Shown here: in pieces, positions 1 to 60,300 of the stretch
How positions within the stretch are numbered: the first letter of the stretch is position 1
How the letters are laid out: each line of letters starts with the position of its first letter
IMG/VR virus record: IMGVR_UViG_3300008740_000009
Span: 1-60,300 of that record
Strand: one strand, 5' to 3'
From: a virus
Length of the DNA stretch: 60,300 nt
Program-made: the position numbers and the translations under genes
Notes under the pieces: model-generated
The model's input: only the letters and a program-made list of their open reading frames with translations
Told to the model about the DNA's origin: nothing
Database searches by the model: none

Positions 1-45
1 GTAAAGAATGGGAAGCTTACACCGCTCGGTACCGGGCTGATTAGA

Positions 46-696
46 ATGGATGCTTTCCGAAGTTGTCTGAATGTCCTCTTACTGGAGCATGGGCTTGGGG
101 TCGTACCTGTTATGGCGCTTTGCTACCACAGCAAATCCAATCATAGTAACGGTACACCATTTGTCTGCGGGAACTTCATAGTTGCGAAGCTGCACGAGCT
201 TCAAGTCTATGAGCAGTACCTCTTTACTTACTCGCCCAGCCTCATGTGTTTTGAAGCCATCCCAGGCAGGGAAAGCCAGAGCGCTCTACGCAATTTTGCA
301 CTAAGTGCTGCCCACGGCCTCCCATCGAAAACCGTTGGAAATCTGTTCGATATCCCCCCGGAAACAGTTATAGCTTGGCGTGCTCATGAAACTCGTGGTA
401 CATACAAAGATATACGGCATAACCGTTCAGGACTTCGAGTAGCCTCAGAGTCTGGTAACGAGTCTAGGCGTATTGAGTATGACGAAGCTTTCAAGGAGGG
501 CACCGAACGTAATCCACTTTGGATTAGCTCGGCTGGTAGACAGTTCGGTGCGCCATTAGACATACAGCCAATGTACTCTGGGTGGGGCAATATTGTGTAT
601 ACTCCTGAGTGGGAACTCAGGTTGATTAATAGTGAAGAAGATGCCCGTATAGAAGACGGGCTCCATTTGGAGCTTACCGCTAAAGCGGGTAAATAA
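46..696 (+). CDS. Hypothetical protein, possible HTH segment
   Basis: This 216-residue protein is not recognised. The frame is open to the left edge of the window, so the true start may lie upstream; the first ATG in view is used. Residues about 80-115 (ALRNFALSAAHGLPSKTVG and following) have the alternating pattern of a helix-turn-helix, with a short turn before a second helix, so DNA binding is possible but unproven. The stop is followed by a strong ribosome binding site for the next gene, suggesting one transcript. Confidence 0.6.
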   Translation: MDAFRSCLNVLLLEHGLGVVPVMALCYHSKSNHSNGTPFVCGNFIVAKLHELQVYEQYLFTYSPSLMCFEAIPGRESQSALRNFALSAAHGLPSKTVGNLFDIPPETVIAWRAHETRGTYKDIRHNRSGLRVASESGNESRRIEYDEAFKEGTERNPLWISSAGRQFGAPLDIQPMYSGWGNIVYTPEWELRLINSEEDARIEDGLHLELTAKAGK

Positions 697-706
697 GGAG
701 GTTCTA

Positions 707-988
707 ATGCCTATAGAAAGATTAATAGCTAAGCAAACAAACAGGAGTTCTACGTGGTTAGCTCCCGAAAAAGTAAAGGCATTCAAAGAGGCTTACGCTG
801 AATGTGAGCATGTTGGTGAGGACTACTTTAACTTTGAAGGGAAGCCTGTCCTCAAATCATATGCGGAATACCTACTAGAATATGTAGAGTCTGAGCCCAG
901 GCCACCGGTAACTAGTCAATGGGCCGAGTGGGCAGATAGTGATTGGCTCTGGTCTTGCCCTGAAGCTTGGGGAATTAAGAAGCGGTAG
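707..988 (+). CDS. Hypothetical protein (93 aa)
   Basis: A small acidic, tryptophan-rich protein of unknown function. The start is well supported: AAGGAGG lies seven bases before the ATG. The C-terminal third carries several Trp residues (WAEWADSDWLW). It is co-directional with the preceding gene and followed 35 bases later by a strong terminator, so it probably ends the first operon in view. Confidence 0.7.
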   Translation: MPIERLIAKQTNRSSTWLAPEKVKAFKEAYAECEHVGEDYFNFEGKPVLKSYAEYLLEYVESEPRPPVTSQWAEWADSDWLWSCPEAWGIKKR

Positions 989-1022
989 CCTCTACCAAGA
1001 ATACATAAGTACATTAACCGGA

Positions 1023-1059
1023 GGGCCGGGTGGGGGAACCCATCCGGCCTTTCTTTTTT
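1023..1059 (+). terminator. Rho-independent terminator
   Basis: An 11-bp GC-rich stem (GGCCGGGTGGG paired with CCCATCCGGCC, one G-T pair) with a short GGAA loop, followed by TTTCTTTTTT. It closes the transcript carrying the two preceding genes. Confidence 0.85.
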
Positions 1060-1072
1060 GTGATGCTGGACA

Positions 1073-1120
1073 CGGTGCGGAGGCGCACCGGGGATCTAAA
1101 GGGTGCGGTCCCAGCGCACC
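1073..1120 (+). promoter_or_regulatory. Tandem interchangeable hairpins in a leader
   Basis: Two hairpins (1073-1090 and 1102-1120) share the same stem halves, GGTGCG and CGCACC, so the four arms can pair in alternative ways. They lie just before the ribosome binding site and ATG at 1137. This geometry is typical of attenuator or anti-Shine-Dalgarno leaders, but no known riboswitch class is recognised. Confidence 0.4.
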
Positions 1121-1136
1121 GAAGGAAAGAAAATAA

Positions 1137-1499
1137 ATGTCATACACAGACAATACACCAAAACTATATGAGGTATACGGAGAGTACTACCAACCAGCGT
1201 TAGTGGATGGGAATCTTCCCGAGGGTCAACTAACGTCTTTCGATGTCTATCACAGTAAGGAGGCTTGCCAGGACTCCTTTCCTGACTGTGAGATTGAGAC
1301 GTACTCTGGTGGGGATATTGAGAGTCCTAGGTTTGTGGACTACACGCCCGTTGTGGTGTGGGTACCCGCTAGGGACAGACCAGAATGTTGGGATTGGGAC
1401 CTGCGGACTTACCTGCTCGATAGCGTTGCTGCCGCCCACTCATTTTTCACTGTGATGGACCGACACGGTCAACCAGTAAAGGTTGTGGGGCAAAAGTAA
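1137..1499 (+). CDS. Hypothetical protein (120 aa)
   Basis: An acidic 120-residue protein rich in Tyr, Asp and Pro, with no recognised domain. A purine-rich GAAGGAAAG precedes the ATG. It is the first gene after a terminator and a structured leader, so it probably opens a new transcript that also carries the next gene. The short gap to the next ATG suggests coupling. Confidence 0.65.
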   Translation: MSYTDNTPKLYEVYGEYYQPALVDGNLPEGQLTSFDVYHSKEACQDSFPDCEIETYSGGDIESPRFVDYTPVVVWVPARDRPECWDWDLRTYLLDSVAAAHSFFTVMDRHGQPVKVVGQK

Positions 1500-1509
1500 T
1501 GAGACGACG

Positions 1510-1890
1510 ATGAGTAGCCAACTTCCCCTGTGGTTTAATTGGATAGACTCATACCCTGACCCACTTCGGGGAGGGGAGGTCATTGTAGGCGATGGGGTTG
1601 GGGCTTGTGTTGCGTCATTCAAGTTCCGTGTAACACAAGTTTCTGCGGAATGGTTCTACGCGGTTTTCAAGGATGGCTGTGATTATCAAGACTCATATAT
1701 TGTTAAGGAAAAAGTTGGGCCCTACAGAACTGCTGAGGAAGCCTACAAAGACGCCATAGAATTCTGTTGGCTAGAAACCCTAGTTAACGAATATCTATGG
1801 TTATGTATGTGTGATCGCGAGATTCAGCCGCCCGGTCATCCGGGTGGGTGCCAATACTGTTTCGGTCTCAAGAAACTAAAAGAAGAATAA
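1510..1890 (+). CDS. Hypothetical protein (126 aa)
   Basis: A 126-residue protein of unknown function. ATG at 1510 is chosen because the only upstream in-frame start is a TTG inside the previous gene. The C-terminus ends with several Cys and His residues (LCMCDREIQPPGHPGGCQYC), which look like a small metal-binding knuckle. A terminator follows the stop within ten bases. Confidence 0.65.
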   Translation: MSSQLPLWFNWIDSYPDPLRGGEVIVGDGVGACVASFKFRVTQVSAEWFYAVFKDGCDYQDSYIVKEKVGPYRTAEEAYKDAIEFCWLETLVNEYLWLCMCDREIQPPGHPGGCQYCFGLKKLKEE

Positions 1891-1899
1891 CTACTAATA

Positions 1900-1933
1900 G
1901 GTGTCCGGGGTGTAAGACCGGACACCTTCTTTT
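1900..1933 (+). terminator. Rho-independent terminator
   Basis: A perfect 9-bp stem, GGTGTCCGG with CCGGACACC, around a nine-base loop, followed by TTCTTTT. The ribosome binding site of the next gene begins directly after the T tract, so read-through could still feed the downstream cluster. Confidence 0.8.
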
Positions 1934-1946
1934 GAGGAGATGCCAC

Positions 1947-2369
1947 ATGGCCAATTATTATGCAACGGCTCGAACGAGCTACGTGAAAGTTAAAGACGAG
2001 GCGGTGTTCCTCCGGTGGGCTGAGACAATTCCTGAAGCGGAGGTCATCACTCATGAAACAGAGGAACACGGTAGACTATACGGGTTTCTTTTTGGTCCTA
2101 ACAGCGATTGCGGGAGCATCCCCTGCTGGGTAGAGGACGAAGATACGGGTGAACATCACGACCTAGACATCTTCAAAGAAATGCAGCCCCACATCGCTGA
2201 TGGATGGTCCATAACGTTTATGGAAGTTGGTGCTGAGAAGTATAGATATGTAGTGGGCACAGCAGCGGTGGTCACGCCCGAAGCAATCGAACATTACGAC
2301 CTAAACAGGTGGGTATGTGAAACCCTGAACGGCCTTGGTGATCCGATGAGCACCTCGTGTGAATACTGA
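1947..2369 (+). CDS. Conserved phage hypothetical, MANYYATART type
   Basis: A 140-residue protein whose N-terminus (MANYYATARTSYVKVKD) matches my memory of a small family found in phages and mobile elements; its function is unknown. GAGGAGATGCCAC before the ATG gives a good ribosome binding site, and this start fits the family better than an upstream in-frame start inside the terminator. The stop overlaps the next start as TGATG. Confidence 0.75.
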   Translation: MANYYATARTSYVKVKDEAVFLRWAETIPEAEVITHETEEHGRLYGFLFGPNSDCGSIPCWVEDEDTGEHHDLDIFKEMQPHIADGWSITFMEVGAEKYRYVVGTAAVVTPEAIEHYDLNRWVCETLNGLGDPMSTSCEY

Positions 2370-2614
2370 TGGGGGGTCTACATAATCAATGTGTTGCGAA
2401 GTACGTGATACATGGACGGAAGGTAGAGGTAGACCTGTGCTGGCAGGGGGATGACCCCGAAAGTGACGGGGATCGCTTTTATGACCTCTATGATGAAAAG
2501 GGGTTCTGCCTAAATGAGGGAGAGCCCTGGCATGATGATGGTCGCGGAGTCCCCACCAAAGAAGAGATAGAAGACGCGTTTAGTCACTGGAAAACGGAGG
2601 CCGAAAATGGTTAA
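2369..2614 (+). CDS. Hypothetical protein (81 aa)
   Basis: A small acidic protein of unknown function. Its ATG overlaps the upstream stop (TGATG) and its own end overlaps the next gene, so translation is probably coupled through this run of five short genes. No metal-binding or membrane motif is visible. Confidence 0.65.
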   Translation: MGGLHNQCVAKYVIHGRKVEVDLCWQGDDPESDGDRFYDLYDEKGFCLNEGEPWHDDGRGVPTKEEIEDAFSHWKTEAENG

Positions 2615-2807
2615 GGCGACATGTGCATTCGTGGCACAGGACGTGCTCGACATGTTTGATGTGACCGAATCAGAAGCAGAAGAGTTCCTAACTAACAATA
2701 GAAAACATATTGAATCCCACATGTGTAAAAGCGGTTGGGAGGTCATCGAAACCCTTGGGGCTATGGATGGCTTAAGCCTGAAGTCGGGGGACGAAGATGG
2801 CGATTAA
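2607..2807 (+). CDS. Hypothetical protein (66 aa)
   Basis: A 66-residue acidic protein preceded by ACGGAGGCC, a clear ribosome binding site within the end of the previous gene. Residues 13-40 look like a helical hairpin (QDVLDMFDVTESEAEEFL), a pattern common in small phage proteins, but no function can be assigned. It overlaps both neighbours by 8-11 bases. Confidence 0.65.
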   Translation: MVKATCAFVAQDVLDMFDVTESEAEEFLTNNRKHIESHMCKSGWEVIETLGAMDGLSLKSGDEDGD

Positions 2808-2991
2808 ATATAACCACATGATGGACATGGCGTTCAGTATCGAAACCGAGGCTGACGAAGAAGCCATCTTCAATAAAGAAAATATGCCCGCACTACTTGC
2901 AAGAGCTAGGGCGAGGCTTGATGACATAGAACGTGAGGGTTGCACAGAAGCCTTTGGTCTTTGCGATACCTATGAGGTGGATGATGTATGA
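2797..2991 (+). CDS. Hypothetical protein (64 aa)
   Basis: A 64-residue acidic protein in the coupled run of small genes, starting inside the tail of the previous gene and ending over the start of the next. It is probably mostly helical. It is unrecognised, and its support is the continuous tiling of overlapping frames with ribosome binding sites. Confidence 0.6.
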   Translation: MAIKYNHMMDMAFSIETEADEEAIFNKENMPALLARARARLDDIEREGCTEAFGLCDTYEVDDV

Positions 2992-3205
2992 GACAGTCTT
3001 AAAATATCAAATGAGGATGGGGTGGACTGACCGGACAACGGTCAGCGTGCTCAGCGATTTTATCGAAACACTCCTTTCCCCGAGCCACGAAGCGCACGAG
3101 CGGGTAGAGGAGCTTGTTAACTACATGGAACGAAGAGCCGAGGAAGAAGAAGAATTTGCTTCTGATTTTGATGACGAGTTCCTGGAGGAGATGGATGATG
3201 TTTGA
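2984..3205 (+). CDS. Hypothetical protein (73 aa)
   Basis: A 73-residue acidic protein with a C-terminal run of Glu (RRAEEEEEFASDFDDEF). Two adjacent ATGs (2981 and 2984) are possible; the second has better spacing from GAGGTGG. It overlaps the upstream stop by eight bases and the downstream start by eight, consistent with translational coupling. Confidence 0.6.
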   Translation: MYETVLKYQMRMGWTDRTTVSVLSDFIETLLSPSHEAHERVEELVNYMERRAEEEEEFASDFDDEFLEEMDDV

Positions 3206-3404
3206 GGACACCGTAATCCCTAAGAGATGCCCGGTCTGCGCTAGCGATAATATCGAGAGCGAGGGGCTAGGCAACGATGAAGAGCCTCCTATGACGGAGG
3301 CGTATGAGCGATGCTCTTGTGTGGAATGCAAGAGCCAGTGGATAAACCGGGCGGAACTCCGCTGGTATCAGTCAGAAGTAACGAACGAAAGGATGAGTGT
3401 ATGA
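3198..3404 (+). CDS. Small zinc-ribbon protein
   Basis: A 68-residue protein with two Cys pairs, CPVC near residue 11 and CSCVEC near residue 43. They sit on either side of an acidic loop, the layout of a zinc ribbon. An ATG three bases upstream is also possible. Its function is unknown; such small ribbons in phages often contact nucleic acid or host proteins, which is inference only here. Confidence 0.65.
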   Translation: MFEDTVIPKRCPVCASDNIESEGLGNDEEPPMTEAYERCSCVECKSQWINRAELRWYQSEVTNERMSV

Positions 3405-3598
3405 CAGAGAAAATATATAACTATGAATGCTTCGGGGAGACCCTGGAGTTCGCGGAGTCTCTTGGGTGGGTAGACAACCACCCGGACAGCACAGATAAAG
3501 ATTATGATGCAAACATGATTGGTGACGCTATAGAGCAAGAAGCCATCGAGTTTATAGAAGGCAAGGGCTACAAAATAGTCGGGTTTGATGATGACTAG
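3401..3598 (+). CDS. Hypothetical protein (65 aa)
   Basis: An acidic 65-residue protein starting with ATGACAGAG, overlapping the previous stop by four bases (ATGA). A purine-rich AAAGGATGAG precedes it. The C-terminus overlaps the next start. No motif is recognised. Confidence 0.6.
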   Translation: MTEKIYNYECFGETLEFAESLGWVDNHPDSTDKDYDANMIGDAIEQEAIEFIEGKGYKIVGFDDD

Positions 3599-4013
3599 AT
3601 CACCAAACGACCAAGACCCGCCTGACTATGTAACAGGGGATACTCCCCTGGCCGCACTGTACGACAAAATCTACGAGAAGTACCCCTACCTAGAGGACTT
3701 CGAGGAGATACTACACAACGAAGTAACCGCTTCGGGTGAGCCCATTGAGGGCATCCATAGAATGCTTGAGTACGTCATCCACGAGGCTTACGCCGTGGGA
3801 GTAGATGATGCCAAGTCGGATATGGGTGAGCACCTCGCTCACGTTGAGCGTGAAGCTGTCGGCGCTGTTCGCATGGTCCTAGATGCCGCTACAGAAGAAG
3901 GTCACGAGCTTACCTTGTTTGGTAGAAGTCGTTGTAGCGAGATCTGTGACGCCATTGACTGGGACTGGCTTAGAAAAGTAGACAAACAATTCGGAGGAAA
4001 AAATGACCGATAA
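3588..4013 (+). CDS. Hypothetical protein (141 aa)
   Basis: An acidic, mainly helical 141-residue protein of unknown function. Two adjacent ATGs overlap the previous stop. The central segment (residues 40-100) is rich in Glu, His and Ala and could form a helical bundle. It ends over the start of the next zinc-ribbon gene. Confidence 0.65.
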   Translation: MMTRSPNDQDPPDYVTGDTPLAALYDKIYEKYPYLEDFEEILHNEVTASGEPIEGIHRMLEYVIHEAYAVGVDDAKSDMGEHLAHVEREAVGAVRMVLDAATEEGHELTLFGRSRCSEICDAIDWDWLRKVDKQFGGKNDR

Positions 4014-4245
4014 CATTAGAGACTACGGGTTTGTAGACAGCAACCCTGTAGGAGTGCCTACTGCTAAAGAGGCACCGGAAGAGCTTCGTAAGGAGGGATG
4101 TCCTCATTGCGGATGTAAAGAGGTGATGGAAATCACCGTAGATGTTGAGCAAGAACTCTTGAAGGGTGGCGCAGGAAAAGGTACCTACTTTGGGTGTCCT
4201 GCATGTCCATGGGCATCACCTATGATGATGGTGGCCCGTGGGTGA
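4003..4245 (+). CDS. Small zinc-ribbon protein (80 aa)
   Basis: An 80-residue protein with CPHCGC around residue 33 and CPAC around residue 69, a two-pair zinc ribbon. GGAGGAAAAA directly precedes the ATG. It overlaps both neighbours by about ten bases, in the same coupled string of early-type genes. Function unknown. Confidence 0.7.
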   Translation: MTDNIRDYGFVDSNPVGVPTAKEAPEELRKEGCPHCGCKEVMEITVDVEQELLKGGAGKGTYFGCPACPWASPMMMVARG

Positions 4246-4732
4246 CCGCTGCTACTTGAGGATTCAGATTCATCCTGACGATTATCTAATCGCTAAAGAG
4301 CACCTAGAGCCTAAAACATACCAAAGCTGGCCAGACGCTCTGGGAGACACCTCCTCCGGAGATTTCTGGGCTGACGAGGTATCCTTCGAACACGGTGCTC
4401 TTATTATAGAGGAATACGAGGCCAACTATGGTTGGTACGACGAGCTTGGAGAGATGGGCGTAGCCGGTTGCAGATTCATCGCCTACAACGGTGCTGGTGG
4501 TGAATACGGACATGGCTGTACTTTTGGTACTGGGGTGCTTAACCCTAGCCACCCATCTGGAGGGTACTATTACTACGAAATGGCAACCGACAGTGATGGG
4601 ACTCCTATTGCGCGTATAGACATGAACGGGCTGCTTTACGCGAGAGATAAACCTAAACTTAGAGAAATGATGCGGGCCTACAGTAAGGTCTGCAAAATAT
4701 TCACTAAACTACGAGAGCAAGCCGAGGAGTAA
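4238..4732 (+). CDS. Hypothetical protein with GTG start (164 aa)
   Basis: A 164-residue protein that begins with GTG inside the end of the previous gene; no in-frame ATG lies near. It is rich in Tyr and Gly, with a probable compact alpha/beta fold (N-terminal MGDRCYLRIQIHPDD). No family is recognised with confidence. It is followed by about 40 untranslated bases before the next gene. Confidence 0.65.
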   Translation: MGDRCYLRIQIHPDDYLIAKEHLEPKTYQSWPDALGDTSSGDFWADEVSFEHGALIIEEYEANYGWYDELGEMGVAGCRFIAYNGAGGEYGHGCTFGTGVLNPSHPSGGYYYYEMATDSDGTPIARIDMNGLLYARDKPKLREMMRAYSKVCKIFTKLREQAEE

Positions 4733-4772
4733 CAACCCCCGGTTAGATAAACGCTAATAACTTGGAGATAGA

Positions 4773-5072
4773 ATGGGACGCGAAAAATCCCGCTGGCTAA
4801 ACTTGGATGAGTGGGTCTGCCCCAACCACATACCATCACCTAGGTATCCAATAAAACTTGAAAAATGTTGGTACCTAAACTGTGAGCAACGCCCCCCTAT
4901 GGTCGAACGACCTGTCCCCAACACCGATATTTGTGCATGGCATATGTGTGATAAGGGTTTTGATGGCAAGGGGGCATTCTCCAGGGAGAATAGTAAATAT
5001 TGCTCTAGAGATTGCTCTAATAAAAATGCTAGGTATAGACACAAAACTCGTAAGGGGGCGTCAAATGAATGA
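4773..5072 (+). CDS. Cys-rich zinc-binding-like protein (99 aa)
   Basis: A 99-residue basic protein with seven Cys residues in a pattern suggesting a treble-clef or zinc-finger module. The C-terminal section (KYCSRDCSNKNARYRHKTR) resembles the tail of small nucleic-acid-binding zinc proteins. CTTGGAGATAGA gives an acceptable ribosome binding site. The function is not known. Confidence 0.65.
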   Translation: MGREKSRWLNLDEWVCPNHIPSPRYPIKLEKCWYLNCEQRPPMVERPVPNTDICAWHMCDKGFDGKGAFSRENSKYCSRDCSNKNARYRHKTRKGASNE

Positions 5073-5268
5073 GGATGACTACCAAGCAGAAATCAAAAAG
5101 TTGGAGATGGCAGTGAAAACATTACTGTACATAGTTAATGAATATATGGTCCGAAATAGCTCAGGTATTACCGATGACCATGGCCACCCCCTAAACTTCT
5201 CTGCGGAGATGTCTGCTGTCCGTACGGCCTTGCAGCAAACAGAAACCTTTAAGGCAAGCTGGGAATAG
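5065..5268 (+). CDS. Hypothetical protein (67 aa)
   Basis: A 67-residue mainly helical protein whose ATG overlaps the previous gene by eight bases and follows AAGGGGGCG. It ends one base before the next small gene, which begins at 5270. No motif is recognised. Confidence 0.55.
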   Translation: MNEDDYQAEIKKLEMAVKTLLYIVNEYMVRNSSGITDDHGHPLNFSAEMSAVRTALQQTETFKASWE

Positions 5269-5269
5269 A

Positions 5270-5398
5270 ATGTACTTAGATAGAAAAACTTATGAAGAAC
5301 GACGAGATGCCATACTCTGGCTATGCGATAAACTAAACGCTTTCTGGCGCTGGGTTTCTCGCCCCTTTAGGAGAAACAATGAGAGAATGGAACGGTAG
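5270..5398 (+). CDS. Very small basic protein (42 aa)
   Basis: A 42-residue ORF that starts in the TAGAATG junction with the previous stop and ends inside the next gene. It is strongly basic, with a WRWVSRPFRR stretch near the end. Tiling and position support a real gene; no ribosome binding site is strong, so translation would depend on coupling. Confidence 0.4.
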   Translation: MYLDRKTYEERRDAILWLCDKLNAFWRWVSRPFRRNNERMER

Positions 5399-5585
5399 CT
5401 GTCAACGCTGCTACACAAAGACCAATTGTCATATTATGTCCATGTATTCTGAATTACTTATCTGCATGGACTGTAAAAGCAAAGAAGAGAAGCGTGATGA
5501 TTATAGAAAAGCCCGTGATGCGGATGTTGCCGCAATCAAATCCGGGGACTACAATTTCAGAGGCGTCGGTGAACCCTCTAGATAA
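5379..5585 (+). CDS. Conserved phage zinc-finger-like protein
   Basis: A 68-residue protein with CQRC near residue 8 and CMDC near residue 29, followed by a charged helix and the ending GDYNFRGVG. The Cys pairs and this ending recall a small protein recurrent in tailed phages; its function is not established. AGGAGAAACA supplies the ribosome binding site inside the previous small gene. Confidence 0.75.
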   Translation: MREWNGSCQRCYTKTNCHIMSMYSELLICMDCKSKEEKRDDYRKARDADVAAIKSGDYNFRGVGEPSR

Positions 5586-5638
5586 AAAAGAGATGTGCCA
5601 ACAATATCCGGACTATGAGCAGTCCTTCATATTTGACA

Positions 5639-5926
5639 CTACGCCTCTGCCATTGGACCAGAAAGAGTCCACTGCACAAAAGACAGCGTAGAAAGCATTT
5701 TCTCGCAAAAGCTGCCCAATAGGTTGTTATCCTCTAATAGGGCCTTCCAGGAACTTTCATCTAGCCTAACTCCGTTATGCTGGGCGTTCATAATCCTGAC
5801 TACATCTATGTCCTCCTCAGGCAAGAGAATTCCTTCGTCACCAAAGTTAGTGACACTGCACTGAATTTTCCATGTGGCACCCCCTACGGGGAAATCCACA
5901 AAGAATATCAAAGAGTTCTTAGTCAT
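5639..5926 (-). CDS. Isolated minus-strand hypothetical (95 aa)
   Basis: A 95-residue frame on the strand opposite to all its neighbours. It has a protein-like composition (for example WKIQCSVTNFGDEGILLPEED), a GAGGTG seven bases before the chosen ATG, and no competing long frame on the + strand. It fills what would otherwise be a 380-base gap. Alternatively the gap is noncoding, since a 63-codon + strand frame also covers part of it. Confidence 0.5.
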   Translation of the reverse strand: MTKNSLIFFVDFPVGGATWKIQCSVTNFGDEGILLPEEDIDVVRIMNAQHNGVRLDESSWKALLEDNNLLGSFCEKMLSTLSFVQWTLSGPMAEA

Positions 5927-5967
5927 TGGGCGACACCTCGTATACAAGTTTACCTAAGGAGTAGGTA

Positions 5968-6174
5968 ATGGACGAAGTCTGTAATAAAAACAAAGAAGCT
6001 AGTTTGGTCAACAAGATCATGTCCTATGAGGCTGACGAGATGTCTCAAGAGGAGGAAATTAGTTTCTTTCAAGAATTGATTAACTCCGGAATGGCTTGGA
6101 ATCTACAAGGCCACTACGGAAGAATGGCGGTACGGCTTATTGAAGAAGGGCTGTGCCAGACAAAGGAGACGTGA
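5968..6174 (+). CDS. Conserved phage hypothetical (68 aa)
   Basis: A 68-residue acidic protein containing ISFFQELINSGMAWNLQGHY, which resembles a small family seen in many unrelated phages, of unknown function. AAGGAGTAGGTA before the ATG is a strong ribosome binding site. Its TGA shares two bases with the next ATG (TGATG). Confidence 0.75.
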   Translation: MDEVCNKNKEASLVNKIMSYEADEMSQEEEISFFQELINSGMAWNLQGHYGRMAVRLIEEGLCQTKET

Positions 6175-6593
6175 TGGGACAATACTATAAAATCACTAAT
6201 ATTGATAAAGAGGAATACCTGTGTCCCCACAAGTTTGGATCAGGTTTAAAGCTAATGGAGTTTGGTAATGACGGGCAGTCAGCGATGACTGGTCTAGCCG
6301 TTCTACTAGCAGATGGCAACGGACGTGGTGGAGGGGACCTAAGAAGTGAGCACCCGATCATCGGAACATGGGCTGGCGACAGAATCGTGATTGCTGGTGA
6401 CTACGCGGACGCAAACAAGTGGTGCCCCAGTACCAAGGAAAACCTGTACGCCTACGCCGAACACGCCTACAAAGACATCTCTGACAAGGTCATCGAGGCC
6501 ATTGTTGACGGTGAGGGTGATTGGCACGACTTGTCGAGGCTCGAAAAGACGCAATTCGGTTGGCGAAGGATTGCGGGCGGGTCAGCCACATGA
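6174..6593 (+). CDS. Conserved hypothetical, MGQYYKI type
   Basis: A 139-residue protein beginning MGQYYKITNIDKEEYL and containing GLAVLLADGNGRGGGDL, a combination I associate with a family shared by phages and bacteria. The conserved Gly-rich centre and the later WAGDRIVIAGDYAD suggest a small globular enzyme-like or binding domain, but no activity is known. It overlaps both neighbours by 1-4 bases. Confidence 0.75.
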   Translation: MGQYYKITNIDKEEYLCPHKFGSGLKLMEFGNDGQSAMTGLAVLLADGNGRGGGDLRSEHPIIGTWAGDRIVIAGDYADANKWCPSTKENLYAYAEHAYKDISDKVIEAIVDGEGDWHDLSRLEKTQFGWRRIAGGSAT

Positions 6594-7402
6594 AGCTCTA
6601 CCACGGAACTTCAGAAAAAGTTGCCCGCCTATCGATGGCGGAAGGATTAAAAACCAAGGACAGCACTGGCTCTAAAGGTAACTGGGAGCACTCAGTCGAT
6701 TCTGCGGGTGACCGCGTCTACCTATCGGTTGCATACGCTGGATACTTTGCCAACTGCGCGGCAGAAAACGGTGAGAAATGGGGTATCGTTGAAATTGATA
6801 CTGACCTGCTTGACGAAGACTACCTCCTCCCGGATGAAGACTTCTTAGAGCAAGCCAGCAGAAATGAAGTGCCTCCGGACGATGATGACATGGGGCACTT
6901 CTTCGATGACCTTAGGGATGCGAATGAGCTACCCGATGGTGCCGAACGTATGAAAGCGCGAACAACTTTCTATAGAGATAACGCGCCGCTGCTTTTCGCA
7001 CATCTATGGGAACACTCAGTAGAGCACCTGGGTAACTGCTGCCACCTTGGTGACATCCCACCAGAAGCAATCACCCGTGTTGCTGTATTCGATCCGGAGT
7101 CAAATTCAGATATCTACTGGTCTGTGGACCCGTGTATTACGTTGATGAACTACCGAATCTGTTCGCCTAAGTACAAAGCTATCACTCGTTGGTTGGCGGG
7201 GTACGAGGACATAGACGCTAAAGATATGACATCGCTCTTCGCGCCAGACGCAAAGATTACAATTCCGGATAATGACAACATTCCGGAAGAGATCCGGGCA
7301 CACATCGATATGAAAAACCAACTGTTCGACGCCAGACAATACTGGCAGGAAGTGGTCATACCGAATCGTGCAGGTCTAGAAATCCTCAAGCAAAGCGCTT
7401 GA
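6590..7402 (+). CDS. ADP-ribosyltransferase-like protein (LYHGTS motif)
   Basis: A 270-residue protein opening with KLYHGTSEK, the first strand of H-Y-E-type ADP-ribosyltransferase folds (as in KptA/Tpt1 and PARP-like enzymes). Candidate catalytic residues are His5, Tyr44 in VYLS and Glu68 in GIVEID. The rest is acidic and unassigned. The start is the ATG overlapping the previous stop (ATGA); longer in-frame starts would overlap that gene. It could modify host proteins or RNA, which is inference from fold only. A bidirectional terminator follows. Confidence 0.55.
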   Translation: MKLYHGTSEKVARLSMAEGLKTKDSTGSKGNWEHSVDSAGDRVYLSVAYAGYFANCAAENGEKWGIVEIDTDLLDEDYLLPDEDFLEQASRNEVPPDDDDMGHFFDDLRDANELPDGAERMKARTTFYRDNAPLLFAHLWEHSVEHLGNCCHLGDIPPEAITRVAVFDPESNSDIYWSVDPCITLMNYRICSPKYKAITRWLAGYEDIDAKDMTSLFAPDAKITIPDNDNIPEEIRAHIDMKNQLFDARQYWQEVVIPNRAGLEILKQSA

Positions 7403-7406
7403 GATT

Positions 7407-7436
7407 AAAGTGTGTCCTACGGGGCACACTTTTTTA
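7407..7436. terminator. Bidirectional terminator between convergent genes
   Basis: Stem AGTGTGTCC/GGGGCACACT with a tight loop, preceded by an A run and followed by TTTTTT, so it can end transcripts from both sides. It separates the + strand cluster from the convergent minus-strand gene at 7438. Confidence 0.75.
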
Positions 7437-7437
7437 C

Positions 7438-7959
7438 CTACAGCTTATCAAAAACAACGGTTCCTTCTGTGCTCCCAGGAGAGACCTGCCAATCACCCGG
7501 CTCCCTCTTTGAAAGCTGTGTGGCTACGAAACTGGTATGGGATGTGTGCTCATGCCACTCGGTTGCTAATACCTCTTTAAGGATATGGGGCCACAAGTTA
7601 TCGTACCTATTAGGAGGTAACCTCTCCTTGCCCCCACTAAAGTCCTCGGAGACATATGGGCACCCCTTCCTAAGCCAGCCTCTGTCTTTAGCGTAGTCTG
7701 TGTGCCCGCACCAAGGGGCTACTTCCATCCGGTCCTCATATACTGAGCACTGAAATCGCCCTCGTCCAAGGTCCTCCAGTGGGCCTTCTCCGGTGTCTTC
7801 GAGGAACTTGCAGTGTAAGCCCTCAACAACCACATCGTGACCGTTAATGTTGACAGTAGCGTGGCACCCAACGCCACATCTTTCACACTTACTTTCATGC
7901 TTGTCGTCTGCGGGCCCTGACTTGGCTATTACAGGTAATACCTTTTCGAAATCTTCCAT
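7438..7959 (-). CDS. Cys-rich protein, possible YkgJ-like metal-binding fold
   Basis: A 173-residue protein with Cys in CERCGVGC near residues 24-31, then LHCKFL, FQCSVYEDR, PWC and KGCPY. The order C-x2-C-x3-C, then RxxCxVYExR and PWC, resembles the CxxCxxCC/YkgJ family of iron- or zinc-binding proteins, though spacing differs, so the match is tentative. GAGGG precedes the ATG. It sits ten bases after the phosphoesterase gene and is probably co-transcribed with it. Confidence 0.6.
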   Translation of the reverse strand: MEDFEKVLPVIAKSGPADDKHESKCERCGVGCHATVNINGHDVVVEGLHCKFLEDTGEGPLEDLGRGRFQCSVYEDRMEVAPWCGHTDYAKDRGWLRKGCPYVSEDFSGGKERLPPNRYDNLWPHILKEVLATEWHEHTSHTSFVATQLSKREPGDWQVSPGSTEGTVVFDKL

Positions 7960-7968
7960 GCATCCCTC

Positions 7969-9453
7969 TTAGTCTGCTGGCCCGTGGATAACCGCAACAA
8001 GGCCTTTGTCTTTATCATGTAAATAAACCGGGAGAGACTTGGGAGCCCCAACATACCCGGAAGCAGCGTGCCACCTGTCTGGTCCGGACAGGCTGGGTAG
8101 CTGTCTTCTTGTAACTCCATAAGAAACATCTGTCTCCGTTTTCTCATAATGTAAGTGGCCTGTATAGATAGTTCTATGATTAGCCGACCAGTCTTCTTTA
8201 GCTTCTCTTGCCATTAACCCGGCAAGGTCCTTCGTTTTCCCGACCTTATCCCCGTGAACAAAACCAATCAAGTTCTCCCCATACCTTGTGTATACACGGG
8301 GTGTCCTGGTCCTGTTTACTGTCACATCAATTGAGGTTCGGTAATACGCATCCAAGTAAAGAAGCAGCGCTAAGCCGGAATGGCGGTCGTGGTTGCCGCT
8401 CATAAGCACCAACTCAACCGGGCAAACCTGCCTAAGACGATTCACCCAGCTAACCATGAACTCACAACCAGAAACTAAGATTTCTGCTGGAGTCCCGTCC
8501 ATGTCTTGGACAGTTCCTCTGGTGGTCGTCCCTTGCTGATTGTCTATTTGGAAGAAGTCGCTCCCAACGGGGACATATAACTTCTCTGGTGCACCAAACT
8601 GGGCCATTCTGGACAGAACCTCTTCTGTGCAATCAAAGAGCCTCTTAGCAGCGATTTCCCGATCAAACTGCTCCCAGTTTTCACCTGCGTCTGAGTACTT
8701 GCCCCAGTGGAAGTCGCTAAGCCCTATCACGGCTGCGTAAGGTCTTTTTGTTGGCTTTAGGTCTAGTCTGGTTGGGGGTGTGTCGGGCCTATCCGACATA
8801 AGAGAGAGGAATTCCCTAAACAGGGTGTCATCGAAGTTACGCCATTGGGCTGCGTCCTTTCTTACTTCCTTCCATCGATCACCCTCGATACGCCTATAAA
8901 TAGCGGCTCGCCTAATCTGTAGTGCTTCCTCCGCTAAGTCGTCTTCCGACCTAGACATGATCTCCTCAGGGGTAAATGGCTCTCTATCATGAGTAATGCC
9001 ATGCACCCGGAGGTACTTTGTTAGGGTGTTCCTGGGTAATTTGAATGTTCTAGAAAGCTCGTTTACCGAGGCAGGGTTAGAGTCGTAGTTGCTATAGGCG
9101 CGGCATATCTCTCTGTGGATAGACCCTGGGATGGCTAAAGCATGTGGTTCCCCTGGGAGGTAGGTGGTGTACACGTCTGCCTCTTCGTCGTACCAGACCC
9201 GCTTATCGGTTATAAACTGCTTTAGCTCTACCTTCTCTGGTTTTTCTTCCTCTGGCTTCGCCTCCTCCGTGCCTTTCCGAGAAGACACAACCCATTTACC
9301 CCACTTAACAAACTCCTCGTAAGAAAACCCAAACCGCTCCCCGTACCGAGAGTGGAGCCTTTTCCAGTCGCGTTTCTGAAGCTGCGCTAGAAGGCGGTCC
9401 CCGTGCTCCTTCTCAAGCCGCTCCCAATCTTCTGGTATCGTAACCTCGCTCAA
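7969..9453 (-). CDS. Calcineurin-like metallophosphoesterase with HTH domain
   Basis: A 494-residue protein. The C-terminal half has the metallophosphoesterase signatures in order: GLSDFHWGK, VGSDFF, SGNHDRH and TGHLH, which bind two metal ions. The N-terminal half includes an HTH-like segment around residues 110-155 (SVNELSRTFKLPRNTLTKYL), suggesting a DNA-linked phosphatase or nuclease. It starts with TTG, supported by GGAGG five bases before. Similar HTH-phosphoesterase fusions occur in other phages; the substrate is unknown. Confidence 0.85.
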   Translation of the reverse strand: MSEVTIPEDWERLEKEHGDRLLAQLQKRDWKRLHSRYGERFGFSYEEFVKWGKWVVSSRKGTEEAKPEEEKPEKVELKQFITDKRVWYDEEADVYTTYLPGEPHALAIPGSIHREICRAYSNYDSNPASVNELSRTFKLPRNTLTKYLRVHGITHDREPFTPEEIMSRSEDDLAEEALQIRRAAIYRRIEGDRWKEVRKDAAQWRNFDDTLFREFLSLMSDRPDTPPTRLDLKPTKRPYAAVIGLSDFHWGKYSDAGENWEQFDREIAAKRLFDCTEEVLSRMAQFGAPEKLYVPVGSDFFQIDNQQGTTTRGTVQDMDGTPAEILVSGCEFMVSWVNRLRQVCPVELVLMSGNHDRHSGLALLLYLDAYYRTSIDVTVNRTRTPRVYTRYGENLIGFVHGDKVGKTKDLAGLMAREAKEDWSANHRTIYTGHLHYEKTETDVSYGVTRRQLPSLSGPDRWHAASGYVGAPKSLPVYLHDKDKGLVAVIHGPAD

Positions 9454-9545
9454 ATTCGCCTCCGTAAAAATACTACCTCCGTATAATGGTTCTAAATTTA
9501 GATCTGTGCTGGCCTTCGGGAGGTGGTAGTCGTCTACGAATACAC

Positions 9546-9551
9546 ATTATA
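9546..9551 (-). promoter_or_regulatory. Candidate -10 for the phosphoesterase operon
   Basis: A perfect TATAAT on the minus strand about 95 bases upstream of the TTG start at 9453. No convincing -35 is visible at the usual distance. It is the best promoter-like element in the gap. Confidence 0.35.
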
Positions 9552-9573
9552 GGTAATAATTTACGGAGAGTAG

Positions 9574-9594
9574 CCCCCCAGGATACCCTGGGGA
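9574..9594 (-). terminator. GC-rich hairpin after the 200-aa gene
   Basis: A 7-bp perfect stem (CCCCAGG with CCTGGGG) and a four-base loop, 12 bases past the stop of the minus-strand gene at 9606. There is no T run, so termination would be weak or factor-dependent. Confidence 0.4.
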
Positions 9595-9605
9595 GCCTTC
9601 TCTGC

Positions 9606-10208
9606 TTACCGTTTAATGTCTGTAGGCCTCAGCGCACGGGTACTCCATAATTCTTCAATTTGGCTGTATGGCCCCGGATCATTTGGACTTGTGTCCAACA
9701 GGGGCAAAACAGCGTTCACATCAGTCATATCATACTCGCTAGAGGCAAGGAGGTCGAAGACCCTTCCAAATGTCTGTTCTAAAACGTCGTATTCACGTTC
9801 GCATCTGATTCTCGCATTTGCAATAACGCTACGCCCCATCCGATAAGCTGAATCGTTGTTCCAGCGATTTGTCTCTGTAGAGCCGTAGGGCAAGGCGTAC
9901 CCCGCATGGAAGCTCCCCCCAATGTCATCGGTAATAGCAATCCCAGAAGGTGCTTGGGGAGATGGGGCATAGCCTAGCGGGGTTAGCGAATTACCATAGA
10001 ACGGGGCTGGCGTGATGTATGACCGTATCATCTGTTCTGGCAGGTTAAGCTTAAAACCTTGCTGAGACATTAACGACAAAGAACTTGCATAAAGTCTTCT
10101 TGCCATAAATGGTGTATGGAATACACAGAGTGTATTAACAAAATTTCTGGAGAGGAAGCCTCCAGGAGTTGACAAAAATTTTCTCAGTGATGGGAATGAT
10201 GCTCCCAT
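9606..10208 (-). CDS. Hypothetical protein (200 aa)
   Basis: A 200-residue protein without a recognised domain. The N-terminal 45 residues are basic and hydrophobic, followed by a Pro/Gly/Tyr-rich middle (TPAPFYGNSLTPLGYAPSP) and a helical C-terminus. GAGGAGAGC precedes the first ATG; an internal ATG at residue 35 lacks a ribosome binding site. It is transcribed divergently from the ribonucleotide reductase gene, from the promoter at about 10280. Confidence 0.6.
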   Translation of the reverse strand: MGASFPSLRKFLSTPGGFLSRNFVNTLCVFHTPFMARRLYASSLSLMSQQGFKLNLPEQMIRSYITPAPFYGNSLTPLGYAPSPQAPSGIAITDDIGGSFHAGYALPYGSTETNRWNNDSAYRMGRSVIANARIRCEREYDVLEQTFGRVFDLLASSEYDMTDVNAVLPLLDTSPNDPGPYSQIEELWSTRALRPTDIKR

Positions 10209-10273
10209 AATAGCTCTCCTCAGTGTATGTTTGCGCGGATGATTTATTTAGGATGTAATGGGGACTCAACTTG

Positions 10274-10282
10274 CTTATACCA
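10274..10282 (-). promoter_or_regulatory. Extended -10 promoter TGGTATAAG
   Basis: TGGTATAAG on the minus strand, about 65 bases upstream of the 10208 start. The motif matches an extended -10 (TGnTATAAt) and recurs in this window at 13069-13077 and 27397-27405. It lies back to back with the + strand copy at 10311. The 243-base gap 10209-10451 holds these promoters and no gene. Confidence 0.55.
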
Positions 10283-10310
10283 ATCTCGCCCACAAAACTG
10301 CGGCCATGTC

Positions 10311-10319
10311 GGGTATAAG
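10311..10319 (+). promoter_or_regulatory. GGGTATAAG promoter for the reductase gene
   Basis: GGGTATAAG on the + strand, about 130 bases before the reductase ATG; the same nonamer occurs at 13882 and 15464. A TATAAA at about 10411 is a second candidate -10. No clear -35 is seen, consistent with extended -10 promoters. Confidence 0.5.
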
Positions 10320-10451
10320 GATGTTGAATGAGATTTATGAGCATATCTCCCTAGTAAGACACAGAAAAGTGTTCGGGTTGAGGCGGTAAAGGAATTCAAA
10401 TTTTTATCTTATAAAGAGTAATTAGCGACAGTTAACTAAGGAGGTTTGCTG

Positions 10452-12467
10452 ATGATATTAGACCAAGTTTCTTCATCAGAAGGACGAAAAGTACGCACCT
10501 TTTCATTGAGTGCGGCTTTCACACAAAAGTTCGAGGGGGAGCAGCCCTTGTGGGGGCCCTTGGGGTACTTCACGTATAAAAGAACCTACGCCCGACCAAA
10601 AGAGGATGGAACAACAGAGGAATGGTGGGAAACTTGTAAAAGAGTTGTTGAGGGAGCCTTCAACATACAAAAAATTCATTGTCGCCAACTGCGCCTTCCT
10701 TGGAAAGAAAAGAAGGCCCAAAAGAGTGCTCAAGAAATGTTCACTCGCATGTGGGACTTTAAGTGGCTCCCTCCGGGACGCGGCTTATGGGCCATGGGCA
10801 CAGAAATGATTTTCGATAAAGGTGGCGCTGCCCTGAATAACTGCGCATTCGTGTCTACCGAGGAAATCGACGTAGACTTCGCGGCACCCTTCACATTCCT
10901 GATGGATATGAGCATGTTGGGGGTAGGCGTTGGTGGGGACACCCGTGGCGCTGGAAAAGTGAAAATCGAAGTTCCTAAAATGAGCACTGAGCCTTACGTG
11001 GTTAAGGACAGCCGTGAGGGGTGGGTAGAGCTTGTCCGAGATGTTCTCAACAGTTTCGTGGGGAGAGCCGGTAACCCTCCTTCAACTGCATACCCAGCTA
11101 ACCCTGACTACTCCCAGGTAAGAAAGCGGGGCGCTAAGATAAATGGGTTTGGTGGGGTTGCCTCTGGTCCCCAGCCACTAATAGATTTAGTTGATGAGCT
11201 AACTGAGCTTCTGATGCCCAAGGATGGGGAGTCTTATAAGATCACGTCAGCTATTATCGTTGATATCTTCAACTTAGTTGGCAAGTGCGTTGTCTCTGGC
11301 GGTATCCGGAGGACTGCTGAAATTATGTTTGGTGACCCAGACGACCTAGATTTCATCACCCTGAAGCAGGATGAGGAAAAGCTTAGGAGTCACAGGTGGG
11401 CCTCCAACAACAGTGTCTTTGGTACTGTCGGTATGGACTACTCGGGAGTTGCCGAAAGCATTGCTGTTAATGGCGAGCCCGGTGTGATCTGGCTAGACAA
11501 TATGCAACACTACCGTCGAATGAACGGGGAACGCGGTCGTTACGACATGCGGGTAATGGGGTCCAACCCATGCTCTGAACAGTCACTCGAAAGTTTTGAG
11601 TTATGCTGTCTCGTAGAAACGTTTCCTGCGCACCACGAGGACCTAGAAGACTACATCAGGACTCTTAAGTTCGCTTACCTATATGCCAAGAGTGTTACGC
11701 TAATCACCACCCATGACCAAAGGACAAACGCCGTGATGATGAGGAATCGTCGCATAGGTTGTTCTCAGTCTGGGATTGTCCAAGCAATCAACAAGCTGGG
11801 CCGAAGAGAATACCTTCGATGGTGTGACGAGGGATACGAGTACATTCGTGAACTGGACAGGACCTATAGTGACTGGTTGTGTATCCCACGATCAGTCAAA
11901 ATGACTAGCGTCAAGCCCAGCGGGACTGTCAGCTTGTTGTGTGGTTCTACCCCTGGCATTCACTACCCCCATTCCGAGTTTTATATCCGAAACATCCGTG
12001 TTGCCAATACGTCTCCTCTTGTGTCCGCTGCCAGAGAGGCTGGCTATGTGGTTGAAGACGATACGTATGCTCAAGACACATCGGTGGTTAGTTTCCCTGT
12101 GAAAGAGAAGCACTTCTCAAAAGGGAAAAGGGATGTCTCAATCTGGGAACAGTTCGCTAACGCGGGAGACCTGCAAAAGCATTGGGCAGACAACCAAGTC
12201 AGCATAACTGTTTCATTCCAGAACGGGGAGCATAAAGATATCAAGACTTGTCTAGAGGTGTATGAGACAAGGCTGAAGTCTGTATCTCTCCTTCCTCTGA
12301 ATGACTCAGACCACGGATATGTTCAAGCCCCATATATAGAAATCACAGAGAAGGAATACGAGAAGCTCTCCAAAGGGATTACGCCAATCGATTTCACCGC
12401 CTCGATTCATGAGGTGACTGATAAATTCTGTGATGGCGACAAGTGCGAGATAAAAATTGGTGAGTAA
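10452..12467 (+). CDS. nrdJ: Adenosylcobalamin-dependent ribonucleoside-triphosphate reductase (class II)
   Basis: A 671-residue enzyme of the monomeric Lactobacillus leichmannii RTPR type, reducing ribonucleotides to deoxyribonucleotides with coenzyme B12. Visible signatures are PPGRGLWAMG, the redox Cys in LNNCAFVS, the finger-loop NPCSEQSLESFELC carrying the thiyl-radical Cys, catalytic Glu and partner Cys, the SVKPSGTVSLL segment, and the C-terminal reducing pair CDGDKC. AAGGAGG lies seven bases before ATG 10452; upstream TTG and CTG codons fit worse. It would supply nucleotides for phage replication and implies a host that makes or imports B12. Confidence 0.93.
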   Translation: MILDQVSSSEGRKVRTFSLSAAFTQKFEGEQPLWGPLGYFTYKRTYARPKEDGTTEEWWETCKRVVEGAFNIQKIHCRQLRLPWKEKKAQKSAQEMFTRMWDFKWLPPGRGLWAMGTEMIFDKGGAALNNCAFVSTEEIDVDFAAPFTFLMDMSMLGVGVGGDTRGAGKVKIEVPKMSTEPYVVKDSREGWVELVRDVLNSFVGRAGNPPSTAYPANPDYSQVRKRGAKINGFGGVASGPQPLIDLVDELTELLMPKDGESYKITSAIIVDIFNLVGKCVVSGGIRRTAEIMFGDPDDLDFITLKQDEEKLRSHRWASNNSVFGTVGMDYSGVAESIAVNGEPGVIWLDNMQHYRRMNGERGRYDMRVMGSNPCSEQSLESFELCCLVETFPAHHEDLEDYIRTLKFAYLYAKSVTLITTHDQRTNAVMMRNRRIGCSQSGIVQAINKLGRREYLRWCDEGYEYIRELDRTYSDWLCIPRSVKMTSVKPSGTVSLLCGSTPGIHYPHSEFYIRNIRVANTSPLVSAAREAGYVVEDDTYAQDTSVVSFPVKEKHFSKGKRDVSIWEQFANAGDLQKHWADNQVSITVSFQNGEHKDIKTCLEVYETRLKSVSLLPLNDSDHGYVQAPYIEITEKEYEKLSKGITPIDFTASIHEVTDKFCDGDKCEIKIGE

Positions 12468-12471
12468 CCAA

Positions 12472-12503
12472 GTGGACCCCCTGGATTTTCCAGGGGGTCT
12501 CAC
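12472..12503. terminator. Hairpin between convergent genes
   Basis: A long stem (GGACCCCCTGG with CCAGGGGGTCT) around a T-rich loop directly after the reductase stop. The T tract is poor, but the position between convergent genes fits a terminator for both. Confidence 0.6.
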
Positions 12504-12517
12504 TTAGCCACATGTTT

Positions 12518-12994
12518 TTACCCGCGTCCGTTAAGCGTGTTGAGCATATCTAAAGCAGACTCTAGGTTATTAGAGACCTCGTAATTAACGTTGTCTCCAG
12601 GAGAGTGCTCCCATGCGTCCTCCGAAACTCGCTCGCTCGCGTAGTCTGATGCGCAATCCGCAGCCACGGAAGACGCTGCTGAAATCACATCGCCCACGCT
12701 GCTCTCAACCATCGAGTCTACTCGTCTAGCCTCATCTCTTGCCTGTTCCAGCGTAGAGATAATGTCTCCCAGGGAGTAATCCGGGGATGGGGCGGCAAGT
12801 GGTTTGCCATTGTTAATCTGATTCTCAAAGGCAGAGAATACTGCTTGGAAGTCCAAGCTTTTCCCGTCCAAAGAAAGAGTAAAATTTAGTTTGGTCATGT
12901 CATGATCGGAAATCCGTTCCGGATCTGCCATCAATGCACAACTCAAGAATTTTCCGAAAAGAGTCTCGGACACTGTCGTTAGATTGTAGTTCAT
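12518..12994 (-). CDS. Hypothetical protein (158 aa)
   Basis: A 158-residue acidic protein, mainly helical in the second half (ALDMLNTLNGRG at the end), with no recognised domain. CAGGAGGCTCATA before the ATG is a strong ribosome binding site. It is a single-gene unit: a TGGTATAAG promoter lies about 75 bases upstream and a shared terminator follows. Confidence 0.65.
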   Translation of the reverse strand: MNYNLTTVSETLFGKFLSCALMADPERISDHDMTKLNFTLSLDGKSLDFQAVFSAFENQINNGKPLAAPSPDYSLGDIISTLEQARDEARRVDSMVESSVGDVISAASSVAADCASDYASERVSEDAWEHSPGDNVNYEVSNNLESALDMLNTLNGRG

Positions 12995-13068
12995 TATGAG
13001 CCTCCTGTTTGGCTACTAAAAGAATTAACAAGGTATGTAGGAATGGACAGTAGGGGGGTTCTAAATAG

Positions 13069-13077
13069 CTTATACCA
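13069..13077 (-). promoter_or_regulatory. Extended -10 promoter TGGTATAAG
   Basis: TGGTATAAG on the minus strand, about 75 bases upstream of the gene starting at 12994. The surrounding 12995-13288 gap holds this promoter and a run of AT-rich sequence. A 24-codon frame without a proper start near 13212-13287 was not accepted as a gene. Confidence 0.55.
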
Positions 13078-13288
13078 GGAAAGGCCCGATATCTACGAGA
13101 GGGCTGGATTGGCCGCGTTAGATATACAGGCTCCATAAAACCCAATATGTAACAACACTTACCAAGTATCACTGTGTACTTCTTTGTATACCAATATTAC
13201 GGATAATACGTTGCGCTCTGGGTACTACGACCCTACCCTCGTTGAGGGATATGATGCAGTAGGTGTCTCCAACGATATGGGGTAAAAT

Positions 13289-13651
13289 ATGGATGATGAC
13301 GGAGATAAAACGGCAACAATAATACCCTTCCCAACAAGGAAGGTTGAAACAGAGAGCATGCCTGATAAGATCAGTCTTTCAGAGGGAGACGCGTATGACC
13401 TTATCATTGCGATGTCCTCCATAAACATGGCCACCAAATACCGGGGAGAGTTTGATAGCAACTGCAAGAAAAGCCTGGAGACCGAAAACTTCCCCTGCAC
13501 AGAAAATTGTGGTTGCTATCTCCACATGCTCTCCTCTATGGCATTAGAGGTTATTTTTGATGGACCAAGGAAAGATGAGGCTAGAGACGCACTGCGTCAC
13601 GAACATGAAACGCTAAAAAGAGAAGGGCCTAAAGAGAAGGACGATGAGTAG
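13289..13651 (+). CDS. Hypothetical protein (120 aa)
   Basis: A 120-residue protein containing ATIIPFPTRKV near the N-terminus, a pattern common in phage proteins of unknown role, and four Cys in CTENCGCYLH and nearby that could bind metal. The C-terminal 25 residues are highly charged. It overlaps the next gene by eight bases. Confidence 0.65.
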   Translation: MDDDGDKTATIIPFPTRKVETESMPDKISLSEGDAYDLIIAMSSINMATKYRGEFDSNCKKSLETENFPCTENCGCYLHMLSSMALEVIFDGPRKDEARDALRHEHETLKREGPKEKDDE

Positions 13652-13856
13652 ACAAGCAGAATATGTGAAAGATGTTTACGTAGACGATCCCGATACCGGG
13701 GAGACCGTGCGGGTAGAAATATATAGGGACCCCGGAACATCTCGAATTTTTGGTCTTGAGGGTGATTACCTCGAAGATGCTTTCGCTAGTAACTCAGATC
13801 CAGTTGAGCTACGCTCCCCGTACGCTGGTGGAACGGTCGCAATCGTGCCATGGTAA
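13644..13856 (+). CDS. Hypothetical protein (70 aa)
   Basis: A 70-residue acidic protein with a probable beta-rich fold (VYVDDPDTGETVRVEIYRD). Its ATG lies in the end of the preceding gene after AAGGACG, indicating coupling. Function unknown. Confidence 0.65.
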   Translation: MSRQAEYVKDVYVDDPDTGETVRVEIYRDPGTSRIFGLEGDYLEDAFASNSDPVELRSPYAGGTVAIVPW

Positions 13857-13881
13857 CCCACCGCAAAATAAACACTTGTGC

Positions 13882-13890
13882 GGGTATAAG
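13882..13890 (+). promoter_or_regulatory. GGGTATAAG promoter
   Basis: GGGTATAAG, the same element as at 10311 and 15464, placed about 20 bases before a small membrane-protein ORF and 130 bases before the first tRNA. It may drive the tRNA cluster. Confidence 0.5.
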
Positions 13891-13908
13891 AGGTCTGAAC
13901 AGTTAGCC

Positions 13909-14013
13909 ATGACACAAAAATTTGATATGCGAGAGCACCTGAAATCGCGGGTGCCAATATTCTTATTTGCTGCTGTATTAGCAGTAATTTTAAAACTAAT
14001 AACCTTATTGTAG
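13909..14013 (+). CDS. Small single-pass membrane peptide (34 aa)
   Basis: A 34-residue ORF: a charged N-terminal third followed by one hydrophobic helix (VPIFLFAAVLAVILKLITLL). It lies directly behind a promoter and before a tRNA. The ribosome binding site is poor and the 5' leader would be very short, so translation is uncertain. Confidence 0.4.
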   Translation: MTQKFDMREHLKSRVPIFLFAAVLAVILKLITLL

Positions 14014-14020
14014 CCAACCT

Positions 14021-14115
14021 AGGCTCGTAGCTCAGTGGTTAGAGCAACCGGCTTATACCCGGTGTAGTGTCTGATAAGCACAAGGTCGTGGGTTCAAATC
14101 CCACCGGGCCTACCA
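14021..14115 (+). tRNA. tRNA-like, anticodon UAU (Ile), long variable arm
   Basis: A 95-base cloverleaf with encoded CCA. The 7-bp acceptor is AGGCTCG/CGGGCCT, the D stem GCTC/GAGC, the anticodon stem ACCGG/CCGGT with loop CTTATAC (anticodon TAT at 14054-14056), and the T arm GTGGG-TTCAAAT-CCCAC. The variable region is 24 bases with a possible GTGT/GCAC stem, as in Leu, Ser or Tyr tRNAs, yet the anticodon reads AUA (Ile). Confidence 0.85.
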
Positions 14116-14134
14116 ACAAGGAGAGGGGTCACTT

Positions 14135-14449
14135 ATGACTCAGGATAGTAAAACACCAGAGGATATCAGAAAGCTGATAGAAGAAGTCTTGCCCGGATTT
14201 ATGGACTTTGTAAGAACAATAGAAAACGAGAATGAGGAAGACGGTACTTCCGAGTTTGTCTTGAACCTGTTTAAGGAAGCCACGACATTCCAGAGCGAGT
14301 ACCCCCTAATCTCACACCTTCTTATGGACGCACTAGAATGCCTTAGGTGTCATGAGCAGCGCATCAACTTTTTGAAGGACGTGCTGAAAGATACGGGGGT
14401 CATCATAGAAGAGGCTCCAACTCCCTTAGATAAACGGTACATTAACTAG
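14135..14449 (+). CDS. Hypothetical protein between tRNAs (104 aa)
   Basis: A 104-residue acidic helical protein located between the tRNA-Ile-like and tRNA-Leu genes. AAGGAGAGGGGTC precedes the ATG. No domain is recognised. It is probably on the same transcript as the tRNAs, which would be cut out by host nucleases. Confidence 0.65.
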   Translation: MTQDSKTPEDIRKLIEEVLPGFMDFVRTIENENEEDGTSEFVLNLFKEATTFQSEYPLISHLLMDALECLRCHEQRINFLKDVLKDTGVIIEEAPTPLDKRYIN

Positions 14450-14458
14450 TACGATTTT

Positions 14459-14544
14459 GGGGTTGTGGCGGAACTGGTATACGCATCAGACTTAAAATCT
14501 GACGCCCTATGGGATTGAGGGTTCGAGTCCCTCCAGCCCCACCA
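14459..14544 (+). tRNA. tRNA-Leu (UAA)
   Basis: An 86-base class II tRNA with encoded CCA: acceptor GGGGTTG/CAGCCCC, anticodon stem TCAGA/TCTGA with loop CTTAAAA (anticodon TAA, reading UUA), the long variable arm expected of Leu, and T arm GAGGG-TTCGAGT-CCCTC. Confidence 0.92.
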
Positions 14545-14554
14545 ATTCTTGTAT

Positions 14555-14630
14555 GGGCCTCTAGCTCAGTGGTTAGAGCCCCCGGCTCATAACCGGTAGG
14601 TCCTGGGTTCGAATCCCAGGGGGCCCACCA
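14555..14630 (+). tRNA. tRNA-Met (CAU)
   Basis: A 76-base tRNA with encoded CCA: acceptor GGGCCTC/GGGGCCC, D stem GCTC/GAGC, anticodon loop CTCATAA (anticodon CAT) and T arm CTGGG-TTCGAAT-CCCAG. The outer anticodon-stem pair is mismatched (C-T). CAU could be elongator Met or a lysidine-modified Ile2; sequence alone does not decide. Confidence 0.88.
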
Positions 14631-14647
14631 ACTATTTTCTTAGGAGG

Positions 14648-15070
14648 TTGCTGTGTCAAAAGGTGTACTATCTCGCTGCTAAGCGAGCCCTATCCAATAA
14701 GCAACGATACCACATAGCCGCAATCCTTAAGCGGCGTGGCAAAGTCGTACGTATTGGTGTTAACTCAAGCAAGACCCACCCCAACTGTGGGCGGCTATAT
14801 ATGGATGGGCATGCCTCCTACGCCATGCACGCCGAAATGAACGTTCTCCGGTTTTCTGAGCCGGGTGACACTTTAGAGATAATAAGGTTCCTGAAAGATG
14901 GAACATTCACTATGGCAAAACCCTGTTGCCTATGCGCAAAGAAGATAGCCAACAAAAGAATATCCGAGGTTAGATTCACTAACTGGCATGGCAACTGGGA
15001 ATTATTGGATATTAGAGAGGAGAACACATGGCAGAAAGCAGCCAACAACATAAAGGATGTCTTTTTCTGA
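14648..15070 (+). CDS. Cytidine/deoxycytidylate deaminase-like protein, disrupted start
   Basis: A 135-140-residue zinc-dependent deaminase fold: HAEMNVL (zinc His and catalytic Glu) and PCCLCAKKI (zinc Cys pair). It probably acts on cytosine nucleotides. The start is odd. AGGAGG is ideally placed for GTG 14653, but that frame stops after nine codons. Removing one A from the AAAA at 14658-14661 joins it to the deaminase as MSKVYYLAAKRAL. Without that change, translation would need TTG 14648, CTG 14651 or GTG 14663, all badly spaced. It ends inside the next gene. Confidence 0.75.
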   Translation: MLCQKVYYLAAKRALSNKQRYHIAAILKRRGKVVRIGVNSSKTHPNCGRLYMDGHASYAMHAEMNVLRFSEPGDTLEIIRFLKDGTFTMAKPCCLCAKKIANKRISEVRFTNWHGNWELLDIREENTWQKAANNIKDVFF

Positions 15071-15438
15071 TCCGGGGCTTGCCTGGGAGTGGAAAGACCA
15101 CTGTGGCCAAGAGGCTGGTTGAGAGCAAGATGGATATGTTTGCAGCAGATGATTTCTTTGAGAAGTCAGGGGCTTACATATTCAACCCAGCGCTTCTTCC
15201 GGAGGCACACGAGGAGTGTAGAAACAACCTGGAAAGCGCGATGGCAAACAAGAGGACACCACTCGCGGTGCACAACACCTTCTCTATGAGATGGGAAGCA
15301 GAGCCTTATTTTGTGCTCGCCAAAAAGTATGGATATGCTCTATACGTCATTGAGTGCCAAAACGACTTTGGCTCCATTCATGGAGTCCCTAAAGAGGCAA
15401 TCGACAAAATGATTTCTCGTTGGGAGCCGCTCATATAA
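15028..15438 (+). CDS. P-loop kinase (AAA_33 / polynucleotide-kinase-like)
   Basis: A 136-residue P-loop protein with Walker A GLPGSGKTT at residues 17-25, a following ADDFF segment, and a HNTFSMRWEAEPY stretch typical of small nucleoside or polynucleotide kinases of the AAA_33/PNK group. GAGAGGAGAACAC precedes the ATG. It overlaps the deaminase gene by 43 bases, so the two may form a nucleotide- or tRNA-related pair. The substrate is unknown. Confidence 0.75.
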   Translation: MAESSQQHKGCLFLIRGLPGSGKTTVAKRLVESKMDMFAADDFFEKSGAYIFNPALLPEAHEECRNNLESAMANKRTPLAVHNTFSMRWEAEPYFVLAKKYGYALYVIECQNDFGSIHGVPKEAIDKMISRWEPLI

Positions 15439-15462
15439 CAAGCGCAATATGCACCCGCCTCC

Positions 15463-15472
15463 TGGGTATAAG
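15463..15472 (+). promoter_or_regulatory. TGGGTATAAG promoter
   Basis: A further copy of the GGGTATAAG element, about 40 bases before the zinc-finger gene at 15513. It lies directly after the kinase gene. Confidence 0.5.
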
Positions 15473-15512
15473 AACTTTGATGGGAAACACCCCACAAACT
15501 AAGGAGGATCGG

Positions 15513-15713
15513 ATGCGTTGTATTCTTTGCGAAAAGCCGCTAATGGTTGGTAATATGGGAAGGCACAGGGTTATGTATTGCTCTGAGCAGGATTGTAGTG
15601 AGCATAGTCTCACCTACATTAATGGAGGAGACATCACATGTTCATTGAACTCACGGCCTACGATGACGAGGAATGGGTCCTCACCCTGGTTCGAGCAGAT
15701 GACATTGTTCTAA
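15513..15713 (+). CDS. Small zinc-finger-like protein (66 aa)
   Basis: A 66-residue protein with CILC at residues 3-6 and YCSEQDC near residue 23, a compact zinc-knuckle spacing. AAGGAGG is six bases before the ATG, which fixes the start. Its C-terminal 25 codons overlap the next gene in another frame, an unusually long overlap (76 bases). Confidence 0.65.
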   Translation: MRCILCEKPLMVGNMGRHRVMYCSEQDCSEHSLTYINGGDITCSLNSRPTMTRNGSSPWFEQMTLF

Positions 15714-15952
15714 TTTCCGAACCAAATCAGGCGGTTGCAGAAGACTTCTCTATGGGAGGTCCTGTTTGCTGCTGGGAAGAAAAAGCTGATTTGGCCAAGG
15801 TGTTGTTGTCCAACGGAAGAGAAATTCTTGTAACTCAATCAGTTAAAGAAGTCTTCTCAAGGGTGATGGCGCTTGAAAAAAGCAGTGTGGGTTATTCGGT
15901 GACTATGGAAGGAAATGGTTTTTCCACAACAACTATGGTGCCGAGCAAATGA
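15638..15952 (+). CDS. Hypothetical protein (104 aa)
   Basis: A 104-residue protein, probably beta-rich at the N-terminus (MFIELTAYDDEEWVLTLV), of unknown function. ATGGAGGAGACATC before the ATG is a strong ribosome binding site. It ends the short operon driven from about 15463 and is followed by a GC-rich hairpin. Confidence 0.65.
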   Translation: MFIELTAYDDEEWVLTLVRADDIVLISEPNQAVAEDFSMGGPVCCWEEKADLAKVLLSNGREILVTQSVKEVFSRVMALEKSSVGYSVTMEGNGFSTTTMVPSK

Positions 15953-15982
15953 TCCTGTATTATCATCCCTAATAAATAACCC

Positions 15983-16020
15983 TGTCCCCGGCCCAGCCTC
16001 TGGTTGGGCTGGGGTCTCAG
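15983..16020 (+). terminator. GC-rich hairpin, probable terminator
   Basis: CCCAGCC pairs with GGCTGGG around an eight-base loop, with outer GC pairing possible. No T tract follows, so intrinsic termination would be weak. A TGTATTAT -10-like element at about 16040 may start the next transcript. Confidence 0.4.
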
Positions 16021-16082
16021 GGTAAATTTATTACGTGTGTATTATAGAACAATGGGACTTAACTGACTCCAGGGGATAAGAA

Positions 16083-16550
16083 ATGATTTGTATTGATTTA
16101 AGCAGATTATACTTCGCAATTCGTGATCTAAACGTCACGATAAATTACGAAAAGCTGCTTACCGTCTTAAAAGAAAAGACAAACAGTGAGACCGTGGAGG
16201 CCTTTACGAAGGCTGATCCAAAGAATGTAAACCAAAGTAAATTTTTAAAGCGTTTAGAGGACCTGGGTTACAACCTACATGTGTATGACGTAACAACCCA
16301 GGCAGACGCCTTTACAGCAGAGATCTCGGCTATGGCCGCTCTCTCTGAGGATAAAGAGATTACCATCCTCTCAAACGACCAAGCCCTTTTGGGCGTCTTC
16401 CGCCTGTTAGAAGAACGGGGAAGAAGTATGACTCTCTGCTTTTTTAGTGAAAAGCTGGAGAAGCAATGGACCCCGAAAGTTCTTTGTGGGGACATTAAAT
16501 TTATAGACTTATCGAATCCGGATATCCGAAAGGACATCACGAACAAATAG
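16083..16550 (+). CDS. NYN/PIN-like ribonuclease-fold protein
   Basis: A 155-residue protein with the layout of NYN (DUF88/LabA-like) domains: an N-terminal IDLSRLYFAIRDL strand with Asp, a central DAFTAEISAMAAL helix, and EITILSNDQALLGVFRLLEERG, where family members have the SxDxDF acidic motif. Known relatives are metal-dependent RNases. The second acidic motif is weakened here (SNDQAL), so activity is uncertain. It sits between tRNA genes, which makes an RNA role plausible. Confidence 0.6.
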   Translation: MICIDLSRLYFAIRDLNVTINYEKLLTVLKEKTNSETVEAFTKADPKNVNQSKFLKRLEDLGYNLHVYDVTTQADAFTAEISAMAALSEDKEITILSNDQALLGVFRLLEERGRSMTLCFFSEKLEKQWTPKVLCGDIKFIDLSNPDIRKDITNK

Positions 16551-16558
16551 GAGTTGTT

Positions 16559-17068
<510 letters not shown>

Positions 17069-17089
17069 TACATAACAAGGAGGTTACTT

Positions 17090-17437
17090 ATGGAAAAAAA
17101 TGGCAAATTAGTAGCCAACTTCTCAGCAACAATTGATGAGGATAATTGGTTAGTATTGGAGCAAGCAGAGTATTGCTTTGAAACGTTTTTATTCGAGCCG
17201 CTAGCCGGAAATGATGGCGAAAAGCTCGGTCTAGGTACATGGTCAACCGACACTGCTACACACTTTCCCCCAGGAACTTGGACCTTCGCAATGCTAGAAG
17301 GGCCTAAGAAGGGAGAGCGCTTAGAGATGTGTTGGGACGGTATCTACTTCACGTGTCTCACTGACGGGTGGAGAATATCGTTCGGCCCAAATGGAAAGCC
17401 AGAGCGTCTTGAAGATGTGATTGGCGAAGCGCATTAA
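17090..17437 (+). CDS. Hypothetical protein (115 aa)
   Basis: A 115-residue protein, probably beta-rich, of unknown function. AAGGAGGTTACTT precedes ATG 17090; a longer frame would run through the tRNA. The last 80 bases overlap, on the opposite strand, the end of the gene at 17358. Confidence 0.65.
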   Translation: MEKNGKLVANFSATIDEDNWLVLEQAEYCFETFLFEPLAGNDGEKLGLGTWSTDTATHFPPGTWTFAMLEGPKKGERLEMCWDGIYFTCLTDGWRISFGPNGKPERLEDVIGEAH

Positions 17438-18227
17438 TAAATCCAAGCTTAAGCTTCCCTTTGGAGGCGAGTGCTAAAGCTGCTCGGGTAAACTTACGTG
17501 CCCGATTCTTAGACATGCCCGCAATTGTGGGGACTGGGCCGGGTTTGTGCGTTAGGGGCTCTCCAGCTAGTTCTGGAAGCCCCAGCGCTGCCCGTTCAGC
17601 AGGTAAATTTTTCTTGGTCTCAGCTACAGCTTTAAGGGCTTCTTCAAACTTGGGCTGCATTGCCTTGGTAAGCTTAGCCTTCTTTCCTTGAGCCCTGTAC
17701 CCAAAGTCTCGTTGGATTCTTTCGGGTTGTGCGGTCCTCCAGGCCTCTGACCTCGGTTTTGGGGTCGTGTCCTTGGTTTCTGGGACAAGCATATTTCTAA
17801 ACTTGTTCCACCCCATCGCAACAGTGCCTTGCCGAAGGCCCATCTCCTTCGTCCTAACGGTATTGAATGTGTAGTTTGGTGGTAACCCGGCAGCACGCCT
17901 GTTCTCCAGGACGACATACCCATCCTGACCAGGGAACCTGAGGCCAATCTGGTTGGGGAGCTTGCTCACATTTTTTGCGCTTGAGGAATAGATCTTACCG
18001 TCTGCACCCGTAAGTCGGATGGATTCGGGTCGGGCACCCAATCTTTGGATGAGATCCTTTACCTGCTTGGCCACATCAGAAGGATTAGAGGAGTTTCCCC
18101 TCTGCATTAATCTCTCTAAAGCGTGTGCAGCAGAATCCTTTGGACCCTTCTTAAATTGGTCATCACCAAACGCGGCCAGCTTGACGTGCGATTTTCTAAT
18201 TAGATATTTATTGAGTAACTCAAACAT
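17358..18227 (-). CDS. Hypothetical, possibly virion-associated basic protein
   Basis: A 289-residue basic protein, alone on the minus strand among + genes. The N-terminus has the HVKLAAFGDDQF pattern that resembles the KLA/KTA motif of presumed internal virion proteins in the late region. It is followed by SAAHALERLMQRG, which recalls small RNase-toxin or head-associated domains. The C-terminal half is Ala/Lys-rich. ATG 18227 is preferred because GAGAGG lies nine bases before it. Function unknown; the link to the virion is inference. Confidence 0.6.
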   Translation of the reverse strand: MFELLNKYLIRKSHVKLAAFGDDQFKKGPKDSAAHALERLMQRGNSSNPSDVAKQVKDLIQRLGARPESIRLTGADGKIYSSSAKNVSKLPNQIGLRFPGQDGYVVLENRRAAGLPPNYTFNTVRTKEMGLRQGTVAMGWNKFRNMLVPETKDTTPKPRSEAWRTAQPERIQRDFGYRAQGKKAKLTKAMQPKFEEALKAVAETKKNLPAERAALGLPELAGEPLTHKPGPVPTIAGMSKNRARKFTRAALALASKGKLKLGFINALRQSHLQDALAFHLGRTIFSTRQ

Positions 18228-18274
18228 CGTGATACCTCTCACGCGTATGCTACAGCAGAAGGCCGGGGCGTGGA

Positions 18275-18532
18275 ATGAAGACTATAATACACGTTAACCA
18301 GCACGTGATTAAAAAGAATGCCAAGAAGGATCTCCGAGATCCTGTTCTTACCGTAAAAACTTATAAACAAAACGTTTACGGACATGAAGCTATCCTATTT
18401 GACCAAGATGGTCGAGAGGTGGCCAAAGTAATATATCGACCGGACAAACCCCTGGGTTGTGGGGCCAAAGTCTGGATTGAAACACACAACCCAGTAGACG
18501 TTATTATACTCGAAGACGAGGAGGAAGACTAA
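18275..18532 (+). CDS. Conserved phage hypothetical (85 aa)
   Basis: An 85-residue protein beginning MKTIIHVNQHVIKKN, with LTVKTYKQN and LGCGAKVWIET segments that I associate with a small protein family spread through tailed phages. The role is unknown. It is divergent from the minus-strand gene at 18227, with 47 bases between them, and overlaps the next start by one base. Confidence 0.75.
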   Translation: MKTIIHVNQHVIKKNAKKDLRDPVLTVKTYKQNVYGHEAILFDQDGREVAKVIYRPDKPLGCGAKVWIETHNPVDVIILEDEEED

Positions 18533-19146
18533 TGCATGTATTACACTTAATAGCTGTTGAAGCGGACAGCAAAGAAGAAGCAGTAGAGATGGCGGAAGCA
18601 GCCATAGAGCCCTACGGAGACGGACAAGTCTGGGACTGGTACTCAGTCGGAGGGCGCTGGAAGGGGCTGTTCGGTTTGAATGAAGACGGAACCGATAAAA
18701 ACGTATTACAGTTCTCAGAAGACCCTGAGCAATTCAGGAAATCCCTTGCTCGTGTGGCCGAATCGCAGAACAGGGAATTCACAGAAAACGTTGATAAGGT
18801 CTTTGGCCGAACGATCACCGAGGCGGATGTCAGGAATCTGTGGGGCCTGGAAGTCCACGACAAAAAAGGTGCTGCTGAACGAATCAGCGAAAGTAACAAG
18901 GAGTTTGGGGAGAAGTTCTCCGCACTCAAAGACTTGGATAAATTGCCCGAAGACGATGGCCCTATGGGGTTTGGTATGTTGGGCTTCTATCTTATAAAGA
19001 TAGGTCAGTCTCTGAGTGGAAGGTACTGCTTCGAGTCCTATTTTTTCGATGCCGTTATTTACGGAACGCGAGTGCAGGATACAATGCACCGTTGTGAGGA
19101 AAGCCCAGAACACCAGTATCTGGTTGCTGTAGATTTACATAACTAA
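18532..19146 (+). CDS. Hypothetical protein with WDWYSVGGRW motif (204 aa)
   Basis: A 204-residue protein. The N-terminal third has a ferredoxin-like strand-helix pattern (HVLHLIAVEADSKEEAVEMA) and the motif WDWYSVGGRWKG, seen in conserved phage hypotheticals. The middle is charged and helical. No activity is known. Its ATG overlaps the previous stop (TAATG). Confidence 0.7.
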   Translation: MHVLHLIAVEADSKEEAVEMAEAAIEPYGDGQVWDWYSVGGRWKGLFGLNEDGTDKNVLQFSEDPEQFRKSLARVAESQNREFTENVDKVFGRTITEADVRNLWGLEVHDKKGAAERISESNKEFGEKFSALKDLDKLPEDDGPMGFGMLGFYLIKIGQSLSGRYCFESYFFDAVIYGTRVQDTMHRCEESPEHQYLVAVDLHN

Positions 19147-19161
19147 CTTAGGGGTTAGACG

Positions 19162-19386
19162 ATGAGAGACAATAATTCTGTTTACGAGGACAAGCCACTA
19201 ACAGTGTACCTCGGAGAAAGTGGGGAGGCGCACGATACAAATCGTATTGATGTGTTACCAAACGAAAAAGTCGTTAATAACAGAAGAATTTCTGTTTCTG
19301 TTAGTAATCGTGGTATCACTATTACAGACATCGAAAATCAAATAACCCTAATGAGCGTGGACTTCAATGACCTACCAAATAAGTAA
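19162..19386 (+). CDS. Hypothetical protein (74 aa)
   Basis: A 74-residue protein, probably mostly beta (RISVSVSNRGITITDI), of unknown function. A weak purine-rich site (TTAGGGGTTAGACG) precedes the ATG. The next gene starts within its last 20 bases. Confidence 0.6.
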   Translation: MRDNNSVYEDKPLTVYLGESGEAHDTNRIDVLPNEKVVNNRRISVSVSNRGITITDIENQITLMSVDFNDLPNK

Positions 19387-19600
19387 CGACGAGCTTGGTT
19401 GTATGCTCCGCGAAGTGCGGAATACAAGCCCAAGTATTTCTACATTCACCATGTCCTTGCAGCAGGCCCGGTCCCTAATAGAAGAGGTCTATAGGGAAAG
19501 AAACCAGGCCCCAGAGAACGCTAGGAACAGACATATTGATGTCTTCGATTTGTCTTCGGGCACCATGGGTGTCTGGGGGGGATACGAAGATACTGATTAA
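19367..19600 (+). CDS. Hypothetical protein (77 aa)
   Basis: A 77-residue protein with no recognised motif; it overlaps the previous gene and is followed by the strong ribosome binding site of the Api92-like gene. It belongs to the same co-directional run. Confidence 0.6.
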   Translation: MTYQISNDELGCMLREVRNTSPSISTFTMSLQQARSLIEEVYRERNQAPENARNRHIDVFDLSSGTMGVWGGYEDTD

Positions 19601-19609
19601 GGAGAATCC

Positions 19610-20158
19610 ATGCCAAACTGGTGTGAAAATAATATCGAGATATCTGGGCCAGCCGACAAGCTGGCCCTTTTTGTTTCTAAGATAAAAGAGGGTGATGGGC
19701 TGTTGTCAGCGCACTACCCAATGCCCGAATCAAAGGTTCAGCAATTAAACGAAAGCGAAGACTGCTTTCTGCACGAAATTCGAAGAAGTATTGGGACTGA
19801 TAAAGAGCCTACCCTGGATAAGGCTTGGTACTATTGGAAGGTCCATAACTGGGGAACCAAGTGGGATATCCCGAACGAAGACCTCAGTTATTGCGACCTA
19901 ACCCCAGAAGATAAAACGTGGACCGTGAGCTTCATGAGCGCGTGGAGTCCGCCAGTGGCGTGGCTCCACAAAGTTTCGGAGGACAACCCAGACCTAGAGT
20001 TCTGCCTCGAATTTGTTGAATACGGGTGCTGGTTCGCTGGGGCGATGACTTGGAAAGATGGGGGAATGCACGACTGCAAAGAGGGTAAGCCGGATGAATT
20101 TGACTTCTGTGCAGAGCGAGTAGATTACCTAGAGCAAATGGAGGACGATAATGAGTAA
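19610..20158 (+). CDS. Api92-like / YubB ferredoxin-fold protein
   Basis: A 182-residue protein beginning MPNWCENNIEISGP and carrying the pairs WGTKWD and FMSAWSPPVAWL, the signature of the Api92-like (DUF1281/YubB) family of phages and plasmids. Family members have a ferredoxin-like fold and no settled function. AAGGAGAATCC precedes the ATG. It overlaps the next gene by eight bases. Confidence 0.85.
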   Translation: MPNWCENNIEISGPADKLALFVSKIKEGDGLLSAHYPMPESKVQQLNESEDCFLHEIRRSIGTDKEPTLDKAWYYWKVHNWGTKWDIPNEDLSYCDLTPEDKTWTVSFMSAWSPPVAWLHKVSEDNPDLEFCLEFVEYGCWFAGAMTWKDGGMHDCKEGKPDEFDFCAERVDYLEQMEDDNE

Positions 20159-20420
20159 TGAAGTAAATAAAGATACACAAGAATCTAAAGAAGAATTAAA
20201 AAAATTTTCAGAGTTCGCGCAAGTGCTTGATAAAGCTGGACTATTCCCGAGAGCTTATGATATTCCCAACCTAGAAAAGCTGTACTACGCAGCGGAACAG
20301 GTACACAAGCATTTGTGTACTCTGGACACGGGCTACTACAAAGAAGCTAGGGGGGTTAAGCTCATCTCTCTGGCCAACGCATATGCGGAATGCCATAACG
20401 GCTTGCGCCAGCTTGAGTAG
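20151..20420 (+). CDS. Hypothetical protein (89 aa)
   Basis: An 89-residue helical protein with a lysine/glutamate-rich N-terminus. Unrecognised. Its start lies in the tail of the Api92-like gene after GGACGATA. Confidence 0.6.
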   Translation: MSNEVNKDTQESKEELKKFSEFAQVLDKAGLFPRAYDIPNLEKLYYAAEQVHKHLCTLDTGYYKEARGVKLISLANAYAECHNGLRQLE

Positions 20421-20440
20421 CTTAATCTGGAGGAAACAAA

Positions 20441-20668
20441 ATGAAAAAGCTCTTGAAAATTTTGAGTGTAGCCGCCCTTCTCGGCCTGATTGCCGGGGCC
20501 GGTGCGGGAGCAGGAATGTTCTTCGGTGTTATCGATACACCAGAAAGCATTGCTAAGCTTTCCGGAGATGATGATGACTCCGCTGCGAGTCAACCAGACG
20601 CCGGAAGCACCGCTGGGGACGTAGGTAAGTCTGACGCAACTGAAGGCGACGCTGCCTCTGACGAATAG
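20441..20668 (+). CDS. Small secreted or membrane-anchored acidic protein (75 aa)
   Basis: A 75-residue protein with a basic start (MKKLLK), one glycine/alanine-rich hydrophobic helix (residues 8-29) and then a very acidic, disordered Ser/Asp/Ala tail. It could be an inner-membrane anchor with a periplasmic tail or an exported peptide. No Cys for lipidation is seen. CTGGAGGAAACAAA is a strong ribosome binding site. Confidence 0.65.
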   Translation: MKKLLKILSVAALLGLIAGAGAGAGMFFGVIDTPESIAKLSGDDDDSAASQPDAGSTAGDVGKSDATEGDAASDE

Positions 20669-20677
20669 GAGCCCACC

Positions 20678-20992
20678 GTGAAAAGGCAACTTCCGAAAGC
20701 AATCTCAATTGGTGGACACACTCTTAAAGTACTACGGAAAAAGGGACTGCTGGACGATTTTGATGCTTATGGGATCTTCGATGGGGTTGATCTAACGATC
20801 ACCATCGATGCATCCCTAAGCAACACCATGGCGTGGGAAACCTTATGGCACGAAGTAGTTGAAGCTATTAACTTCTTCTCAGAAGCCGAGATGGAACATA
20901 AGTCCATCCAAGTTTTTGGTTTATTGCTCCACCAAACGATAAACTCGATATTTACAGAAAAACGTAGTAAGAAGACTGACAAGAAAGGTTAG
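20678..20992 (+). CDS. Phage protein with degenerate zinc-peptidase helix
   Basis: A 104-residue protein with GTG start (TAGGAGCCCACC before it). The sequence ETLWHEVVEAINFF is placed like the HExxH helix of small phage metallopeptidase-like proteins, but the second His is replaced by Glu (HEVVE), so zinc proteolysis is doubtful. The preceding strand DLTITIDASL fits the same fold. A terminator overlaps its stop. Confidence 0.6.
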   Translation: MKRQLPKAISIGGHTLKVLRKKGLLDDFDAYGIFDGVDLTITIDASLSNTMAWETLWHEVVEAINFFSEAEMEHKSIQVFGLLLHQTINSIFTEKRSKKTDKKG

Positions 20993-21014
20993 CTCTTTAG
21001 CTGGACCATTTTTT
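20987..21014 (+). terminator. Rho-independent terminator
   Basis: GGTTAGCT pairs with AGCTGGACC (two bulged bases) around a CTTT loop, followed by ATTTTTT. It overlaps the stop codon of the preceding gene and closes the 18.3-21.0 kb run. Confidence 0.7.
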
Positions 21015-21041
21015 GTATTATCAGTTATACTGGTGGACAGT

Positions 21042-21470
21042 ATGTTATCTCATGTTGAAAACGGTCGGATAAAGCACAAGCGGTCCCCCATCGATGGGAC
21101 CGGGAGCTTCAGTGTGCGCGGCCACAAGGCTGGGGAAGTCCTCGGCGTTGCCTTAATAAGAAAGAGCGGTAAGCCCACGGGTGATGTTTATAAGGACTAT
21201 CACCAAACCCTTCTGGGGGATTACTTCAACCACTCACCTGTGGCCAATGTGGGTTTACGGAAATCCGGCAAAAAACTTATTGCCTATGCCACTAAAGATA
21301 TCGCTCCGGGCGAGGAAATGGTAGCTGACTATAGGGAGCCGCTCTCACCTGTAAAAGACGAGGTGACTCCTGAGTGGGACCGAAAGGCGTTGGCTGCTAT
21401 GTCTAAGAAAGCCTCTATGTCTATAAAAAAGTCCATACTTATCGGCGGACTCAGGTTTACGAGGCCCTAA
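21042..21470 (+). CDS. SET-domain protein (putative protein methyltransferase)
   Basis: A 142-residue protein that is almost entirely a SET domain: GTGSFSVRGHKAGEVLG (N-terminal SET strand), DYFNHSPVANVGL (the NHS pseudoknot motif) and DIAPGEEMVADY (the GEExxxDY motif). SET enzymes transfer methyl groups from S-adenosylmethionine, usually to lysines. ATG 21042 is used, though GTG 21033 is possible; no ribosome binding site is seen, and TATACT at 21026-21031 would give an almost leaderless mRNA. The target is unknown. Confidence 0.8.
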   Translation: MLSHVENGRIKHKRSPIDGTGSFSVRGHKAGEVLGVALIRKSGKPTGDVYKDYHQTLLGDYFNHSPVANVGLRKSGKKLIAYATKDIAPGEEMVADYREPLSPVKDEVTPEWDRKALAAMSKKASMSIKKSILIGGLRFTRP

Positions 21471-21542
21471 CACAAGGAGTGTGCGTTCGCCGGATGTAGT
21501 GCAAATTACAGAATTACTAAGGTATAATAACACTGATGAAGG

Positions 21543-21948
21543 CTAATTTACGTTAGTTCCTTTCATGATGACACGGAAACCGAGGTCACTGTCACCAAAG
21601 TTGTTTTTACGCTGCCATCCTAGGTAGGTGGCAATTCAAACAACAGGGGCACACCTGTCAGGCCCTAGGTTCATCTTATGATCGGATGTTAAAGAAGCTT
21701 CATTGTCTGCGCGTAGCCAGTCCCATTCGTGGGAAAGATACGCTGACAGTCGGGAAAAGACCGCTCTAAGAGTAAGTAGGTTTCAGTGTAAATCCAAAGT
21801 TGGTTTCACCATTGTTTCTGAGAAATGCTTGACTAGGCTGGCCCGCCAAAACAGGGCCTTGAATCCTGTAGCTTCGCACCGAATGGAAAGTTTCTTGTTG
21901 GGATACAGCAAGAAGCAATAGCTTGTCTGTGCGGACTGCTGGGGGCAA
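21543..21948 (-). pseudogene. Decayed FGE/C-type-lectin-like C-terminal fragments
   Basis: The 502-base gap 21471-21972 holds no intact gene. On the minus strand two short tails can be read: one ends RKNNFGDSDLGFRVIMKG (stop at 21543-21545, with an internal TGA at 21636-21638) and the other ends RNNGETNFGFTLKPTYS (stop at 21766-21768). Both resemble the NN-x-GD-x-GFR ending of FGE-sulfatase/C-type-lectin-fold proteins. A frame change lies upstream in the second. They look like remnants of one or two adhesin- or FGE-type genes. Confidence 0.4.
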
Positions 21949-21972
21949 CGGAAACGTAACCAGGAGAGTATA

Positions 21973-22593
21973 ATGAGGAGAACTTTACTAACACTTTTTG
22001 CGTTCGGTTTTATGAGCGCTGCTTGTTTAAGTATTTCTATGGCCCAAGTAAAAAAGGCCAAGTACAGTGGTTCCGGAAGGAATCCCCCAAAGTCTCTGAG
22101 CGAAAGACATATCTCTCAGATCAAGAGGGTTCTCCCGCTTATTCCTGGCGAGTATGACGCATACGAAATTATCGGTATTGGGATGGTTGAGTCCGGTCTC
22201 ACTGATCGGGCTATTAGCCACACCGGTGATTATGGGCTGATGCAGGTTAACTGCCGCATCCACAGAAAACGACTAAAAAAGGTTTTCGGATTTAATGACT
22301 GTGAGAAGGACATGCTTGTCGTAGAGAATAATATGAAAGCGTCTCTTCTCTTAATCTCATTATTTCGGAAAAATTATAGGCAGTGTCGTGGTACCAAAGT
22401 GTTTGCCTGCTACAACGGCGGGCAAGGCTGGAAGTATGTCCAAAATAAATGCCTCGACAAGTGTGGTACCGATTCCCAGTGTAGGAAATGTACTCGACCG
22501 GCGAGGTATTCAAATAGCGTCAAAAAACATATTCGATTCCTAAAAAGAAAATATTCGGTTTTATTTAAGGACCACCCCTCTCAGAAGCGATAG
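21973..22593 (+). CDS. Secreted lytic transglycosylase (SLT fold)
   Basis: A 206-residue cell-wall enzyme with a basic N-terminus and hydrophobic signal helix (residues 4-24), then a lysozyme-like transglycosylase domain. It shows IGMVESGL with catalytic Glu73, GDYGLMQVNC and CYNGGQGW. It would cleave the glycan strands of peptidoglycan after export, for lysis or wall passage. Several Cys in the C-terminal half may form disulfides in the periplasm. CAGGAGAGTATA precedes the ATG. Confidence 0.85.
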   Translation: MRRTLLTLFAFGFMSAACLSISMAQVKKAKYSGSGRNPPKSLSERHISQIKRVLPLIPGEYDAYEIIGIGMVESGLTDRAISHTGDYGLMQVNCRIHRKRLKKVFGFNDCEKDMLVVENNMKASLLLISLFRKNYRQCRGTKVFACYNGGQGWKYVQNKCLDKCGTDSQCRKCTRPARYSNSVKKHIRFLKRKYSVLFKDHPSQKR

Positions 22594-22614
22594 CCGAGCA
22601 GAAAAAGAGGATCA

Positions 22615-22974
22615 ATGGTTGAGAGAACTGACACTCCGGAAACTGGGCGTGAAGATTATTATGCGCTAATATCTAAAGTTTTGGAGAACCGAAAGAAGGT
22701 TAAAACAGCGTCACACAAGGGCTGGGATTTGACCTGCTATGTGGGACGGAGACCATCCTTCGAGAACGATAATGTGACATTTATAGAGTATAGCGTTTAC
22801 GCTACAGCAGGCGATATCGGCAAAAGCCAAACGCCAGACATGTCTAATGTACCACGAGCAATTCGTGTAGATTTTGATGATTCATCAGTAGTTACCCTCA
22901 ATGCAGAAAGCATGGAAGAAATAACGGGTAAGCTACAAAAGATTTTCAACGGTTTCCGTTGGGATCTAGTCTAA
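22615..22974 (+). CDS. Hypothetical protein upstream of the Ubl gene (119 aa)
   Basis: A 119-residue protein, alpha/beta in pattern, of unknown function. AAAAGAGGATCA precedes the ATG. It ends 15 bases before the ubiquitin-like gene, so it may share its transcript, but nothing in the sequence shows a role in conjugation. Confidence 0.6.
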   Translation: MVERTDTPETGREDYYALISKVLENRKKVKTASHKGWDLTCYVGRRPSFENDNVTFIEYSVYATAGDIGKSQTPDMSNVPRAIRVDFDDSSVVTLNAESMEEITGKLQKIFNGFRWDLV

Positions 22975-22989
22975 GGAGACTAACTAGTT

Positions 22990-23499
22990 ATGCAAAACAT
23001 TGATTACTTGAACGAAACGTTGGGGTCAGCAACCTCAGCACGAGATTCTTTCGTTGCCAACATGGGAACAGACTACAGTCGAAGCAACCTCGACCGCTTG
23101 CAGGCGCTCCAGTCTGCTGTAAACGAGGCGCAAAGCCGACTTGAATCAGCAACGAACAGCAACGGAACTAATGGTTCTGGTGGTGTTAACGGAGGAGGAA
23201 ACATCTCCTTCGCCGCCCCGTCCACAAGCACAGTCAGCGCCGCTGACATGTGTGTTGTTACGCTTATCCGAAATGGTAAGTCTGACCGTTGCCTTGAAGT
23301 TCGCACTGACTCCACTCTTGGAGACATCGTGAGTACGCTAAATACGCAAGAGGGCGGCTGGGATATTCGCAGCCTCACCTTCAAGCGACGAGTTGGCCCT
23401 GGCCAAACCGCAGACATTACGGACCCGAACAGCACCGTTCTCGGTGAAGGGCCGCATGAGATTTGGGTTGGTAACAAGGTTGCTGGTGGACGACAGTAG
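22990..23499 (+). CDS. Ubiquitin-like beta-grasp protein with Gly-Gly tail
   Basis: A 169-residue protein in three parts: a helical, coiled-coil-like N-terminus (1-55), a Gly/Asn/Ser linker (56-85) and a C-terminal domain (86-165) with the strand-strand-helix-strand order of a beta-grasp fold. It ends VAGGRQ, so Gly166-Gly167 is followed by two removable residues, as in ubiquitin precursors. Its neighbours are E2-like, JAMM-protease and E1-like genes, which fits a conjugated tag matured by the JAMM enzyme. The fold is inferred from pattern and context. A terminator follows the gene. Confidence 0.75.
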   Translation: MQNIDYLNETLGSATSARDSFVANMGTDYSRSNLDRLQALQSAVNEAQSRLESATNSNGTNGSGGVNGGGNISFAAPSTSTVSAADMCVVTLIRNGKSDRCLEVRTDSTLGDIVSTLNTQEGGWDIRSLTFKRRVGPGQTADITDPNSTVLGEGPHEIWVGNKVAGGRQ

Positions 23500-23522
23500 T
23501 CGTTACTAGTCTCCTGACCCAA

Positions 23523-23554
23523 ACTCGTTATACCTGACCAATAATATAACGAGT
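23523..23554 (+). promoter_or_regulatory. 10-bp inverted repeat after the Ubl gene
   Basis: ACTCGTTATA and TATAACGAGT, a perfect 10-bp inverted repeat with a 12-base spacer, between the Ubl stop and the terminator. It could be an operator, an RNA hairpin or a processing site. Confidence 0.5.
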
Positions 23555-23563
23555 AATAAAAGT

Positions 23564-23600
23564 GGCGGGTGTCCCCTTCGGGGGGCATCCGCTATTTTTT
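23564..23600 (+). terminator. Strong TTCG-loop terminator inside the Ubl cassette
   Basis: Stem GCGGGTGTCCCC with GGGGGCATCCGC, loop TTCG, then TATTTTTTT. It lies between the Ubl gene and the E2-like gene; the ribosome binding site of the latter (GTGGAGAAACT) follows at once. Partial read-through would make the tag exceed the enzymes. Confidence 0.85.
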
Positions 23601-23612
23601 TGTGGAGAAACT

Positions 23613-24722
23613 ATGGCATCAACAGCAAAAAACTACGAACTAACTTTTAATGGTGACGACGCTCTGATTGCCAAACAACTTCAGACCATCATCACCGACT
23701 CAGAAAGTCTTGCTTCAAAAGAGCTTATAAAATTGTCTGCCGCGCTAGAAAGAGAGCGTGCCGCAGAACGAATGCACAACAATAAGGTCTCTGCTAGGTC
23801 GGCTATCTATACCCGAGCCCAGCAACGCCTTGCTGCCAAGGAGGCAGAGTACGACCGTGCCAGAGCGAGAACGCGTGCTGCCAGACAAAAGCTTATGGAC
23901 CGAAGTTCAAAGTCTTCTCAGGCAAGAGACCGAGCGGAAAGGTGTGAGCGAGCTATTGCGCAGATAAAAAGGCGCTTGGAGTTGAACGGAGAAATCTACA
24001 CAGAGGATGGTTTCGAAAAAAGAGCGTTGATGATTCGTTTCATTGAGGGTCTCATCGATACGCGTGTCCCAATCAAGTTCTCCACAATCAGTGCAGATGA
24101 GCAAAAACTAACTTGGAGAACTAACGATATCTTCATAAAAGATGGTTTCGGATCTGTTCTCCCACACAACTTTGGTAAATTTGATTGCTCTGTAACTTAC
24201 AACGGTGACCCCGTTCGAGGAAACCGAGTCACTGTATACTGCAAAAGCGTTAACCCGGATGAGGGTAACAGGAGAAACTATCCGCACCCACATCTAAACG
24301 AGCATGGTGCAGCATGCCTAGGCAATATCCAACCCACCCTAATACAAGATATGGGTGTTAAGGATATCGCTAAAGTAATCGAAACGCTCACGGACTTTCT
24401 ACAACATTATAATAGAGAGAACCCGTACGTACACTTATCTGCGTGGTGCCCAAACAGATGGGACAACGCTGTATGTGAGTCAGGGAACCACATCATGGCG
24501 GATTGTGAGTGTCCTAGATGCAACGAATGCGGAACTATCCAAGAACAAGAAGACCTTAGCGGCTGTGGTCACTGCCATAGCTGCTGCATGGTTCATCACG
24601 TTCATCCGATAAACCCGCCAGCATCATATAGAGGAATAAACGGAACACCCTGCATCTCAAGAAACGAGTATGCAGCCCGTTTCGCTCAACAACAAACCAA
24701 TCCAGGAGGAACTAATGACTAA
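23613..24722 (+). CDS. E2-like conjugating enzyme with C-terminal Cys/His-rich module
   Basis: A 369-residue protein. Residues 30-125 form a long Arg/Ala/Glu-rich coiled coil. Residues about 150-270 match an E2/UBC fold ending in YPHPHLNEHGAACLG, where Cys235 sits like the E2 catalytic Cys behind an HPH flap. Residues 298-331 hold CECPRCNEC and CGHCHSCC plus several His, enough for two zinc sites as in a RING or treble-clef module. It would take the activated tag from the E1-like enzyme and pass it to targets. Its end overlaps the JAMM gene by eight bases. Confidence 0.78.
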   Translation: MASTAKNYELTFNGDDALIAKQLQTIITDSESLASKELIKLSAALERERAAERMHNNKVSARSAIYTRAQQRLAAKEAEYDRARARTRAARQKLMDRSSKSSQARDRAERCERAIAQIKRRLELNGEIYTEDGFEKRALMIRFIEGLIDTRVPIKFSTISADEQKLTWRTNDIFIKDGFGSVLPHNFGKFDCSVTYNGDPVRGNRVTVYCKSVNPDEGNRRNYPHPHLNEHGAACLGNIQPTLIQDMGVKDIAKVIETLTDFLQHYNRENPYVHLSAWCPNRWDNAVCESGNHIMADCECPRCNECGTIQEQEDLSGCGHCHSCCMVHHVHPINPPASYRGINGTPCISRNEYAARFAQQQTNPGGTND

Positions 24723-25734
24723 AGTTCTAACAAAGCCAACCGTCCGATTTACACAAAAAGCATATCAACAAATGACAGCATTGACTGATGAGTGCCCAAT
24801 TGAGATATCAGCAATTGGTATTATTGCCACAGATGCTCAACGAAATGAGTGGGGCATTAAAGAGCCTTTCTATGTTCTAGAATTCTATGTTCCAGACCAA
24901 GAGTGCACTGGGGGCAGTACTGTCTTCGATATGGACTCTTATGCAGATGTGTCTTTGGAGCTTAGGGACCAGGGGATAAGTTCAGACCAAATCTGTGTAT
25001 GGTGGCACTCCCATGTAAATATGGATACCGGTCATTCCGGAACAGACGAGAAACAAATTGAAGAATTCAATTTTGATAAGGTCTGTATTAGCGTAATCTC
25101 CAACAAAAAGAGAGACCTCAATGTCCGGGTAGATATGTACAACCCGTTCAGGTTTTCCTTTGAAAAGTGTGGATGGTCTGTTGATCAGGTAAGCATCTTG
25201 GAGGACGGCTGGGCAAAGGAGATGGTTGAAGACCACGTCTCTCGACCCGCGCCTACGCAACTAAATGTTGTCAAACACACAAGAAAGTACACTACCGGTT
25301 CATACACGGGAAAAGTAAACGGCCACCAGAGCTTCTTCGGCCACTGGGACGACGACTACATCGGCTGGGACGGCGGTCATCAAAGCAAAGAAGCTGGAGA
25401 CGACAAAAGCGAAAGCGCTTCGGACGAAGATGACTTGATCGCGAATGTTGAGTACGTAAAAGAGTCTCTGCGGTTGCCCGATGAACTAGAGCTTCTGGCA
25501 GAACTCTACGAAGAAAACATCGTAGATCTTACAGAGGTCATTGAATATCACTCTAAGTGGTACGCAAAAGAAATGAGCACAGAGGAAATTTTGGATGAGT
25601 TGTCTGGACTGTACTACGACGTCGGAAGCAAAAAGGACGACGAAGAACAGGACGATGAAGTCCAGAAAATCCTAGCAGCAGAGTTTGGAGAAGACGACGA
25701 GGATGAAGATGAGCCGGTTGGGGTGGCAGTATGA
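24715..25734 (+). CDS. JAMM/MPN (JAB) metalloprotease
   Basis: A 339-residue protein. The JAMM motif is exact: Glu30 (EISAIG), then His98-Ser-His100 followed by Ser108 and Asp111 (HSHVNMDTGHSGTD). Such enzymes cut isopeptide or peptide bonds after Gly-Gly, so it could mature the Ubl by removing Arg-Gln or deconjugate it. Residues 190-339 are an acidic extension with a Gly/His-rich patch and helices, not part of the protease fold. GGAGGAACTA precedes ATG 24715. It overlaps the E2-like and E1-like genes. Confidence 0.9.
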   Translation: MTKVLTKPTVRFTQKAYQQMTALTDECPIEISAIGIIATDAQRNEWGIKEPFYVLEFYVPDQECTGGSTVFDMDSYADVSLELRDQGISSDQICVWWHSHVNMDTGHSGTDEKQIEEFNFDKVCISVISNKKRDLNVRVDMYNPFRFSFEKCGWSVDQVSILEDGWAKEMVEDHVSRPAPTQLNVVKHTRKYTTGSYTGKVNGHQSFFGHWDDDYIGWDGGHQSKEAGDDKSESASDEDDLIANVEYVKESLRLPDELELLAELYEENIVDLTEVIEYHSKWYAKEMSTEEILDELSGLYYDVGSKKDDEEQDDEVQKILAAEFGEDDEDEDEPVGVAV

Positions 25735-26396
25735 TTGATACCACACGCCAGTCCGGAATTATCCCAGACGAAATCGTACAGAACCGCTCTGTAGCTATTG
25801 TTGGCGCAGGGGCTATTGGGTCCCATGTTGCTGAAGCCTTGTGCAAGATGGGTATTCGAAAGATACGCATCTATGACTTTGACGATGTCGAGTCTCACAA
25901 CGTAGCCAATCAAGGCTATTTCGTGACCGAAATTGGGTATAAGAAATGTGAAGCCTTGCAGCAACGGCTATCGGAAGGAACCGGTGCGGAAATCATCGCT
26001 GAAGACAGGAAGTTCGAGGGGGGTGAAACCTTCCAAGAAGACTATGTAATCTCAGCAGTGGACAATATGTCTGCTCGCTCAGATATCTGGTCAAGCTTTC
26101 TTGTAAGCAGCGGAGCAAAGTATTTCCTGGACGGTCGTATGGGAGCGCGTGAAGGATCTGTCTTCTATGTAGACAAATCAAATGCAAACAGCGTTTCCTA
26201 CTACGACCAAAGTCTGTTTCCTGACGAAGAAGCGGTGCAGCTACCGTGCACAGAAAAAAGCACAATTTTCTGCGCATATGGCATTTCAAGTATTATTTGT
26301 GCTCTCGTTGCCAAAAGTATTATCGGTGATGAGATAAATTATTCAGTGGATGTAGACTTCCTCAACTTCCACTTAAATCGCAATTCTGCGAGCTAG
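25731..26396 (+). CDS. ThiF/E1-like adenylating enzyme
   Basis: A 221-residue E1/ThiF/MoeB-fold protein: nucleotide loop VGAGAIGSHV (residues 24-33), IYDFDDVESHN (acidic, metal and ATP), then SAVDNMSAR. In place of the usual NxxRQ arginine finger it has NVANQ. PCTEKSTIFC (Cys173 and Cys181) offers candidate thioester cysteines. It is shorter than cellular E1s and lacks a ubiquitin-fold domain, as in minimal bacterial enzymes. It would adenylate the Ubl C-terminus. The ATG overlaps the JAMM stop (ATGA). Confidence 0.88.
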   Translation: MIDTTRQSGIIPDEIVQNRSVAIVGAGAIGSHVAEALCKMGIRKIRIYDFDDVESHNVANQGYFVTEIGYKKCEALQQRLSEGTGAEIIAEDRKFEGGETFQEDYVISAVDNMSARSDIWSSFLVSSGAKYFLDGRMGAREGSVFYVDKSNANSVSYYDQSLFPDEEAVQLPCTEKSTIFCAYGISSIICALVAKSIIGDEINYSVDVDFLNFHLNRNSAS

Positions 26397-26415
26397 CTTA
26401 TAAAAATTTTATAAG
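26397..26415. repeat. Perfect 19-base palindrome
   Basis: CTTATAAAA, one A, then TTTTATAAG, immediately after the E1-like stop and ten bases before the next ribosome binding site. It could act as an operator or a weak RNA hairpin. Confidence 0.55.
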
Positions 26416-26427
26416 AGGAGATGTGTT

Positions 26428-27249
26428 ATGGCTACCAACGATAACAACCAAGGTCAGAAGACTGGCCCAAACAAGTCCAAATGGAAGCTTCCCGGTATGG
26501 GGCAAGCTATGCTGAATCTGATTGACCCGGAGCGGGCACCAGATGTTATTACTATTACTTATAATAACGTTGTCACGCGGATGCTCCGTGTGGTGGACCC
26601 CGATACCAAGGCGGTTTACTACTCAGGTGTTCCAGAGTACAGCGATGGGAAGCGGACTTGGCAATGCAAGTTCGGGTTCACTCTGTCCTGCGATGGTTAC
26701 TTCGACGGCTCTGCCGCGTTGAACTTCATCACCAGGGGTGGGTGGAAGCGTGGTTCCAAGAAGCCTACCAAGGCTGAAAAGGCCCGAGCCCGTGAGGAGT
26801 TCATCTGTGCGTTTCTTTCGTGTGCTATCAAGTACCGAGACGCCAAAGAGAAGCCTCACAACTTCGAAGCCCTGAAGGACTTGGTTGCAAGCGGCACCGG
26901 CCTCTCTGTGGAGGAGGGGGTGATGGATGAGACCACCACAAAGGCGTTGGGCCTGATGGGTGTTCCATTCTATCTTTCCGACCTCGCGGAAAAGCGGGGC
27001 CTGAAATTGGTTGTTGATGTTCCTGAATACATCGCTCAGTTTGTTCAGCCCACCTACGCCAAGTGCGTTGAGGGTGCCTGGGACAGCGAGAGTAGTCAGG
27101 TAGCCATTACATCTGCTCTGTCAACTGCACAGACCTCTTTGATGAGGGAGCATGGGTTCAGGTTTAAGAAGGTTCGTCAGTATGCCGTGAAGGCCGCTGC
27201 ACCGAAGCATTCCAAGACCCCAAGCAACAATGTGGTTGAAGGTCAGTAA
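26428..27249 (+). CDS. Unknown protein downstream of the E1-like gene (273 aa)
   Basis: A 273-residue basic protein with no recognised domain. The N-terminal 20 residues are polar and probably disordered; the centre (TWQCKFGFTLSCDGYF) looks beta-rich and the second half helical. AGAGGAGATGTGTT precedes the ATG. It is the last gene before a strong terminator and so ends the transcript that begins with the E2-like gene, making it a candidate partner or substrate of the conjugation cassette. That role is inference from position. Confidence 0.65.
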   Translation: MATNDNNQGQKTGPNKSKWKLPGMGQAMLNLIDPERAPDVITITYNNVVTRMLRVVDPDTKAVYYSGVPEYSDGKRTWQCKFGFTLSCDGYFDGSAALNFITRGGWKRGSKKPTKAEKARAREEFICAFLSCAIKYRDAKEKPHNFEALKDLVASGTGLSVEEGVMDETTTKALGLMGVPFYLSDLAEKRGLKLVVDVPEYIAQFVQPTYAKCVEGAWDSESSQVAITSALSTAQTSLMREHGFRFKKVRQYAVKAAAPKHSKTPSNNVVEGQ

Positions 27250-27260
27250 TATTCTATGTT

Positions 27261-27309
27261 AGTGGTGGGGGCGTGACTTTTGTCGCGTCCCCACCCTACT
27301 CTGTTTTTT
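27261..27309 (+). terminator. Strong terminator after the cassette
   Basis: A 14-bp stem (GGTGGGGGCGTGAC with GTCGCGTCCCCACC) around a TTTT loop; a T6 tract lies eight bases later. It separates the Ubl cassette from the operator-bound gene at 27463. Confidence 0.75.
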
Positions 27310-27317
27310 ATCATTAA

Positions 27318-27358
27318 TGACAAGTGGGTGGTTGTCAGTGACAACCCCAAAGCTGTCA
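27318..27358. promoter_or_regulatory. Two tandem TGACAA-N8-YTGTCA operators
   Basis: Site 1 (27318-27337) is TGACAA, eight bases, TTGTCA. Site 2 (27339-27358) is TGACAA, eight bases, CTGTCA. Their centres are 21 bases apart, two helical turns, so two dimers could bind the same face of DNA. Confidence 0.75.
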
Positions 27359-27396
27359 CAGAAATCCAGGTTTAACGGCTACTTACAGCAGATATC

Positions 27397-27430
27397 TGGT
27401 ATAAGTGTGTTGACAACCAAATGTCTGTCA
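27397..27430 (+). promoter_or_regulatory. TGGTATAAG promoter with operator over the start point
   Basis: The -10 element TGGTATAAG is at 27397-27405. A third operator, TGACAA-N8-CTGTCA, lies at 27411-27430, covering the expected transcription start. Binding there should repress the gene at 27463. Confidence 0.7.
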
Positions 27431-27462
27431 CCCTAACACACTTATTCCCCGAAGGAGGTTTA

Positions 27463-28533
27463 ATGGCAGCACATGAGCTTTTGAACATCCGGGCTGAACC
27501 TCACATCCAAGTGGTTTGCCATCCTACCTCAAATACCAGTCGCTGGTCTAGAAATGATTTCATAGACCCTGTAGATGGTGCTCCCTGGGATGAGCAAGAT
27601 TTAACACCAATTGAACGTGGGCACGTATACCTTTGGAAAGAGGACAACGAAGCCTGGGTACATATCTATATGCCTTTTAGAATAATGGATGCTGAAACAG
27701 CTACCCTTCTGAAGGGATGTAAAACATACCGAAGTACACCACCCTTCGTAACAGGTAAACAATATGCGCTAGACAAGTTAGCCAGAAACCCTAAAAGCTG
27801 CTTACATACATTTAAGTTTACTAGAGAGTTTCTGACTACCTTTAGAAGTCGTATAGCCAGTCTTGGTGGGTTACTTGAGAAAGATGAAGTAGATGTAACT
27901 TCACTCATAGGTGGTATCCAAGAAGCTAGAGCAACCGTTCAGGAAACATCCAACGGTATTGCACTGCTAAGAGAAAAGTATTGTTCAGCATCAGGGGACC
28001 CTGTTGACTCAAATGAAAAACTACAGGAAGCCCTAACAGCATTCTCCAATTCAAGGGAGAGGCTGGTATCCATAGGAGAAGAAAGAGTAATCCTAGGGAA
28101 GATGCTTGGAAGATTAAAGTTAGAGGCTGGTAGAAAGACAGCCTATATAGAAGCGAATGAGTGGTTTACGACTCTAACAACTGAAATGGACACCCTAAGA
28201 AGGACAGACTTTGACAGGTTAGAGAGAGAAGCTATTCACAAGCATAGAAGAGACTCTGGAGAGATTGCTACTACTGCCAGACCCTCAACCTTAATGGCTC
28301 TGGGAACAGAGCTTCAGAACCTGAAGCAGTACTATCCCAGTCTACAAAAGTTGACGGCAGTCTCTGACCAAATCTGGTTAGAGCTACCAGGGATTAAGAT
28401 ACAACTGCTACCAGATGGTTCTGTAACGGTTGTTGGGGACCCTGCGGCATTAAAACCTTTCATTGATGGATCTACATCAGTAAAGGCGCAGGGTAGGAGG
28501 AGAAGAGCAATCTATACAAAAGGAGATGAGTAA
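27463..28533 (+). CDS. Unknown coiled-coil protein flanked by operators (356 aa)
   Basis: A 356-residue protein of unknown function. Residues 1-120 are mixed alpha/beta with several His and Trp, 120-270 form charged helices, and the end is strongly basic (RRRRAIY). GAAGGAGGTTTA fixes ATG 27463. It is bracketed by the TGACAA-N8-TTGTCA operators, with one over its promoter, so it is tightly regulated, perhaps by itself or by the ParB-like protein downstream. Codons here look more A/T-rich than in the adjoining genes, a possible sign of separate acquisition. Confidence 0.7.
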   Translation: MAAHELLNIRAEPHIQVVCHPTSNTSRWSRNDFIDPVDGAPWDEQDLTPIERGHVYLWKEDNEAWVHIYMPFRIMDAETATLLKGCKTYRSTPPFVTGKQYALDKLARNPKSCLHTFKFTREFLTTFRSRIASLGGLLEKDEVDVTSLIGGIQEARATVQETSNGIALLREKYCSASGDPVDSNEKLQEALTAFSNSRERLVSIGEERVILGKMLGRLKLEAGRKTAYIEANEWFTTLTTEMDTLRRTDFDRLEREAIHKHRRDSGEIATTARPSTLMALGTELQNLKQYYPSLQKLTAVSDQIWLELPGIKIQLLPDGSVTVVGDPAALKPFIDGSTSVKAQGRRRRAIYTKGDE

Positions 28534-28540
28534 GGATGGG

Positions 28541-28560
28541 TGACAATAACTCTGTTGTCA
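28541..28560. promoter_or_regulatory. TGACAA-N8-TTGTCA operator
   Basis: A perfect copy with spacer TAACTCTG, eight bases after the stop of the 356-residue gene. Including the flanking G and C, the repeat arms extend to GTGACAA and TTGTCAC. Confidence 0.75.
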
Positions 28561-28615
28561 CCTACCGCCGAGCGGAAAACATCCTCTAAATATAGGTAAA
28601 CACTATGTTTTCAGT

Positions 28616-28655
28616 TGACAGGCAGGACTTGTCATTGACAATAAGTATGTTGTCA
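28616..28655. promoter_or_regulatory. Operator pair upstream of the ParB-like gene
   Basis: A perfect site at 28636-28655 (TGACAA, TAAGTATG, TTGTCA) and an imperfect site at 28616-28634 (TGACAG, seven bases, TTGTCA). The spacer of the perfect site matches that at 28541 in six of eight bases. The pair lies about 150 bases before the ParB-like start; the rest of 28534-28803 holds no convincing gene. Confidence 0.7.
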
Positions 28656-28803
28656 AAAAGCATGTTTGCTGAGACCTTTGGGTGGATATTGCTACAAAAG
28701 GTAAAACTAGAGGATTATTACTATTGCTCGGCTATTGCGGTATTATCCCGTAGTAATATCAACTTAATAATACAATCACTGAGATCGAAGTAAGGAGAAA
28801 CTA

Positions 28804-29724
28804 ATGACGCAGCGTCAACTACGTCTGAAGAAGTTTAATTTTGACGACATTGAGAGAAACGCAGACGGCTTCCAGAATTGTCGGAAGGCTAATGCATTCG
28901 AGGTCGCAGAGCTACGCGACTCTATTAAGCGGGACGGCCTTCTGAACCCGCCCATCGTCCGAGTATATAAGGACGAGGATGGGGCTGAGAGGCTGGTTCT
29001 GCTCGCAGGTTATCGTCGTTATCAAGCTATTTCTGAGGAGCGTGCTGCTCTAAAGGAGGCGAACGAGGATACAAGTAAATTCTATGACCAAATCCAGTGC
29101 TCGGTATTTACCGGGTCCTTGGAAGAGGCTCTCGCGCTAAACCTGAGTGAAAATATGCAGCGAAGTTCGCTGAATCACGCAGACCAGTGTGAGGCGATTG
29201 CCAAGCTCGTTGATCGAGTTGGGCATCAGGAAGAGGTGGCAGCTATGCTATCTGTTTCACAGCCTCAGGTAAGTGTCATGACCTCGACCTACCGAGGTTT
29301 GTGCAAGGAGGCTTTTGAAGCTCTGCGACACGGGAACATCCGACTTACCCAGGCTAAGAAGCTGTCACGGGTATTGAAGGAAGATGGAACTCCTGATGTT
29401 GCTAAGCAGACAGAGATTCTTGAGCAGATCTTGACTACGGAAGACAAGGGAATCCCTGCAACCGAGCAGCGGAAGCGAGCAAAGACCTACAGGTCTAAGC
29501 GAGAAGTTGAAGAACTTCGTACTCTCTTGGCGACCGCTGATGCTGACGGTGTTGATGAAGAACATCGTCGTTCCTTGGCCCAAGTAATCCGTTGGTACTT
29601 TTGTGAGCTAGATACGGAAGATATGTTGTATCGAGTTGACGAGGCCGATGGTGTGGTCGTTGAGGAAGAAGCCCCAGCACCCGTGAAGAAAAAGCGTCGA
29701 AAGAAGATTCGAGTAGGCGAATAA
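28804..29724 (+). CDS. ParB/KorB-like DNA-binding protein
   Basis: A 306-residue protein with the ParB N-terminal domain (ELRDSIKRDGLLNPPIV, then LLAGYRRYQA like the CTP-binding GxRR motif, then LNLSENMQRSSL) and a central helix-turn-helix (EVAAMLSVSQPQVSVM). The C-terminal part is helical and ends in a Lys/Arg-rich tail. ParB-family proteins bind inverted repeats and can spread or silence. The operators at 27.3-28.7 kb are its obvious candidate sites. AAGGAGAAACTA precedes the ATG. Confidence 0.85.
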   Translation: MTQRQLRLKKFNFDDIERNADGFQNCRKANAFEVAELRDSIKRDGLLNPPIVRVYKDEDGAERLVLLAGYRRYQAISEERAALKEANEDTSKFYDQIQCSVFTGSLEEALALNLSENMQRSSLNHADQCEAIAKLVDRVGHQEEVAAMLSVSQPQVSVMTSTYRGLCKEAFEALRHGNIRLTQAKKLSRVLKEDGTPDVAKQTEILEQILTTEDKGIPATEQRKRAKTYRSKREVEELRTLLATADADGVDEEHRRSLAQVIRWYFCELDTEDMLYRVDEADGVVVEEEAPAPVKKKRRKKIRVGE

Positions 29725-31302
29725 ATGAGGTCGGTCGAAGAACTCGACCTTCTGATTCGTGCTGCCTACCCGGCCATCTTTGTAGTTTCCTACGAAGAAG
29801 GTCGGGTAGAGCAGTGCTTATCAGGAATAATCGAGAGACGGAACAACAAGCAGGGGTTGAATTCCAAATTACATGTTTGGTCAATCACTGAAGGTTGCCG
29901 TTGCGGTGAAAATGTTCTTTCAGAACTCGACGGACCTCTAGATGTTCTGGATTATATCCAGGGGTATAGAGAATCCGGCGTATTCCTATTACGAGACTTT
30001 GCTAATTTTCTTAACACCGGACCAGAGTATTTGGTTCAGCGTAAGCTGAGAGATACCCTTTCTAATCTAGGCCCAGGAATCAACATCGTTATTGTTGACT
30101 CTGAGCTTGAGATCCCGCCTCGGTTAGAGAAGCTTATTGCAGTAGTTGATTTTGATCTACCAAGTATTCAAGAGCTAAACGGGACAGCACATCTTTTGAT
30201 GGCCGACTGTGCAGCCACGGCAACCTTGCAAGAGGACGCTAGAAACAACATGGTGGACATTGGGTCAAACGCAGCACTCGGACTAACATTGGCTGAAGCC
30301 GAAAACGTCTTTGCGAAGTCTCTAGCCCATGCGAGCATGCTCGACCCCCAAATAATCATTGAGGAGAAAAAGCACATCATCCGAAAGAGTGGGGTGCTCC
30401 AGTTCTACGATGTTGACAGAGACATGAACTCTGTTGGGGGGCTTGAGAATCTGAAGAAGTGGCTGCACCAACGGGGCGGCTCGTTCAGTGAAGAAGCACG
30501 AGAGTACGGACTACCTAACCCACGCGGAGTTCTTATTGTAGGAATCCCAGGAACAGGTAAAAGCCTTGTCTCAAAGTGCATCGGACATGATTGGGGTATG
30601 CCCGTCTTAAGGATGGATGTAGGCTCGCTATTTGGCTCGCTAGTTGGTCAATCAGAAGCGAACATGCGAAAAGCCCTTAAAACTGCTGAGGCCTTAGCGC
30701 CTTGTGTCTTGTGGATTGACGAGCTTGAGAAAAGCCTAGGAAGTTCTACAGGAGTCTCCGATAGTGGGACGACCGCAAGGGTCTTCGGTTCCTTCCTGAG
30801 TTGGATGCAAGAAAAGACATCTCCGGTGTTCGTCGTTGCAACAGCAAATGATGTATCGGCACTTCCACCAGAGATGTTGCGTAAAGGTCGCTTTGATGAG
30901 CTGTTTTTCGTAGATCTTCCGGGGGAAGAAGACCGGGAGTCTATTATCAATATCCATCTTGGTAGATACGGTAGAGACCCTTCCGTTTTAACTGGGGATT
31001 ACCCCGGACATGACACTGGAATGGCCGCACTAGTCGATGCCACAGATGGTTTCTCTGGCGCTGAGCTAGAGCAAATTATTATTGATGGTATGTATAAAGC
31101 TTTTCCTGAAGGAAGAGATCCTACAGCAGACGACTACCTATCAGCCGCTGTTAACACAGTTCCACTTTCCGCCACTATGGAGACTCAAATTGAGGGCCTG
31201 CGTAAATGGGCGGCTGGTCGAGCTATAATGGCAAACGACAACTCCCAAAAGGAGATTCGTAAACCATCGAGTAAAAAGACCAGAAGGAGAATCATGAGTT
31301 GA
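29725..31302 (+). CDS. Ycf46-type AAA+ ATPase
   Basis: A 525-residue AAA+ protein. The N-terminal 220 residues resemble the Ycf46 pre-AAA region. The ATPase domain has Walker A GIPGTGKS, Walker B VLWIDELEKSL and the second region of homology LPPEMLRKGRFDELFFVDLPG with its arginine. Relatives occur in plastids, cyanobacteria and phages; proposed roles involve protein remodelling. The start overlaps the ParB-like stop (TAAATG). It is followed directly by the RecA-like gene. Confidence 0.85.
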   Translation: MRSVEELDLLIRAAYPAIFVVSYEEGRVEQCLSGIIERRNNKQGLNSKLHVWSITEGCRCGENVLSELDGPLDVLDYIQGYRESGVFLLRDFANFLNTGPEYLVQRKLRDTLSNLGPGINIVIVDSELEIPPRLEKLIAVVDFDLPSIQELNGTAHLLMADCAATATLQEDARNNMVDIGSNAALGLTLAEAENVFAKSLAHASMLDPQIIIEEKKHIIRKSGVLQFYDVDRDMNSVGGLENLKKWLHQRGGSFSEEAREYGLPNPRGVLIVGIPGTGKSLVSKCIGHDWGMPVLRMDVGSLFGSLVGQSEANMRKALKTAEALAPCVLWIDELEKSLGSSTGVSDSGTTARVFGSFLSWMQEKTSPVFVVATANDVSALPPEMLRKGRFDELFFVDLPGEEDRESIINIHLGRYGRDPSVLTGDYPGHDTGMAALVDATDGFSGAELEQIIIDGMYKAFPEGRDPTADDYLSAAVNTVPLSATMETQIEGLRKWAAGRAIMANDNSQKEIRKPSSKKTRRRIMS

Positions 31303-32165
31303 AGAAGTTTCGCACTGGGGTATGCCAGTTAGATGAGGCACTGTTTGGGGGGTTCCCGATTGGTGTGTCTGAGATTGTGGGTGGTGATGCTTGCGGCAAA
31401 ACCTCCCTATGCCTTAGTGTGATGCGTGAAGCTTCAATTGATGGTCACCCGACTGCTCTTGTCTACACAGAAGGCTTGCCCGACAAAGTATATTTTAGTG
31501 ACGCTGGTCCTACGGACTGCGTAGTCGTGTCACCAAGGTTTGGGGAGGCAGCTATTGAAGCTGCTTTCTCTGCCTTGGTGCACGGCGCTAAAGTTGTCGT
31601 TATCGACAGCATTTCCAACCTAGAAACATTTACTGAATTGAATTACGCTGTAGGCTCAAGAGAGCCTTATGCACAGAAAAAGCTTGTTTTTCATGGCCTC
31701 TCCACCCTACGTGAAGAAGCTATTGCGAAGGAAGCGCTCGTGCTTGTTACAAGCCAGCTTCGGGTTCCAATTGGTGCTCTGGTGCCGACACCTGTCTCAT
31801 CCTTTGAGGGTGTACTTAATAATATATGTGACACCAGGGTTCGTAATCGGAGGGACCAGATAAGAACAGAATATGGGGAATTGGCTTACGCAAAGATAGA
31901 ATTTTCTGTGTTTAGATCGTTGAGCGCACCGCCAGGAAGCAACGCATATGGATTCATATTTAACCAGAAAGGTTTTGACCGGAACTTTGAGCTTCTGAGG
32001 GCTCTGATTGCTAGTGACACACTGCGTCAATCTGGGGCTTACTTTGTTGATCCTGAGGGAAATAACTTAGGTCCAGGGTACTACGAAGCCGCTGAGCAAG
32101 TCGGCCAAAATTTTAACAGTTACTGGAGGAGACTCTATGGAAGTCAAAGTGATAGTGAACCCTGA
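31299..32165 (+). CDS. RecA-like ATPase
   Basis: A 288-residue RecA-fold protein: LFGGFPIGVSEIVGGDACGKTSL contains the RecA-type entry to Walker A (GGDACGKTS), then VVVIDSISNLE as Walker B and LVLVTSQLR as the strand with the sensor Gln. TTG is the start, overlapping the upstream stop (TTGA), with AAGGAG before it. It is shorter than bacterial RecA and lacks its long C-terminal domain. It could act in recombination or as a partner ATPase for the neighbouring AAA protein. Confidence 0.8.
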   Translation: MKKFRTGVCQLDEALFGGFPIGVSEIVGGDACGKTSLCLSVMREASIDGHPTALVYTEGLPDKVYFSDAGPTDCVVVSPRFGEAAIEAAFSALVHGAKVVVIDSISNLETFTELNYAVGSREPYAQKKLVFHGLSTLREEAIAKEALVLVTSQLRVPIGALVPTPVSSFEGVLNNICDTRVRNRRDQIRTEYGELAYAKIEFSVFRSLSAPPGSNAYGFIFNQKGFDRNFELLRALIASDTLRQSGAYFVDPEGNNLGPGYYEAAEQVGQNFNSYWRRLYGSQSDSEP

Positions 32166-32322
32166 CGGGTCAACCGAGATAGAGGTTGATGGGGTCAAAG
32201 GCGCGGGGTGTACCAAATACACCGATGCAGTTGTTAAAGCTCTAGGCGGAAAGGTTACTTCAGATACGAAGAAACCTGAATACCATGAGCAAGCAGATGA
32301 CACTGTTAAGGCGGGGTCATAA
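32137..32322 (+). CDS. DUF2997 family protein
   Basis: A 61-residue protein with VNPDGSTEIEVDGVKGAGC followed by a helix and ALGG, the DUF2997 pattern. As I recall it, this family tends to occur near DUF1257/Ycf35 and Ycf46-type AAA genes, as here. Function unknown. TGGAGGAGACTC precedes the ATG. It overlaps both neighbours. Confidence 0.75.
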   Translation: MEVKVIVNPDGSTEIEVDGVKGAGCTKYTDAVVKALGGKVTSDTKKPEYHEQADDTVKAGS

Positions 32323-32594
32323 TGGAAGGCATCGCCCTGATACAAACGGGCGACACCGAGTATGAACGTACTAAAGCACACGAAGGTGCACGGGTCTGGA
32401 TAAGAGTTACGAGTCCTGACGGTGAAACATCAGCCGACATAGGAATCCTCACGAATAGTGAGGGCATCTCTATTGACGTTTGGGCCCCAGATAGTGACGG
32501 GTGCGCAAGCCCTGATGATGGACCAATCATAGCCCCTTGGCTGCTGTGGTCTGATGTTGAGGAGGCCCAAGATGAGGATAGCGGGGATAACTAG
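32322..32594 (+). CDS. Hypothetical protein (90 aa)
   Basis: A 90-residue acidic protein, beta-rich in the centre, ending in an acidic tail. Unrecognised. It lies between the DUF2997 and radical SAM genes and overlaps each, so it is probably part of the same module. Confidence 0.65.
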   Translation: MEGIALIQTGDTEYERTKAHEGARVWIRVTSPDGETSADIGILTNSEGISIDVWAPDSDGCASPDDGPIIAPWLLWSDVEEAQDEDSGDN

Positions 32595-33186
32595 AGACAG
32601 TTATGTCAACGGTCCTGGGCGTCGTAATGTATTACACGTTCAGGGATGCACCATAGGCTGTCCTGGGTGCTTCAACAAACACACATGGCCAGAGTCCGGG
32701 GGTGAGGAGATCTCTCGTCTAGACGCCGCCAGTGCGCTCCTAGCCGGTAACCCAGACGGGGTCACGATCTCTGGTGGAGAGCCTATGGAGCAGTGGTTGG
32801 ACATCAAGCTGATGATTAAAAGCATGTTGACTTTAAACCGGGGTCCTTCAGATGAGTTCAAGGAACTATCAGTAGTAATATTTACTGGGTGGACAAAGGA
32901 ACGGCTAGAGAAATCTGGCTATCTGGAAGACATGCGGATGCCGTACTTTATGAATGAAACCCTTGTTTCGATGGTCATTTCTGGGCCATACGTAGAAAAG
33001 TTGGCGTGCAACAAGCCTCTAATTTCCTCATCCAACCAAGAGATTATATACATAAATCCTGCTTATGAGCAGACTGATTTAACCAATCTGCCAAGAGTAG
33101 AAGTCTCGTGTGGGGAAGACGGCCTTGTTAAGATAACAGGGCTCCCAGACAAGAGTACCTTGGACGAATTAAGGAGGGTGCAATGA
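32572..33186 (+). CDS. Radical SAM protein, NrdG-like
   Basis: A 204-residue radical SAM enzyme: CTIGCPGCFN holds the CxxxCxxC that binds the 4Fe-4S cluster, followed by the GGEP motif in TISGGEPMEQW. Size and sequence are closest to activating enzymes of the NrdG type. No class III reductase is visible and the phage has a class II enzyme, so the substrate is probably something else, perhaps a protein of this module. GAGGAGGCCCAAG precedes ATG 32572. Confidence 0.83.
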   Translation: MRIAGITRDSYVNGPGRRNVLHVQGCTIGCPGCFNKHTWPESGGEEISRLDAASALLAGNPDGVTISGGEPMEQWLDIKLMIKSMLTLNRGPSDEFKELSVVIFTGWTKERLEKSGYLEDMRMPYFMNETLVSMVISGPYVEKLACNKPLISSSNQEIIYINPAYEQTDLTNLPRVEVSCGEDGLVKITGLPDKSTLDELRRVQ

Positions 33187-33596
33187 GTGCTCTAATTACT
33201 TGTGAGACCTGCATGAAAGATCAGAATGCAGTTATCACAGCCCTTGAAAAGCTGGGTGTCCCCCGTGAAGAAATTCAGGTCGCTAGCCCTGGTGAGCTAC
33301 TTGATCTTGTGGGGTACGGACGACAGTCCGCAAAAGTAGAAATTCTAATTAAGAAGTCATATCACGGTGGTTACGGTGACGTTGGGTTCGCTAAAGGCGA
33401 GAACGGGAGTTACCAAGTCTACGTTGATGATCTAGATGATGGTGGTCGATTAGGCGCTAAGGTTGGGACTAAATTCTCATCCGGTGTCAACCAGTGGTAT
33501 GCAGCCGTTGTTGCTCAGAAGGCTTTGAAGAAACAAGGTCTCGTGACTAAAGTAAAGAAAGACGGTAATAAGATCGTAGTTGTTGCAAAAGGGTAG
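33183..33596 (+). CDS. DUF1257 / Ycf35-like protein
   Basis: A 137-residue protein matching the Ycf35/DUF1257 pattern: an N-terminal ALEKLGVP helix, GYGRQSAKVEILIKK, YGDVGFAKGENG and a C-terminal KKQGLVTKVKKDGNKIVVVAKG-like strand pair. Its function is unknown; relatives occur in plastids, cyanobacteria and phages. It is the last gene of the ParB-to-DUF1257 run and is followed by a strong terminator. Confidence 0.75.
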   Translation: MSALITCETCMKDQNAVITALEKLGVPREEIQVASPGELLDLVGYGRQSAKVEILIKKSYHGGYGDVGFAKGENGSYQVYVDDLDDGGRLGAKVGTKFSSGVNQWYAAVVAQKALKKQGLVTKVKKDGNKIVVVAKG

Positions 33597-33612
33597 CCTT
33601 GCAATAACTACA

Positions 33613-33643
33613 GTGCGGGGGGATTTCCTCCCGCACATTTTTA
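33613..33643 (+). terminator. Rho-independent terminator
   Basis: GTGCGGGGGGA pairs with TCCTCCCGCAC around a TT loop and is followed by ATTTTT. It ends the ParB-to-DUF1257 transcript. Confidence 0.85.
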
Positions 33644-33657
33644 ACTAGGAGGTGTGT

Positions 33658-34050
33658 ATGTTTTGGTTGAACCTGTGGAGTGGTACTAAGTCCGCCGCAA
33701 AGAAATCGTGGGAGGCGATTAAAAAACTTCCTCATTGGGCCATGGTGGCATTTTTTACCCTAATTGCGGTAGCCTATTGGCTAATCCAGAAGTACGCTTC
33801 TAGTCAGAGAAAGCTGAAAGTCCGAACAGAGCAGGTACAAATTGAGAAAAAATTTGCAGAAGCGATGGAGGAAGCATCTGACAAAAGAGAGTCTGAGCGA
33901 GCCAAGATTCGAGCGGACTTCGAAAGCGAGAAGAAGAAACTCGAACAAGTCGATAAAGAAATCGATGAAGCTGCCAAGAAGGGCCCCGTGGGGATTGCTA
34001 ATGCTTGGGCAGAATACCTAAAGGGGAGGAAAAATGAGAAGTCTGATTAG
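33658..34050 (+). CDS. Membrane-anchored coiled-coil protein, inner-spanin-like
   Basis: A 130-residue protein with one transmembrane helix near residues 22-40 (WAMVAFFTLIAVAYWLI) and a long charged coiled coil after it. That is the layout of inner-membrane spanins, which help disrupt the outer membrane at lysis. AGGAGGTGTGT precedes ATG 33658. It overlaps the next, exported protein, as spanin pairs often do. Assignment rests on topology, not sequence identity. Confidence 0.55.
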   Translation: MFWLNLWSGTKSAAKKSWEAIKKLPHWAMVAFFTLIAVAYWLIQKYASSQRKLKVRTEQVQIEKKFAEAMEEASDKRESERAKIRADFESEKKKLEQVDKEIDEAAKKGPVGIANAWAEYLKGRKNEKSD

Positions 34051-34453
34051 TGTTTATTTGTCTGTAATGTTGATCGTCTTGTCTATGCCTGCAACGGCAT
34101 TCGCACAAGAGTGTGAAACCCCTACCGCTGTTACGTCACCATGTAAGGGTGTACTTCTCCCAACGTCAGCCGCAGAAGAAGGTCTTCGCTGTCTGCGCAT
34201 GGATATTCCGAAACTCAAGCTAGAGCTTAAATACAACCAAGACCTCTTTTTAAGTCAGAAAAACTACTATGAGCTTGTCTTAAAAAGCGAGAGGCAGCGG
34301 TCTCTAGACTTGTCAAATCAGATAGACGTTCTAATGGCTAAGCCGATACCAAAACCATCAGTATTTGAAAGCCCGGTATTTTGGACCATCGTTGGGGTTG
34401 CTATAGGCGCAGGTGCCACAATTGGTATAGCGTATTCTCTGCCTAGGAATTGA
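34034..34453 (+). CDS. Exported membrane protein, possible lysis partner
   Basis: A 139-residue protein with a signal peptide (MRSLISVYLSVMLIVLSM, ending near TAFAQ), two Cys in the early mature part, a helical middle and a C-terminal transmembrane helix (FWTIVGVAIGAGATIGIAY). GGGGAGGAAAA precedes the ATG. It overlaps the coiled-coil membrane gene, suggesting a pair. No lipobox is evident, so it is not a typical outer spanin. Confidence 0.55.
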   Translation: MRSLISVYLSVMLIVLSMPATAFAQECETPTAVTSPCKGVLLPTSAAEEGLRCLRMDIPKLKLELKYNQDLFLSQKNYYELVLKSERQRSLDLSNQIDVLMAKPIPKPSVFESPVFWTIVGVAIGAGATIGIAYSLPRN

Positions 34454-34528
34454 CCAGCAGTACGGACAATAGATATTTCCGTCCGATTGGTAGAAGTAAG
34501 ACTCGCAGTGGTTGCACTGTCGGGTCAT
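34358..34528 (-). CDS. Small zinc-ribbon ORF at the end of the late region
   Basis: A 56-residue minus-strand frame with QCNHCE and YCPYCW, a clean zinc-ribbon layout in its first 25 residues. Its last 30 codons overlap the end of the convergent + gene. The ribosome binding site is weak (GAAGAAAG). It would be the last gene of the late transcript. Confidence 0.45.
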   Translation of the reverse strand: MTRQCNHCESYFYQSDGNIYCPYCWSIPRQRIRYTNCGTCAYSNPNDGPKYRAFKY

Positions 34529-34544
34529 CTACTTTCTTCGGCGT

Positions 34545-34679
34545 TTACTTCAGCTTCCCTAGTAGCCCACTAAACTTATCTTTAGCGTAACCAAAGAGTT
34601 TGCCGATAGCGTGTGTGCTGCCTAGAAAATAAGAAATCGGGGCCACCGCTGCGGTGGTCCACATAATCGTATCAAACAT
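34545..34679 (-). CDS. Small membrane-active peptide (44 aa)
   Basis: A 44-residue minus-strand ORF with a hydrophobic N-terminal half (WTTAAVAPISYFLGS) and a basic C-terminus. AGAGGTAAATT precedes the ATG. It starts three bases after the stop of the holin-like gene upstream, so coupling is likely; it could be a second lysis or tail-lumen component. Confidence 0.5.
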   Translation of the reverse strand: MFDTIMWTTAAVAPISYFLGSTHAIGKLFGYAKDKFSGLLGKLK

Positions 34680-34682
34680 AAT

Positions 34683-35015
34683 TTACCTCTTAGTCGGATT
34701 AAAGCTGCTTATGATTGTTGATGTCTGCTTATACAGAGCCACATTTAGAATGGCCCCTACTAACCCAACAGAAGCGCCCCACGGCCAGTGAATAAATAAC
34801 ATCCCCGTACCGGCCCCAACAGCTAATGGGATCAACCGGAATATTAGTTGCCAATACCACGGGTCTTTTGAGTTGATATCTGGTCCGATGTACTTCCTGC
34901 ACGGGATTTTCACAACTTGTGTGATCCCATAGGAAATAACACCACAAAGAAACAACACAATAAGAAGGGTAGAGTACTCCGGTATAGTGCTTGCTGTTTC
35001 GAGGGCCTTGTCCAT
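34683..35015 (-). CDS. Small membrane protein, holin candidate
   Basis: A 110-residue protein with three hydrophobic helices (about residues 15-35, 57-77 and 80-98) and a charged end, the size and topology of a phage holin. CGGAGTACAT precedes the ATG. It follows the tube-like gene in the late transcript. The transglycosylase that would work with it is on the other arm at 21973. Confidence 0.6.
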   Translation of the reverse strand: MDKALETASTIPEYSTLLIVLFLCGVISYGITQVVKIPCRKYIGPDINSKDPWYWQLIFRLIPLAVGAGTGMLFIHWPWGASVGLVGAILNVALYKQTSTIISSFNPTKR

Positions 35016-35027
35016 ATGTACTCCGAG

Positions 35028-35786
35028 TTAGTCTAGTGTTCCGCCAGCAGGAGGCGCGAACCCACCTGTTGCGTCTTCTAGAATAGGATGGAGTAACGAA
35101 ATTTGAGTCTGCTTAATCGGCTGCATTCTTTCGTATTGAATGCCTACGGACTCCTGAACAATGAGACCCTGCGCGTCAACAGCGATAGAGTGCTGAGGCA
35201 CATAACACTGATCAAGGTACACAGAAGCAACGTTGTTCTCTGCGTTATCCTTAAAGATAAGCATGAGACCGAGCGGCTGACTGAATAGGTCCGAGGCCAA
35301 GTTCAGGAACATGTTCCCGTAGCCAGGAGGAACTTTCACAGAGTGAAGGGAGCTACTGACACCAGAGCCCGTGGTAGTAAACGGGGCAATACCCGCGCTA
35401 GTCGGAGAGCCTGAAAGACTATCGATAGCATAACCACCGGGGGAGTTATCATCGGCTGTGTTGTAGTAAGCGTACAGAGCCCTGAGAAGGGAGGGTCCGT
35501 GGTACACAACGCGACCTAGAGACAACTGACCAACACTTCGACCGGAGATGAAATAGCTTCGATCAGAACCAATTTCAAAGATACGGCTGATGGCCTTGTT
35601 CTGCGAGAGAGCGACATTCTGCGTTAACCCGATTGGGAAAACTGCCGCATCTTCTACAGACGCCAATTGAGAGAAAAATGGGGGTCCTGCACATACAAGG
35701 ATAAACTGCCCGTTTAGGAAGTTACCTTCTCGCAAGCCACCCTGCACATGAGTTTTGTACGGTGACCAATCACTTAATCCGGGCAT
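35028..35786 (-). CDS. Tail-tube-like virion protein
   Basis: A 252-residue protein. Segments such as RIFEIGSDRSYFISGRSVG, LLRALYAYY and YLDQCYVPQHSIAVDAQG resemble myovirus tube-like proteins, which polymerise inside the sheath. It lies downstream of the sheath gene in the late transcript, the usual order for tube genes. AGGAGGATTTG precedes the ATG. The call rests on pattern and position. Confidence 0.6.
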   Translation of the reverse strand: MPGLSDWSPYKTHVQGGLREGNFLNGQFILVCAGPPFFSQLASVEDAAVFPIGLTQNVALSQNKAISRIFEIGSDRSYFISGRSVGQLSLGRVVYHGPSLLRALYAYYNTADDNSPGGYAIDSLSGSPTSAGIAPFTTTGSGVSSSLHSVKVPPGYGNMFLNLASDLFSQPLGLMLIFKDNAENNVASVYLDQCYVPQHSIAVDAQGLIVQESVGIQYERMQPIKQTQISLLHPILEDATGGFAPPAGGTLD

Positions 35787-35818
35787 TTCAAATCCTCCTA
35801 AACGGGTTTATTCCCTAA

Positions 35819-36667
35819 CTATTCAAAGAAAACTACCGTGACGGATTCTGTACCATCAGCGGTAAGGCTACCTGCGTCTACGCCAGCGCCAATATCGATT
35901 ATATAAGCCGCACCACCGCCGCCGCCTGCGTAAGTAACGGCGACGCCCGCAGTGGCAACATCCACGCCAGCAGCACCGGACACAGCGATAGTATGAGTCC
36001 TAGGCAGAAAGGGTAAGACCCCCTCAATAGTTCTAGGCGAACCTGCAACAACAGTCACAGCGTCATAAGTCACTGGGCCAACAACACAAGATCTTGAACC
36101 TGTTTGCGTCGTACTGGCTGCGGGAAGAGCAGGGAGATTAAACTGGTCGCCCCCGTCACTAAGGTTGTCCGCCAGGACAATATTGGCAGCGGGAAACCCA
36201 GCGGTCTCTGTCCCATCTGGGCCGAGACATGTAATGGGCATGTCATTAGCACCAGGAGCGAGCGCCCCAATGGGCTCAGTACCATTCACAAGAGCGCAAG
36301 GAGCGGTTCCAGCATTATCTAAAATGCCATCAGTTGCTCCGGTTCCAGCGCCATTAATAGCGTTCCCCAGGTTGGCCAAGCTTGTCTGAGCATCGCCGCC
36401 AATAAGAACACCGATGAAAGCATCGTTGCTCATCTGTCCAGCCGCGCCACGAAATTCATAGGTGTCCGCGCCAATGCTTACAGTGTCACCAGCCGTAGGA
36501 ACCACGTCCATATGGAGGTTTGCTCTAAGAGCAGCCCCGGTAGTTTCCGCTACCGAAAAAGCTCCATCAATATCACTATAAAGGTCATCTAACGCTTCCG
36601 CGATAGTCCCATCACGAAACTTCTTTCCTGACGGTCTTCTTGCTGACCCAAAACTGCTGCTTCCCAT
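35819..36667 (-). CDS. Virion protein, beta-rich (282 aa)
   Basis: A 282-residue Gly/Ala/Thr-rich protein, almost all beta. It contains a segment typical of repeated phage decoration or tail domains (VSIGADTYEFRGAAGQ, then a helix LANLGNAINGAG). The large sheath upstream shows several similar strand-helix units, so the two may share a domain type. AGGAGTGTTACA precedes the ATG. The exact place in the particle is not known. Confidence 0.6.
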   Translation of the reverse strand: MGSSSFGSARRPSGKKFRDGTIAEALDDLYSDIDGAFSVAETTGAALRANLHMDVVPTAGDTVSIGADTYEFRGAAGQMSNDAFIGVLIGGDAQTSLANLGNAINGAGTGATDGILDNAGTAPCALVNGTEPIGALAPGANDMPITCLGPDGTETAGFPAANIVLADNLSDGGDQFNLPALPAASTTQTGSRSCVVGPVTYDAVTVVAGSPRTIEGVLPFLPRTHTIAVSGAAGVDVATAGVAVTYAGGGGGAAYIIDIGAGVDAGSLTADGTESVTVVFFE

Positions 36668-36684
36668 TGTAACACTCCTTCGAC

Positions 36685-39600
36685 TTATACGACGATTGTA
36701 ATCTTGATTCTATTGGCCGGGTAAAATGGCGTAATAGAAATCGTTGCTAAAATTTCATCCGGGCTATTAGCGGACTGCTCTAGAGAATCTAGAGTAGCTC
36801 TCGCCACCACGGAGCCTGCCACACTAGCCAAAGCCGCTTGCGCTGTGAGCGAAACAGTCTCTAGCAATTGTTGTGTGATGTTGTTTCTTCCGATGTAACG
36901 ACGAAGCTGGGCTCGGATGAGCTTGGCCACGAAATCAACCGCTTTAAGAATAGACAACTCACGCGACTTCAGAGAAGACACGTCCGTTGTAAGCTGATGG
37001 CGTGAAGCCATTGGGGCTCCAGGGGTATCCTGAATGACCCAGTAGATACCGCCAGCCGCAGCAGTTGCCATTTGATTCTCGCTGAAAATATCGCTTGAAC
37101 CAACAGGTCTTGTGAAGCCAACCATCGGCAAATTGGTAAACGGTTGAGATGGGTTCTGCTGGCCAATCATGCCAGCAATACCAGCACACAAGAAGTGCCC
37201 CGGAACCAATACCTCTAGACCATTTACGGTGGTCCCAACCTGCTCGGGTTGAACCATAACCATTCTTCGATTCTGAAACCCGGTAGGTCCACCAGCAATC
37301 TCTGCAAGAGTCTCACAAGCCTTGAGCTTCCCAGCGGTTCCGCTCATGTCAATTGCCGCCTGACGAATCTTAAGGGTGCAAAGCTCCCCATCGGATTCAA
37401 AAGTAGACAGATTCGCAAGAGCGTCAGTACCCGTTCGGTAATAACTATCATCATTACCGGAAGTAGCTGGACCAAAGAGGCCAGGAACGTAAACATCGCC
37501 AGTTTCAATAACTACCGTGTCCGCTGAGGGCGTCCCGGTAATCAAGTACCTAAATGCATCACCTTCGCGGTCTACGTAGATACCGTCCGAGGGGAGGTAT
37601 GAGGAACCATTCCCGCCACCAAGGACACTACCGCCAGCATTTGTCTTTCCATCAATAGCCATCGGGATATTGAATGCAGCCGCAGCAGCCTCGTCAGCGA
37701 TGGTGAGTTCAAACTTACCGCCACCAATGTCAGAGAGCTTGAAGTCTGCCGAACCAACCAAGGAAGATCCTTCTTCGGTTGGGAGGGAAGGACAGCATAA
37801 GAACATTCGCTCATGCTTGGCCAGAGGCTCAGACGAATCCGATACGTGAAGACTAAACTTCTTGAAGACTTCCATGTCGTCCGTCATCGGAGCAAGAGCA
37901 TAGACTTCGTTGAGGGCCAAGAAATCAAGGGCCTCCGCGTATGCCTCTAGCGTTCCGTTTGGAGCGTCTGGAGTCACGTTACTAACACCGAACGCGCTAA
38001 CGTTAATGTTAGAGGTATTCAAGAATGCGAGGTAGAGACCGAAAGCCAACGGGTTAGAAGGATCAATAGGACCAATGAGGCTTTCAACCTCGGAGGCACT
38101 AGAGAACACCAAAAGACCTGGGTTAGCAGTATCGGCTGTAACATCCTTACGGAGAGCCTTTACCTGAGCATAAACAGGAGCACTCGACCCCGCTGCCGCG
38201 ATGCCTTGAGCATTTCGGTTAACACCGGGCTTGATTGAGTAGACCTGGGTTAGATCATTAAACTCTGCTTCTGGTTCAGGTCTAATGTTGTTACCAGCGT
38301 CATCGGTGGTTCCACCAATAAGGTTCTCTGCAACAACATACCAACCATCAAGATGTACGCCCTTTTCAGCGGCGAATTCAGAGATGACCAATTCCGCTCC
38401 AGGGAATCCGCCAGCAATTGCCCAGTTGTTAACTTGAACAACTCGACCTAGGACGGAGCCCTTATTCCAGAGCATATCACTCGTCATAACCCGATTGCTT
38501 CGACCGTGGAAAAGACGCGAGGTATACGAAGGAGAAGACTCTCCGAATGCACAGGGCCAACTTCTTGTGTAAGAAATCGTTAGCGCAGAAGCGGGCGTAA
38601 GAGCAAAAGAGCATGGGAGAGCGTTTGCAGGAGCGCCGTTTTGGTTCTCACCAGCAAACGTAACAGCCACGTCCCCCGTAGAGTATTCAGCCAGACTTAG
38701 ATCAAAACCACGGTTAAGCGGCGTTCCAAGCTGTGCACCACCAAGGAAGTACTCAGACATGACTCCAGCGGAAGTTGTGTCAGGAGTGTTCGCTGGGCAA
38801 GGACCAGTTAGGTCACTGGTTGAAGACTTCACCTGGAAGGAGTTGCCTGCGCCATCATCCTTAATAATAAGGGTGGTTGCTTCAGTCACTGCCGTGACAG
38901 CCGTTCCCGTGGTCATGCCTGCACCCAACAGGGCAGACAATTCAGCGTTGGCTGTTTCAAATGAACAATCTTCTCCAGCAGCGTGGGTAGTAGAGGTTCT
39001 GGTAATACAGATCCTACCGTTTGCTTCGTGACAAATAACTTCGCCACCAGTGTTTCCTGCCGCCTGAAGCTGGGTGTCAATCTCTACGATCAAGTCAGCA
39101 ACGGTTGCGCTCCCACCGGAGACATTTCCAGCAAGGTCTAGGTTGATTACATCGTTACCCGTTTGGGTTGTAATCGTACAAGGTACTGCGGCTCCCCAAG
39201 TCATACCGGCAGAAGCTGCAAGAACATCTGCGTCACTAACTTGGCCAGAGCGGAGAGACGCCAATGCAAGCCCATCGACCATCATGGTCAAGGAGCCATT
39301 CTGGATGGCTGTCTCACCAAGTGATTGGGCAAGAAGGTTGTAGTCGTTTCCGATACCACCCGATACCAAGAATCTACGAGAGGCGTGAGCCTGTGGGGGC
39401 GTAGCCGCATTTGCGAGTGCCACCTGCGCAATGGTGTCAGACCCACTAGCAAACCCACTCCACAGTCTTTCAATGACTGCTGCATTCGGAGAGGAAAGCT
39501 CGATTGTGGAGTCGTGACCATTTTGAGACACAGTGTTAATCCGCAAAGCACTAATCGTCTCGCCCAAGGCGTTAACGACGTTTTCATTAGTGCATCCACC

Positions 39601-41139
39601 GATACCGGCTAGAGCGTTATTGATAGTGGTGTTTACCTGTGCGCCACCCGTAAGAGTGATTGCCAAGGGGACTGCACCATCAATAGATACATTGAGGATT
39701 TCACCGCCTAGGCCCAAAGCATCTGCGGTAAGGTTTCCTACCTCGACAGCGCCACAAACCCAAGCCATCCGGTCGTCGTCGCCACTAGCAGGCCCACCGG
39801 CATTGTTGCCGTCTACCCCAAAGTTGATTGGGTCGGCTCCACCGTGAAGGTTCAAGGTGTGAGCACCGCCAACCCACGGAGCGGGAGCCTGACCAGCAGC
39901 GAAGCCTCTAAAGGATTCTGCATCTGGTCCGGGCGCATAAGTGATAATAAGGTCAGAGGCAATCGAGGCCGTAAATGCCGGGTCCTCTAACGCAGCGCCC
40001 AATTGAGCAAACGTATGTGTCTCATCACAATTGATTGTCAATGTGCCAGCAGGGTTCCAAGCAACGGTCAAATTCGCGTTCTCAGCGAAGACAACGTTAA
40101 TGGCATTACCAGCCGCACCAACCCAGTTCCCGATATCTGCGGGGGTTTGGGTGGCAAGGTATGTTTGGAGCCCAAGAGCTTCAACATGCAAGAAGTTTTC
40201 ACCACTCACATCAGGCCAAGCAACAAGACTGGACGGGTATTGTGCGCTCAGGCTGTGCGCCAAAGGAATAGTGATGCTGGCAGGGGTTCCTGGGTTGCAC
40301 AATGTGTTTGTCTTAGAGCCAGTTCCAGGCTTGCCCCAAAGGACAGTCTTACCATTAGCAATCACAGGCTGGTGAGCACTGGAGGTGGCGTTACCGCCGC
40401 CATCCGTGGACTCGCCAAGAGTAAATGCATTCCAATTGGTTGCACTATCGGTCGATAGCTCGGACAGACTATTAGCAAAGAATCTATAAACAGTAATATC
40501 GTCGCCTGCCCAGACGCACTCATCAGCGCTAGTCATGGGGGAGGGCATGCTCGTGTAAGGGATATTGTAGGCGACGTTCGTGTAGTTCGTCTGTCCCGTA
40601 ATATTAATCCCCTCAAGAGCGTTCATCTGAACGATATCATCGGGTCCTGCGCCATAAGCGGAAGACGCTGCGCCAGCAGGGTGCGCCTTTAGCAGTACAG
40701 CAGCGGTTGGTCCCTTAGCGTTCGTTCTGAACACAAGCCTGCTTGGTTGAGCAACACCGTCTACTACGCCGGGAGTGATTTCAGCGATAGCACCAGTAAG
40801 TTGCTTATTGATCGTGTTGACGACCAAGGCAAAGCTCATGGAGAAGTCACCATTAACTGCCGCAGGCATGCTAATGATCTGATCTGCGCCATTATTAACG
40901 GAAATAATGAACTCACGACCGCGAAGATTCAGCGGTTCGTTCAGATCAGCAGTGCTGACTGCACGGGCAGCAGTTGATACTGATGCCTGTGGGTTAAGAG
41001 CCCCGTCTTCATCGATTGGGTCAACAATCTGAAAGCAGGGCCCAACGATGCAAGGCACCAGTGCTGGTGTCAAGACGGTGGGCGATTCTACGATGATTTC
41101 CTGGGAAATCTCTACGCCGGGTCGTGGAAGCGTTGCCAT
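36685..41139 (-). CDS. Very large tail sheath protein (1484 aa)
   Basis: The N-terminus (PRPGVEISQEIIVESP) and the last 100 residues (SRELSILKAVDFVAKLIRAQ; ITPFYPANRIKITIVV) are typical of contractile tail sheath subunits. At 1484 residues it is two to three times usual length: the middle carries hundreds of residues of Gly/Ala/Asn-rich beta domains with repeated strand-helix units. These would project from the tail surface and might bind host or glycans. ATG 41139 has CAGGAG before it. It establishes myovirus morphology. Confidence 0.85.
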   Translation of the reverse strand: MATLPRPGVEISQEIIVESPTVLTPALVPCIVGPCFQIVDPIDEDGALNPQASVSTAARAVSTADLNEPLNLRGREFIISVNNGADQIISMPAAVNGDFSMSFALVVNTINKQLTGAIAEITPGVVDGVAQPSRLVFRTNAKGPTAAVLLKAHPAGAASSAYGAGPDDIVQMNALEGINITGQTNYTNVAYNIPYTSMPSPMTSADECVWAGDDITVYRFFANSLSELSTDSATNWNAFTLGESTDGGGNATSSAHQPVIANGKTVLWGKPGTGSKTNTLCNPGTPASITIPLAHSLSAQYPSSLVAWPDVSGENFLHVEALGLQTYLATQTPADIGNWVGAAGNAINVVFAENANLTVAWNPAGTLTINCDETHTFAQLGAALEDPAFTASIASDLIITYAPGPDAESFRGFAAGQAPAPWVGGAHTLNLHGGADPINFGVDGNNAGGPASGDDDRMAWVCGAVEVGNLTADALGLGGEILNVSIDGAVPLAITLTGGAQVNTTINNALAGIGGCTNENVVNALGETISALRINTVSQNGHDSTIELSSPNAAVIERLWSGFASGSDTIAQVALANAATPPQAHASRRFLVSGGIGNDYNLLAQSLGETAIQNGSLTMMVDGLALASLRSGQVSDADVLAASAGMTWGAAVPCTITTQTGNDVINLDLAGNVSGGSATVADLIVEIDTQLQAAGNTGGEVICHEANGRICITRTSTTHAAGEDCSFETANAELSALLGAGMTTGTAVTAVTEATTLIIKDDGAGNSFQVKSSTSDLTGPCPANTPDTTSAGVMSEYFLGGAQLGTPLNRGFDLSLAEYSTGDVAVTFAGENQNGAPANALPCSFALTPASALTISYTRSWPCAFGESSPSYTSRLFHGRSNRVMTSDMLWNKGSVLGRVVQVNNWAIAGGFPGAELVISEFAAEKGVHLDGWYVVAENLIGGTTDDAGNNIRPEPEAEFNDLTQVYSIKPGVNRNAQGIAAAGSSAPVYAQVKALRKDVTADTANPGLLVFSSASEVESLIGPIDPSNPLAFGLYLAFLNTSNINVSAFGVSNVTPDAPNGTLEAYAEALDFLALNEVYALAPMTDDMEVFKKFSLHVSDSSEPLAKHERMFLCCPSLPTEEGSSLVGSADFKLSDIGGGKFELTIADEAAAAAFNIPMAIDGKTNAGGSVLGGGNGSSYLPSDGIYVDREGDAFRYLITGTPSADTVVIETGDVYVPGLFGPATSGNDDSYYRTGTDALANLSTFESDGELCTLKIRQAAIDMSGTAGKLKACETLAEIAGGPTGFQNRRMVMVQPEQVGTTVNGLEVLVPGHFLCAGIAGMIGQQNPSQPFTNLPMVGFTRPVGSSDIFSENQMATAAAGGIYWVIQDTPGAPMASRHQLTTDVSSLKSRELSILKAVDFVAKLIRAQLRRYIGRNNITQQLLETVSLTAQAALASVAGSVVARATLDSLEQSANSPDEILATISITPFYPANRIKITIVV

Positions 41140-41161
41140 ATTTATCACTCCTGTTGGGGCT

Positions 41162-41797
41162 CTATTCCAAACCCATATGTAGATTAACCGATCTCATTAA
41201 TGAGTAGAAGTCCTTCTCATCAGCAGTTACTACATCCTGAATATAGAAAGGTATAATTACTTGAATCATCTTCCATTCTGGGGACGATGATCCTGGAACT
41301 AGGGCTCCCTGCTGACTTTCTTGTGTCAAAGTTATGCTGTTACTAATTGCGTGTATTCTTCCAAGCCTCTGAATGGAGGCCTTAAACACAGGGATCATAC
41401 GAAAAATAAAATAAGCGAGGTTTTGGGCCTCTAAACCCTCTCTGGCTACAATACTTAGTGTCATTGAGGTACCAATAATATCTGTATAAGTCTTCGCTGG
41501 GGAGTCCAAACTATGTTGGATTGATTGCCCCATTGATGTGCCTGCCCAAGTAGCCGGTCCTCGGGCTGTGGCAATAACTGGACGAACATTCGTCTTCTCG
41601 ATCTTATCAGGGTTTTGGTCGGTTATAACAATCTCTGTTTCATCCATATTAGCACTCCAGCGGTAATGACCACTAGGTCGAGTGCGAAACAGTCCCTGCA
41701 ACCAAATAAGCCACGCTCTAGTTGCCACATGAAGACAATCATCTGGCACTGAGAATGGGGTCGGATCGGTATTTATTTTTGTGACAGACGAAGTCAT
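41162..41797 (-). CDS. Neck or tail-completion candidate (211 aa)
   Basis: A 211-residue protein between the connector-like proteins and the sheath, the usual place of tail terminator or completion proteins. It is alpha/beta, with WKMIQVIIPFYIQDVV near the end. It overlaps the upstream gene by four bases. No family is recognised. Confidence 0.55.
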   Translation of the reverse strand: MTSSVTKINTDPTPFSVPDDCLHVATRAWLIWLQGLFRTRPSGHYRWSANMDETEIVITDQNPDKIEKTNVRPVIATARGPATWAGTSMGQSIQHSLDSPAKTYTDIIGTSMTLSIVAREGLEAQNLAYFIFRMIPVFKASIQRLGRIHAISNSITLTQESQQGALVPGSSSPEWKMIQVIIPFYIQDVVTADEKDFYSLMRSVNLHMGLE

Positions 41798-42699
41798 AGC
41801 GCTACCTGCCCCTTACCGAACACATTATCAAGAACATTAGAAAGCTTCGTGCTCTCCATTGTCTGTGGGTTTGTATAATTTCTTTCGGGCGAGGCTACCA
41901 AATCTTTTATTTCTTCGTCAGTCAAGTTTAGCGGAATTCGATATTCTATATCTGAGGTAGGTACACGATGGATAGCCACTTGCTGCCGAATTAGTGCGCG
42001 AGACTTCTTCACCTTTGCAAGTGTTGAAGCGACTCTCCATCTAATGTTTTCGGCCTCAATAATCAAATCGCCCTCTGAGATTTCCGGGTAGTTGCCCAAC
42101 ATGAGAGTTGTATTCTCTGTTTGGACCTCTCCAAAGTTCGCATGGATTGTTTGTTCATTTGGAGAAACAATCATTCCATAAGTTTGTACAGGAGCATGAT
42201 AACCCCCAACCCAGCTTGTGTCGTAGCACGTAGCGCAACCTGATCTAGTTCGTCTTTGCGCAACACGGTCCCAACATAGCGCACAGCGCCCTCCGGACTG
42301 TTTTTTTGGAAAAACCCAGATTTTTCTTCCTGAAAATTCTTTCAATTTTAGGTTATTTAATCTTGCCATTTCCAAAGCAGCGAGATCCGGCATAGCCGCT
42401 AATTTTACCCCACCCACTTCTGGGTAGACGGCCTGCTCTGTGCTGCCACGCTTTTGAACCCGGACACGGTAGTAAACTTTATTATAGTAGTTTTTGTGTC
42501 CGCGAACTGATGTGTCTCTTACGTGGTACCGGTCAATAATTGGGACGGTCAGATCATAGTACGGCCCAAACTCATTGTCGGATCTCTCGACAACAAATTC
42601 ATAATCGCTAATATCTTCGAAACTAGGCTCGATGTCCCAATAGACATCTAGATGACCTAGGTCAAAGCTGCGAATACGTATGTTTGTGACCTCTAACAA
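41794..42699 (-). CDS. Zinc-binding neck/connector candidate with Fn3-like domain
   Basis: A 301-residue protein. Residues 1-100 look like a fibronectin-III fold (LDVYWDIEPSFEDISDYEFVV, then KVYYRVRV). Residues 137-160 hold CALC and CATC, a zinc ribbon. The C-terminal half is a mixed domain. Its position between capsid and tail genes fits a head-tail joining or tail-associated protein. Confidence 0.6.
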   Translation of the reverse strand: MLEVTNIRIRSFDLGHLDVYWDIEPSFEDISDYEFVVERSDNEFGPYYDLTVPIIDRYHVRDTSVRGHKNYYNKVYYRVRVQKRGSTEQAVYPEVGGVKLAAMPDLAALEMARLNNLKLKEFSGRKIWVFPKKQSGGRCALCWDRVAQRRTRSGCATCYDTSWVGGYHAPVQTYGMIVSPNEQTIHANFGEVQTENTTLMLGNYPEISEGDLIIEAENIRWRVASTLAKVKKSRALIRQQVAIHRVPTSDIEYRIPLNLTDEEIKDLVASPERNYTNPQTMESTKLSNVLDNVFGKGQVAL

Positions 42700-43209
42700 T
42701 TAAGCCGCCTTCTTGCTCTTCTTATCCTTAAGAATTTGATTAAGTGCTACAGCACCGCCTGTGACTCCACCCCCAACTGCGAGGGGCTTCTTGTGTTTAC
42801 GCGCCATGTCCCCAAGTCGCTTAGCAGCGGACTGAGTTCCTTTGATGGCTGTCTTTCCAGCAGAACGCTTACCGAGAGCTTTTGCTCCGAGTCCTAGCCC
42901 AGCTAAACCAGCCAAGCCAGCAAACCCGCCAGCTACCTGCTTACGTGCGCGAGACGAATCTTTGGCTGCTTGACTCACACCAGCCTTGGCGCTTTCTACG
43001 CGTTCGTTCTGGCCAGCGATAATCTTCTTCTTTCTTTTCTTCTGCGAAGTAGTGCCTTTGTTGGCCTTAGGTCGATTCTTCGCAGCCTTCTGAGCTTTCG
43101 CTAAACGTTCAGCGGCATCGGACTTATGTTTTGGTCCAACCTTTCCGATGAATTCAACAAGCTTTTCGGTAAGCTTTTTCTTGGCTGCATATTTTTCTAG
43201 TGCGTTCAT
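42700..43209 (-). CDS. Basic Gly-rich presumed internal virion protein (169 aa)
   Basis: A 169-residue protein, strongly basic throughout, with a Gly/Ala-rich hydrophobic stretch (FAGLAGLAGLGLGAKALG) and another near the end. It begins MNALEKYAAKKKL, matching the EKxA motif shared with other late proteins. Composition suggests DNA binding or passage through membranes during injection. Confidence 0.6.
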   Translation of the reverse strand: MNALEKYAAKKKLTEKLVEFIGKVGPKHKSDAAERLAKAQKAAKNRPKANKGTTSQKKRKKKIIAGQNERVESAKAGVSQAAKDSSRARKQVAGGFAGLAGLAGLGLGAKALGKRSAGKTAIKGTQSAAKRLGDMARKHKKPLAVGGGVTGGAVALNQILKDKKSKKAA

Positions 43210-43220
43210 TATAACCCCTA

Positions 43221-44423
43221 TTACCGGATAACGACTTGTGCGTCACCGCTGTTTTTTCTTCCCTTAAGTAGTGCTAATGCACCAAGGCCAGCGGCACCAC
43301 CACCGATAAGCATATTCCGATTGTGTGCTTTTGCTGCGGCACGAGAAGCGCGTGTAGCCTTAATGGCTCCAGCAGCACCCATGCCCATACCCAATAGTTG
43401 TTCCGGGCTAGTAAGCCCGAGATTCTCCAGACCCTTATATATGCTAGAGGGGGAGATCTTTCCGTCTGCGCCTTTTACTGCGGTCATGATCTCAGAAGCC
43501 GTGCTTCCAAGACCTGTAGTTCGATTCATACTTCTTGATTTTTCAAAGGCCTTAACAAGAGTGTTCCGTTTGCCCTCAGCCACCGCCATAGCATCATCCC
43601 AAGCCTTGAGCGCTTCAGGACTTTTCTTGGCTGCTGCGGCCCTAGAACCCTGCTGAGCAATAAAATCGTCAATATATCCTTGGCCCTGCTTCCGGGCTCC
43701 CGCTAAACCTGGGTCCCAAAAGTTTTGCCATTTAGTAGCGCCAGATCGGTATTTCCTAGCAATAGCCCCACCAACGTCTTTTACGGGCTGTGGGACAATC
43801 TTGCTTCCCGCGCCTTTCAATGCTTCGCCTATTTGACTCCACCGAGATGCCTGGGGCTTGAGTCCGAGCTTTGCTCCCTCTGCGGCAGCAGAGCCAACAG
43901 CGTGTGCCTTGGTCCCCGCACCAACAGCACCCTTAGCGGCTCTAGCGGCTGCGCTGAATGGGTAGAACGCCTGTTTTTCTAGTAGGGCATTGGTGAGAAT
44001 AGCGGCTTGATCAGACTTTGTTACGGAGGAGGTCTTCACCTTCTTCTTCAGAGCGGGGAGTACCGCAATCTTCTTGTCCGGAACCTTTTGGTCTTTTACA
44101 GAAACTTCTTTGTAGCCCTTGCTCTTTGAGGGAGCCCGAACTGGTGTTCTTGCCTGACCAGAGAGGGATACAGGCTTTACGGCCTTAGCGGAAGCAGGTG
44201 CTTTCTGAACGGGAAGTTTTACCGAAGTAGCTTTCTGGCTCGCTAGTAGCTGCCTAATTTTATCTCGGGACTCCGAGCGAACCTTCTTCGACTGCTGCTT
44301 GTTTTGGGCGTTGTGTCGGACCTTCACGCCAGCCGTCTTCAACTCAGTGAAGAAGTCTGCGGCAGCAGCGAACTTTTCATCCGTGTCTGTTTCTTGCTGT
44401 AGTAACTTTTCAAACGGGTCCAT
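43221..44423 (-). CDS. Basic presumed internal virion protein (400 aa)
   Basis: A 400-residue protein, Lys/Ala/Ser-rich and largely low-complexity in its first half, with LLEKQAFYPF near residue 150 and ELKTAGVKV near residue 28, both like the motif described for this region. The end has Gly/Ala helices (LIGGGAAGLGALALL). ATG 44423 follows TAGGAGGCTTTG. Probably packaged with DNA or ejected; inference from composition. Confidence 0.55.
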   Translation of the reverse strand: MDPFEKLLQQETDTDEKFAAAADFFTELKTAGVKVRHNAQNKQQSKKVRSESRDKIRQLLASQKATSVKLPVQKAPASAKAVKPVSLSGQARTPVRAPSKSKGYKEVSVKDQKVPDKKIAVLPALKKKVKTSSVTKSDQAAILTNALLEKQAFYPFSAAARAAKGAVGAGTKAHAVGSAAAEGAKLGLKPQASRWSQIGEALKGAGSKIVPQPVKDVGGAIARKYRSGATKWQNFWDPGLAGARKQGQGYIDDFIAQQGSRAAAAKKSPEALKAWDDAMAVAEGKRNTLVKAFEKSRSMNRTTGLGSTASEIMTAVKGADGKISPSSIYKGLENLGLTSPEQLLGMGMGAAGAIKATRASRAAAKAHNRNMLIGGGAAGLGALALLKGRKNSGDAQVVIR

Positions 44424-44432
44424 CAAAGCCTC

Positions 44433-44852
44433 CTACAGTCTCGCACTAAATGCGGAGTCATACATCATGACGCCAATAGACATTGATGCGGTTGCGCCAC
44501 CATTTGGATTTACAAATCGGAGCGCAATCCCTCCCGGAAACGGGACCAGTGTATCGAAAATGTTTGTCTGGGATTCCGCAAGATCAAACAAAATCTCCGA
44601 GGCGTTCCCGGAGCTAATTCCCTGGCGCACTATTGGGAGAGCCGTTTCGTCCACTACCGCCCCGTTGTTAATGTCTGCGTTTGTCCCAGGAATTGCTGCA
44701 ACAACTGAGATAGTACAGTTGGGGGCTACAGACGGGATAGAAATAGCAAACTTCGTATAATGCTGTGAGTTGGGGACTACAACATCAGTCGTGTCGTTAC
44801 CCGGAGCGGTAACAGTGACCGATACTCTTTGTTTGTTAGGAATAGTTGGCAT
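44433..44852 (-). CDS. Small beta-rich virion protein (139 aa)
   Basis: A 139-residue protein with beta composition (RVSVTVTAPGNDTTDVVVP), no charged coils and no Cys cluster; suitable for a head decoration, neck or tail-tip role. AGGAGATAACG precedes the ATG. The family is not recognised. Confidence 0.55.
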   Translation of the reverse strand: MPTIPNKQRVSVTVTAPGNDTTDVVVPNSQHYTKFAISIPSVAPNCTISVVAAIPGTNADINNGAVVDETALPIVRQGISSGNASEILFDLAESQTNIFDTLVPFPGGIALRFVNPNGGATASMSIGVMMYDSAFSARL

Positions 44853-44861
44853 CGTTATCTC

Positions 44862-45401
44862 CTAAGAATCCAACTGAGAAAAGTACCCGTTGACGAGCGC
44901 GTATTCAGAGGAAACAGCGGAGCCATTCAAAGCCTCGCCAAGGTTAATAGCCTGCTTCAGACGAAACTTCTTTTGCTCATAAGTTTGTGTGAAGAGATTC
45001 ATCCAGTTCATTAATTGGGGCCCCTTATCGGAAACACTTACCTGCACTCCTTGGCCGTCTGAATAGGACATATGATTCCTAGTCTGTAATAGCCCAACGG
45101 AGGTAATAATATTAATGATTGAGCCGTTTATTAACAATGATATTGACGGAAAATTGGCCACAGTAAAAGTACCTAAAAGAGGGGGAGTCATATTGAAGTC
45201 GTCTATGCACTCCATTATCGCAAATGCGATCTCCCTGTCGGAGGTCTCTCGGCCCTCAATTAGTCGATTAAGCTCAGGAAAGTCGCGCATCTTGGCGCGG
45301 ATAAGCGAGATAGTATTAAGAAGCTCCTTAGGCAGACCCTCGGACACCGTCTTTTCCGGACCCGTAATATTGCTGTTTGGATCTTTTGGGTCATTCGCCA
45401 C
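44862..45401 (-). CDS. Head-tail adaptor candidate (179 aa)
   Basis: A 179-residue mainly helical protein (ELLNTISLIRAKMRDFPEL; REIAFAIMECIDDF) two genes downstream of the capsid and SAP-like genes, where adaptor or neck proteins usually lie. No specific family is claimed. Confidence 0.55.
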   Translation of the reverse strand: MANDPKDPNSNITGPEKTVSEGLPKELLNTISLIRAKMRDFPELNRLIEGRETSDREIAFAIMECIDDFNMTPPLLGTFTVANFPSISLLINGSIINIITSVGLLQTRNHMSYSDGQGVQVSVSDKGPQLMNWMNLFTQTYEQKKFRLKQAINLGEALNGSAVSSEYALVNGYFSQLDS

Positions 45402-45404
45402 TTC

Positions 45405-45824
45405 TTACTCTCCCCCGGCCTCTTCGATTTTCTCGATAAGAACTGCCTTTGTCTCGCTACCTGTAAGAGAGATTCCCATATTATCAGCTAATGATACAAG
45501 CTCACTTTTCTTTAACCCGGATGTGGAGACCGGAGCTTTTCCGCCTTCCCATGCCTCATCAACATCTTTCGTCTCTGGGTCATCTGGAACAAATTGACCA
45601 TCTTCGGTTCGCGCCCTCACAGGCTCGGGTACTGTTGATGCTGATTTATGCGCCTTTCGACGCTTACGGTTTCCTTCAGGGTCCTTTGTGTGGACAGAGA
45701 TAATCCCTAAGTCCACAAGGGTTTTCAGTGAAGCAAGTACTTCTTCTGAAACCTCGCAAGAATCCCCAACGCGAAGACGTTTATCTCCTAGCCTAAAAGA
45801 TCTAGTGAGGCAGCGGATATACAT
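45405..45824 (-). CDS. Virion protein with C-terminal SAP/HeH-like helix pair
   Basis: A 139-residue protein. Residues 1-50 form a small beta domain (RLGDKRLRVGDSCEVSEE). Residues 105-139 (LKKSELVSLADNMGISLTG, then KAVLIEKIEEAG) match the SAP/HeH two-helix module used to bind nucleic acid. A Pro/Glu-rich linker lies between. Its start overlaps the previous stop by one base. Confidence 0.6.
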   Translation of the reverse strand: MYIRCLTRSFRLGDKRLRVGDSCEVSEEVLASLKTLVDLGIISVHTKDPEGNRKRRKAHKSASTVPEPVRARTEDGQFVPDDPETKDVDEAWEGGKAPVSTSGLKKSELVSLADNMGISLTGSETKAVLIEKIEEAGGE

Positions 45825-46354
45825 TATTCATCCTCAGACTTTCTGCGGCTTCGTCGGGAAGAGCGCTTCTTGGGCTCCTCCTTCTTTTCCTCAGTCTTCT
45901 TAGAGCTAGCTTTCTTCTTGGCTGGCTTTTCCGGGGCCTCTTCTGGGGCCTCTTCGGGAGCCGCTTCCAATATAACCGCGCCTTCATCCGACTCGTCACT
46001 TTCCGGGGCCATCTCAATTACGATGGGGCCTCCGGTGTCCTTGGAGTCCTCGGGTGGGGATGTAGGCACGGGCGGCTCTGGGGAAGGGGCATGTAAAGGA
46101 ATCTGAGACTCGACTTCAGCAGTCCCCCCCGTTGCCTGCAATGCGATAAGGCCCTCTAGGGCGTAGGTGTCGATGACACTTTTGTGTGCGGCGTAGAAGC
46201 TATCATTAATAATAATGGACTTGCCGATTTGTAGGCGTCGCCCCCCGATCTTAAACCGAACTGCTGCTCGTCTAATATCCGGGCCTCTTCTTCCCCGATT
46301 CCGCTTATTGGGGTCTCTACGGGAATTAACCAGATTTGTAACTTTGTATGGCAT
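45824..46354 (-). CDS. Virion protein with acidic and basic tails (176 aa)
   Basis: A 176-residue protein. Residues 1-85 are folded and basic, with an N-terminal half similar in layout to the next gene (RFKIGGRRLQIGKSIIIND). The rest is a Pro/Glu-rich then Lys/Arg-rich disordered tail. The pair may be diverged duplicates. Terminator and capsid gene lie upstream. Confidence 0.55.
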   Translation of the reverse strand: MPYKVTNLVNSRRDPNKRNRGRRGPDIRRAAVRFKIGGRRLQIGKSIIINDSFYAAHKSVIDTYALEGLIALQATGGTAEVESQIPLHAPSPEPPVPTSPPEDSKDTGGPIVIEMAPESDESDEGAVILEAAPEEAPEEAPEKPAKKKASSKKTEEKKEEPKKRSSRRSRRKSEDE

Positions 46355-46371
46355 CGCCTATCTCCAATAAT

Positions 46372-46417
46372 AAAAAAATATGAGGTGAAGTGCCCCCCAG
46401 CCGAAGCCAGGGGGCAC
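46372..46417 (-). terminator. Terminator after the capsid gene
   Basis: On the minus strand, GTGCCCCCTGGC pairs with GCTGGGGGGCAC around TTCG (12 bp with two wobble pairs), and a T7 run follows about ten bases later. Partial termination here would make the capsid mRNA exceed the mRNAs for downstream tail genes. Confidence 0.7.
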
Positions 46418-46430
46418 CCACCAAAGTAGC

Positions 46431-47636
46431 CTAGAACTGCGCTACAGCAGGGAACGTTTGCCCCTCGTTAACGAGGTGGTTACGCCCGCCCATGTCAGCT
46501 TCCGCAACAGGAAGACGTGCAGCACGCGTCACCGCGTTAGTTGCACCACCACCGGCAATAGTCTCGACGGAACCAGTGTAAAGCTCAAGCTTACGAACAC
46601 CAGCCACGTTTCCGACATACATACCAATGTCTTCCCAAGCCTCAAACGAGATTCGGTTCCGTTCCTTATCGGCGTAGAACTTAGTCTTGTTGAGAACAAG
46701 GAAGCCACCCAAATACTCGGGTGCGGTGAAAGCATAAATATTGCCAGGACGAAGAATGTCCGTCTTCAGGGTACGAATGAACTTACGGCCAATAACCGTT
46801 TTGTACTTGTATCCATCGACAGTAGTCTCGCCAACAATCTTATCTCCCATATCCGCATGTGCCCAAGCATTCAGGTCCTCGAAGTCAGTGTCAGTCATGA
46901 GGAACTGATCACACCGCAGTCGAGAGCCACGAGCACCGCCGCCTGTGAACGTCTGGAACAACTTAATAAAGTCATCCTTCTGAACAGGGAAGACGAGGGC
47001 TTCGTCAGCGCCAGCAACATCGTTTGCAGCAACCGTAAGGGCAGCGGCATCTACGCCTTTGACCTTACCAACTTCAGGGATGCCGTTCACGAGCACATTA
47101 CGTGCCGAGAAAACAGTTGCACCACTGTTGTTGTATGCAGCACCGAACGCGAGGCCCTGTGCATCTTGCTGTAACGACTGGCAGGCCGATTCCATGTGAG
47201 TCAAGAACACGCGGTCCTCAATCTCTTGGATATCGTTAACAATGTTACGCTTGATGATCTCCGTGATTGGCATCACGTAGGCCATAAGCTCCTGCTCAGT
47301 TTGCTCATAACGCTGCGAACCAACCGTATGAAACGGTACCTCAAAGCGCGGACCAGTGTAGTATCTCACCGTGGGCTGTGCCCGGAATGACATACTCATG
47401 GCTCGGCTTTGTGGCTCCACTTCAACGACCTTCACGAGGGTATCGTGATTGACGCTGACCTGGAGGTCCGAACGACTGACGGTCTTCGGGGGGAGGACCT
47501 TGCGAGCAAAGCTCTCCTCACGCAGACGGTCTCTAATAAAATCACCGCCAAGAGCAGCAATCTTTTCTTTTCCGGCCTCAGTATCGAGCTTAGAGACAAA
47601 AAGCTCGTTGAGGACTTCGCTAGGTACGCTAGACAT
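46431..47636 (-). CDS. Major capsid protein
   Basis: A 401-residue protein in the position of the major capsid: after scaffold-like genes and a small decoration-like gene, with a strong ribosome binding site (AAAGGAGGATAATC) and a terminator after it. The N-terminal charged arm (residues 1-70) followed by a mixed E-loop-like and beta region fits the HK97 fold. DNIYAF-type segments near the end (RPGNIYAFTAPEYLGGFLV) are typical of phage capsids. Confidence 0.8.
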   Translation of the reverse strand: MSSVPSEVLNELFVSKLDTEAGKEKIAALGGDFIRDRLREESFARKVLPPKTVSRSDLQVSVNHDTLVKVVEVEPQSRAMSMSFRAQPTVRYYTGPRFEVPFHTVGSQRYEQTEQELMAYVMPITEIIKRNIVNDIQEIEDRVFLTHMESACQSLQQDAQGLAFGAAYNNSGATVFSARNVLVNGIPEVGKVKGVDAAALTVAANDVAGADEALVFPVQKDDFIKLFQTFTGGGARGSRLRCDQFLMTDTDFEDLNAWAHADMGDKIVGETTVDGYKYKTVIGRKFIRTLKTDILRPGNIYAFTAPEYLGGFLVLNKTKFYADKERNRISFEAWEDIGMYVGNVAGVRKLELYTGSVETIAGGGATNAVTRAARLPVAEADMGGRNHLVNEGQTFPAVAQF

Positions 47637-47654
47637 GATTATCCTCCTTTAAGG

Positions 47655-48239
47655 CTAGGGTGCACCAGCGCCATCGACCTTGCGGGGCTTATCATAAAGA
47701 TAGACACCGATAGCTCGATCAGCAGCGGGTAGTTGGGCAGAAGTACGAGTCACATAACCTACCGCCCACCCAGACGTGCCATCGGCAATCGGGGTAAGAA
47801 GCAGTCGAGAGGCGTTGCCTTCGACAGCCATTGCGGTATTTTCTGCGACAGACACTAACGTGCCAAGTGGGTAGTTAGCAGCGTTGTTCAACGCCTGAGT
47901 GTTATCGGGTGCGATGTAAAGCATACAATCGATATCGATTCCACCATGCGCGAGCACAGCTACGCGAGTATCACCCAGGGCCTGACGATCAGACCGTTGT
48001 GCGGAACCCCACACCATAGCCAGGGAAGATCCCTGAGTATCGGCGGCGGTAATCGCAGCATTGTTAGCGCCATGAAACGCTACGCCGGTCGGACTATCAC
48101 CGTCCTGGGTTACAAATTCACCATCCTCGGGAGCAGCCGCGAGTCCAGAACAATCCACATCACGTGTTTGAACACTTAAAGTAGACGAAATTGGGCTCAC
48201 GTTCCTACGTCGGGTGGCACTAAAAGCTCCAGCAGCCAT
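47655..48239 (-). CDS. Head decoration-like protein (194 aa)
   Basis: A 194-residue Ala/Gly/Asp-rich beta protein directly upstream of the capsid gene in the transcript, the place where capsid-stabilising decoration proteins are usually encoded. AAGGAGAACTAAA precedes the ATG. The family is not certain. Confidence 0.6.
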   Translation of the reverse strand: MAAGAFSATRRRNVSPISSTLSVQTRDVDCSGLAAAPEDGEFVTQDGDSPTGVAFHGANNAAITAADTQGSSLAMVWGSAQRSDRQALGDTRVAVLAHGGIDIDCMLYIAPDNTQALNNAANYPLGTLVSVAENTAMAVEGNASRLLLTPIADGTSGWAVGYVTRTSAQLPAADRAIGVYLYDKPRKVDGAGAP

Positions 48240-48265
48240 TTTAGTTCTCCTTAGTTAGTTAACGT

Positions 48266-48616
48266 TTACTCATTACTTCCGAGAAGAAAGTTCTCGAAAG
48301 CGCTCACTGCACCATCACCGGGCAAATCGGAAACAGATGCAAACGACAGATCGGGTGGGGAAAGAGCAAGAGCTTCCTTGACCACGTTCAAATCCTTCTT
48401 AGAAGCCAGCAATGCTGCCACCTTCGTCTTTAAAGGAACTGTGCGATCCGAGAAACCACGAGCATCCATCATGGCCACAACTTCTTCCGCCTCTTCCCGC
48501 TTACGGTACTCCTCAAGAGCAGACGCAAGTTTGGTATTTTCCTCCACAAGCTTCCGCAAAGTTTGCGGGACCTGCTTCAGGACTTCCTGGGCTGAGTTTT
48601 TATCAATTGAACTCAT
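48266..48616 (-). CDS. Helical head-assembly protein (116 aa)
   Basis: A 116-residue protein with an N-terminal coiled coil (LVEENTKLASALEEYRKRE) and a helical C-terminus. It lies between a large acidic protein and the decoration-like gene; scaffold or assembly factor is likely. Confidence 0.55.
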   Translation of the reverse strand: MSSIDKNSAQEVLKQVPQTLRKLVEENTKLASALEEYRKREEAEEVVAMMDARGFSDRTVPLKTKVAALLASKKDLNVVKEALALSPPDLSFASVSDLPGDGAVSAFENFLLGSNE

Positions 48617-48618
48617 GA

Positions 48619-49470
48619 TTATGCCTCCTTACCAATCTTAGCCAACAACTTCCTTTTCAGGCTGTCGGTGGCTTGTTTACGAGCCATGGGCCCTTCGCTA
48701 CCGTGAACATCGCCGGTCTCTGCACCTGTTGAGGCACTCTCGTCAAATTGTCCATCAGAGCTAAGTGCTGCATTCAGCACCTCAGCAAGACTTTGGCCAG
48801 CCGAAGCTGCCTTTACCGCCATCTCGCCGTCAACGTCACTATTATCGTCCGTTGAATTCTCCGTGTCGTCAGTCGCGGTTGAACCGACGTTAAAAATTTC
48901 TTCCTCAGACACAGGGTCGTCAGAAGAACCGCTATAGAAGTTCTCGCTGTCCTCTGGGGTATCCGCATCAGATTGATCGGACTTATCAGATTTAAGCTCT
49001 TTAAGTTTTCCTAGAACACTCTGTAGGAGTTCTTGTTTCTCCTCCTTAGAGTCCTCCATTTTTTGATCTTCCTCAGCTACCGCCTCTTGTTTTGCGGTAA
49101 TTCGTGCTCTTAGTCGATCTCGTAGCTTACCAGTAATGTCTGTGACATTACTTTCGGGCTCCTCTGGCGGGGCCTCTTCGGCCACCTGCTCGGGAACAGT
49201 TAAAGTCGGGTTTCCATCAGAAACAAAACGCCCTGTTACCGGGTCACGGGCAATAGCCTCTTTAATAATTGATACTTTGTCTTTCTGACTGAGTTCTTCA
49301 GTAAAAGTTGTATCAATATTATCAACAATAAAATCTACTGCTGAAGCTAACTTCTCTACATACACCGGATCAGTAGCATTCTGCGCGATAGGTGCAGATT
49401 CATCGGTCTCGGCCACGGTAGATGAGTTAGACCCAGCAAGTTTTTCAATCAGTTTATTTAGTGAAGACAT
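48619..49470 (-). CDS. Acidic scaffold-like protein (283 aa)
   Basis: A 283-residue very acidic, Ser/Asp/Glu-rich protein with helical ends, the composition of a capsid scaffold that is degraded by the prohead protease. The N-terminus has LIEKLAGSNSS and VEKLASAVDF, and the C-terminus LKRKLLAKIGKEA. The EKLA repeats match the motif noted for this region. Confidence 0.65.
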   Translation of the reverse strand: MSSLNKLIEKLAGSNSSTVAETDESAPIAQNATDPVYVEKLASAVDFIVDNIDTTFTEELSQKDKVSIIKEAIARDPVTGRFVSDGNPTLTVPEQVAEEAPPEEPESNVTDITGKLRDRLRARITAKQEAVAEEDQKMEDSKEEKQELLQSVLGKLKELKSDKSDQSDADTPEDSENFYSGSSDDPVSEEEIFNVGSTATDDTENSTDDNSDVDGEMAVKAASAGQSLAEVLNAALSSDGQFDESASTGAETGDVHGSEGPMARKQATDSLKRKLLAKIGKEA

Positions 49471-49525
49471 CCAATCCTCCTGTTGAGAGACTGGCCCCGC
49501 CCGGTTGCCCGGACGGGACCTGTAC

Positions 49526-49708
49526 TCAAACTTGCTTAGTGGCCTTACCGTTACGCCTCTTTATAATATTAGCAGCTAATATCGTAAAGAGTGCAGCCTC
49601 CGCAGGTCTCTTTTTCAAGAAAGACCAGCTTTTTTCTAAAGACGATCTCCCAACCTTATTACTAAGCTGGAAATGCTTCTTTAGTTTTTTGACTGCATCG
49701 GCCTGCAT
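49526..49708 (-). CDS. Small basic protein (60 aa)
   Basis: A 60-residue basic protein with one weakly hydrophobic helix (AALFTILAANII). It starts three bases after the stop of the gene upstream, with GGGG in suitable position. It may be an internal virion peptide. No homologue is recognised. Confidence 0.5.
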   Translation of the reverse strand: MQADAVKKLKKHFQLSNKVGRSSLEKSWSFLKKRPAEAALFTILAANIIKRRNGKATKQV

Positions 49709-49711
49709 TAA

Positions 49712-50320
49712 TTACCCCTGCAACGCTTGGGCAATTGCATCAACATCGTAACCAGCCTCAGCGAGAAGCTGTCCCGCACGCTCAGTCACGTCAGCGTCAA
49801 GCTGCTCGTCATCAATTGCTGCCGAAGACTGCTTAACGGAGCCGGTGTCCAAGAACTCAAGAATTTCGTTGGCACGCTCAATAGCGGTTTCTTCGAAAGC
49901 TTGGGCAAACTCAGGATCAACGGTTCCAGCTTCTTCGTCAGAAGCGGTCTTCAGGAAAGCGTCACTGGGACGACCACTTGCGGTCTTCTCGGTGCCACCA
50001 TGCTGAATGCCGGTAAGTTCGTCGTAGAAAGCGTGCGCCATGGTTCGACCAAGGAAGTCAGCTTCTGCAAGCTTAACCTGGGTGTCCTCATCTTCGCCCG
50101 CAGCTTCTACGCCTGCGGTTTTCTCGACACCCTCACCACCCATGGCTTCGCCAAGGATTTCGAGGATATCATCGTCACTGAACTCATTAAGGTCGATGCC
50201 TTCGGCCTGTGCAACCTTTTCGAGTTCGTCAATTAAAGCGGCCTCAGCGGTCTTCTCGACGCCTGAATTGGTGTCAATGTTTCCCTGGGTACCGTACGCT
50301 TGTGCTAGCAGTTCGTTCAT
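49712..50320 (-). CDS. Acidic protein with repeated EKTA motifs
   Basis: A 202-residue acidic helical protein. It contains GVEKTAEAA, GVEKTAGVE, TEKTASGR and FLKTASDE at roughly even spacing, the densest set of the motif found across the late region. It is encoded directly downstream of the protease gene, so it may be a processed scaffold or internal protein. Confidence 0.65.
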   Translation of the reverse strand: MNELLAQAYGTQGNIDTNSGVEKTAEAALIDELEKVAQAEGIDLNEFSDDDILEILGEAMGGEGVEKTAGVEAAGEDEDTQVKLAEADFLGRTMAHAFYDELTGIQHGGTEKTASGRPSDAFLKTASDEEAGTVDPEFAQAFEETAIERANEILEFLDTGSVKQSSAAIDDEQLDADVTERAGQLLAEAGYDVDAIAQALQG

Positions 50321-50412
50321 TTTGTTCTCCTTAGAATTAGAACGGTTTCTTGGTTTAACTGCGTCCCAGCATCATCTTTGATAAATGTATTCATCTAGAT
50401 ACCCACGGACTA

Positions 50413-52098
50413 CTAAAACTTAGCCGCTAGGTTGTTCAACGACTTGTTGAACGCCCCAGACGTTTTTAGGTTCATACCCAAACGGGTAAGGCCTACAAAC
50501 ACCGAAGTGGCTAAGATTGGATGTTTCTCGATAAACCGATCAAGTGGGCCTGTGGACTGATGGGTACGCCGTCTTTTAGATTTTACGTGCGCACCGTAAA
50601 GATAAGCCATGGGAAGAACACCAACCAACGCTAAAGGCAGCTTAGCTGTTTTTGTTAGTTGTGGTTCCAACATGAATTCATCTTCCAGTCTTTGACCATT
50701 AATGGTCGAGAGCAATCCTATATCATTACTTGTAATATGAGCAACAATGGTTCCTATTTTCTCCATTAGCTGCTCGCGATAACCATTGTATCCTGCGGAG
50801 ATTCTATTAAGAAGCTCCATTTCGTCAGGACTAATATCAATACTTCCAATACTACCTTCTTTACGCAGACCTAGAATACTAGGACTTAGTTGGTCTGTGG
50901 AAGTACTTGGGCGTCTAATAATCGTGATCCTCTTCGTAATAACTGGATCGAACATACTACGCTTGGGAATAATGTCCATAAGCATATCTCTAATAGATGA
51001 CGAAAACTGGTTAGGTGCGCCTATCCTAACACTCCTGTCTACATCATTAGAGGGTGAAAATGTGCAGCCAGCATTATCCAGTCTGTCTGCCAACGGTTTT
51101 TTCCCTATCCGAATCAGAATAATTCTCTGGTACTCGCGGGGCTTTAGCACAATACCTGCGGAAGCGGAAGTTGTTAGCGCATTGGCCACAGGGCAACATG
51201 CCATCCTAGATAAAACATTTCGAGAAAGGTCTGGCTCGCTTTGAGTGACGCGGGGCATAACCCTAGCAGACATGGCCGGAACCTCTTTTAACATATTAGA
51301 GATTTTATTCTTAGCGGCCATTTTCTCTTTTAGCAAATTGACCGCGCTCCCATCCCGAATGCCTGCTTCCTCTGCTGCCAAGGCAGATGAAGAACCGTGG
51401 ATAGAGGCAACCTTAGCCATCGCATAACTAGTTCTATCAGCACCAATAACAACAAAGCTCAAGTCAAAGAACTTGGGGTTTGGGTTATACACGAAAACCT
51501 TTCTGCCATCTGGGAACACTTTCCCCATCATTGTTTTCGTATGGTGGCAGTAGTCAGCCCTAGTTTTAGACTTGTGACCACAAATGGAGCAGACATCATA
51601 CTTGACTCTACATCCCATGCTCACGGCTGGGTTCTCACCGGCGTCCAGCCTTCTTACGAGATCTCCGGACCCCTCTAACTCTGCTTTTTCGCGGCAAATC
51701 TTTAAGATCAATTCCACCCTATGCATCACAGGGTTATACACCGCGTGACAAATTTGCCCTAAAGACCGGTTAATGTCCTTGTTTTTATGGTGTCTGTAGA
51801 TCCCAGCATTTAAAAAAGTTTGGTGTCCGAAGCCAGTATTGCTCTCTGTTGGGTTCAGCTCCTTCTCTTCGAAGAAATCCCCATTAATATTACTGCCGTA
51901 ATACTCACCAGCCCCTAGGGCATTAACCAAAACATATAGGTGAGTGTCCATGGACTTAAGCCCACCTATGTAAGATTGAATTTCTGGGTGGAGCGCGTCA
52001 TGAGACGCAACCTTAACCAAACTGTCAGACGGGTTAATCGCCTGAACAAAGATATTTCCTTCGTCATCTGACCCAGGAAATGTAAGTAGCTTCAGCAT
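50413..52098 (-). CDS. Prohead maturation protease with C-terminal extension
   Basis: A 561-residue protein. Residues 50-230 match a prohead protease family: NALGAGEYYGSNINGDFF, YRHHKNKD with catalytic-type His103/His104, AVSMGCRV with Ser160, and a zinc knuckle CSICGHKSKTRADYCHH. It then has NPNPKFFDLSFVVIGADRT and ends that domain in AKVAS. The remaining 300 residues are not seen in simple proteases and may be a scaffold or minor head part. It should process capsid and internal proteins. GGAGGCAGTAAG precedes the ATG. Confidence 0.82.
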   Translation of the reverse strand: MLKLLTFPGSDDEGNIFVQAINPSDSLVKVASHDALHPEIQSYIGGLKSMDTHLYVLVNALGAGEYYGSNINGDFFEEKELNPTESNTGFGHQTFLNAGIYRHHKNKDINRSLGQICHAVYNPVMHRVELILKICREKAELEGSGDLVRRLDAGENPAVSMGCRVKYDVCSICGHKSKTRADYCHHTKTMMGKVFPDGRKVFVYNPNPKFFDLSFVVIGADRTSYAMAKVASIHGSSSALAAEEAGIRDGSAVNLLKEKMAAKNKISNMLKEVPAMSARVMPRVTQSEPDLSRNVLSRMACCPVANALTTSASAGIVLKPREYQRIILIRIGKKPLADRLDNAGCTFSPSNDVDRSVRIGAPNQFSSSIRDMLMDIIPKRSMFDPVITKRITIIRRPSTSTDQLSPSILGLRKEGSIGSIDISPDEMELLNRISAGYNGYREQLMEKIGTIVAHITSNDIGLLSTINGQRLEDEFMLEPQLTKTAKLPLALVGVLPMAYLYGAHVKSKRRRTHQSTGPLDRFIEKHPILATSVFVGLTRLGMNLKTSGAFNKSLNNLAAKF

Positions 52099-52099
52099 C

Positions 52100-52720
52100 T
52101 TACTGCCTCCCTCCCAAAGTTCTGAGGAGGCTCTCTTCTCCCTTGGTTAGCTTGTCTCCGCGCTTGGCTCTGGCTGATAATGCCCTGGCCCACATATGTC
52201 TGCTGGCCGTTGTTCCAACGCCTCCGGACAGGCCTTCCGTGACAGCCCCCGTTGGGCCACCAAACAGCAAGCCCATAGCGGCGCGACCCACAGCGTGAGT
52301 TTTTGGGGTTATGTAGTACTCGGAGAAACCTTTTTGACCACCCAGGCTCCCCTCATCAGCCGCCTTACCAACAAGCAGGTTTTTTTCTTGTCTTGTGAAC
52401 CCGCCTCGCCCTGACTCAAGCTTACTCTTGAGGGCTTTTGCATAGATGTCTCTTTCCATATTGGCGAAGATACCACTTAGGCCCCCAGACAAAGCAGCCG
52501 TTGTTGCGATTGCCTTATTGCTTGGACCAGCAGTGTTCCTGACCCCAAGGCTTTGTAGAGTCTTATTCTCAAGAATTTTCTTAGCAGCCTTGGACCGCAT
52601 CCCCTTTCTAAGGGCAAGCATGAGGCCACCGGTTGCTGCCGCAGAACCCAAAGCTTTCCCAGCGGGACTCGTTAAGAATCTCGAAACTGGGTAATCTTGT
52701 GAGGTTTCAACTTGCGCCAT
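52100..52720 (-). CDS. Basic Gly-rich presumed internal virion protein (206 aa)
   Basis: A 206-residue basic protein with Gly/Ala-rich stretches (SPAGKALGSAAATGGLMLAL) that could be membrane-active helices. It lies one base upstream of the protease gene in the transcript. No family recognised; grouped with the other Gly/Lys-rich proteins of this region. Confidence 0.55.
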   Translation of the reverse strand: MAQVETSQDYPVSRFLTSPAGKALGSAAATGGLMLALRKGMRSKAAKKILENKTLQSLGVRNTAGPSNKAIATTAALSGGLSGIFANMERDIYAKALKSKLESGRGGFTRQEKNLLVGKAADEGSLGGQKGFSEYYITPKTHAVGRAAMGLLFGGPTGAVTEGLSGGVGTTASRHMWARALSARAKRGDKLTKGEESLLRTLGGRQ

Positions 52721-52726
52721 CTCTAC

Positions 52727-53389
52727 CTATCCTGCGTAGCTCAGAAGTTCCGCACCGGTTCCAGCAAAAGCTCCGCTAAGAAGCCCATCGCCTCGCTTGG
52801 AGTCCTTCAGTGACTTCGAGATTTCCGCCAACGTCTTAACATCTACAGGCTGGATTCCCTCGTCCTTGAACTGTAAGGATCTTCTCATGAAAGACCCTGC
52901 GACTAGTGGGTCGCTGGCCATTGTCGGATTGAACTTATAGAGCGTTCTAAAAATGCGCTCTACGTCCCTTTTTGGCTCTTTCTTCAGAGAGGGGTTTTCG
53001 TCCATCATATTATTGAAATACTTCTTTTTCTTCAATGGATTAGACACAGCATCCCCAAGTCCCTCAACAGCTTTTAAGCCACCAGCGATACCAGCGGCTC
53101 CCGCACCAAACGCCAGAGCCTTCCGGCCAGGAGTGCCTTCACCAAGAAGCTTTTTCATCAGGGTTGGCTTCTTCTTAAAGTACTTAGCCGCAAGAACCCC
53201 ACCACCCAAAACAGCGCCTTGGGAAAGGGCCTTTCTTAACGCTGAGCCCAGAGCTTTTGGATCTGCTACTTCTTTACCGACACTTTTCCCCCAATTCTTG
53301 AGGACGTCCTTTGCCTTGGGCTTCATGCCTGGAAGCGACTGCTGTGCAGCAAGTTTTTGAATAAGCCGATCTTTTTTATCTTGTTCCAT
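52727..53389 (-). CDS. Basic Gly-rich presumed internal virion protein (220 aa)
   Basis: A 220-residue basic protein, starting MEQDKKDRLIQKLAAQQSLP, which has the QKLA form of the regional motif near residue 11. Gly/Ala helices follow (ALAFGAGAAGIAGGLKAVEGL). ATG 53389 is chosen over an upstream codon because it fits the pattern of the neighbours. Function inferred only from composition. Confidence 0.55.
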   Translation of the reverse strand: MEQDKKDRLIQKLAAQQSLPGMKPKAKDVLKNWGKSVGKEVADPKALGSALRKALSQGAVLGGGVLAAKYFKKKPTLMKKLLGEGTPGRKALAFGAGAAGIAGGLKAVEGLGDAVSNPLKKKKYFNNMMDENPSLKKEPKRDVERIFRTLYKFNPTMASDPLVAGSFMRRSLQFKDEGIQPVDVKTLAEISKSLKDSKRGDGLLSGAFAGTGAELLSYAG

Positions 53390-53391
53390 TA

Positions 53392-54000
53392 TCAACCCCA
53401 TGCCCGTCTTTGGAATGGGCTAACCACGTCAGGCTCTTTCCATTGTCGGATAGTTTCTGGTGAAATATCTGAGTTCATTTTGGGCATCATTGCACTGGCC
53501 ATTTGCCGGTTTTCCGGGCTCTTCGCTAAGTAATACGCAAGAAGAGCGCCACCACCAGCAAGAAGTGGGTGCTTCTGCGCAAACCCTACAAGTCCACCAG
53601 GAGTATATTTCCTCTTGTAAAACTGTGGTAGGGCATGACCGGAGATACGACCTTTATACGCCTTACCTTTTTGGAGGCCCTGCTTAATTTCATCGTACTC
53701 TGCTTTTGAAATATTCTGTAGACCGTCGAGCCCACCAACAGCCTTTAGTCGTTTCCCATACATAGGGCTCAACGGGTTCCCCTCTTTTGCCCCAAAGAGA
53801 AGCCCACCCAAAGTATTATGCGCCATACGGCCTGGGCTAGCAGCTAAAAAAGACGCGGGCCCATAGAGAACGTTCCCCACTCCTCGACTAAGTTTGGATT
53901 GGCGACCAAGAACCAAGTTGTCCGGGTGACCCTCAACAAAATGTTTGTTGAATGCCGCGCCTAGTCGGTCTTTGGCAGCTTGTTTCTCAAACCTATTCAT
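53392..54000 (-). CDS. Basic presumed internal virion protein (202 aa)
   Basis: A 202-residue basic protein starting MNRFEKQAAKDRL, another copy of the N-terminal EKxA motif. A hydrophobic helix is visible near residue 150 (LLAGGGALLAYYLA). Its ATG overlaps the preceding stop by one base. Confidence 0.55.
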   Translation of the reverse strand: MNRFEKQAAKDRLGAAFNKHFVEGHPDNLVLGRQSKLSRGVGNVLYGPASFLAASPGRMAHNTLGGLLFGAKEGNPLSPMYGKRLKAVGGLDGLQNISKAEYDEIKQGLQKGKAYKGRISGHALPQFYKRKYTPGGLVGFAQKHPLLAGGGALLAYYLAKSPENRQMASAMMPKMNSDISPETIRQWKEPDVVSPFQRRAWG

Positions 54001-55085
54001 TACACCAATCCTGGGCCTTGGGGTCCTTGCGGAGGCATACCGGGAGGTCCCGGCTGCGGAGAAGGCCCGCCCGTTGGTGGAGCGGTCTCAGGGGCTGCTC
54101 CCATTGGTGGGGGTGCCGCCTGAGGACTGCCAACTGGAGCCATCTCTGGCCTAGGGGCACCCATAGGAGGTGGTCCCATGGGCGGCTCAGGGGAAGGCGT
54201 TCCGCCTCCGAATACCTGCGCGGCCCCGCCAGACATATCCGGGCCCCGAAGAATTGTTAGCAATTCCTGCATGGCCATCTGTGTTTTCACAACAGCTTGT
54301 TGGGTCATTGTTAGTTTTTGTGCAGTCCCCTCAAGCTCTTGAGTCAGACCGCTTATTGGGTTTGGCATCATCATGCTCATCCCAAGCTTTTCTAGTTCTG
54401 GGCCGTGACCAAATTCAACTAAGTCACCGAGCGACTCGGAGATTACTGATAGTAGCCCCTCAGACGGAGACGCCGCCTCAATGGCATAACCAATAATGCC
54501 AGCACTGTTCCCTGCGCGGGAGGCTTCTTTACACAAGTCGCCTAACGCAGACATTCTGATTTCAAAAACGTCCCCTAGCGCTTCTTTGGTGGCCTCAGCA
54601 TTCTTATTGGTTGTATGAGCATCCAAAAAATTTCTTGTGGCCTCACTAATGTCAGGGTCCGCGTACTGGGCGGTCTTCTCTAGTTCTTCGCCCGAACCAA
54701 AAATATTCTCTAAATCAACGCCCTCTTGACCAGGGACGTACTTCATTCTTTGGGGGATGTGGGGCTTATTCACAGACGCGGTCTTCACCTTCGGCGCATT
54801 GATTGTTTGTGAAACAGCGATTGCATCGGCCATAGGAAAAGTGATGTTCTTGGCAAACCCAAGCTTAAACATGGTCGCGAAGGTATCATTATTTGCGTAT
54901 TCCGCCACGCGCTTAATTTGTTCAAGACTAAGACCAGCCTCCTTCGCAAACTCACTGATTGAGTCATTCAAGGGGGTTTCGTTCTGAATGTAGCGGACTG
55001 CTGCCTGCTTCCCAAAGTGACGTAACTCTGAGCGAGTCACCCCTGTATCATCCTTGTTTAGCAAATACGATTCTAAGTCTTCCAT
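54000..55085 (-). CDS. Virion protein with Pro-rich tail (361 aa)
   Basis: A 361-residue protein directly downstream of the terminase gene, where a portal might be expected, but it is too short and lacks portal features. Residues 1-280 are helical, with ELEKTAQYADPD near residue 135 and APKVKTASV near 100. The last 75 residues are Pro/Gly/Ala-rich and disordered. Probably a head-associated or internal protein. Confidence 0.6.
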   Translation of the reverse strand: MEDLESYLLNKDDTGVTRSELRHFGKQAAVRYIQNETPLNDSISEFAKEAGLSLEQIKRVAEYANNDTFATMFKLGFAKNITFPMADAIAVSQTINAPKVKTASVNKPHIPQRMKYVPGQEGVDLENIFGSGEELEKTAQYADPDISEATRNFLDAHTTNKNAEATKEALGDVFEIRMSALGDLCKEASRAGNSAGIIGYAIEAASPSEGLLSVISESLGDLVEFGHGPELEKLGMSMMMPNPISGLTQELEGTAQKLTMTQQAVVKTQMAMQELLTILRGPDMSGGAAQVFGGGTPSPEPPMGPPPMGAPRPEMAPVGSPQAAPPPMGAAPETAPPTGGPSPQPGPPGMPPQGPQGPGLV

Positions 55086-55087
55086 GT

Positions 55088-56725
55088 TTAACCTCTTCTA
55101 GCCCCTTCTTCCCGATCCCCTATTGGGGTGATAATATCAGGTCTTGGGTGCTTTATCATAGATGCCAAAAAACAATACGCCAATGAGTGCAATGTATCAT
55201 CAGTTGTTCCCGGCGTTCTCTGGATCACCGTTGTGCGCCTAGCCTCATTATACTCTGTGAACACAGATAACATATCGCTTCCAAAAGGAAACTCAATCTC
55301 TTCCCACTTGGGGAAGACAAATTCGTCACCTCTGTTTATAGCGTTAATAATAGCCATTAAGGCCTCTGTCCTGTTCACCATAAATCGGTGAAGGCTCTTA
55401 TCAAAATAAATCTTTTTTGTGTTTACGTACTGATACCTTGCTATCCGGCGAATCCCAAATGTTCTAATAAGTTTGTCATTTCTGTCAAACCCACCACCGT
55501 AGTCTACACCAACTGTGTCTACCTTAAAACGATCAATATAACTACTAATAGTGCTCATCATCTTTTCTGGCTCAGCTTCCTCACCCTCAAAACGTTTGAA
55601 TAAAAGGACGTGGAACCGATCTTTTATATACGCACCCACAGTCATGACCGTGTAGGAATTTTCAGCCGTTCCCCAGTCAATGCCCATGAACACTTTATTT
55701 CTTAGGGCAAACTGCTCCACTTGCTTCATAGACCTTCCTGGGTCACAGCAAGCCATAAGGCTCTCTTTCGTAAGAGGCTTGGAACCGGAATCGTATGGTA
55801 ACCCCAGGCACTCATTGTAGAATTGCGCCTTAGAATACCTCTTTCTCTTATCCGAAATTTCATCCCAACTCACCCAGGGGGTAATAACTTGCGGGATTCT
55901 GTATCCCTCGAATGGCTCAGCAATTGGGGGGTTGCTCAACCACTGGGGAGAACGCATCGAAGCCCATTGAGCCTTAGGGTGGTCCGGATGTATTTTTGAG
56001 TGACATTTCGAGCACATAAGGAACTCTGGGCCGACGTTGTCTATCCCTATAACGTTCCACTTATTGCAGCTATCACAAGGGATGACCCACTCATTCATTG
56101 TAGAGAACTGGTTCCAGTAATAACTAATCGTGTTATCAACACTCTTGGGTGTCCCAGAATACCTAAGAAGCTTGATAGGGGAGTGAGACAGGGCTTCTTC
56201 GATTACTGGGATAACCTCTGTGAGGATGTCCTGAATCTCATCCAGCAATAACATGTCAGCGGAAATACCGCGAACGCGGTCAGCGTGCAGAAATGCATAC
56301 CGCATGGTCAGATCGGACCCGGTAATAAATTTCTTATATAAAACGTTATTTTTTGTGTGGTCACCCCTAGTGAAAACTTGCAAGTGGGGCGACACCTCAA
56401 TTGGGGTTGCAATCCTATCCCTAGAGAACGTTTCAGTTTGCTGCTGGGTAGGGCTCACAAACAAAGCTCGGAAATGGTGTTGAAGCATTGTGTGCGTCAG
56501 CATAGTATTCCCAAGGGTCGTACTTTTCTCTACCTGACGACCGCACAAGAGCAAAACCCTACGAGCAGGAGTGTCGTAAATGGGTAGAAGGTACTGCCGT
56601 CCTTTAAAACTGAATTTGCTCAGGTGCCCGCCTGAGGCAATATTCACAAATGAGCTAACGAACTCAGACGGGAACATCGATAACGGTGTCCATTCTGGGT
56701 TGTCACTATCGTGAACTTTAATCAT
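55088..56725 (-). CDS. Terminase large subunit
   Basis: A 545-residue DNA-packaging motor. The ATPase has Walker A LLCGRQVEKSTT (Glu where Gly is usual), Walker B MLLLDEIQD and the coupling motif YSGTPKS. A zinc ribbon (CDSCNKWN, then CSKCHSKI) is inserted after it. The nuclease domain has GIDWGTAENSY, VGVDYGGG and GTTDDTLHSLAY, supplying the metal-binding Asp residues. ATG 56725 is used; a TTG at 56743 is possible. The start overlaps, on the other strand, that of the + gene at 56724 (shared CATG). Confidence 0.92.
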   Translation of the reverse strand: MIKVHDSDNPEWTPLSMFPSEFVSSFVNIASGGHLSKFSFKGRQYLLPIYDTPARRVLLLCGRQVEKSTTLGNTMLTHTMLQHHFRALFVSPTQQQTETFSRDRIATPIEVSPHLQVFTRGDHTKNNVLYKKFITGSDLTMRYAFLHADRVRGISADMLLLDEIQDILTEVIPVIEEALSHSPIKLLRYSGTPKSVDNTISYYWNQFSTMNEWVIPCDSCNKWNVIGIDNVGPEFLMCSKCHSKIHPDHPKAQWASMRSPQWLSNPPIAEPFEGYRIPQVITPWVSWDEISDKRKRYSKAQFYNECLGLPYDSGSKPLTKESLMACCDPGRSMKQVEQFALRNKVFMGIDWGTAENSYTVMTVGAYIKDRFHVLLFKRFEGEEAEPEKMMSTISSYIDRFKVDTVGVDYGGGFDRNDKLIRTFGIRRIARYQYVNTKKIYFDKSLHRFMVNRTEALMAIINAINRGDEFVFPKWEEIEFPFGSDMLSVFTEYNEARRTTVIQRTPGTTDDTLHSLAYCFLASMIKHPRPDIITPIGDREEGARRG

Positions 56726-56963
56726 GGATGACGTAGCCTTCAAAAGAGTTATTGCCTCACTTTCCAGAGCTATCGGTAACGATCTGTTGTCGTACGAGAG
56801 TCATGGGAAAACCTACACGCTTACCGTGTGGGCCCCACTAGACCCACAAGCTAAAAAATTACTAGACGCCTTCCTTAGAGATGCCTTAGGCCCCAAGGGC
56901 CGAGTACGTATTAACGCGAAATACGGGAAAATAACAATCTGGTATGGCAAGAGACGGGACTGA
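56724..56963 (+). CDS. Moron-like hypothetical protein (79 aa)
   Basis: A 79-residue basic alpha/beta protein on the opposite strand to the late region. It begins in the same CATG as the terminase start, so the two genes share bases at their 5' ends. No ribosome binding site is evident. Its protein-like composition and the two-gene + unit support it, but the overlap is unusual. Confidence 0.5.
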   Translation: MDDVAFKRVIASLSRAIGNDLLSYESHGKTYTLTVWAPLDPQAKKLLDAFLRDALGPKGRVRINAKYGKITIWYGKRRD

Positions 56964-56966
56964 ATC

Positions 56967-56975
56967 TGGCATAAG
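56967..56975 (+). promoter_or_regulatory. TGGCATAAG promoter-like element
   Basis: TGGCATAAG differs by one base from the TGGTATAAG promoters of the left arm. It lies about 25 bases before the start at 56997. Confidence 0.4.
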
Positions 56976-56996
56976 AAGGATGATAGGAGGCTAACT

Positions 56997-57233
56997 ATGT
57001 ATATTCCAAACTCAAAAGAAGGGATGGAAATTACCCCGATACCTGAGAAGCTTTTGGCTCTATTCGATGATGGCTTGCCCGTAGATGATAAGCTCAATGA
57101 ATGGCTCAGTATTCGCTGTTTCATGGGCACCCCAACGAAGCCAGAGGCCCTAGCTTTTATAGAAAGATATCCCAAAGACGTCACATGCAGAATCCCTGCC
57201 AAGGTCCGTGAAGCTGCGGGCCTGGAAGAGTGA
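56997..57233 (+). CDS. Moron-like hypothetical protein (78 aa)
   Basis: A 78-residue protein of unknown function with a very good ribosome binding site (TAGGAGGCTAACT). It has its own promoter-like element upstream and terminator downstream, the arrangement of a moron inserted in the late operon. A segment (TPTKPEALAFIERYPKDVTC) is distinctive. Confidence 0.65.
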   Translation: MYIPNSKEGMEITPIPEKLLALFDDGLPVDDKLNEWLSIRCFMGTPTKPEALAFIERYPKDVTCRIPAKVREAAGLEE

Positions 57234-57256
57234 GAGGCTTTTAGCCTCCCATTTTT
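57234..57256 (+). terminator. Terminator of the moron-like unit
   Basis: GAGGCT and AGCCTC form a stem with a TTT loop, then CC and ATTTTT. It overlaps the end of the gene at 57233 and lies 25 bases before the convergent stop at 57281. Confidence 0.75.
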
Positions 57257-57280
57257 CTTAGCCACAAGTCGTGTCTTCAT

Positions 57281-58543
57281 CTAACGACTCCTTAGGGGGG
57301 TACGGGCGGGTTGTGTCTTGGCAAATGGAAGCCCCTTCGGAACTGTCGCCCCGAAGGGATTTATCGGGGGGAAGGCGACTCCAGACAGGGCTTTAGGGCT
57401 CGCAGGGTTGGTGGCCCCTGTTGCGACCCTGTTATGCATGGCCCTAAGCATCCTTTGGTTGCGAGAACCAACCTCGTCAAGCATCATCTTTTCATATTCT
57501 GCTGACCTTGGTGGTCCTGACCCCTGAGGTTGCTTTCCTGTCCACCGGCCCTTGGTTGTGGCTCCTGCTCTGGGGGAGCCGGGACCAAGCCCTCTCAAGG
57601 TGTTGACTGTATCAGCACTGCGGAGGCCTCCTGCTGCGGGGACATCTGCCACGGTCGTGTTTGCGCCTGGGACGCGGTCACGCCACGCCGCTGCTCTGTG
57701 ACGAGCAAGAATTCCGGGGCTCGGTTTTTTAACCAGGGCTGGGGAGGGCGCTTTCCCCCCTCCCTTAACTGTGCGAGTACTGGTCGAGGCTCTAACGGCA
57801 GATTGGGCATGAAAACTGTCTTTGGGGGAGACATAAAAATCCACAATCTTGGGTTTCCCGGAAGGGGTCACCATGATGTTTGTTGCGTTGGATTGTTCTA
57901 GGGCTCGGTTAGTTCTAGACGCTCTTCCTTTAAGCGCGTCTTTGATCGTAGAGCCGGGGCGCTTTCCTAGATGAGATTTACCGGCCAAAACAGAGGCATC
58001 ATGAAGCCCTGGAAGCCCAGCCTTTGTGGCTTTTGGTAGCCCCCGCGCTTGCATCGCAGTCTGGTAAAGGTCTTTCCCAGGCACATACTCTGAATGATAG
58101 TACCTCCCCCCTGTTGGGGTTTTGTGGAGCTTATTACTCACCAGCTTCGCAAAGGAGTCGCTGCCTTTGGATAGTTTATGTCCGCCATCAGCAGCCGGAT
58201 TAGCTCTCAAGCGGCGTAGGGTGTTGAACTTGGTAGCAGCCTGTTCTTTACTGAAGATGGCCCCTCTCGGGTCTAGCATTTTTCGTACAAGTACCTTGCT
58301 TGGTGCGTCTTTAGCGCCAATGACTAGGTGCGCAGGTCCCTCGCTACCAGACCCTAGGAATCTAAGTTGTGAGCCCTGTTTCGATGTTTTGAGCGCCCCC
58401 TTGGAGATGAGGTTTGTCGCCAAAGCTTCAGCCTTACCTATCTTCCCCGCATTAACCAGCGCACGAATAGCTTTGAGGGCTGCTGTGGCGGCGGTCTTTT
58501 CTAGCTCCGCTCTATAGTTGGTTAATATGAGAGGCAAATCCAT
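57281..58543 (-). CDS. Kinase-fold protein, probably virion-associated
   Basis: A 420-residue protein. Residues 60-240 follow the order of a protein-kinase fold: a Gly-rich loop FLGSGSEGPAHLV, KVLVRKML with Lys88, a helix with Glu100, hinge SEYVPGKDL, then SNATNIMVTPSGKPKIVDF with Asn222 and Asp235. The usual catalytic-loop Asp is not evident (QSN in its place), so it may be a pseudokinase. The C-terminal 170 residues are basic and disordered. Residues 12-18 (AELEKTA) carry the regional motif, suggesting packaging in the head. Confidence 0.6.
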   Translation of the reverse strand: MDLPLILTNYRAELEKTAATAALKAIRALVNAGKIGKAEALATNLISKGALKTSKQGSQLRFLGSGSEGPAHLVIGAKDAPSKVLVRKMLDPRGAIFSKEQAATKFNTLRRLRANPAADGGHKLSKGSDSFAKLVSNKLHKTPTGGRYYHSEYVPGKDLYQTAMQARGLPKATKAGLPGLHDASVLAGKSHLGKRPGSTIKDALKGRASRTNRALEQSNATNIMVTPSGKPKIVDFYVSPKDSFHAQSAVRASTSTRTVKGGGKAPSPALVKKPSPGILARHRAAAWRDRVPGANTTVADVPAAGGLRSADTVNTLRGLGPGSPRAGATTKGRWTGKQPQGSGPPRSAEYEKMMLDEVGSRNQRMLRAMHNRVATGATNPASPKALSGVAFPPINPFGATVPKGLPFAKTQPARTPLRSR

Positions 58544-58545
58544 AA

Positions 58546-58806
58546 CTACTCCTGCACCGGTTCAAAGTCATCGCATACGAAGTCTGCCCGGACAGGAGAG
58601 CCGCCGTATTTAGAGCAATCACCATCACCCCGCCAGCTTCTCCCAGATTTGTAAGCAAAGCTACTGCACCCGTCACATTTTACGTTGCTATCCGACAGTC
58701 GTAGGTTTGGGGGCTTGGATTGGGCTAGCTTCAGGAGTTCGCTTTCTAGAGAAGATCCGAGAAAAGAGTCCAGGGGATTTTTGTTTGGTTTTTTTGGCGT
58801 AGACAT
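58546..58806 (-). CDS. Small Cys-rich protein (86 aa)
   Basis: An 86-residue protein with CDGCSSF, DGDCSKYGG and VCDDF, four Cys that could bind iron-sulfur or zinc. LLKLAQSK precedes them. It starts inside the 3' end of the helicase gene in another frame (119-base overlap). ATG 58806 is preferred because the longer in-frame start would lie deep inside the helicase frame. Family not certain. Confidence 0.6.
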   Translation of the reverse strand: MSTPKKPNKNPLDSFLGSSLESELLKLAQSKPPNLRLSDSNVKCDGCSSFAYKSGRSWRGDGDCSKYGGSPVRADFVCDDFEPVQE

Positions 58807-60300
58807 ATCTAGTTTTCCCGCTTTGGTCTGTGTATTTATACAGATGCTTTTTCTGCTTATAGGCTTTATAGAATTGCTCTTGCTGCTGGTACTTCCGGCT
58901 AGCAACGCTATCCATCCATTGATCTGTTGTTCTTGGGGTGGTCTTCCCAAACACTCGACCAATAAACCCAGGCTTTGCACTGTCTGGCGCGACACTCTGG
59001 TAGCGCCTTACATTCACAATGCGGTCCTCTAATGCGCGATGTTTTTGCCCACCAAGTCTTCTAGCCCTACCCTCTGCTTGTAAAACGCGTTGTGGATTGA
59101 AGTGCCCATCTAAAGAGAAAAATGCCGTTGAGTTCTTAAGATCGAGCCCCTCAGCCCCAGCACCACTGATGACGATTACCCGCTTTTTCCCGGCCTTATA
59201 CTCCTGAACTCCAGCCTGTCTGGAGACGGCTGTAACCTTATTACCACCCACCTCTGTGCCTTTACCAACGAATACAGAGTGGGGGATTCCTCGTTCTTTT
59301 AACCCGGCAGATAGAACATCCACCCCACCACGAACAAGGTTCGAATATAAAACAACCTTGTTGTCTGACTTATCTGCCAAGTGTTTTTCTGTGTCGTTTA
59401 GGAGCCTGTTCACCTTCGGAGTTCTTCTGGATGACTCGGCAAGGGTCACATCACTTCGCCCAGTTTGGAGAGAGTTAGCGACTTGTCGGGCTTGTGAAAT
59501 CTGCCCAAAAATCATCTTGGCTTCTCGCACAGTGATGTTTGGGTCTTTCTTGGTTATATACTTCTTAACTGGGCCGAGCTTGTTTAGTGACAGTTGATAC
59601 AGTCGATACTGTTCCTTAGACATTGGGACAGGGACTGTCTCAATATCTTTTTTAGGCATCGTCTTGCCTTTCAAGTCCTTGGTTTCGACGTAGTCTACTT
59701 TTGTCCCTGTCCGCTCCCGTAGCTCATCAACATTTTTCATCCCAACGATCTTTTTACGACCGTCATTAAATCCTTTGGTGAATCCAATCGTTTGGGTATA
59801 TCGGCGCTTAAATTGCCTTGGTGTTAGGTCCCGCCTCCCCTCCGATAAGGTAAGCAGGGTCGCCAACTCCGAAGGATTATTATTAATCATCGAGGCGGTC
59901 AGCCCCATGAAGTTTGTAGCCAACACACGAGCAGAGGCCAGGGCTTGGTATGTGCTAGCCCGTTCATTCCTAGTCTTGTGGAACTCGTCCGCGATAATCG
60001 TATCTGCGCCTGTTCGCTTCATGTACCCAATTGGATCACGCCGAAACATCGCATAGCTTATTACTGTGTAATCTTTGTCGGACTCTTCCCCAGGCCTGAT
60101 ATACCCAGCCTTCTTAGACTTCTCAGAGGAAGAACCAATCGCCTGCCAAGTACTATTGGTGAACTTCTCAATACCGTTTTTGGCGAAGTTGTCTCGAAGA
60201 CCGGAAGGCACAATGACAAGAGCTTTTTTCGCCTTACCTTCATGCTTCATTTTCTCAAACCCATAGATACTGGTAACGGTTTTACCGGTACCCATCTCAT
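58688..60300 (-). CDS. SNF2/SF2-type helicase, C-terminal part
   Basis: At least 537 residues, with the 5' end beyond the window. The frame enters with EMGTGKT (motif I), then IIADEFHKTR (DExH motif II), GLTASMINN (motif III), VVLYSNLVRGG, VIVISGAGAEGLDL and LQAEGRARRLGG (motif VI), the order of SNF2-like ATPases. These move along DNA or remodel protein-DNA complexes. It is encoded at the head of the late region, before the terminase. The tail is basic and disordered. Confidence 0.88.
   Translation of the reverse strand, partial: EMGTGKTVTSIYGFEKMKHEGKAKKALVIVPSGLRDNFAKNGIEKFTNSTWQAIGSSSEKSKKAGYIRPGEESDKDYTVISYAMFRRDPIGYMKRTGADTIIADEFHKTRNERASTYQALASARVLATNFMGLTASMINNNPSELATLLTLSEGRRDLTPRQFKRRYTQTIGFTKGFNDGRKKIVGMKNVDELRERTGTKVDYVETKDLKGKTMPKKDIETVPVPMSKEQYRLYQLSLNKLGPVKKYITKKDPNITVREAKMIFGQISQARQVANSLQTGRSDVTLAESSRRTPKVNRLLNDTEKHLADKSDNKVVLYSNLVRGGVDVLSAGLKERGIPHSVFVGKGTEVGGNKVTAVSRQAGVQEYKAGKKRVIVISGAGAEGLDLKNSTAFFSLDGHFNPQRVLQAEGRARRLGGQKHRALEDRIVNVRRYQSVAPDSAKPGFIGRVFGKTTPRTTDQWMDSVASRKYQQQEQFYKAYKQKKHLYKYTDQSGKTRYVYAKKTKQKSPGLFSRIFSRKRTPEASPIQAPKPTTVG

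Follow-up and report, generated by a model that had tools for sequence, protein, structure and literature searches.

Bacterial operons for ubiquitin-like (Ubl) conjugation have been described on plasmids and among antiphage defence systems. The PRTRC plasmid systems (ParB, E, C = Ubl, F, B = E2, A = JAB, and ThiF) encode the same four core activities as the phage locus described here, and the E1-E2-JAB logic of the locus is shared by CBASS Cap2/Cap3, Bil and related antiphage operons. Operon type 6d of Iyer, Burroughs and Aravind (2006; PMC1779556), whose table row lists bacteria, likewise unites, in the portion of that paper covered here, a Ubl with a C-terminal Gly, a JAB protein, an E1-like protein and an E2-like protein; the same portion describes a phage Ubl plus JAB, as in our locus, in the TAPI and TAPK proteins of lambda-type tail assembly. 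A search of the open-access literature, with Burroughs 2011, Hor 2024 and Chambers 2024 outside its scope, found no report of a phage-borne E1-E2-Ubl set; nor is one reported in the covered portions of a jumbo phage survey (PMC7824862), of a study of crAss-like genomes (PMC7886860), or of PMC5512222, PMC12660748, PMC7159879, PMC11354881 and PMC1779556.

The window, by which we mean the whole 60,300-nucleotide stretch of DNA that was analysed, comes from a large tailed phage, with a tail sheath, a major head protein and a terminase present. In the terminase search the relatives listed (15 of 157 records) are below 30% identity, and the host is therefore left unnamed. Four adjacent open reading frames encode a Ubl precursor, an E2-like protein, a JAMM protease and a small ThiF/E1 (Table 1). 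The earlier note had described these four genes, the last three overlapping by 4-8 bases, and this observation is confirmed: the JAMM start (24715) and E2 stop (24722) give an 8-base overlap, and the E1 start (25731) and JAMM stop (25734) a 4-base overlap. Based on gene order, motifs, conservation and predicted folds, the set is probably a phage-encoded, reversible Ubl-conjugation module, for which we infer each chemical step, the targets and the role.

Table 1. The Ubl cassette and the genes that follow it (positions in the window)
Feature	Position	Strand	Remarks
IMG/VR record IMGVR_UViG_3300008740_000009	1 to 60,300		virus DNA; cassette at 22990-26396
Ubl precursor	22990..23499	+	169 aa, ends ...KVAGGRQ
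E2-like protein	23613..24722	+	ATG start; ORF open from GTG 23562
JAMM/JAB metalloprotease	24715..25734	+	ORF open from 24670
Minimal E1/ThiF-like adenylyltransferase	25731..26396	+	221 aa
Conserved gene, no credible family match	26428..27249	+	273 aa; next in series, kept in three divergent viruses
Conserved gene, no credible family match	27421..28533	+	370 aa; kept in three divergent viruses
ParB-like protein	28804..29724	+	ParB_N E 6.2e-6, just over cut-off
AAA+ ATPase	29725..31302	+	phrog_8638; AAA E 1.7e-28; CDC48/PAN/FtsH-like
RecA-like recombinase	31299..32165	+	288 aa; tigrfam_recA E 1.1e-19, below its cut-off

The order Ubl-E2-JAMM-E1-orf-orf-ParB-AAA-RecA is common to the window and three divergent viruses, in all of which the four genes are open reading frames, one JAMM gene being cut by a contig end. 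Divergence between the window and these viruses is of the coding type, being highest at third codon positions in 12 of 12 gene-by-virus comparisons. Together with the ThiF match of the E1 (Pfam E 1.3e-22), the invariant catalytic residues and the two predicted folds considered below, the shared order and the third-position divergence indicate that the gene set is not a product of chance. Scans for promoters and terminators gave signals near chance level, and weak family-scan matches to CBM_6, EzrA, FlhF and LmuB were set aside as chance or coiled-coil. No tyrosine-integrase match and no ParA-type (AAA_31) match was found in four cassette-bearing genomes; the former result is consistent with, and no more than consistent with, an earlier description of the phage as apparently lytic. 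That the cassette is complete, as earlier described, is less sure: no separate E3 gene was identified with the set, and the NxxRQ motif of its E1 has no Arg.

The predicted structure of the Ubl precursor comprises a helical N-terminal part (residues 2-59), a low-confidence linker (57-83) and a C-terminal beta-grasp (84-167), and the chain ends in Gly166-Gly167-Arg-Gln. Foldseek searches of the PDB with this model returned 16 chains at E<=1e-3, ten of them ubiquitin, SUMO or Ubl-domain entries, and the bacterial Ubl-deubiquitinase complex 8tyx (E 1.4e-3) was also among the matches. In the VIA comparison, a molybdopterin synthase chain, which we take to be MoaD, scored Z 9.4 and ubiquitin Z 9.1; in several rows residue 167, the second Gly, pairs with ubiquitin G76 as the last aligned position. 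Both glycines are invariant among the window and the three divergent viruses (4/4); what comes after them differs, being RQ, NA, F or a tail of 21 residues. The C-terminal domain is thus predicted to have the features of a ubiquitin-like modifier, a beta-grasp fold with Gly-Gly after the last strand, in a model whose pLDDT at the GG end is partly below 50. The fold was a point on which the earlier note, which had called the product beta-grasp-like with a Gly-Gly-Arg-Gln end, had staked its conjugation-cassette reading, and the prediction came out in its favour. Single-sequence scans (Pfam, NCBIfam, PHROGs, PADLOC) placed neither this protein nor the E2-like protein in a family, and the Ubl sequence profile listed no Ubl in the PDB, whereas the predicted fold did.

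The E2-like protein has a long N-terminal helix, an E2-like core with HPH-x7-C (HPH-x7-CL) and a Cys/His-rich C-terminus. Its first ATG is codon 18 (23613), and the candidate catalytic residue earlier numbered Cys235 is Cys252 when counted from GTG 23562. HPH and Cys are invariant in the window and the three divergent viruses (4/4), the spacing being HPH-x7-C in the window, L027 and L028 and HPH-x8-C in L006; 10 of 10 relatives keep the Cys, and in PhiXhv-15 it lies farther from the motif. The Cys thus lies about eight residues after the HPN-type motif, as in E2s, and the Asn of HPN is replaced by His in all ten. In Foldseek searches of the PDB the first 17 rows are all E2s or chains of E2 complexes, with a best E of 0.011 and none reaching 0.001; against viral structures, nothing was found at E<=0.001. 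By VIA, 46 of 50 rows are E2s or E2-complex chains at Z 5.1-6.2, a range (Z <8) that may reflect a common arrangement, and THO-complex chains take the top three places (Z 6.3, rmsd 23). A profile of ten relatives listed 35 PDB sequences, 34 of them E2s, with HPH..C paired with HPN..C (best E 0.26), and one of the ten members matched UQ_con (E 0.008); a profile of four members listed no E2. By predicted structure (mean pLDDT 61), the core therefore resembles E2 enzymes, less surely than the Ubl precursor resembles its matches; fold and motif agree with the proposed E2 identity, but the statistics are modest. The residues after the core contain 11 Cys and 6 His in the window and 3 of each in L028, where the Cys-rich tail is largely lost. 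A look-up for a RING-type E3 in this tail (pLDDT <50) gave only a weak GATA-finger match (two repeats over the whole chain, E 4e-4; best single repeat 0.42), for which no finger is claimed.

The JAMM protein probably starts at ATG 24715, which is preceded by AGGAGG. Its motif, HSHVNMDTGHSGTD, is the exact HxH-x7-SxxD that had been claimed for it, and an upstream Glu is also present (Glu45, His113, His115, Ser123 and Asp126 in the numbering from 24670). The motif by itself is no evidence, since 200 base shuffles of the window average 0.36 six-frame matches to it; the catalytic E/H/H/S/D set, however, is invariant in 9 of 9 sequences. Profile matches include archaeal JAMM1 (E 1e-3) and Rpn11 (E 1.1e-3), and the Pfam Prok-JAB model scores 13.4 bits (E 0.073) against a cut-off of 25. 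A second, degenerate JAMM lies elsewhere in the same virus.

The E1 contains GxGxxG, Asp49, Asn57, Lys72 and Asp111, the residues that we take to form the adenylation site, and Cys173 as a candidate catalytic residue. Its best PDB relative is UBA5 (E 6.8e-21), and Cap2 chains also match its profile. The NxxRQ motif reads NVANQ in the window, and the Arg is absent from 18/18 phage E1s and 17/17 close MAG relatives and present in 9/9 plasmid/MoeB/ThiF rows and 20/20 further MAG rows. An Arg-less branch that appeared phage-specific in a 27-row tree (96/92) did not remain so in a 64-row tree, for which 37 of the 51 genome loci were taken and 14 left out, and in which 17 MAG E1s join the Arg-less group. 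One Arg-bearing archaeal E1 (L078), on a very long branch, falls among the Arg-less rows of that tree.

Searches with the E1 found 84 E1-bearing records, with E1 identities of 26-36% across the 60 rows listed. Related sets are present in crAss-like phages, Flavobacterium phages, Xanthomonas/Erwinia jumbo phages, other viral contigs and bacterial MAG contigs; the set does sit in a phage, as first described, but with these and plasmid relatives it is not singular. Public records name the phage proteins 'thiamine biosynthesis protein', 'metalloprotease', 'E1 enzyme family protein' or hypothetical. The position order Ubl-E2-JAMM-E1 is shared with the window by crAss001, cr128, a bajarodcaudo virus and FpV4, while PhiXhv-15 and Ep032 have Ubl-E2-E1; the E1s of the crAss-like, Flavobacterium and Xanthomonas/Erwinia phages lack the NxxRQ Arg, as does that of the window. 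The Xanthomonas/Erwinia jumbo phages combine a Ubl-position protein ending exactly in GG with an HPH..CLG E2 and an E1, and PhiXhv-15 (228 kb), the one searched whole, has no JAMM profile match. A rule that a tail after GG accompanies JAMM is broken by L062, where JAMM is present although the Ubl-like protein ends exactly in GG, and a 76-aa ORF of L067/L068 ending in GGKF was dropped as a Ubl candidate because its sequence is not Ubl-like. The crAss types differ from those of the window: the E2-position protein has HSH..CxG (7/7 of the crAss/FpV4 type) and the Ubl a C-terminal extension, with K-x3-SG past the Ubl-like part in 6/6 crAss/FpV4-type proteins. Between window-type and crAss-type profiles the E2s match weakly (E 0.00097, probability 22%) and the Ubls are unmatched (E 0.041, probability 1%), so that the case for homologous Ubl and E2 proteins in the crAss type rests on their place and motif and on the E1 and JAMM that both types share.

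We propose that the JAMM protease would trim the Ubl precursor after Gly-Gly, and that the small E1 would adenylate the resulting Gly C-terminus. The Ubl would then pass, probably through E1 Cys173, to E2 Cys252, and the E2, perhaps helped by its Cys-rich tail, would attach it to targets, from which the JAMM may also remove it. The likeliest targets would be proteins of phage DNA replication and recombination, because the set adjoins ParB, AAA and RecA genes here and, in other phages, genes for a primase, a uracil-DNA glycosylase or a topoisomerase; in crAss001, cr128, cr106, the bajarodcaudo virus and Dulem virus 41 it lies between primase and uracil-DNA glycosylase genes. This link is suggested through guilt by association. 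A broader reading, which we put forward tentatively, is that several phage lineages (window-type, on 156-181 kb contigs; crAss-like; Flavobacterium; Xanthomonas/Erwinia jumbo phages; the L012-L023 contig group) carry a distinct Ubl-conjugation lineage whose mark is an E1 without the Arg, joined in some of these phages by an HPH-type E2 that includes a zinc module, and that its role is to tag proteins of replication and recombination in the manner of SUMO or PCNA modification.

A role in counter-defence, being a role, would be compatible with conjugation chemistry: the phage machinery may compete with host CBASS Cap2/Cap3 or Bil conjugation, the JAMM may reverse it, or the machinery may cap phage proteins and hide them. 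Antiphage Ubl systems exist (PMC10097602, PMC11153139), the E1 is hit by PADLOC defence models of the E1-E2 type (best E 1.7e-15), the virus has its degenerate second JAMM, and similar logic is proposed for many Borg JAMM proteins in the covered portion of PMC12660748. A deconjugase role, however, would need less than a complete E1-E2-Ubl set, and the fixed place among replication-type genes in the window viruses and crAss-type phages is unlike a variable anti-defence island; we regard counter-defence as rather unlikely.

JAMM trimming of a short tail after GG is known from the sulfur-carrier systems QbsD/QbsE and Mec+/CysO. Such a system, in which the E1-made Ubl acyl-adenylate would become a thiocarboxylate supplying sulfur for biosynthesis once the JAMM has trimmed the tail, would suit the short tails RQ, NA and F behind GG, the presumed MoaD chain that tops the structural matches of the Ubl in a tie with ubiquitin, the ThiF-type models that match the E1, and a small Ubl-like protein ending in GGAR in a Myxococcales MAG relative. 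We nevertheless think it unlikely: sulfur carriers have no need of an E2, yet the set includes an E2-like gene whose HPH..C site is conserved, and none of the models listed for the six neighbouring proteins scanned is that of a rhodanese, a cysteine desulfurase or a thiazole/molybdopterin synthase.

It is less likely still that the Ubl is a degradation tag whose conjugates go to the downstream AAA+ ATPase for unfolding. The AAA gene does follow the set in the window and all three divergent viruses, and its closest curated models are CDC48, PAN and FtsH; yet the family is widespread (117 phage records at E<=1e-10, 31 named Mycobacterium), Mycobacterium is absent from the names covering 81 of the 84 E1-bearing records, and a relative contig, G006, perhaps incomplete, has the AAA, while searches of it for E1 and JAMM gave nothing at E<=0.01 and E<=1, respectively. 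Loss of the E1 Arg, of the Asn of HPN and, in L028, of most of the Cys-rich tail could mark a degenerate remnant devoid of activity, but this is very improbable given four open genes in the window and the three divergent viruses, third-position divergence highest in every comparison, and the retention of the other catalytic residues.

Phages may thus run a ubiquitin-like system of their own, with related sets in several other phage groups. If the conjugation reading is true, a whole set at a conserved place among phage replication-type genes would mean that the virus, not the host, runs the modifier, and the Arg-less E1 and HPH-type E2 would show how far such enzymes can vary. Cultured relatives (crAss001 in gut Bacteroides and the Flavobacterium phage FpV4) make phage Ubl conjugates and their targets testable now.

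Compared with the PRTRC systems, the window shares the core order Ubl..E2-JAB-E1, and a ParB gene lies nearby in both. Its E1 and ParB match PRTRC models, yet at 67.8 and 45.1 bits against cut-offs of 144.75 and 278.6, the ParB score falling far below the PRTRC_parB cut-off; its Ubl and E2 match neither Prok_Ub nor Prok-E2_D, both of which are matched by the Polaromonas PRTRC operon used as a control. PRTRC Ubls keep GxKG (6/6) and not the GG of the window Ubl, the five aligned PRTRC E2s have no HPH ahead of the Cys, unlike the window E2, and PRTRC E1s keep the NxxRQ Arg and branch separately from the window E1 in trees. Type 6d E2s, as described in the covered portion of PMC1779556, have no His ahead of the Cys and rely on one that follows it, whereas the window E2 has HPH upstream; TAPI and TAPK belong there to a tail module for which E1 and E2 are not named, and the E1-E2 set of the window lies at a distance from the tail genes. 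Those PADLOC E1-E2 models that were listed span about 430-780 positions and are matched by the window E1 over their E1 part only; unlike these models, the E1 and E2 of the window are separate genes within a phage replication-type series.

The cassette, which comprises the genes of a ubiquitin-like protein (Ubl), an E2-like protein, a JAMM protease and an E1/ThiF-like enzyme, is predicted to be a reversible Ubl-conjugation set. Its E2 and JAMM genes overlap by 8 bases and its JAMM and E1 genes by 4, and an AGGAGG site lies upstream of the JAMM ATG at 24715. The window record, a 60.3 kb IMG/VR virus contig, has PHROG matches to tail sheath, head maturation protease, terminase, helicase and ribonucleotide reductase; a major head protein match is weak (E 1e-4 only).

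Positions of the cassette genes and of other features in the window and in related loci
Feature	Record	Positions	Strand	Remark
Ubl gene	window	22990-23499	+	
E2-like gene	window	23613-24722	+	open from GTG 23562
JAMM gene	window	24715-25734	+	open from 24670
E1 gene	window	25731-26396	+	
ParB-like gene	window	28804-29724	+	
SET-domain protein	window	21033-21470	+	~1.5 kb upstream of cassette
Relative of SET-domain protein	L006	6414-6845		
4Fe-4S single-cluster/radical-SAM protein	window	32554-33186	+	shortly downstream of RecA-like gene
1487-aa protein	window	36685-41148	-	tail sheath match over last ~220 residues
Stretch compared with the 181 kb and 89 kb contigs	window	13562-41299		100% identical DNA
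Degenerate JAMM-like ORF, 111 aa	G001:C1 (181 kb contig)	171022-171357	-	= L047 4523-4858
E2-like protein, 892 aa	L040 (Xanthomonas phage PhiXhv-15)	2310-4988		
Ubl-position protein	L041 (crAss-like/FpV4 group)	1289-1966		

Three further window proteins are recorded here. The 1487-aa protein has no Pfam match at E ≤ 0.05 over its whole length; the phage SET-domain protein (PF00856, E 1.6e-6, above the cut-off) is a possible protein methyltransferase; and the 4Fe-4S protein matches Fer4_12 at E 7.2e-20.

For the Ubl, we built an AlphaFold model from a 4-sequence alignment (mean pLDDT 74.7), in which the ten-residue mean pLDDT is 79-89 over residues 91-160 and falls below 50 at 167-169. The predicted fold of residues 87-162 consists of two strands, a helix and three strands. 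Foldseek returned 16 PDB chains at E ≤ 1e-3, comprising 10 ubiquitin, SUMO or Ubl-domain chains, 3 tubulin cofactor, 1 DIX and 2 PI3K chains, and VIA gave a tie between an 84-aa molybdopterin synthase chain assumed to be MoaD (Z 9.4) and ubiquitin (Z 9.1), with Ubl residue 167 aligned with ubiquitin 76. The Gly-Gly is invariant (4/4); the residues after it are RQ, NA or F, or form a 21-residue tail.

The full-length E2-like protein has no E2 match in Pfam, NCBIfam, PHROGs or PADLOC. Its model is moderate (mean pLDDT 61; residues 161-280 mostly ~80, with dips), and the first 17 among the PDB matches listed are E2s or E2-complex chains (best E 0.011). With VIA, E2s or E2 complexes make up 46 of the 50 rows at Z 5.1-6.2, all below its secure level, as are the top three rows, which come from the THO complex (Z 6.3, rmsd 23). 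Across the alignment of ten relatives, HPH..CxG is invariant at its Pro, second His, Cys and Gly, and the Asn of the E2 motif HPN is replaced by His; the profile made from this alignment lists 35 PDB sequences at E ≤ 5, of which 34 are E2s (best E 0.26). The candidate catalytic residue is Cys252, or Cys235 when counted from the ATG. The 92 residues that follow the E2 core in the window protein include 11 Cys and 6 His, and the corresponding counts for the relative loci L006, L027 and L028 are 10 and 4 in 93, 13 and 6 in 100, and 3 and 3 in 85, respectively; this Cys/His-rich region may be a putative zinc module or built-in E3. In the E2-like protein of PhiXhv-15, the last 130 residues contain 20 Cys and the first 60 contain 10.

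The catalytic set of the JAMM (Glu, two His, Ser and Asp) is invariant (9/9), its Glu being residue 45 of the ORF open from 24670 and residue 30 when counted from ATG 24715. The JAMM profile matches archaeal JAMM1 and Rpn11 at E ~1e-3; with Pfam Prok-JAB by itself, E is 0.073. The E1, of minimal ThiF type (Pfam E 1.3e-22), has a Cys kept in 9/9 and UBA5 as best PDB relative; Cys173 is its candidate catalytic residue. All 18 phage E1s (17 aligned rows, plus FpV4 scored separately) and 17/17 close relatives from the genome collection (MAGs) have another residue in place of the NxxRQ Arg; this Arg is present in all MoeB, ThiF and PRTRC enzymes compared and in 20/20 further MAG rows. In a 64-row E1 tree, a split with support 99/94 sets the 35 Arg-less rows, together with one Arg-bearing archaeal row whose branch is very long, apart from the remaining 28 (PRTRC, MoeB, ThiF and other MAG rows).

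The same region occurs on 181 kb and 89 kb contigs, and the order Ubl-E2-JAMM-E1-orf-orf-ParB-AAA-RecA is kept in three divergent viruses (178, 173 and 156 kb contigs), whose identities to the window are 76/63/43% for Ubl, 54/45/32% for E2, 61/53/50% for JAMM and 87/76/60% for E1. Codon divergence is greatest at third and least at second positions in 12/12 gene-by-virus comparisons. Because the 178 kb contig encodes the same terminal part of the JAMM gene at both ends, it appears to be a complete genome, circular or terminally redundant. Neither tyrosine-integrase (PF00589) nor ParA-type (PF13614, AAA_31) proteins were matched in the four cassette-bearing genomes searched, which is in line with, and not proof of, a lytic life; given the missing ParA-type match, the ParB-like gene is perhaps not part of a classical partition system. 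The second, degenerate JAMM-like ORF of the 181 kb contig, from the same virus, shares WWHSHVNM and has Ile at the catalytic Ser position.

A tblastn search with the E1 matched 84 of 50,697 phage records; most of the 60 matches listed carry the annotation thiamine biosynthesis or hypothetical. We inspected loci from nine of these records and from MT835544, found via JAMM, which has a 78-aa candidate Ubl. In crAss001, cr128, the bajarodcaudo virus and FpV4, the order is Ubl-position gene, HSH..CxG protein, JAMM-motif gene, E1. The crAss001 set spans gp79-gp76, and this phage has a Bacteroides laboratory host. E2-position genes were also aligned from DAC17, cr106 and Dulem virus 41, and Ubl-position genes from DAC17 and Dulem. 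The Ubl-position proteins of L041 and its crAss-like and FpV4 relatives have a Ubl-like N-terminal part, then an invariant K-x3-SG and a C-terminal extension (6/6), the K-x3-SG being a possible processing site. PhiXhv-15 and Ep032 encode a 141-aa protein ending ..KASGG, an E2 with HPH..CLG and an E1, and the JAMM profile had no match on PhiXhv-15 (228 kb). Twelve viral contigs (L012-L023) carry an E1 relative, 11 of them (all except L019) with a JAMM match; a candidate Ubl (73-78 aa, ending KGN) lies 3' of E1 in all four inspected (L012, L015, L018 and L023).

The genome-collection scan gave 51 loci, and neighbours were read by motif in the best 17. L060 and L061 have the order Ubl, E2, JAMM, E1; L062 has all four genes, with the Ubl-like gene 3' of E1; and L066 has E2, JAMM-like and E1 genes and a protein read as multi-Ubl. 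Since L066 is near an ORF read as trmD, it may be chromosomal; the other loci may be phage or mobile elements.

Going by the known behaviour of these families, we propose that the JAMM would trim the Ubl tail after Gly167 and the E1 would activate the trimmed Ubl, which would be held as a thioester on the E2 and then attached to targets, from which the JAMM would take it off again. The neighbours of these sets (ParB, AAA and RecA-like genes in the window, primase and uracil-DNA glycosylase in crAss-like phages, toprim and uracil-DNA glycosylase in FpV4, and DNA topoisomerase genes in PhiXhv-15) suggest that the targets most likely lie in DNA metabolism. The AAA gene is not tied to the cassette.

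This kind of gene set is already known from PRTRC, a bacterial plasmid system, and from type 6d operons. The window set is predicted to work like PRTRC, yet we do not file it as such, because it falls below the PRTRC cut-offs and its E1 lies apart from PRTRC in the tree. The TAPI/TAPK phage pair is described in PMC1779556 with no E1 or E2 named, and the portions of the open-access literature searched describe no phage-borne E1-E2-Ubl set. We rate the window set as a variant of the PRTRC/type 6d-like kind, new as far as that literature goes.
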